From a virus, in the IMG/VR virus record IMGVR_UViG_3300046005_002624, positions 1-20,635 of that record: 20,635 nt of DNA. The stretch is one strand, 5' to 3'. The position numbers and the translations under genes were made by a program. Under the pieces are notes generated by a model. That model did not search any database and had not been told where the DNA came from. It saw only the letters and a program-made list of their open reading frames with translations. Shown one piece after another: positions 1 to 20,635 of the stretch; the stretch's first letter is position 1, and each line of letters opens with the position of its first letter.

Positions 1-252
1 ACTCATTCAAATGTACTTATACTTACTAAAGCTGTAAATGTAAATCTTGAAATGGGAGCTAATGCTTCTAGTTTAGCAACAAGCTATGCAGCTGCGGGCT
101 GTCTGATTTGGAAAGCTATTACAGATGGAACTTTTGTAACATTCAATGGAACAACTCTTTCAGGAGTAGGTAAAGGGAACTTGATTACGCCAAATGCTAG
201 CCCTACCATTAAGAGTGATTTAAATTCTATAGTAACAACTTCTGGTATATAA
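1..252 (+). CDS. C-terminal part of a probable virion structural protein (5' truncated)
   Basis: The reading frame is open from the first base of the window, so the start lies upstream. The ATG at 52 is internal to this frame, and the codons before it continue the protein in the same style. The visible 83 residues are rich in Thr, Ser, Ala, Asn and Gly, with few charged residues, and end in VTTSGI. This composition is typical of phage virion proteins and matches the four structural-type genes that follow. I do not recognise the family. A tail sheath, tube or fibre component would fit, but none can be chosen. It is separated from the next gene by 43 nt containing an ATATTTAT motif. Confidence 0.6.
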   Translation, partial: THSNVLILTKAVNVNLEMGANASSLATSYAAAGCLIWKAITDGTFVTFNGTTLSGVGKGNLITPNASPTIKSDLNSIVTTSGI

Positions 253-267
253 AAAACTAAAATTAAT

Positions 268-275
268 ATATTTAT
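268..275 (+). promoter_or_regulatory. ATATTTAT intergenic motif upstream of the 296 gene
   Basis: The octamer ATATTTAT lies in the 43-nt gap between two structural genes, 20 nt before the next ATG and 15 nt after the upstream stop. It is one of seven intergenic copies in the window. Extended by one base it contains TATTTATA, the reverse complement of the T4 late promoter TATAAATA. A promoter role is inferred. Confidence 0.4.
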
Positions 276-295
276 AACAAAATCTAAAATATAAG

Positions 296-955
296 ATGGG
301 ATATTTAAATAACTCAGTCGTAACTGTTGATGCTATCCTAACGGACAAGGGTAGAGAGTTACTAGCAAAAAATGATGGTACATTCCGTATCACTCAATTT
401 GCTTTATCTGATGACGAAATCGATTATACTCTTTACAACCCTAGCAACCCTTCAGGTTCAGCTTTCTATGGTCAAGCAATCGAAAACATGCCTCTTTTAG
501 AAGCATTTCCTCTTGTAACTCAAGAAATGAAGTATGTGTTAACTACACTACCTCGTGGAAGTGCTAAGATGCCGGTACTTGACCTAGGATATTCCGCTAT
601 CACATTAAAACAAGGTGCTTCACTTGCTATTACACCTCAAACTCTAAACTATTTAGGTGGCTTAACCACAACCGAAACCAATGGTTATACCGCTACTATA
701 AGTGATGTACGTGTATTAAGTACATTTAACGGGGTAGGTATTAATACACCAGATGCTATCGCACTAAACAGCACTACAACAATTGGAACTAACGTCTCTA
801 AAACAGTGGTTGGTACTACAATCAACATGACAGCCACTACTGTGAATACTTTATTTGGTTCCAACAATATTTTACAAGCTACCTTAACTGTAGTAGGTAG
901 AGATTCAGGAGCTCGCATTACAATCCCTGTAACAATTACTAAAACTTCAGCATAA
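296..955 (+). CDS. phage virion structural protein (219 aa)
   Basis: The 219-residue protein begins MGYLNNSVVTVDAILTDKGR. From memory, this N-terminal signature (GYLNN followed by VTVDAILTxKGRELLA) recurs in structural proteins of uncultured and marine tailed phages. Residues 1-110 are mixed, while the second half (about 115-219) is Thr/Val-rich with alternating hydrophobic residues and ends in a strand-like RITIPVTITK, suggesting an Ig-like beta-sandwich. No signal peptide or membrane segment is visible. It stands first in a run of structural genes, preceded by an ATATTTAT motif, and the next gene starts 7 nt after its stop. A role in the baseplate, neck or fibre attachment is plausible. The exact position in the particle cannot be told from sequence. 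Confidence 0.65.
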   Translation: MGYLNNSVVTVDAILTDKGRELLAKNDGTFRITQFALSDDEIDYTLYNPSNPSGSAFYGQAIENMPLLEAFPLVTQEMKYVLTTLPRGSAKMPVLDLGYSAITLKQGASLAITPQTLNYLGGLTTTETNGYTATISDVRVLSTFNGVGINTPDAIALNSTTTIGTNVSKTVVGTTINMTATTVNTLFGSNNILQATLTVVGRDSGARITIPVTITKTSA

Positions 956-962
956 TTAAGAT

Positions 963-2006
963 ATGTCATTTAAAAGATTAAATCCAACAGATTTTTTAGT
1001 ATCAGCAGATTCTGTAACTGCTCCTTGCTGGTCTAATGATATTAACACATTAACAGCTTTCTTTACTTCTTCTACTCAAGAAGCTAGCTCACAGGGAGAA
1101 TATGTTTTAGCAGTTTACAATACTGTAGCAACCTATGATAGCGCCTCTATCCAATTTTTTATTGGATATTGTGATGCAAATGGTTCAGGTTCAACTGCCT
1201 ATAACTCTGCTATTCCAAATCTAAGCCCTTCAAGAACATTATATGGTCAATATAGAAACCTTATTCTTGAAGATGAAAACTCAAGCTTTTTATTTGGATC
1301 AGTAACTAGTTCACAATTCTTTGCAGTTTCAGTAGAAAGAGCAAATTATAAACAATCTTTACTCCCAGGATCCTTAAACTTAGTACTTTCAGGATCAGCA
1401 GCAAACACTACTTTATACTTAACAGATAATAGTAATGATCTTTCAGTAGTACCTTACATCAATGGTACTAGAGTTTATCAGATCGTTTCAGGCTCAAATG
1501 GTACTGCTACAACTACTACTGCTTTAGCAGGTGCTTCTGCAGCTGGTTATACAGTCTCTGGTTCTTATGGTTGGTTTGTTCCTGATATGGGTACAATTTT
1601 ATTAAACGCAAAAGCTCTTCAATTACCTGTAGCTGCAGGTGGTATTGCTTTAGCTCCTCAAACTGGTAGCTCAAATATTGCAAATGGTCTTAACAATATG
1701 ATCATGTATAGAGCTATTAGCACAGGTGATAGTTTTGGTCTTAACTCCCAAGAAAATGTAACATCAGATTATGTTTACATAAGACCACAAAACTTTGAAT
1801 TTAACTACACAACTAACCCTTCGTTTATTAGTGCAAGTACAGGTGAAGTTATTTACTCTACATTCATCAACAACCCACAAACATATATTACAACTGTAGG
1901 TTTATACAATGATTCAAACGAGTTGTTAGCTGTAGCTAAATTATCTAGACCTCTAGTTAAAGATTTTACAAAAGAAGCATTAATCCGCGTTAAGCTGAAC
2001 TTCTAA
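963..2006 (+). CDS. fibre-like virion structural protein, paralogue A (347 aa)
   Basis: The 347-residue protein is rich in Ser, Thr, Asn, Gly and aromatic residues, with no enzyme motif, signal peptide or membrane segment. It appears to be a paralogue of the next gene. Both have an early GEYV preceded by a Ser/Thr/Phe-rich stretch. Both end in a module of the form Y-x-T-T-V-G-L-Y-(x)5-L-x-A-V-x-K-L-S-x-P, followed by a short closing strand (VKLNF here, VNLDL in the neighbour). The shared ends and variable middle suggest related subunits of an external appendage such as a fibre or baseplate decoration. The structural assignment comes from composition and context, and no specific T4 counterpart is recognised. 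Confidence 0.6.
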   Translation: MSFKRLNPTDFLVSADSVTAPCWSNDINTLTAFFTSSTQEASSQGEYVLAVYNTVATYDSASIQFFIGYCDANGSGSTAYNSAIPNLSPSRTLYGQYRNLILEDENSSFLFGSVTSSQFFAVSVERANYKQSLLPGSLNLVLSGSAANTTLYLTDNSNDLSVVPYINGTRVYQIVSGSNGTATTTTALAGASAAGYTVSGSYGWFVPDMGTILLNAKALQLPVAAGGIALAPQTGSSNIANGLNNMIMYRAISTGDSFGLNSQENVTSDYVYIRPQNFEFNYTTNPSFISASTGEVIYSTFINNPQTYITTVGLYNDSNELLAVAKLSRPLVKDFTKEALIRVKLNF

Positions 2007-2009
2007 TGA

Positions 2010-3065
2010 ATGAGTGCTTGGAAACAATTTTTAGCTTCTGATTTAATTGTTGCACCATTTCTGGTCAACAAAGGGTTTACTTTTACTACATCAAGTTTTT
2101 ACACTCAATCCAATGGTGAATATGTTGGTATAGAAAGATTCTTTGGTAAAAATATACCTTGGAATGTTAACTATGGCTCAAATATCACTACAGGTGTTAA
2201 TCAAGTTGAATATCAAGCTTTAATATATGATTCTGTAAAGCAATTATATTATTCAAACTATCAATTTTCAACTACAGGAGACCCAGCAAATTTAAGAGTT
2301 TTAATACCTGGAGCTGGACCTTCAGGTTCAGGAGATACTTTTACTAGTTCAGGAGTATCAGGTTCAGGTCCTTTATACGATAATTTTTTACAAAGTACTT
2401 TAACTCCTACTAGATTTTTACCAACAGGTTCTGGAGATACAATTGGTGTTATCTCTATTCCTTCAAAAATATTTGGAGATTATATAGCTCCTAATAGTTT
2501 AGTTATTCAATCTGGTAGTTTTATTCTACAAGATGATGGTGAAGGAAACCTTTTGGTTTCTGGTAGTAATGTTAACTATGGTAATGTTATCTATACTCAC
2601 GGGCTTATAATTTTAACAAACTCGTCTTCATTCTCTGCAGGTGCAGGTGGTTCTGGAGGTTTCTTATATGCCTCGGGAATCTATGCTACTGCATCTTATG
2701 GTGCTATATTCTTACCAGGCATTAGTGCGCTGATTACAGGTTCAATTACGTGTTCATTCTCGTCTTCTATGACGATATATGAAACTCAATACAAATGCAC
2801 TATACAACCTGCAGAATTTAATGCTACATTAAACCCATCAGCTCAAGCTAGTGGTAGTGTGTTTGAATGGACTGGAAGTTATTTCTATGAACCTGGAAAT
2901 GGTCAACTCTTAGATGCTTTAACTGGTTCTTATTTCGCACCTTACGTTACAACTGTTGGTTTATACGATGAAGCTCAAAATCTAATAGCGGTAGGAAAAT
3001 TATCTCAACCTGTTCCAACATCGCAAACAACAGATACAACAATTTTAGTAAATTTAGATTTATAA
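2010..3065 (+). CDS. fibre-like virion structural protein, paralogue B (351 aa)
   Basis: The 351-residue protein is a tandem paralogue of the preceding gene, sharing the GEYV region near the N-terminus and the closing module YVTTVGLYDEAQNLIAVGKL. The middle is Gly/Ser-rich (GAGPSGSGD, SAGAGGSGGF), which suggests flexible linkers between beta-rich segments. The start used is the ATG at 2010, three bases after the upstream stop. An ATG at 2006 overlapping that stop is in another frame. No Shine-Dalgarno sequence precedes it. The protein probably forms part of the same appendage as its neighbour, either as a heteromeric partner or as a duplicated, diversifying receptor-contact protein. Function is inferred from context. 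Confidence 0.6.
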   Translation: MSAWKQFLASDLIVAPFLVNKGFTFTTSSFYTQSNGEYVGIERFFGKNIPWNVNYGSNITTGVNQVEYQALIYDSVKQLYYSNYQFSTTGDPANLRVLIPGAGPSGSGDTFTSSGVSGSGPLYDNFLQSTLTPTRFLPTGSGDTIGVISIPSKIFGDYIAPNSLVIQSGSFILQDDGEGNLLVSGSNVNYGNVIYTHGLIILTNSSSFSAGAGGSGGFLYASGIYATASYGAIFLPGISALITGSITCSFSSSMTIYETQYKCTIQPAEFNATLNPSAQASGSVFEWTGSYFYEPGNGQLLDALTGSYFAPYVTTVGLYDEAQNLIAVGKLSQPVPTSQTTDTTILVNLDL

Positions 3066-3067
3066 CG

Positions 3068-3075
3068 ATATTTAT
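3068..3075 (+). promoter_or_regulatory. ATATTTAT intergenic motif upstream of the collagen-like gene
   Basis: The octamer begins 3 nt after the stop codon of the upstream gene and 25 nt before the next ATG. It sits in one of the longer gaps of the structural region (35 nt), which supports a start of a new transcription unit. The role is inferred from recurrence only. Confidence 0.4.
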
Positions 3076-3100
3076 TACGGCATAACACACTTTTAGATCG

Positions 3101-4450
3101 ATGGCTAATACACTAAGTACTTCTGGTATTGTTGATGGACAAATTATTTTTGCCTCACAAGTAAATCAAATGGTTCAGGCCTTTACGGGTACTAGTGATT
3201 ATGACATTACAGTTAGTGGTAGTTTAGATGTTACTGGATCTCTTAGTCTTGTTGGAACTACAGAAGTTGCTGGAGCAGGTTATAGTACAGTTGTCATAAG
3301 TAACTCAACTGGACAACTTCACTACACAACCTCAGGAAATGGTACATCAGGTACTTCAGGTACATCTGGTAGTTCAGGATCAAGTGGAATTAATGGTACC
3401 TCAGGTACTTCTGGCTTAGGTAGTTCAGGTACTTCAGGTACGTCAGGTACAGATGGTTCATCAGGTTCATCCGGTTCATCCGGCTCAAGTGGAAGTTCGG
3501 GTTCTTCAGGTCTTTCAGGTATAAACGGAACTTCAGGCACATCTGGTTCTTCAGGCTCATCTGGTCTAGGTAGCTCAGGTACTTCAGGTAGTTCTGGTTC
3601 TTCAGGCTCCTCTGGTACTTCAGGCAGTTCAGGATCTTCTGGCAGTTCAGGCTCATCTGGTCTATCTGGAATAAATGGTACTTCTGGAACAAGTGGTTCA
3701 AATGGTACTTCAGGTACTTCAGGCATTGGTACCTCAGGTAGTTCAGGTTCATCAGGTTCTTCAGGAACTTCTGGTACCGGAACTTCAGGTACTTCTGGTT
3801 CTTCAGGCTTATCTGGTATAAATGGTACTTCTGGAACTTCTGGCTCATCAGGTTCATCTGGCTTAGGCACATCAGGTACCTCTGGTAGTTCTGGCTCCTC
3901 TGGCTCATCAGGAACTTCAGGTGTAGGTACTTCAGGTACATCTGGCACATCTGGTTTAAGTGGCGTGAATGGGACTTCAGGAACAAGTGGTGTAAGTGGT
4001 ACTTCAGGAACATCTGGATTAGGTACTAGTGGTACTTCTGGTTCATCAGGAACTTCAGGTGTAGGTACTAGCGGCACTTCGGGTACCTCAGGTTCTTCAG
4101 GCCTTTCAGGAAATAATGGTACTTCAGGAACGTCTGGGGTTTCAGGTACTAGTGGCACTTCAGGAAGTAGTGGTACTTCTGGTTTAGGTACTTCAGGCAC
4201 ATCAGGTACTTCAGGTGTTGGTACATCAGGCACTTCAGGTCTTTCAGGTGTAAATGGTACTTCAGGTACATCAGGTACATCAGGTTCAAACGGAACTGGT
4301 TTTGGTACTATTACTCTTGTAAGTAATGCTCCTGCCTCTTTTGGATTTGAATCAGCACAAGTACCAGATAATACAGGATACACAGCAGCAGGCTGGATTA
4401 GAGTTACTATTGGTGGAAATCCTTACTATGTTCCTGCATGGACGTTATAA
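3101..4450 (+). CDS. collagen-like phage fibre protein (449 aa)
   Basis: The 449-residue protein has three parts. Residues 1-78 form a short N-terminal domain with Gly/Ser/Thr strands (VSGSLDVTGSLSLVG). Residues about 79-400 are an almost unbroken Gly-X-Y collagen-like repeat, nearly all GTS and GSS. Residues about 401-449 are a compact C-terminal cap ending PYYVPAWTL. Collagen-like phage proteins usually form trimeric shafts in tail or head fibres. Here the triplets lack Pro and charged residues, so triple-helix stability would depend on Thr/Ser, possibly with glycosylation. Regular GLG, GVG and GIG interruptions break the repeat. The C-terminal cap could nucleate trimers or contact the receptor. 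Placement after two fibre-like paralogues supports a fibre role. Repeat number probably varies between relatives. Confidence 0.8.
   Translation: MANTLSTSGIVDGQIIFASQVNQMVQAFTGTSDYDITVSGSLDVTGSLSLVGTTEVAGAGYSTVVISNSTGQLHYTTSGNGTSGTSGTSGSSGSSGINGTSGTSGLGSSGTSGTSGTDGSSGSSGSSGSSGSSGSSGLSGINGTSGTSGSSGSSGLGSSGTSGSSGSSGSSGTSGSSGSSGSSGSSGLSGINGTSGTSGSNGTSGTSGIGTSGSSGSSGSSGTSGTGTSGTSGSSGLSGINGTSGTSGSSGSSGLGTSGTSGSSGSSGSSGTSGVGTSGTSGTSGLSGVNGTSGTSGVSGTSGTSGLGTSGTSGSSGTSGVGTSGTSGTSGSSGLSGNNGTSGTSGVSGTSGTSGSSGTSGLGTSGTSGTSGVGTSGTSGLSGVNGTSGTSGTSGSNGTGFGTITLVSNAPASFGFESAQVPDNTGYTAAGWIRVTIGGNPYYVPAWTL
3335..4300 (+). repeat. in-frame Gly-Thr/Ser-Ser repeat with ~147-nt super-repeat
   Basis: The stretch consists of 9-nt-scale units such as ggtacttca and ggttcatct encoding Gly-X-Y triplets. 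A higher-order unit is marked by an S-G-[IVN]-N-G-T-S-G-T-S-G phrase beginning near 3386, 3518, 3668, 3815, 3962, 4109 and 4247. The spacings are 132, 150, 147, 147, 147 and 138 nt (44-50 residues). The spacing is not a multiple of three residues because each unit carries one or two G-x-G breaks. The regular codons also create long artificial open frames on the opposite strand. Confidence 0.85.
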
Positions 4451-4465
4451 TATAAAAAATAAATT

Positions 4466-4906
4466 ATGTGGAAATATAATGGTGAAGAAATCACTGACAT
4501 TGATCAGTTCCCATACGGCACCTTTGGTTTTGTTTATAGGGTCCTCAATAAAAAAACTGGCAAAGCTTATATTGGTAAAAAAGTGCTGTACCACAGCGTA
4601 AAGAAAAAACTTACCAAAAAAGAACTAGCAGAAATAGAGGGACAAGGACGCCGTCCTTCATATCGTCTTACAGTAAAAGAATCAGATTGGAAAACCTATT
4701 GGGGTTCAAATAAAATTCTCATTGAAGAATTAAAAACCAACTCAGACGACTTTGAACGTTCTATTATTCAACTGGCAAAAGACAAAAAACAACTTACGTA
4801 TTTTGAAACAAAATATTTGTTTGTTTATTCTGTACTTGAAAAACCAGAAGAATTCTACAACGACAATATTTTAGGAAAATTTTATACTAAAGATTTTGCA
4901 GGGTAA
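4466..4906 (+). CDS. GIY-YIG-like phage endonuclease (146 aa)
   Basis: The 146-residue protein has the layout of the GIY-YIG nuclease fold. GFVYRVLN at 21-28 occupies the first strand (F22-V-Y24 in place of G-I-Y), then AYIGKK at 34-39 gives the YIG element. A conserved ESDWKTYWGSNKIL follows at 72-85, and a Glu (E114 in TYFETKYLF) could bind the catalytic metal. The ESDWxxYxGS segment is a signature I recall from small T4-like phage endonucleases related to the Seg group. Such enzymes cut DNA as free-standing homing endonucleases or in host DNA degradation. It lies 23 nt before the primase gene, a position where homing enzymes often occur. The first element is degenerate, so the catalytic assignment is likely but not certain. 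Confidence 0.65.
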   Translation: MWKYNGEEITDIDQFPYGTFGFVYRVLNKKTGKAYIGKKVLYHSVKKKLTKKELAEIEGQGRRPSYRLTVKESDWKTYWGSNKILIEELKTNSDDFERSIIQLAKDKKQLTYFETKYLFVYSVLEKPEEFYNDNILGKFYTKDFAG

Positions 4907-4917
4907 AGGGTTTTTCG

Positions 4918-4930
4918 TACATTAAATGTA
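4918..4930 (+). promoter_or_regulatory. small inverted repeat touching the primase start codon
   Basis: TACAT-TAA-ATGTA forms a 5-bp inverted repeat (6 bp if the 1-nt loop is allowed) whose last base is the A of the primase ATG at 4930. It could be a small hairpin or protein-binding site affecting translation, as in T4 where the RegA repressor covers start regions of replication genes. It is short and AT-rich, so chance is a serious alternative. Confidence 0.2.
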
Positions 4931-5862
4931 TGGTAAATCAACTCCTTGTAGCGCTGGTCAATTCTGTCTTAGGACCTGGAAAACCAACTGCTAGAGGAAA
5001 CCAAGCCCACACCTGTCCATTCTGCCATCACCACAAACCTAAACTAGAGGTAAACTTTAGTGAAGGGAATGGGGATAAAAACCCGTGGCATTGTTGGGTG
5101 TGCGGAAAGAAAGGAGTAAAACTTATAACTCTTTTTAAACAAATCGGTGCGTCTGAAGATAAACTAAACGAATTACGTAGTTTAGTAAAATCCTCATACA
5201 AAGACGAACAAATTCAAACCCTAGAGGAAGTTAAACTTCCTGAAGAGTTTAAACCCTTATCTGAAATTACCGAAAACGATATTATAGGAAGGCACGCCCT
5301 TACTTATCTTAAAAAACGAGGTATTACCAAAGCAGATATTCTTCGATACAATATAGGTTATTGTGAAGGAGGAAAATACGATAAAATGATTATCGTACCC
5401 TCATACAACGAATTCGGGAAACTAAACTATTTTGTTGCTCGAAACTTTAACCCAAACTCCCCAGTAAAATACAAGAATCCGCCTATTGGCAAGAATATTG
5501 TGCCATTTGAACTGTTTATAAATTGGTCTTCACCGCTTATATTGTGCGAAGGACCATTTGACGCAATCTCTATCAAACGCAATGCGATCCCGCTGTTAGG
5601 AAAACATATACAAGCAAACTTGATGAAGCGTATTGTAACTTCTCAAGTAGAAAAAGTGTATATTGCGTTAGATAAAGACGCTCAAAAAGATGCTTTAAAA
5701 TTTGCTGAACTACTCTTGGCGGAGGGAAAAGAAGTTTATATCGTTGACCTGGATGAAAAAGATCCGAATGAAATGGGGTTTGAACACTTTACAAAACTTA
5801 TTCAAGAAACATATCCAATTAATACCTTTGACCTAATGTCAAGGAAGATAGAACTATTATGA
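4930..5862 (+). CDS. 61: DNA primase, DnaG/T4 gp61-type (310 aa)
   Basis: The primase makes RNA primers for lagging-strand synthesis, working with the replicative helicase (gp41 in T4). The N-terminus carries a zinc-binding domain with C29-x2-C32 and C55-x2-C58. The C-terminal half has a TOPRIM domain: LILCEGPFDA with the catalytic Glu at 207 and D211, then ALDKDAQKDA with D248 and D250, and DLDEKDPNE near 276. The region between (about 85-195) matches the usual catalytic-core spacing. Length is close to T4 gp61 (about 340 residues). The helicase-interaction tail is short. It overlaps the following nuclease gene by 4 nt (ATGA), so the two are probably co-translated. The small inverted repeat at the start codon may affect its expression. 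Confidence 0.85.
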   Translation: MVNQLLVALVNSVLGPGKPTARGNQAHTCPFCHHHKPKLEVNFSEGNGDKNPWHCWVCGKKGVKLITLFKQIGASEDKLNELRSLVKSSYKDEQIQTLEEVKLPEEFKPLSEITENDIIGRHALTYLKKRGITKADILRYNIGYCEGGKYDKMIIVPSYNEFGKLNYFVARNFNPNSPVKYKNPPIGKNIVPFELFINWSSPLILCEGPFDAISIKRNAIPLLGKHIQANLMKRIVTSQVEKVYIALDKDAQKDALKFAELLLAEGKEVYIVDLDEKDPNEMGFEHFTKLIQETYPINTFDLMSRKIELL

Positions 5863-6647
5863 TAGAACAAGGAGCTAAAATCTATAAAAAAAGCGTTACA
5901 AGAGTATTAGAAATTGACCAAGACGCAAAGCAGGTAAACTTTTTAGACACACGTTTTTACAAAAAGGGAGAAAAATACTACCCTTCAATCACCTCAGTCT
6001 TACAATATTTTCCTAAAAACAAGTTTTTTGAAAATTGGTTGAAAGATGTTGGGCACAACTCCGATATTATTGTTAGAAAAGCAGCAAATGAAGGTACTCA
6101 AGTACACGAAGCGATTGAAGATTACCTACTTGGTAAAGAACTTACCTGGTTAAACGAGTACGGCGAAGCAAAATACTCAATGGATGTTTGGAAAAATATC
6201 CTTAAATTTGATGAGTTTTGGAAGCAAGTTAAACCTACCCTTATCGAAAGTGAAATTCACTTATTCTCAGATGAAGCTGAAATTGCAGGAACGTGTGATT
6301 TGGTTCTAGAGATAAATGACGAGATTTGGATTTTGGATATCAAAACCTCAAACAGCCTCCACACTAGCCAAGACCTTCAAATTGCAGCTTACGCTAAAAT
6401 GTGGAACGAAACATTTGAGGAAAAAGTTACACGTACTGGTATCTTATGGCTTAAATCAGCCAAAAGAGGACCAGACAAATCAGGAAAGAAAATTCAAGGT
6501 AAAGGTTGGGAAGTTTACGAATCATCTCGTTCAATAGAAGAGAATTGGGGTTTCTTCCAAAAAATTCTAGACCTATACCACCTTGAAAATCCAGACGCTA
6601 AACCAGCATTTGAAAGTTTTCCTTTATCAGTTAAATTAGAAGCTTGA
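5859..6647 (+). CDS. PD-(D/E)XK nuclease, RecB/Cas4-like (262 aa)
   Basis: The protein belongs to the RecB/Cas4-like branch of PD-(D/E)XK exonucleases. The characteristic elements occur in order: H83-E84 in VHEAIEDYL, D147 in AGTCDLVLE, the core D160-I-K162 in WILDIKTS, and the Q174-x3-Y178 motif in LQIAAYAKMW. The YPSITSVLQYFP segment at about 41-52 is the usual N-terminal substrate-side motif of this group. No four-Cys iron-sulfur cluster is visible, unlike Cas4 or AddB. It would process DNA ends during phage recombination or repair, or degrade foreign DNA. It overlaps the primase by 4 nt, which links it to replication. The C-terminus ends just before an ATATTTAT motif. Confidence 0.8.
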   Translation: MIEQGAKIYKKSVTRVLEIDQDAKQVNFLDTRFYKKGEKYYPSITSVLQYFPKNKFFENWLKDVGHNSDIIVRKAANEGTQVHEAIEDYLLGKELTWLNEYGEAKYSMDVWKNILKFDEFWKQVKPTLIESEIHLFSDEAEIAGTCDLVLEINDEIWILDIKTSNSLHTSQDLQIAAYAKMWNETFEEKVTRTGILWLKSAKRGPDKSGKKIQGKGWEVYESSRSIEENWGFFQKILDLYHLENPDAKPAFESFPLSVKLEA

Positions 6648-6654
6648 TATTTAT
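6647..6654 (+). promoter_or_regulatory. ATATTTAT motif at the nuclease stop codon
   Basis: The octamer starts on the last base of the nuclease TGA stop and ends 16 nt before the next ATG. With the following A it reads TATTTATA. The 23-nt gap follows two genes joined by an overlap, which supports a unit boundary here. Confidence 0.4.
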
Positions 6655-6670
6655 ACGCAAACGCGTTTGA

Positions 6671-7474
6671 ATGATCAGTCTTGTTCAATTACTGGAAGAA
6701 CTCTCCTCTAGACCCAAAGCCATCATACTTGCTGGTGCTCCGGGTGCAGGGAAGAGTTCTTTAGTTGACGATTATATAAAAGATTTCAACTTAAAAGTAT
6801 TAAACATAGACGATTACTATAAAGAAAATCTAAAAAATGCAGGAGTTTCTTTCGATTTAAAGAATGCAGGTAAAGAGTCTAGAAGCAAAGCCGCAACAGG
6901 TATGCAACAGGCTATCAAAACCTACAATGAAGCTTTAAATCAAGCTATAGATAATAAAGAAAACATTGTATTAGACAATGCTTCTGGTTCACTTAAAAAT
7001 GTAGCTGAACTTAGAAATAGACTCATGTTAGCTGGTTACGATGTTTTAATGGTGTACGTTCACGCTTCACTTAAAAAAGCACTTAAAAGAAATGAAAAAC
7101 GTTTTGACAAATCTAAAGGCCTTGAAAGAAGCCTTCCACCAGACATTGTCCTTAAAACTTGGGCAAATGTCACAAAAAATTACGCCAAGTATAGAGATAT
7201 TTTTGGCGACAATTTTATCTCGGTTGTAAACGATGATAAACCTTTTACATTATCATCTTACGAAGACATAAAAAAATTATACGTAGACCAGTTTGCACCT
7301 AAAGACTCAACACCCAAATCAGCAAAGGATCAAGCGTATGAAGATAAAATAGATGCTGAAAATAAGGCATTTATAGAGGATTGGAACGCAAACATGAAAA
7401 GTCAAGATATTTTAGATAATTCTGTATCTAAAGAAGAAGTAAAGACTAAAATAAAAGATTTCCTTCAATCATGA
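6671..7474 (+). CDS. zeta-toxin-like P-loop kinase (267 aa)
   Basis: The protein is a small nucleoside/sugar-kinase-like P-loop protein of the zeta toxin/polynucleotide kinase group. A hydrophobic strand KAIILA leads into Walker A GAPGAGKSS at residues 22-30. NIDDYYKENL follows about 25 residues later, as in zeta toxins. A second strand NIVLDNASG may hold the substrate-side acidic residue. A lid-like Arg/Lys segment (KRNEKRFDKSKG) comes next. The C-terminal about 50 residues are charged and probably helical. Zeta toxins phosphorylate UDP-N-acetylglucosamine, while phage relatives may act on nucleic-acid ends. No antitoxin gene is adjacent, which argues against a classic toxin-antitoxin pair. 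An extra N-terminal helix, MISLVQLLEELSS, precedes the kinase strand. It overlaps the next gene by 4 nt. Confidence 0.7.
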   Translation: MISLVQLLEELSSRPKAIILAGAPGAGKSSLVDDYIKDFNLKVLNIDDYYKENLKNAGVSFDLKNAGKESRSKAATGMQQAIKTYNEALNQAIDNKENIVLDNASGSLKNVAELRNRLMLAGYDVLMVYVHASLKKALKRNEKRFDKSKGLERSLPPDIVLKTWANVTKNYAKYRDIFGDNFISVVNDDKPFTLSSYEDIKKLYVDQFAPKDSTPKSAKDQAYEDKIDAENKAFIEDWNANMKSQDILDNSVSKEEVKTKIKDFLQS

Positions 7475-8715
7475 TAGTAAATGTTACTTGTTTTAATTGT
7501 GGTCATCCTTGGCAAACAGATACTTTAACAGATCCTGATCCTTATTTATGTCATAATTGTGGTTTAGACAATCAAACCATGAAATATGAACCCGCAAAAT
7601 TAGAAGCTTGGAAAAAAAGTCAAATGAAAGAAGAAAAAATACCCGGTGGAAAAGCTAAAGGTTTAACTTTACAAGATTTAGCAAAATATCATAAAATGCC
7701 CCTTCAATCTATAAAGAAAAAATTAGATCAGGGTATCAAAACAGAAATGGAGCATACTACAGACAAAAGTATAGCTCGCGAAATTGCTATGGATCACATT
7801 TATGAAGATCCTAACTACTATTCTAAATTAAAGAAGATTGAGACTAAAGAATTAGAAGAAGATGGCCAAAAAACATCCGATAAAAATATGGATGATTACA
7901 AAAAGCAAAATAACCCAAGTGGTAAAGTAAAAGATCCATTTGGTTTAAGTCAATTTGCTCGTGAGTTAGCTATGGGTTTAGAAGAAGCAGATCCTAAAAC
8001 TGGTACAGGCAAAAAACCAAAAGGATCAGGTCGTAGACTCTATACAGATGAAGACCCATCAGACACTGTCTCTATAAAATTTAAAACAAAAGAAGATATT
8101 GTAGATACACTTAACTCAGCTTCTTTTAAAGCCAAATCACACGCTCGCCAGTCTCAGGTTATTAACTTGATTCACCAGCGTGTTAGAGCGGCTTACCAAA
8201 ACGCTAAAGACCCTGAGACTAAAGCCCGTTTAAAGCGTGGTTTAGATTATATAGAAACACGTAAAGAAGCATCTAAGGAAAAAACACAGCGCCTTCAAAA
8301 ACTTAAAGAAGCTGAAGGATCAGCAGTACCTTATGGATCAGGATATAAAAAATTTATCCCAGAACTCTCACAATACATGTACGAGAATGGGATGAATATT
8401 AAACCTTTCCCTAGTGTAAAATTTATAGAAGATGATGAAGTAAATGCAAAAGATCCTTTAGGCATGACTGCCTTCTATGATCCTGCAAATGCTACAATTG
8501 TTTTATATACAATGGGGAGACACCCAAAAGATATATTACGTTCATTCGCCCACGAGATGGTGCATCACGAACAAAATTTAAATGGTGAAGTTGGAACTGG
8601 TAAAATAAAAACTACAAATACTCACGAAGATGATTATTTAGAGCAAATCGAAAGAGATGCTTACGAAAAAGGAAACATCATGCTTCGTAAATGGACAGAT
8701 AGCATAAAAAAATAG
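7471..8715 (+). CDS. zinc ribbon + DUF5661-like + HEXXH metallopeptidase fusion (414 aa)
   Basis: This is a multidomain protein. Residues 1-35 form a zinc ribbon (C7-x2-C10, C27-x2-C30). Residues about 65-125 contain a helical module with EMEHTTDKSIAREIAMDHIY followed by a Pro-Tyr-Tyr segment, resembling family DUF5661 as I remember it. Residues about 130-290 are a charged, Lys-rich linker with helical stretches. The C-terminal part holds a zincin motif, AHEMVHHEQN, with H361, E362 and H365. A downstream LEQIERDAYEKG supplies a likely third ligand (E391 or E394), as in gluzincin-type peptidases. Such single-domain peptidases cut proteins in the virion or in the host. The first ATG overlaps the kinase gene by 4 nt. 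No export signal is seen. The metallopeptidase call is firm and the target is unknown. Confidence 0.65.
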   Translation: MIVNVTCFNCGHPWQTDTLTDPDPYLCHNCGLDNQTMKYEPAKLEAWKKSQMKEEKIPGGKAKGLTLQDLAKYHKMPLQSIKKKLDQGIKTEMEHTTDKSIAREIAMDHIYEDPNYYSKLKKIETKELEEDGQKTSDKNMDDYKKQNNPSGKVKDPFGLSQFARELAMGLEEADPKTGTGKKPKGSGRRLYTDEDPSDTVSIKFKTKEDIVDTLNSASFKAKSHARQSQVINLIHQRVRAAYQNAKDPETKARLKRGLDYIETRKEASKEKTQRLQKLKEAEGSAVPYGSGYKKFIPELSQYMYENGMNIKPFPSVKFIEDDEVNAKDPLGMTAFYDPANATIVLYTMGRHPKDILRSFAHEMVHHEQNLNGEVGTGKIKTTNTHEDDYLEQIERDAYEKGNIMLRKWTDSIKK

Positions 8716-8719
8716 TTAT

Positions 8720-9298
8720 ATGAAAGATAATGTTTTAAAAAAAGAATTTAAAGAAAAAGATGTACAACGTCTCCGAAATCTTGTTACTAAAAAATATGGT
8801 GATAAAGTAAGTACATCTGTTGGTTTTACTAAAGAAAATTCTGAGGTACACAAAGAGGGTGATATTTGGGAATTAGACGGGAAAACCTGGACTATTAAAG
8901 ATGGTATTAAACAAAATGTTACAAAACTGGATAAAGCACGTGAAGCTGTCAACTTTCCTCTTTTTTGCCCTTCATGTAAAAAGAAAATGAAACCCCATTT
9001 AGACAAAAAATGGTTTCAACTATACCAACACTGCTTTGATTGCCAAATAGACTTTGAAACCCACCTCAGAACTTCAGGGCAATGGGAAGCTTATCAAAAG
9101 AAAGTTAACAACCAGGGCTTAGATGGTGTTATGAAGGAATTTGAAGAATGGATAAACGAAGAAATCCAAAACCAAGATAATCAATCCTTTATTACAGAAG
9201 CGGGTGACGTTGAAAAATGGGTTGGTTCAAGTAAAAATTTACTCTTAAAACAGAAGGAAGACACTATTAAATTCCTGCAAAGTTTAAAGAAAGACTAA
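8720..9298 (+). CDS. zinc-ribbon phage protein with C-terminal (L/I)xE site (192 aa)
   Basis: The 192-residue protein carries a treble-clef or ribbon-type zinc site: C83-x2-C86 in FCPSCKKKMK, then C105-x2-C108 in HCFDCQIDFE. The latter is followed by a conserved-looking LRTSGQWEAYQ. I recall this CPxC...DKxxW...CFDC...LRxxGxWE pattern from unannotated T4-like phage proteins. The N-terminal 75 residues are charged, with a small beta-like stretch (WELDGKTWTIKDG). A site FITEAGD (cut would fall after E160) separates a short C-terminal tail. Function is unknown. Nucleic-acid binding or a structural zinc role would fit. It starts 4 nt after the metallopeptidase gene and ends at an ATATTTAT motif, so it closes the 6671-9298 unit. 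Confidence 0.6.
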   Translation: MKDNVLKKEFKEKDVQRLRNLVTKKYGDKVSTSVGFTKENSEVHKEGDIWELDGKTWTIKDGIKQNVTKLDKAREAVNFPLFCPSCKKKMKPHLDKKWFQLYQHCFDCQIDFETHLRTSGQWEAYQKKVNNQGLDGVMKEFEEWINEEIQNQDNQSFITEAGDVEKWVGSSKNLLLKQKEDTIKFLQSLKKD

Positions 9299-9305
9299 TA
9301 TTTAT
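9298..9305 (+). promoter_or_regulatory. ATATTTAT motif at the stop of the zinc-ribbon gene
   Basis: The octamer starts on the last base of the TAA stop (reading TAATATTTATA) and ends 11 nt before the ATG at 9317. It includes TATTTATA. It marks the apparent beginning of the 9317-12831 gene group. Confidence 0.4.
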
Positions 9306-9316
9306 AAGAAAACTAC

Positions 9317-9550
9317 ATGAAGTCTAATCCGGGAGACATCTTTAGAAACATTAACCGAAACGTTGGAGTAGGTCGATTTTCTAAAGACACTTACGTAAAG
9401 CAACATGTTCCACCTCCTCCACCCCAAGAAGAGGTAAAAGAAGAAATTATAGAAGAAACTAAACAAGAAGAAAATGAACAATTTCGACGTAGCGAAGTGG
9501 AACAAACAAAGATACCTAGCAGAGGCAAATCTACTAGAAAGCACAGCTGA
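9317..9550 (+). CDS. small Pro/Glu-rich hypothetical protein (77 aa)
   Basis: The 77-residue protein begins MKSNPGDIFRNINRNVGVGR and has a VPPPPPQEE proline run. An acidic Glu/Lys stretch (residues 38-52) and a basic Arg/Lys tail follow. No fold is recognised, and the second half looks disordered. It is supported by the motif 11 nt before its start and by filling a space otherwise without a gene. The last 77 nt overlap the start of the next gene in another frame, so one stretch of DNA encodes two plausible sequences. It may be a linker or scaffold peptide. A ribosomal frameshift joining the two frames is an alternative, though I see no clear slippery heptamer. Confidence 0.5.
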   Translation: MKSNPGDIFRNINRNVGVGRFSKDTYVKQHVPPPPPQEEVKEEIIEETKQEENEQFRRSEVEQTKIPSRGKSTRKHS

Positions 9551-10049
9551 TCAAGTAGCCACAGAAATCAATAAAGCAATCGATGTAGTAGATAAAAATC
9601 TATCTTACATGGATTTTGCTTTAGCCGTAGCTAAAATTTTAAAAGAAGAATACGGCTCTCAAAATTTTGGAGCATTTATGAATGTTTTAAATGCTGAGTT
9701 AGGTATGAATGAGACTTTAAATGAAGCTGAATATACTTGGAAAAATGATAGAGAATTACCTAACCAAGAAGGTAGAGCTATAGGTGAACTCTCAGATCTC
9801 ATATATGATTTAGAAAATTATATAAGTCCTAATATTAGAGGTTTAAGAAAAACTAAAACACTTCAAGGATTAGCAACAAGTTTAGCAGCTGATGAAATTA
9901 GAGGATTTGTATCTGTGTATAGAGATGATTTAGCTGGAATTAAAGTTTTTCAACAAGGTAATAATGCTACTTGGGAACCAATTTGGAAAGATAAAGAACC
10001 AACAAGCATATCAGGACCAGACCCAAGAGGAGCAGGCTCACTTGATTAA
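9474..10049 (+). CDS. putative internal-head protein with NNFD-type presequence (191 aa)
   Basis: The protein begins MNNFDVAKWNKQRYLAEA, matching in every key position two other proteins in the window (starts 12098 and 13235). The pattern is M[ND]NF[DN][VIL]xx[WY]xxxxxLxEA, with a possible cleavage after E17. A second site, TLNEAEY, lies near residues 81-87. The rest is helical and acidic (ATEINKAIDVVDKNLSYMDF) with a C-terminal domain of unknown type ending in a disordered PDPRGAGSLD. In T4, internal head proteins carry a short N-terminal capsid-targeting peptide removed after (L/I)xE by protease gp21. The match here suggests, but does not prove, the same route. The presequence is encoded entirely inside the 77-nt overlap with the upstream gene. 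Confidence 0.6.
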   Translation: MNNFDVAKWNKQRYLAEANLLESTADQVATEINKAIDVVDKNLSYMDFALAVAKILKEEYGSQNFGAFMNVLNAELGMNETLNEAEYTWKNDRELPNQEGRAIGELSDLIYDLENYISPNIRGLRKTKTLQGLATSLAADEIRGFVSVYRDDLAGIKVFQQGNNATWEPIWKDKEPTSISGPDPRGAGSLD

Positions 10050-10058
10050 AAATATTAT

Positions 10059-12098
10059 ATGGAACCTTTAGGACTTAAAATAAAAAAAGCTTTATCCCGT
10101 TTAAAACAAACAGACAACTATCTCTTCAGAAAACCTGAAAGAGAATGGGATTACGATGACTTAAGCTTAGTTAAATCATTTTTAAAGACTGCAAGAGTAG
10201 AAGAAGATTATACAATGGAAAATTTAAATAAAATACAAGAATTTTTTTCTAAACCTTTAGAAGAAATGATGTCTTTAGATGATCAAGCTAAAGCATATTA
10301 TCTTGAAAAATTTAAAAAAGGTGAAATTAGTTCTCTACCTGAAGACCCTAAAGCAGCATTTTTAAATCAAATGACGAAAGACGAAATGGAAAAAGACGCA
10401 GCTCAATATCGTAGAGAAACAGGTTTAGAAGAAGTTAGTGCTGAATACTCAAGAAAAAATAAAAGACCTATTAAAGTAGGTGATATTGTAGGTAATACAG
10501 TTCAAGGCTTCGATTTCAAAGTATTAGCTATTCAAGATGATAAGATGAAAGTTAAAAATACTATAACCGGTAAAGAATCTATTACCGATATAGATAATAT
10601 GCGTCTTTTATCTACAGATAACTCAGTAAAAGAAGGTGGAAAATGGGGTTATCAAGAAGCAGCAAAAAATATGATCAAATTCCTCCAAAGCCAATTAGAT
10701 AATATGGGTGTGGAATATGATATGGATCCTAAAAGTCTATCTCAACCATTTACAGCAATTTATAAACCTGAAAATCAATCAGAGGAATTGAATGCTAAAT
10801 TTGAAGATTTCATCGAAAAAGCTAATCTTAAAAGTGTTGTAAAAACATCAATGAAAGAAGGTGAATTAAATGAAGCTTATGTTCCTTCAAATATTGCTGA
10901 ATTTGCTAAAAGAAAAGGTGTTTCATCTTTAGTTAAAACTGTAGCGGGTTGGGCTGAAAAAGTAGGTAAAAGAATTGTCGGTGGAACCGCAATTGGTAAA
11001 AACTACGACACTCTTATTTTAGATATGACCTTCCAAGGTTCAGAAATTCGTATTAATACAGAATACGAAACTGTAGAATTATACGATGAACCAGTTCGCA
11101 CATTTGCTCAGTTTAAGAGTGTATACGAAGAAAATCAAGAAGAAAATTTAGACGAAGCTACCAACGATCCAAGAATAAGTAATCCTAAATTTGGTCCCGC
11201 TCCTAAACAATTTGCAGATTTAAGAGCAAAATTAGGTGACGAATCACTTTTGGATAAAATCCAAATGATTAATGTTAATACTTTAAGAGAACTTTTAGAC
11301 GAATTAGATTCATATAATCTTGAAGAGGATAAAAACAGCACCTACAACGAATATTCAGAAGTAGGATATAAAAAAGTAGGTGAAGCAATGGGTGGTCAAT
11401 TAGACGAAAGATACTTTATTGAAGTATCAGTTCGTGATGCTCGTAAAGCATTAGATATATTTAGAGATCAATATAGTGATTTTCCTATTGAACTATATGG
11501 TTCAAATGTTTACGCCTCTAACAACTTAAATGGTATTTACGATTTTTACTACGATTTAATGTCTCAAGATATTGAAGTCCTCGACAGTAGTGATTTTGAT
11601 GAAGACGATTTTGAAGAAGAAGATTACGAAGAAACCGACTACATGAAAAGACGTTCTGGTGATTATAGTGAGGATGAATTTGAACAATCTGACTATATGA
11701 GACGTAGAATGGATGAGGTAACTAAAGGATTTGGAGATAGAATTTCGGCTGAAACTTTCTCTAAATTAAAAGGTAAAATGGTAAATTATTATGGTAACAG
11801 ATATAAAGTATTAGATTCTGACGAATATACCATAACCATTCAAGATGAAGATGGAGAAACTAGAACTATAAATCTCAATCAATTCATCCAGAAAGGACTT
11901 ATCCCAGAATTAAAGAAAAAACTTCAAGAAACTATTAAATTAGGTGAAGGAATGATATATGAGGAACTTTGCCCTGCTGGTAAAGCATATATTAAAAGAA
12001 GAAAAGCAGCTGGTGAAAAATCATCCGCTTATCTCTCAGGTCGCGCTGTTAAAGTATGTAAAGGGCAAATGTCTGGTAGATCTAAAAAGAAAAAATAA
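10059..12098 (+). CDS. large modular protein, possible processed polyprotein (679 aa)
   Basis: This is the largest protein here and looks assembled from small modules. Residues about 133-195 resemble an SH3/KOW-like barrel (RPIKVGDIVGNTVQGFDFKV). A helical segment lies at about 200-265. A mixed domain starting at about 274 (YVPSNIAEFAKRKGV) has a beta-rich end. A helical domain at about 367-430 is followed by an acidic region at about 500-555 containing a duplicated (E/D)-x-DYM[KR]RR unit (D527 and D545). Another SH3-like module lies at about 560-615. A basic 49-residue tail (about 631-679) has two Cys and ends SGRSKKKK. Module borders coincide with sites such as ELNEA (269-273), NLDEA (363-367), KLQET and KLGEG (621-631). 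These resemble prohead-protease sites. No enzyme motif is visible. It overlaps the next gene by 1 nt (TAATG). Confidence 0.6.
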   Translation: MEPLGLKIKKALSRLKQTDNYLFRKPEREWDYDDLSLVKSFLKTARVEEDYTMENLNKIQEFFSKPLEEMMSLDDQAKAYYLEKFKKGEISSLPEDPKAAFLNQMTKDEMEKDAAQYRRETGLEEVSAEYSRKNKRPIKVGDIVGNTVQGFDFKVLAIQDDKMKVKNTITGKESITDIDNMRLLSTDNSVKEGGKWGYQEAAKNMIKFLQSQLDNMGVEYDMDPKSLSQPFTAIYKPENQSEELNAKFEDFIEKANLKSVVKTSMKEGELNEAYVPSNIAEFAKRKGVSSLVKTVAGWAEKVGKRIVGGTAIGKNYDTLILDMTFQGSEIRINTEYETVELYDEPVRTFAQFKSVYEENQEENLDEATNDPRISNPKFGPAPKQFADLRAKLGDESLLDKIQMINVNTLRELLDELDSYNLEEDKNSTYNEYSEVGYKKVGEAMGGQLDERYFIEVSVRDARKALDIFRDQYSDFPIELYGSNVYASNNLNGIYDFYYDLMSQDIEVLDSSDFDEDDFEEEDYEETDYMKRRSGDYSEDEFEQSDYMRRRMDEVTKGFGDRISAETFSKLKGKMVNYYGNRYKVLDSDEYTITIQDEDGETRTINLNQFIQKGLIPELKKKLQETIKLGEGMIYEELCPAGKAYIKRRKAAGEKSSAYLSGRAVKVCKGQMSGRSKKKK

Positions 12099-12538
12099 TG
12101 GATAATTTTGATATAAAAAGATACTTACAAGAAGGTAAGCTTTATGAAGCTTTAATGGCTTGTCCTCTCCCAACTCAAGACCTTGAGTTAAATACTCAAA
12201 ACAGGGACTCAGCTATTAAAGCAGATTATATCAAATATGGTCCTTTAAATGTTGACGAACCTGGAGATTTCTGGGACGAGTTAGCTGAACATTGGGATAC
12301 AACAGTTGAAGCAGCTAAACAATCACTTTGTGGTAATTGTGCTGCTTTTGATATTTCTCCTAGAATGGAAGATTGTATGCCTGGTCCTCTATCAGATGAT
12401 GATGGAAGATTAGGATATTGCTGGATGCATAGTTTTAAATGCCATTCAGCTCGTACTTGTAGAACATGGGCTAAAGGTGGTCCTATTGTAAAAGATACTA
12501 TCTCTTACGAATGGCAAGAACGTAAAGGAGAAAAATAA
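12098..12538 (+). CDS. Cys-rich putative metal-binding protein with NNFD-type presequence (146 aa)
   Basis: The N-terminus MDNFDIKRYLQEGKLYEA aligns without gaps to the starts of the proteins at 9474 and 13235, with LYEA at residues 15-18 and an additional LQEG at 10-13. The C-terminal half has a compact cysteine set: C78-x2-C81, C93, C108, C115 and C121, in the pattern CGNCAAF, then GYCWMHSFKCHS, then CRTWAKGGPI. I recall similar CGNCAAF/CxTWxxGGPI proteins as uncharacterised proteins of marine T4-like phages. Six Cys plus nearby His suggest two metal sites or an iron-sulfur cluster. No partner enzyme is obvious. The gene is joined to both neighbours by 1-nt TAATG overlaps, so it is tightly co-translated. 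Confidence 0.65.
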   Translation: MDNFDIKRYLQEGKLYEALMACPLPTQDLELNTQNRDSAIKADYIKYGPLNVDEPGDFWDELAEHWDTTVEAAKQSLCGNCAAFDISPRMEDCMPGPLSDDDGRLGYCWMHSFKCHSARTCRTWAKGGPIVKDTISYEWQERKGEK

Positions 12539-12831
12539 TGACCCACGAACGTCTACAAGAGCTAATTTCAGAGTCACTACGCGACTGGTTCAAAAAAGAG
12601 GACTGGGTGCGTATTGATACTCAAGGTAATATTACAGGCCCTTGTGGTACTATGAAAAAAGGTGATGCAACTACACGTTGCTTACCTCGTAAAAAAGCTC
12701 AATCGTTATCTAAAGCCGAACGTGCTAAAACATCTCGTAAAAAAGCAGCAGCATCACGTAAAGGTAAACAATTTGTTTCTAACACAGAAAAAGCAAAATA
12801 CAAAAAAGGAACATATCAGTCCAAAAAATAA
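12538..12831 (+). CDS. small very basic protein, likely DNA-binding (97 aa)
   Basis: The 97-residue protein starts with a short helix, MTHERLQELISESLRDWF, that contains ISE-S at residues 10-13. A central segment WVRIDTQGNITGPCGTMKKG with two Cys (GPCGT and TRCLP) follows. It ends in a Lys/Arg/Ala-rich tail (SKAERAKTSRKKAAASRKGK) resembling histone-like or DNA-condensing tails. I recall the GPCG...ATTRCLP arrangement in unannotated phage proteins. If the first 12 residues are removed, the mature product would be a small polycation suited to binding packaged DNA. The A-rich end of the upstream gene (ggagaaaaataatg) includes a possible GGAG ribosome site. No antisense or alternative frame competes here. 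Confidence 0.6.
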   Translation: MTHERLQELISESLRDWFKKEDWVRIDTQGNITGPCGTMKKGDATTRCLPRKKAQSLSKAERAKTSRKKAAASRKGKQFVSNTEKAKYKKGTYQSKK

Positions 12832-12832
12832 C

Positions 12833-12840
12833 ATATTTAT
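12833..12840 (+). promoter_or_regulatory. ATATTTAT motif after the basic-protein gene
   Basis: The octamer starts 2 nt after the TAA stop and ends only 5 nt before the ATG at 12846. A promoter this close would give a nearly leaderless message, or would mainly serve genes further downstream. Confidence 0.35.
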
Positions 12841-12845
12841 CACAT

Positions 12846-13238
12846 ATGAAACTATCAGACTTTAAACAACTCATCAAAGAAGCCATCGAAGAGGAAGCAG
12901 GGCAAATTGCCGAAGTGCAAAGTATTCCTGTAGACGAGATTGGTAAATTCTTTATCGTTGAAAAACCAGACCAAAACTCAGAAATGGAAGACGTAGTATA
13001 CGAATTAACTCTTCCAGAATTTGCTCTTCAAATTAAAGGTGGCTTAGAAATTAAAAACATCTTAGGTGTTTATAAGCAAAAGTCTGATGCACGTAGAGCG
13101 GGAACTGAGGCGTTAAAAGCTTATCAAGATTCTATTAAAGAAATGAAGGATGCTATGGAAGCTTTCCGTACTGCTAAAAACGAAGTTGCTGATAAGAAAA
13201 AAACAGCTGCTGAACTTATTAAAAAATTAAAGCAATGA
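12846..13238 (+). CDS. helical hypothetical protein with (I/L)KEA presequence (130 aa)
   Basis: The protein begins MKLSDFKQLIKEAIEEEAGQ, an amphipathic helix with IKE-A at residues 10-13. This helix type recurs in other proteins of this block. Residues about 27-80 form a mixed domain (DEIGKFFIVEKPDQ and VVYELTLPEFALQI). Residues about 85-130 are a charged coiled-coil-like helix rich in Lys, Ala and Glu, ending in IKKLKQ. No enzyme motif is visible. It may be a virion-internal or scaffold-type protein, and I know no closer family. It follows an ATATTTAT motif by 5 nt and overlaps the next gene by 4 nt (ATGA). Confidence 0.55.
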   Translation: MKLSDFKQLIKEAIEEEAGQIAEVQSIPVDEIGKFFIVEKPDQNSEMEDVVYELTLPEFALQIKGGLEIKNILGVYKQKSDARRAGTEALKAYQDSIKEMKDAMEAFRTAKNEVADKKKTAAELIKKLKQ

Positions 13239-14635
13239 ACAACTTTAATCTAACAAATTATTTGTCTAAAAATAGACTTACTGAAGCAATTGAGCTTATC
13301 TCATTATACCCTAAAAACCCGGATAAAGTTGCTCAAAAAGTAGCTGATCATTTTACTGAAACAGACGATTTAGGTCTTATATATTCGGTTCAACCTGGAT
13401 CATTACAAATGGACTCTAGAGGAGCTTACTTTGATCTTGATACAAAAGCAGGACCTAATACTCCAGGTGAAGATTGGAAAGATATTAACGGATTTGGTAT
13501 TGAAAATTACTTAGGTGATTACGCTGGTGGCTCTTTTATTATCAAGTCAGAAGAAGGTCTTGATGAAGACTTTTTTGTAATTCGCAATTTAGCTAATAAA
13601 AGTGCTAAAGTGGGTTCAGTAACTCCTGAAGGTGAAGTAATATTCTCAACACAAGAAGATAATCTAGAAGAAGCTATTTCAGGTATGGATGTAGAAAAAA
13701 TGATCAAAACCTATAATATTGGTAAAGACACTAGATTAGTGTTTGTAGGTGATAATAAAACTTATTACGTTAAAAACATAGCACCTGACAGAGAATCTGT
13801 TTTTGTTACTATCGACGGCTCAACAACATTTAAAAAGCCTTTAAGTAAAGTAACTAAAGTAGATGGCAAGATGATTAAAGAAATGAAATCAAATAAAATG
13901 ACAAAAGAAGAATTAAAAGAAATGATTCGTCAAAATATCTTAAACGAATTAGCAGAAGAAATTACTGAAGATTCAGATATGGAATTTGGCGATCCTGATG
14001 TAGGTTTATCTAAATTATACTCTGATTTCTATGAGGGTTTAGAAGAAGCAGAAGAAGAAGTAACAGACGTAGAAAAAGTTGACGTTAATGTTGACGAACC
14101 AGCAGCACCTGCAGCTGAAGAACCTACTCTTACAGATACAGAAAAAGAAATTCAAGGTCACCTTGACCAAGCTCTACAAGCTGCTCAAGAAATAGGCAAC
14201 GAAAAACTCATCCAGCAGATTGGTAACACAATTACCTTCTTTACTCGTGATTTCGTAGTTAAAGAAGCTGAAGGTGATTTAGTAAAAAATATTGGTAAGG
14301 GGTTAGAATATGAAGCAACCAAAGAAATGATTCGTGATTATGCTCAACACCTAATGGATGAAGGATCTTATGATGTTGAGGAATTAGCACAATCATACTT
14401 AGATATGCCCAGATCATTCCCTAGACAATTAGACTACACTTTCTTTAAAAATAACTATGATGATATCTTATCAGTAGCTATGACTGGATTAGGTGAAGGT
14501 AAAAAAGAATACTACAAAGATGCTGAAGCTGATGATGCTGAACATATTGACGCTTTAGAAAAAGACATGAAAGATGATAAAAAATCTTCAATGAATGAAT
14601 CAATGTTTCCATTATTCAAAAAAATAATTAAATAA
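13235..14635 (+). CDS. modular protein with NNFD-type presequence and internal (L/I)xE sites (466 aa)
   Basis: The start MNNFNLTNYLSKNRLTEA carries the same 18-residue pattern as the proteins at 9474 and 12098, with LTE-A at 15-18. Further candidate sites occur at NLEEA (143-147), ELAEE (238-242), GLEEA (268-272) and GLGEG near 425. An internal Met at 222 begins a second presequence-like helix, MTKEELKEMIRQNILNELAE, suggesting a fusion of two once-separate genes. Residues 148-215 resemble a small beta-barrel (TRLVFVGDNKTYYVKNIAPD). Residues about 270-305 are acidic and Pro/Ala-rich, probably a linker. The C-terminal part is helical. No catalytic motif is seen. A polyprotein of internal head modules is the favoured but unproven reading. 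Confidence 0.6.
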   Translation: MNNFNLTNYLSKNRLTEAIELISLYPKNPDKVAQKVADHFTETDDLGLIYSVQPGSLQMDSRGAYFDLDTKAGPNTPGEDWKDINGFGIENYLGDYAGGSFIIKSEEGLDEDFFVIRNLANKSAKVGSVTPEGEVIFSTQEDNLEEAISGMDVEKMIKTYNIGKDTRLVFVGDNKTYYVKNIAPDRESVFVTIDGSTTFKKPLSKVTKVDGKMIKEMKSNKMTKEELKEMIRQNILNELAEEITEDSDMEFGDPDVGLSKLYSDFYEGLEEAEEEVTDVEKVDVNVDEPAAPAAEEPTLTDTEKEIQGHLDQALQAAQEIGNEKLIQQIGNTITFFTRDFVVKEAEGDLVKNIGKGLEYEATKEMIRDYAQHLMDEGSYDVEELAQSYLDMPRSFPRQLDYTFFKNNYDDILSVAMTGLGEGKKEYYKDAEADDAEHIDALEKDMKDDKKSSMNESMFPLFKKIIK

Positions 14636-14637
14636 TC

Positions 14638-14645
14638 TATAAATA
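14638..14645 (+). promoter_or_regulatory. TATAAATA, a T4-late-promoter-like octamer
   Basis: TATAAATA is the exact T4 late promoter consensus and lies in the 19-nt gap upstream of the small histone-like gene, 9 nt before its ATG. In AT-rich DNA one copy is weak evidence. It is noted because it faces the gene direction and is the complement of the recurring motif. Confidence 0.25.
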
Positions 14646-14654
14646 ATCAAAATT

Positions 14655-14828
14655 ATGAACACAACTGAAATTTTCGAAAAAATTGAAGCTTTATACGAAA
14701 CTTTTAAAGCAGAACACGCAGGTAAATCTAAAGCAGCACACGGACGTGCACGTAAAGTTTTAGGTGAAATTAAAAAACTTGTAACTGAATATCGTCAAGC
14801 TTCTGTAGCTGAAGATAAAGCAAAATAA
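14655..14828 (+). CDS. histone H1/Hc1-like DNA-binding protein (57 aa)
   Basis: This 57-residue gene starts at ATG 14655 (MNTTEIFEKIEALYETFKAE). It continues through a basic core GKSKAAHGRARKVLGEIKKL and ends with VTEYRQASVAEDKAK. The pattern of an N-terminal acidic helix, then K-A-A-x-x-R-A-R-K, then an EIKKL-x-x-E-(Y/I)-R helix matches the short histone H1-like (Hc1 family) proteins widespread in Bacteroidota, where they bind and compact DNA. A phage copy could condense its own genome, in the head or after injection, or compete with host nucleoid proteins. It lies between two long genes of the same block. The homology call is from memory of the family pattern. Confidence 0.65.
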   Translation: MNTTEIFEKIEALYETFKAEHAGKSKAAHGRARKVLGEIKKLVTEYRQASVAEDKAK

Positions 14829-14831
14829 ACT

Positions 14832-16571
14832 ATGCTCAACGAACGCAGTCTTACCAAAGCTGAAGAAAAGCGTAAGGAAGAGATCGTAAAAGATCTTAAA
14901 TCCAATAAACGCGAATTTGTCAAGCGTTATGGTAAGGATGCTGAAAGCGTTATGTACGGAACAGCTGTAAAACGTGCTAAAAAACAAGTCAAAGAAATGA
15001 ACGAAAATAGAATTAAAGAAGCTGTTAAAGCAGCTTTAATGAAAAAAGAAGGAGTCAAAGAAGAAAGAATGGAATACTTTGAACCTGAAGATTACGAAGC
15101 AATGAGAGATCTCCAGGACGCTTCTGCTATGATGGACGCTATCGAAGACTTGTATAAAAAAGCTAAGGCGTTAGGGTATGGTCCTGACGTTAAAAAGTTA
15201 GTAGCTGATTTAGACGAAGAGCTAAAAAACCCTAAAAAAGCCGACTTAAATAAAGACGGCGAACTTTCTTCTTATGAAGAAAAACGTGGTGAAGCTATTG
15301 AAAAAGCAATAGCTAAAAAAGGCGTTAAAGAAACTAAAGGACTTAGAAAAATCACTGGTCCTACTGGTGATTCTGAAGTGCAAGCTTTAACCCCACAAGA
15401 AGAAGAAGAATTAAAAAGAGTAGGAGCTAAAGTAACACCTATGGAAGGAAAATACGACCCAGACCAAGCTCAATTAGATGACGAAGATGAAATTTTTATG
15501 TCATATGATGACGAAGGAAGACCTTTAGAAGAAAAAAATATGTCTAAATATAAAGTAGGAGATAAAATCAAATGGAGTTCTCCCAAAGGTGAAGTTGAAG
15601 ATGAAATAGCCGGAATTGATGGTATATATCTTAAATTAAAATCAGGAGGTTCTATTCCTTATCAATCCGTAGTTTCTGAAGATCTTGACTTAGGCCACGA
15701 AGACGACGAACCACACATGATCAAGGGCGAACTATATCGTATTGGAAAATATGCTATGGAGCTTTACCAGATGGTAGATCAATTTGAAGGTATGGGTGAA
15801 GTAGACTTCCCAGCATGGTGGCAAGCTATGATCACAGATGCTGCTTCTAAAATGAGTAAAGCTAAACACTATCTTGATTTCGAACTAAAAGAACCAGAAA
15901 TCGATGCTATGGTAGGTGTTGCTTCTGCCGAAGACGTTATTGATGAAGAAAAAATTAGTGGCGAAGAAAAACTAGCAGCTGCTATTCAAAAAGCATTAAA
16001 CAAAAACAAATCAGCCGACGACCAAAACAACATCAAACAAGCTAGAAAAGCTATGAATGATGGTAATATGGAAGCTGCTAAAAAAATCTTAAAACCATAC
16101 TTAGAAGAAGGTTTACCTAAAGGCTACTGGTCTAAAAAGATTCCTGGAGGTAAAATGGAAGAATCTAACGTAAATGAAAGTTTTTTAGCTGTAAGTACAA
16201 AAGGTGCTATTAAAGATGAAAATTTAGATTCATTTATCTCAAAAATGGAAGCTGCTGGTTATAAGTTAGCTAAAATATTAGGTCCTGAAGATAATCTTTA
16301 TAAAGACCACCCAATCATTGACCACACTTGGACATATGGTTTACCTAAATTTAATGATATTATAGGTCCTATGAAAGATGGAGATCGTTTTAGATACGAA
16401 GATCAAGAAACTTATAATAGAATGTCTTTGGAAGAATCATACGAGAAATTAGTTAAAAAAATCAAAGGTCAAGGTAAATCTGAAAAAGCAGCCAAAGCAA
16501 TTGCCGGTGCTGTAGCAGCATACAAAGCAAAAGGTGGAGGTAAAGGCCCAACTGCTAAACAGAAAAAATAA
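14832..16571 (+). CDS. modular EF-hand-containing phage protein with basic tail (579 aa)
   Basis: This is a mosaic of small domains. Residues 1-55 form a basic helical module (LTKAEEKRKEEIVKDLKSNK, then KRYGKDAESVMYGTA) that I recall as a recurrent phage module. A presequence-like helix NENRIKEAVKAALMKKEG lies near 56-74. A canonical EF-hand loop, DLNKDGELSSYE, spans residues 138-149 with D138, N140, D142, G143, S146 and E149 in the calcium positions. An SH3-like stretch (KYKVGDKIKWSSPKG) starts near 239. Helical domains follow, including WW in DFPAWWQAM and a YGLPKFNDI segment. A basic tail (IKGQGKSEKAAKAIAGAVAA, then GKGPTAKQKK) probably binds nucleic acid. Function is unknown. It overlaps the next gene by 1 nt (TAATG). 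Confidence 0.6.
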   Translation: MLNERSLTKAEEKRKEEIVKDLKSNKREFVKRYGKDAESVMYGTAVKRAKKQVKEMNENRIKEAVKAALMKKEGVKEERMEYFEPEDYEAMRDLQDASAMMDAIEDLYKKAKALGYGPDVKKLVADLDEELKNPKKADLNKDGELSSYEEKRGEAIEKAIAKKGVKETKGLRKITGPTGDSEVQALTPQEEEELKRVGAKVTPMEGKYDPDQAQLDDEDEIFMSYDDEGRPLEEKNMSKYKVGDKIKWSSPKGEVEDEIAGIDGIYLKLKSGGSIPYQSVVSEDLDLGHEDDEPHMIKGELYRIGKYAMELYQMVDQFEGMGEVDFPAWWQAMITDAASKMSKAKHYLDFELKEPEIDAMVGVASAEDVIDEEKISGEEKLAAAIQKALNKNKSADDQNNIKQARKAMNDGNMEAAKKILKPYLEEGLPKGYWSKKIPGGKMEESNVNESFLAVSTKGAIKDENLDSFISKMEAAGYKLAKILGPEDNLYKDHPIIDHTWTYGLPKFNDIIGPMKDGDRFRYEDQETYNRMSLEESYEKLVKKIKGQGKSEKAAKAIAGAVAAYKAKGGGKGPTAKQKK

Positions 16572-17035
16572 TGACAGCTGAAGAACTTAAAGAAAAAATT
16601 AAAGTAGTTGCTCGCCAAGTCTACGGAAAGCCCAAAGGAGCTATCTCAGACTATGGCGAAACAGCTTCTGACGAGCTGACTAAATTTCCTGAATTAAAGG
16701 ACATTTTAGTAAAGCTTATGACAGCAGACTTTAAAGTTTTTGTCGATAGCATCGATTGGGTTGCTCCTAAGCCTACTACGTTTCGTATAAACCTTAAAAA
16801 CGGGCAAACATTCTATCTTATATACACTACTAAGAGTTGGATTGCTCAAATTGAAGGTAAAAAATATTACTTGTTAAACATTAACGAGTTACAAAATGGA
16901 ACAAATGCTATTTCTCGTATTTTAAGATACGGAACTAAAGAAGAAGCAACTGAAACTAAAACCGAAACTACTACAACTGCTACTGAAAAATCTATAGAAA
17001 CTCCGGCAGCCGGTGAAGAAACAGCAGCTGCATAA
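16571..17035 (+). CDS. hypothetical phage protein with disordered acidic tail (154 aa)
   Basis: The protein begins MTAEELKEKIKVVARQVYGK, a short amphipathic helix of the second presequence-like type, but without a clean (L/I)xE site. The central domain (about 30-118) is mixed alpha/beta with strands FRINLKNGQTFYLIYTT and WIAQIEGKKYYLLNI. The last about 35 residues are Thr/Glu/Ala-rich low complexity, ending PAAGEETAAA, probably disordered. No catalytic or metal motif is seen, and I do not recognise the family with confidence. It is joined to the upstream gene by a TAATG overlap, and the next gene follows an ATATTTAT motif. Confidence 0.55.
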   Translation: MTAEELKEKIKVVARQVYGKPKGAISDYGETASDELTKFPELKDILVKLMTADFKVFVDSIDWVAPKPTTFRINLKNGQTFYLIYTTKSWIAQIEGKKYYLLNINELQNGTNAISRILRYGTKEEATETKTETTTTATEKSIETPAAGEETAAA

Positions 17036-17042
17036 TATTTAT
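17035..17042 (+). promoter_or_regulatory. ATATTTAT motif at the stop of the 16571 gene
   Basis: The octamer starts on the last base of the TAA stop (TAATATTTATT) and ends 4 nt before the ATG at 17047. It has the same stop-codon anchoring as the copies at 9298 and 18874. Confidence 0.35.
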
Positions 17043-17046
17043 TATC

Positions 17047-17571
17047 ATGAATTTAACAGATATTTACAAAAATATTCAAGAGGTTAAAGTTGACGACCCT
17101 GAATTAACAGCTCAAATTAAAGAATTTGCAGAATTATCTGACGAGATCGATCAGATAACTGCTAAACTTAAATTATTAGAGAAAAGATATAAGGGTCTAG
17201 AAGAAGTTATTCGTCCTGTTTTAGACGAACTCGACGAGACTAAAGACAAAGCTCTTGAAGTTGAAAATATTCTTGTTACTATCAAGAGAAAAGGCTATGA
17301 AAGAACTTCATTCGCTTATAAAGAAGCTTTAGATTGGGTTAAAGAAAGAATTAACCCAGCCATGAGAAAAATTGTTGACGATTCAATTGAAGCGACAGCA
17401 AAAACATCTCGTATTGCTTCTACAATCGGTGTTCAGAAAATTGAAGAACAAAGTGTTTTAGACAGAATCGTTAATACTCTAAAAGGATATTGGTCTAAAA
17501 TTACTCAAAGATTGAGCGCGGCCAATAATAAACTAAGTAGAGATATAGATGCACTTAAAGCAAAGGTTTAA
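17047..17571 (+). CDS. coiled-coil protein of unknown function (174 aa)
   Basis: The protein is predicted to be almost entirely helical. A long heptad-like region spans about 20-85 (AELSDEIDQITAKLKLLEKR, then LDELDETKDKALEVENI). A second helical domain spans about 95-174 (YKEALDWVKERINPAMRK, then LKGYWSKITQRLSAANNKLS). The start MNLTDIYKNIQEVKVDD includes IQE-V at 10-13, again resembling a short presequence. No catalytic motif or membrane segment is visible. Such proteins can act as scaffolds, spacers or tape-like elements. It follows an ATATTTAT motif and overlaps the next small gene by 23 nt. Confidence 0.6.
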   Translation: MNLTDIYKNIQEVKVDDPELTAQIKEFAELSDEIDQITAKLKLLEKRYKGLEEVIRPVLDELDETKDKALEVENILVTIKRKGYERTSFAYKEALDWVKERINPAMRKIVDDSIEATAKTSRIASTIGVQKIEEQSVLDRIVNTLKGYWSKITQRLSAANNKLSRDIDALKAKV

Positions 17572-17743
17572 TAAATTTGAAAACGAAGTTTACGCTAGAA
17601 TTTTAGATTACTGGTTAGAACTTAGTTTGGGTTATATTGATTTTAATAAGGAAGCCGATAAAAATCTTATCAAGCATTTAGGGCTTCTAGAATCAGATTA
17701 CTTTATACTAGAAAAATTCTACAACAATAGGTTGGCATCTTAA
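17549..17743 (+). CDS. small hypothetical protein (64 aa)
   Basis: The 64-residue protein is rich in Leu, Tyr, Phe and charged residues, begins MHLKQRFNKFENEVYARILD and ends KFYNNRLAS. It looks helical, with no recognised family and no membrane segment. The ATG lies inside the coiled-coil gene, giving a 23-nt overlap in another frame, which is plausible translational coupling. Its stop codon forms the loop of a rho-independent terminator, so the gene ends the transcription unit. That geometry, plus its filling of an otherwise empty stretch, favours a real gene. Confidence 0.55.
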   Translation: MHLKQRFNKFENEVYARILDYWLELSLGYIDFNKEADKNLIKHLGLLESDYFILEKFYNNRLAS

Positions 17744-17760
17744 AGATGCCTTCTTATTTT
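17734..17760 (+). terminator. rho-independent terminator with the stop codon in its loop
   Basis: GGCATCT (17734-17740), loop TAA (17741-17743) and AGATGCC (17744-17750) form a perfect 7-bp stem. A T-rich tail, TTCTTATTTT, follows. The loop is exactly the stop codon of the preceding 64-residue gene. The triloop is small but stable stems of this kind are used as phage terminators. Confidence 0.75.
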
Positions 17761-17767
17761 CAAGTAG

Positions 17768-18874
17768 ATGAATAATACTATGGCTAATAAAGAATTATCA
17801 AGTCAGATTACTGACAGAATAGTTACTGTAGATCAGTTACTGAACGCACACGATATCTCATTAGAGTATTGGGAAATAGAAAAACAAATTGTTAACTCTT
17901 GGGAAGTTGGAGCTAAAACACCAGATGGTGTAATTGCTACAACCCCTCTCTTCCAAGTAAAAATTTGGCTTAGAAGCAAAATTGAATCTAAAAGATTAGA
18001 TGAAATTAAAGCCGAGTTTATTGAAGATTTACAAGCTCTATCTCCGGTTGTTAAAAAAATTGAATATAAAAATGTAAGTAGTAAACCTAAAAAAATGGTT
18101 GAAATTAACATTTTTGACCTTCACTTGGGTAAATTTGCTTGGAGAGAAGAAACTAATCAGGATTACGATTTAAAAATTGCAATGGGTATTTTTAACGATT
18201 GCATTGATCATTTTGTTGAGTCTGTTAAAAATGTAAACGTTGATAGATTTGTAGTTCCAATTGGCAACGATTTTTTTAACTCGGATTATTCTTACCCTTA
18301 CAACCGTACTACAAAAGGTACACCACAGGAAAACGATACTCGTTGGCAACACATTTTTAGAAAAGGCCGTCAATTATTAATTGAGAATATCAACAAGCTT
18401 ACTCAAATCGCTCCAGTTGATATTATTATGATCCCGGGTAACCACGATTACGAGAAAATTTTCTATTTAGGTGACTCATTACAGGGTTGGTTTCACAACA
18501 ACGAGAATGTAAACGTGAATAACCTTGCAGCTCCTAGAAAATACTACAAATACGAAGATATTTTATTAGGTTTTACTCACGGAGATAAAGAAAAAGTAAA
18601 TGACCTTCCTCTTATTATGGCTCAAGAAAACCCATTAGAATGGGGAGCTACAAAATATAGAGAATTTCATTTAGGACATATCCACCATAAACAGGAAATC
18701 AAATACAAATCAGCCCACGAATATAGTGGTGTTATAATTCGTTATATGAGCTCACTTTCAGGAAACGACGCTTGGCATTACAGCCATGGCTACGTTGGTT
18801 CAAAGCGCTCAGCTGAATGTCTTGTTTGGGATGGTAAAAAGGGTCTAGATCAGCAAATTTACTTCACTTTATAA
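17768..18874 (+). CDS. calcineurin-like metallophosphoesterase (368 aa)
   Basis: All five blocks of the calcineurin-like phosphoesterase fold are visible. D117-x-H119 lies in FDLHLGK, GND (166-168) in PIGNDFFNSD, G224-N-H-D227 in PGNHDY, H271-G-D in THGDKEK, and G303-H-x-H306 in HLGHIHHK. These bind two metal ions and hydrolyse phosphomono- or diesters. The N-terminal about 110 residues form a separate, possibly helix-turn-helix-like domain (VTVDQLLNAHDISLEYWEIE), which may give DNA or partner binding. The preferred substrate is unknown; nucleotide, DNA-end or cyclic-dinucleotide hydrolysis are all possible. A second in-frame ATG at 17780 (MANKEL) is an equally reasonable start, as neither has a Shine-Dalgarno sequence. 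It lies just after a terminator. Confidence 0.8.
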   Translation: MNNTMANKELSSQITDRIVTVDQLLNAHDISLEYWEIEKQIVNSWEVGAKTPDGVIATTPLFQVKIWLRSKIESKRLDEIKAEFIEDLQALSPVVKKIEYKNVSSKPKKMVEINIFDLHLGKFAWREETNQDYDLKIAMGIFNDCIDHFVESVKNVNVDRFVVPIGNDFFNSDYSYPYNRTTKGTPQENDTRWQHIFRKGRQLLIENINKLTQIAPVDIIMIPGNHDYEKIFYLGDSLQGWFHNNENVNVNNLAAPRKYYKYEDILLGFTHGDKEKVNDLPLIMAQENPLEWGATKYREFHLGHIHHKQEIKYKSAHEYSGVIIRYMSSLSGNDAWHYSHGYVGSKRSAECLVWDGKKGLDQQIYFTL

Positions 18875-18881
18875 TATTTAT
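18874..18881 (+). promoter_or_regulatory. ATATTTAT motif at the stop of the phosphoesterase gene
   Basis: The octamer starts on the last base of the TAA stop (TAATATTTATG) and ends 5 nt before the ATG at 18887. It precedes a new run of small phage genes. Confidence 0.35.
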
Positions 18882-18886
18882 GGCAT

Positions 18887-19534
18887 ATGAGTGCCATGGA
18901 TAAACAAAAAATCTCAGAACAGAAAAGCTGCAGTTGTGGTTGTGGGGGTTGCTCTAAAGCTCCTATGTTAAATGAACAACTCGTAGCACGCACTGGGCTG
19001 TCTGAAGGTATACTTTACCATATAGACAATAAAAAACCGCTTACAGAACATCTATTTCGTGCCGGGTCCGAGAAATATTTTAAATTGTGGGAAGAAGCAA
19101 GAATGCTTTACTCTCGTGATCTTTTAGAAGTAAAAGGTGATGATTTAGATATTCTTATAGAAACAGACTTAGGACATTTTGGAGAATATAATGGTCAAAG
19201 AGTTCCTTTAGATTTTATCTTTGAAGAAATAGAAGAAATAAACGAGGCTGATAAGAAAAAGAAAAACCCTCCAATTGGTAAACCAAAACGTGGTGGCTCT
19301 AAAAAATTCTACGTTTATGTAAGAAAACCAGGTGGCGGAATTAAAAAAGTATCATTTGGTGATACAACAGGTTTATCAGCTAAGATAAATAACCCACAAG
19401 CACGTAAAGCGTTTTCTGCTCGACACGATTGCCCCAATAAAAAAGATAGAACAAAAGCCTCATATTGGAGCTGCCGTTTACCACGTTATGCTAAACTTTT
19501 AGGACTCAAATCAAACTTCTCAGGATTCTGGTAA
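18887..19534 (+). CDS. phage-conserved protein with Cys cluster and basic C-terminal domain (215 aa)
   Basis: The N-terminus has a dense cysteine cluster CSCGCGGC (C15, C17, C19, C22), likely metal-binding. Residues about 30-110 are an acidic mixed domain (ILYHIDNKKPLTEHLFRAGS). A candidate protease site INEA (118-121) leads into a basic domain: KPKRGGSKKFYVYVRKPGGG, VSFGDTTGLSAKINNPQARK, then FSARHDC and SYWSCRLPRYAKLLGL. I recall this C-terminal domain (RGGxKKFYVYV, VSFGDTTGL, ARHxC, YWSCRLPRYA) as a strongly conserved unannotated domain in T4-like marine phages, often at the C-terminus of larger proteins. Two ARHDC/YWSC cysteines could bind a metal. Function is unknown; a virion or DNA-associated role fits the basic charge. 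Confidence 0.65.
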   Translation: MSAMDKQKISEQKSCSCGCGGCSKAPMLNEQLVARTGLSEGILYHIDNKKPLTEHLFRAGSEKYFKLWEEARMLYSRDLLEVKGDDLDILIETDLGHFGEYNGQRVPLDFIFEEIEEINEADKKKKNPPIGKPKRGGSKKFYVYVRKPGGGIKKVSFGDTTGLSAKINNPQARKAFSARHDCPNKKDRTKASYWSCRLPRYAKLLGLKSNFSGFW

Positions 19535-19535
19535 T

Positions 19536-19892
19536 ATGGAAAAATTAATCTCTTACTTATTTCACTCTCAAACTCAAGTGCATATTTTTCACTTGCAAAC
19601 TACTTCATTTGCTGAACATAAAGCATTACAAGGTTATTATGAGGGTATTGACGATTTAGTTGATGGTTTAGTAGAAACTTATCAAGGTAAATATGGTATT
19701 ATAAACGGGTATACTACTTTTCAAATGTTAGGTTATACTAATAAACAACAAATAATTACTTATTTTGAAGCTTTAGCTAAAACAGTTGGTATTTTAAGAC
19801 AACCTGTAGAAGATTCATACTTACAAAATCAGATCGATGAAATCATGACTTTGATTGAGTCTACTCTTTATAAATTAAAATATTTGAATTGA
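19536..19892 (+). CDS. ferritin-like DUF5856-like phage protein (118 aa)
   Basis: The 118-residue helical protein has the sequence style of a small ferritin/Dps-like four-helix family. FHSQTQVHIFHLQTTSFAEH lies in the first helices. LQGYYEGIDDLVDGLVETYQ comes next, followed by GKYGIINGY. A further helix pair follows (YFEALAKTVGILRQ and IDEIMTLIESTLYKLKYL). His, Glu and Asp residues at ferritin-like spacings (H25, H28, E34, H35, E44) could bind metal. I recall this QxHIFHLQTxSxAEHKAL pattern from a phage family filed as DUF5856, usually 100-130 residues. Iron storage is not shown; it may be a structural relative only. It begins 1 nt after the previous stop and overlaps the next gene's TTG start by 4 nt. 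Confidence 0.6.
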   Translation: MEKLISYLFHSQTQVHIFHLQTTSFAEHKALQGYYEGIDDLVDGLVETYQGKYGIINGYTTFQMLGYTNKQQIITYFEALAKTVGILRQPVEDSYLQNQIDEIMTLIESTLYKLKYLN

Positions 19893-20164
19893 GGCCTTAC
19901 AAAGATTTAGAGGTAACAGACCAAAACATTATAAGAGAGTTCGATGAGAATATAGATCCCATCGAACTCCTTTGGCATCGTGATGATGAAGGACGTCTTA
20001 TTACAATTTTAGAAGTAGGTAAAGGTTGGGCTTTTCAATTAGATGATAACTTACCTACTGAACTAGAACTAGGGATGCGAATATTTATCCCAAGACACCA
20101 ATGGCACAGAGCTATAAAAGGTGAAGGTAAGTTACTAATATCAATTGAAAAAATAGATGGCTAA
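19889..20164 (+). CDS. cupin-like phage protein, TTG start (91 aa)
   Basis: The 91-residue protein has a compact beta-barrel pattern: ELLWHRDDEGRLITILEVGK, GWAFQLDDNLPTELELG, then IFIPRHQWHRAIKGEGKLLI. The P-R-H-x-W-H-R element with two His and the preceding WHRDDE match small cupin-like proteins I recall in marine T4-like phages. Cupins bind a metal or small ligand in the barrel. The start is TTG at 19889, overlapping the previous stop (TTGA). No in-frame ATG is nearby, and the barrel needs residues close to this start. The last 8 nt overlap the next small gene. Enzyme activity, if any, is unknown. Confidence 0.65.
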   Translation: MRPYKDLEVTDQNIIREFDENIDPIELLWHRDDEGRLITILEVGKGWAFQLDDNLPTELELGMRIFIPRHQWHRAIKGEGKLLISIEKIDG

Positions 20165-20300
20165 AATTAAGGCACAAACCGCCAACACGTTCCAAGAAAA
20201 ACCCGAAGTCAACAGACCAGGTGTTCATGCTAAAACTAAGACATCAAATCTTAAATCAAGTAAACTTTACAAAAAAGCTTACAGAGGACAAGGAAAATAA
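20157..20300 (+). CDS. small conserved basic phage protein (47 aa)
   Basis: ATG at 20157, overlapping the cupin-like gene by 8 nt, opens a 47-residue frame: MAKIKAQTANTFQEKPEVNR, then PGVHAKTKTSNLKSSKLYKK, ending AYRGQGK. I recall this short pattern (NTFQEKPxVxRPGxHAKxKxS, SKxYKKxYRGQG) as very widespread in tailed phages, always unannotated. It is strongly basic and probably disordered alone, so it may bind nucleic acid or a protein partner. The next gene starts immediately after its stop. Confidence 0.65.
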   Translation: MAKIKAQTANTFQEKPEVNRPGVHAKTKTSNLKSSKLYKKAYRGQGK

Positions 20301-20435
20301 ATGAATGAGCAGGTAATTATAATATCTTTTTTTATAATTTATCTTACTTTTCACTTCGGAGCAGGTGTGTATTATACAATCAGGAAAAATGGCAAAATCA
20401 GAAGCAAAAAGAATAAAAGGCAAAAAGCCGGTTAA
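20301..20435 (+). CDS. small single-pass membrane protein (44 aa)
   Basis: ATG at 20301 follows the previous stop with no gap. The 44-residue frame has a hydrophobic stretch (VIIISFFIIYLTFHFGAGVY, residues 5-24) long enough to cross a membrane. A strongly basic tail (IRKNGKIRSKKNKRQKAG) follows that would stay in the cytoplasm. No spanin or holin family is recognised. It could be a small inner-membrane phage protein, but the gene is short and overlaps the next frame by 47 nt, so it may be spurious. Confidence 0.45.
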   Translation: MNEQVIIISFFIIYLTFHFGAGVYYTIRKNGKIRSKKNKRQKAG

Positions 20436-20508
20436 TAAAAAAACACAACTTAAATTTGCAAAAAGAATAGCCGAAAATCAGGCAATCTTAAGTAAATTAA
20501 GTAAATAA
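20389..20508 (+). CDS. tiny basic protein (39 aa)
   Basis: The ATG at 20389 starts a 39-residue frame, MAKSEAKRIKGKKPVNKKTQ followed by LKFAKRIAENQAILSKLSK. It has a basic N-terminal part and a helix-like C-terminal part. It begins inside the membrane-protein gene in another frame and ends just before the terminator region. No family is recognised. A nucleic-acid-binding role is possible from charge alone. Confidence 0.4.
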   Translation: MAKSEAKRIKGKKPVNKKTQLKFAKRIAENQAILSKLSK

Positions 20509-20515
20509 ACTTACA

Positions 20516-20556
20516 GACGGATTCATAGCCCGTCGAAAATTTTTTAAAATTTTTTT
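20516..20556 (+). terminator. possible weak terminator, first of a tandem pair
   Basis: GACGG (20516-20520) and CCGTC (20530-20534) form a 5-bp GC-rich stem with a 9-nt loop. Interrupted T-runs follow (20541-20545 and 20550-20556). It sits right after the last small gene and is weaker than the hairpin that follows. Confidence 0.4.
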
Positions 20557-20560
20557 AGAG

Positions 20561-20596
20561 AGCTGTGGCCTCAATTTTGAGGCTACGGCTTTTTTT
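20561..20596 (+). terminator. strong rho-independent terminator
   Basis: AGCTGTGGCCTCA (20561-20573) pairs with TGAGGCTACGGCT (20578-20590) as a 13-bp stem with two G-T wobbles. The loop is ATTT, followed directly by a run of T to 20596. It closes the + strand gene run. The 117-nt stretch from 20508 to 20625 holds only these terminators and AT-rich leader. Confidence 0.85.
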
Positions 20597-20624
20597 ATTA
20601 TCTTAATGTGTAATAAGTAAAAAT

Positions 20625-20635
20625 ATGGAAAAACA
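20625..20635 (+). CDS. first codons of a possible next gene (3' truncated)
   Basis: An ATG at 20625 followed by GAA AAA CA (Met-Glu-Lys) lies 28 nt after the strong terminator, preceded by A-rich sequence (gtaaaaatatgg) like other starts here. Only three codons are visible, so this is tentative. Confidence 0.25.

Follow-up and report, generated by a model that had tools for sequence, protein, structure and literature searches.

A shared N-terminal peptide, probably a capsid-targeting sequence, on unrelated proteins of T4-like phages

The tagged genes and their setting

The window, that is, the whole stretch of DNA analysed here, is a 20,635-base virus record in which three genes on the plus strand begin with a similar peptide, hereafter tag A. 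The first gene (9474–10049) encodes a 191-residue protein, a predicted head cargo with no Pfam match, which carries a divergent form of the tag, MNNFDVAKWNKQRYLAE (9474–9524), with a predicted cut after E17 (LAE-A). The canonical form, MDNFDIKRYLQEGKLYE (12098–12148), opens a Cys-rich protein of 146 residues (12098–12538) and has predicted cuts after E12 (LQE-G) and/or E17 (LYE-A). Another copy, MNNFNLTNYLSKNRLTE (13235–13285), with a predicted cut after E17 (LTE-A), opens a modular protein of 466 residues (13235–14635), in which more [LI]xE sites occur, together with an internal segment, KMTKEELKEMIRQNILNE, that resembles tag B (see below). All three open reading frames start exactly as quoted in the original prediction, and the shared gapless pattern that it described was confirmed in each of them (F4, W/Y9, L15-x-E17-A18). 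Over residues 2–18 the three mutual pairs were the top three of all pairs among the 25 window genes (scores of 40, 32 and 31), the next-best pair scoring 20; in residue shuffles a score of 40 was reached in 0 of 3000, and a score of 31 was reached by the best pair in 7 of 3000. The three bodies, described as otherwise unrelated, gave no Pfam match at E 0.01 and nothing better than E 0.06 against PHROG. The predicted LxE-A at residues 17/18 is present in all three proteins, except that in the Cys-rich protein it is not the first such site, an [LI]xE already occurring at residue 12.

The tag at 9474 is nearest by eye to MENNFDIHKWQAKFLKES, the start of gp069 of Flavobacterium phage vB_FspM_immuto (hereafter immuto), and a homologue of the 9474 protein (L083) keeps MNNFDVAKWNKRRYLAEANLLES, with 48% identity over residues 4–86. 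Relatives of the 13235 protein have tags such as MAKFDFKKAILENKATFFGSLNE or MTDFNYKKYLTENKLTQTTKLRAGILAE, followed by G. Narrow tag HMMs, which were trained on pattern-selected hits, match tag A in the 12098 protein and not in the 9474 or 13235 proteins, so that divergent tags are undercounted. A structure model of the 12098 protein, built from 39 sequences, was of unusable quality (mean pLDDT 50.9).

Further possible tags lie on the same strand. A possible tag B, MKLSDFKQLIKE, stands before A13 at 12846–12881; in the all-against-all comparison reported below, its N-terminal partners are proteins with a different body, chiefly the MKSTDFKKIIKEA family, the immuto member of which adjoins baseplate genes, and tag B is less specific than tag A and the tag C described below. 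A possible N-terminal cut motif, ISE-S, occurs at 12538–12573 in a 97-residue Lys-rich protein (MTHERLQELISE), the relative of which in record G003 starts with MDINRLQEIISES. A possible short tag of low confidence, MNLTDIYKNIQE, at 17047–17082, has the MYKLTDLYKQLKE of a G003 protein as its partner in that comparison.

All 11 probes of the window (60 bases, every 2 kb) match the IMG/VR contig IMGVR_UViG_3300046010_015054 (G001; 170,105 bases) in one colinear run, and the three tagged window proteins are 100% identical in it. The first 40 bases of G001 are repeated 1,257 bases short of its far end, and both ends carry the same small gene but are not identical throughout; the contig is taken to be near-complete. 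A simple gene caller placed 175 of its 175 genes on one strand. The window phage is a T4-like phage of water bacteria, and megablast of window positions 8000–20000 against named phages gave no match. Downstream of the window, on the same strand of G001, two genes read as those of the terminase large subunit and the portal, with names taken from the immuto gene order, and further downstream are a core-like protein, an S77 protease, an acidic scaffold-like protein and a T4-type capsid protein. The 20.6-kb window ends short of the protease gene, which is known from the parent contig.

The prohead protease and the placing of tags

A gp21-like protease, sought elsewhere in the genome as a check on the original prediction, was found in G001 as a gp21-type (S77) prohead protease encoded beside the scaffold-like and capsid genes. 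Both catalytic-site motifs are present: GELDHP and SSRG of this protease align with GELNHP and SSRG of T4 gp21, motifs which we take to hold the catalytic His and Ser, and GEL(D/N)HP together with SSRG was found in all eight proteases aligned, T4 included. An S77 protease was detected in 11 of the 12 records that carry the Cys-rich protein and in 10 of 20 tag-pattern records, many of which are fragments (four of the five above 100 kb have it), G012 being in both record sets; in the other 10 tag-pattern records, about eight of which are under 100 kb, an S77 match is absent.

The exact tag pattern occurs in 11 of the 13 uncultured records searched, G001, the tags of which deviate, being without a match. 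In two of these 11 records the protease hit is followed, 87 bases downstream, by the start of the tag, and in nine the nearest tag lies about 6–27 kb upstream of the protease. All 18 tag sites in the 11 records share the strand of the protease, a weak argument because nearly all genes of these phages lie on one strand. At the place in the capsid protein nearest the T4 site, several relatives have VVE or VTE, not [LI]xE.

Tag A as a reused module

In an all-against-all comparison of 1076 proteins from eight related records, from which two near-duplicate records were left out, 78 pairs had an N-terminal score of at least 46 without detected body homology, compared with two pairs for interior control windows. 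The cut motif was found on both sides in 28 of these pairs, on one side in 22 and on neither in 28, the last of which are probably in part homologues missed by BLAST, for example MDILEKFL proteins.

IMG/VR was then scanned with a DNA pattern for M-x-N-F-D-L-K/R-K-Y/F-L, which gave at least 94 hits at at least 80 loci; one ORF of less than 50 residues was dropped, leaving at least 93 tag A proteins of 50 residues or more. When grouped by BLAST at E 1e-3 after residue 26, these proteins form at least 70 body families, so that the tag, as looked for in related phage contigs, does recur on bodies without detected likeness. Among the matches listed, 92 of 93 tag A proteins have [LI]xE in residues 9–34, and an earlier in-frame ATG exists for seven of 94 hits. 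Some loci among the matches listed hold two to four tagged genes.

One representative of each of 70 families among the matches listed was compared. E12, which is outside the search pattern, is kept in 67 of these 70, and a second [LI]xE lies mostly at residues 17–18 or 24, after which conservation fades (0.3–0.9 bit from residue 20 on). An [LI]xE ending at residues 15–30 is absent in 10 of the 70, nine of which keep E12. Where E12 is followed by G13 (n = 36), 35 representatives have a second site and the next residue is most often Glu (10) or Asn (7); where it is followed by N13 (n = 27), 20 have a second site, mostly at residue 24 (13), and the next residue is most often Ala (8). In many cases the last site is followed by a residue other than Ala or Gly, Glu being the commonest in the G13 form (10 of 35). 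At the DNA level, 51 distinct 30-nt starts were found among the 70 representatives, most codons vary synonymously, and the 20 of 70 upstream stretches inspected had no sequence in common; the three tag copies of the window likewise differ in several synonymous codons.

The cut motif was also counted by itself. In G001, N-terminal [LI]xE[AGS] occurs in 18 of 175 genes, compared with an interior mean of 9.4 and a highest value of 18 in 300 draws; this excess is only about twofold, so that the motif alone is no marker of cargo, and a sliding clamp-like G001 protein (the clamp is our own reading) with LNEA at residue 21 may be a case of chance. Applied to 84,980 bacterial and archaeal genomes, the same DNA pattern gave eight stretches. 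In five of these no [LI]xE follows the block, and their genomes gave no S77 match; the other three have [LI]xE, with S77 in two of their three genomes, and are taken to be phage contigs binned with hosts.

Tag swaps at the junction

The Cys-rich family was traced to 80 loci with 78 usable homologues. Besides the NFDLKKYLAEGKLYE type of tag, its members have MGIELKKKKQLIERLNKRLLSE and a form with FIKE at its end, while they remain at least 71% identical over their length. The invariant columns of the family are all at M20 or later; the tag comes close to invariance at M1, L15 and E17 alone. Of the 78 homologues, 75 have [LI]xE at the junction; the other three have LYK there and keep LAE at residue 12. 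Continuity of the first 18 residues with the body, which would speak against a detachable tag, was not what this family presented, since its tag changes and its body is kept. In the 13235 family, a tag ending in LTE, LNE or LAE directly precedes GQFSW in eight of the nine relatives inspected; in the ninth relative and in the window protein the GQFSW module is absent, with differing continuations after LNE and LTE. Gap edges in this family lie near [LI]xE in 18 of 76 cases against 12.4 expected, a weak excess.

A second tag and the scaffold C-terminus

A second tag, tag C (RMQKLAGIITE), matches the C-terminus of the scaffold-like protein. R(M/W)QKLAGII, with no more than two residues after it, closes the scaffold-like proteins of G001, G002, G010, G012 and immuto; weaker forms occur in those of G003 and G011, and those of G004 and G006 have different ends. 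A scan for MQKLAG-x-I-(T/N)-E gave at least 84 hits at at least 80 loci. With position counted from the first in-frame ATG, 72 of the 84 copies among the matches listed lie within the first 30 residues, seven are internal and five are near the C-terminus; the N-terminal carriers of at least 50 residues number at least 70, in at least 47 body families. Among the 12 other copies listed, LNE precedes six, and ITE follows in all, in accordance with the pattern used. We infer that tag C and the scaffold C-terminus would share a binding partner.

A cultured relative

The capsid protein of the window phage is 54% identical to that of immuto (genus Immutovirus), which is a cultured phage. A tblastn search with the tag A and tag C peptides (E up to 10) matched, among named phages, only four immuto records, each of which matched tag A at four places and tag C at two. 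One carrier, the tagged 75-residue gene gp069, lies between the protease gene gp070 and the scaffold-like gene, and gp076, gp077 and gp092 have the NFDLKKFLVENKL form of tag A. The head genes of immuto are thus like those described here, with tag A on four proteins, tag C, the scaffold-like protein and the protease; immuto differs in being cultured, and the tag is absent from the annotation of the stretch examined. Other phages of strain LMO8 are named in a published study of Flavobacterium phages from the Baltic, in which the words immuto and mass spectrometry do not occur.

Properties of the tagged bodies

Among the matches listed, complete bodies are 69–324 residues long (median 138). Their pI is below 5.5 in 45 of the 70 representatives listed and above 8 in 13, with a median of 4.79, and the window bodies lie at 4.4–4.8. 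The acidic excess is modest, since the proteins of these phages are acidic too (285 of all 538 genes of three of them below pI 5.5; median 5.35). Searching 69 of the 70 representatives against Pfam gave one clear match, DUF5872, a family of unknown function. Six other Pfam matches at E 0.004–0.01, including a Thoeris-inhibitor model (0.0076), were left as chance, and two tagged proteins suspected to be ADP-ribosyltransferases and one HAD-like protein gave nothing at E 0.01. Hydrophobic segments were not significantly enriched (four of the 70 bodies listed versus 17 of 585; Fisher p 0.27).

Discussion

The shared N-terminus is very probably a capsid-targeting sequence (CTS), which the prohead protease most likely cuts. 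The sequences show that the tag is a module with a conserved cut motif, that bodies swap their tags, that the protease is co-encoded and that the tagged genes lie in or near head clusters; docking, cutting, packaging and ejection are inferred. During head assembly, the tag would dock its protein on the prohead scaffold core, a gp21-type prohead protease would cut after (L/I)xE at residue 17 or residue 12, and the mature protein, freed inside the head and packed with the DNA, would probably be ejected into the host. Tags would also be exchanged between unrelated genes, which would give this phage group a large and changing cargo set. The capsid-loading tag proposed in the original prediction has been supported by the checks that could be computed, and the system is wider than first thought, possibly with additional tagged genes, another site at residue 12 and a further class of tag.

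It is improbable that the tag is instead an uncut peptide docking to the prohead core or shell, with LxE as part of its binding surface. The retention of E12 in the listed representatives, nearly as strict as that of the fixed residues, would suit such a peptide, as would the match of tag C to the scaffold C-terminus, a context of binding rather than cutting; however, different tags on the same body have [LI]xE at the same junction, which pure binding does not need, and an S77 protease is co-encoded. That the tag sends proteins elsewhere than the head, such as to the tail, the membrane or a replication compartment, is less probable still. The tag alone names no destination, and the single clear Pfam match among 69 bodies is to a family of unknown function, but the tagged genes are situated within the head gene cluster or upstream of it, their cut motif is of the head-protease type and the bodies show no significant enrichment of hydrophobic segments.

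Nor do the bodies look like one family diverged past recognition, with the N-terminus as its best conserved part. They are short and lean acidic, as members of one family might; however, the number of groups at BLAST E 1e-3 (at least 70), the spread in length of the complete bodies and the Cys-rich family, which swaps its tag yet stays closely conserved, make this very unlikely. The least credible reading, which is disfavoured by the codon data, is that the likeness reflects a gene start that was duplicated and retained because of its role in translation initiation, not because of its peptide: although the pattern is found at gene starts, these starts differ widely and synonymously in DNA, also between the window copies, and the 20 upstream stretches inspected share no sequence.

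With the capsid-targeting reading thus preferred, the comparison with T4 can be drawn more closely. In T4, used as a control, ipII and ipIII start with MKTYQEFIAE-A and ipI with MKTFKEFTSTTTPVSTITE-A, so that the earlier comparison with short T4 tags is borne out by T4 tags of 10 and 19 residues ending in IAE-A and ITE-A. PMC9026906 states that gp21 cuts after (L/I)xE, that T4 tags are of 10–19 residues, that residues 4 and 7 of the CTS serve targeting and residues 8 and 10 processing, that the internal proteins are basic and that T4-like phages may take up varied proteins via the CTS; PMC3012670 describes the T-even internal proteins as a highly diverse set with only the CTS conserved. Since reuse of the T4 CTS has already been reported, the principle is not new. 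When tag A is set by eye against the T4 CTS, typified by MKT(Y/F)xEF, F4, Y9, L10 and E12 fall opposite its four functional positions. Like the T4 CTS (IPI, IPII, IPIII and Alt; gp21), tag A is a short N-terminal peptide on differing bodies, with an aromatic residue 4 and a gp21-type protease, and aromatic-I-A-E before the cut is a likeness to ipII and ipIII. In contrast, its sequence is another one, its first site lies two residues later and a second site often follows at 17–24; furthermore, the present phages have many more body families, bodies that lean acidic and more than one tag class. Of the features of a T4-type CTS, an N-terminus of 10–20 residues ending in (L/I)xE is present (with 24 residues to the last site in some relatives), as are unrelated mature parts and, via the parent contig, an S77 protease in the same phage. 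A basic mature protein, typical of T4 internal proteins and not defining, is lacking, and the bodies are therefore not filed as IPI–III homologues.

A further parallel is the phiKZ-like phage SPN3US, in which, according to PMC5694885, the head proteins gp53 and gp54 share the N-terminus MANFVKSKLARESVE with a protease motif; there, however, several propeptides exceed 100 residues, and the two proteins are paralogous rather than unrelated. In the open PMC literature, which includes few subscription journals, no description of the present tags was found, and the strings MQKLAG, FDLKKYL, FDLRKYL and FDLKKFL are absent from it; no virion proteomics or cleavage data for this phage group were found. 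The tag sequences, the breadth of their reuse and the scaffold-like second tag appear to be new.

The same label on dozens of unrelated phage proteins suggests a large, swappable set of head-loaded proteins. A broader reading, for and against which we are evenly balanced, is that a group of T4-like phages, including a cultured Flavobacterium phage, load a large interchangeable cargo by several tags, that tag C copies the C-terminal peptide of the scaffold itself, so that cargo would enter the head by mimicking the scaffold, and that internal copies would act as linkers, to be excised from polyprotein cargo. For many genes of uncultured T4-like phages no function is known, and a readable address tag would mark, from the sequence alone, the virion-carried proteins delivered at the start of infection, which is when the anti-restriction and host take-over proteins of T4 act. 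Tag C, being scaffold-like, offers a direct guess at the binding partner of the tag, and both tags would be new candidate signals for packing selected proteins into phage heads.

Beyond the junction, tag A bodies are not shredded: among the matches listed, the density of [LI]xE in them is 0.0126 per residue, compared with 0.0129 after shuffling. The density is 0.041 versus 0.025 in the scaffold-like protein, and in the three tagged window proteins, tags included, it is 0.021–0.026 versus 0.009–0.014 (about 1.5–2 times), so that more than one cut is possible there.

Tags and modules within proteins

Among the matches listed from the IMG/VR scan, the scaffold-like tag, which matches the C-terminus of a scaffold-like protein, was internal or C-terminal in the proteins of L312, L335, L351, L353 and L371, where it was flanked by NES and ITE and where an IRESI segment was located at the start of the protein. 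Relatives of the modular tagged protein (13235-14635, +) had gained or lacked entire modules, some of them close to LxE sites. An internal segment of this protein, KMTKEELKEMIRQNILNE (residues ~221-238), was similar to the N-terminal tag B.

The 7471-8715 (+) protein contains AHEMVHH in its C-terminal part, downstream of an LKE-A site, which we read from the sequence as a putative zincin-like metallopeptidase motif; the same AHEMVHH-bearing module was found on a protein starting with IPGGFKPPTVGHF in the related phage record G002. In the 6671-7474 (+) protein, a short extension, MISLVQLLEEL, precedes a zeta-toxin-like P-loop kinase domain (Pfam E = 1e-15).

Other annotations

The PHROG label of NAD synthetase for 4466-4906 (+) is doubtful; a homing endonuclease family was also matched. 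The SGTSGSSG low-complexity protein (3101-4450, +) is probably structural; its repeat probably also accounts, as a side effect, for the long ORFs that lie across from it on the minus strand.
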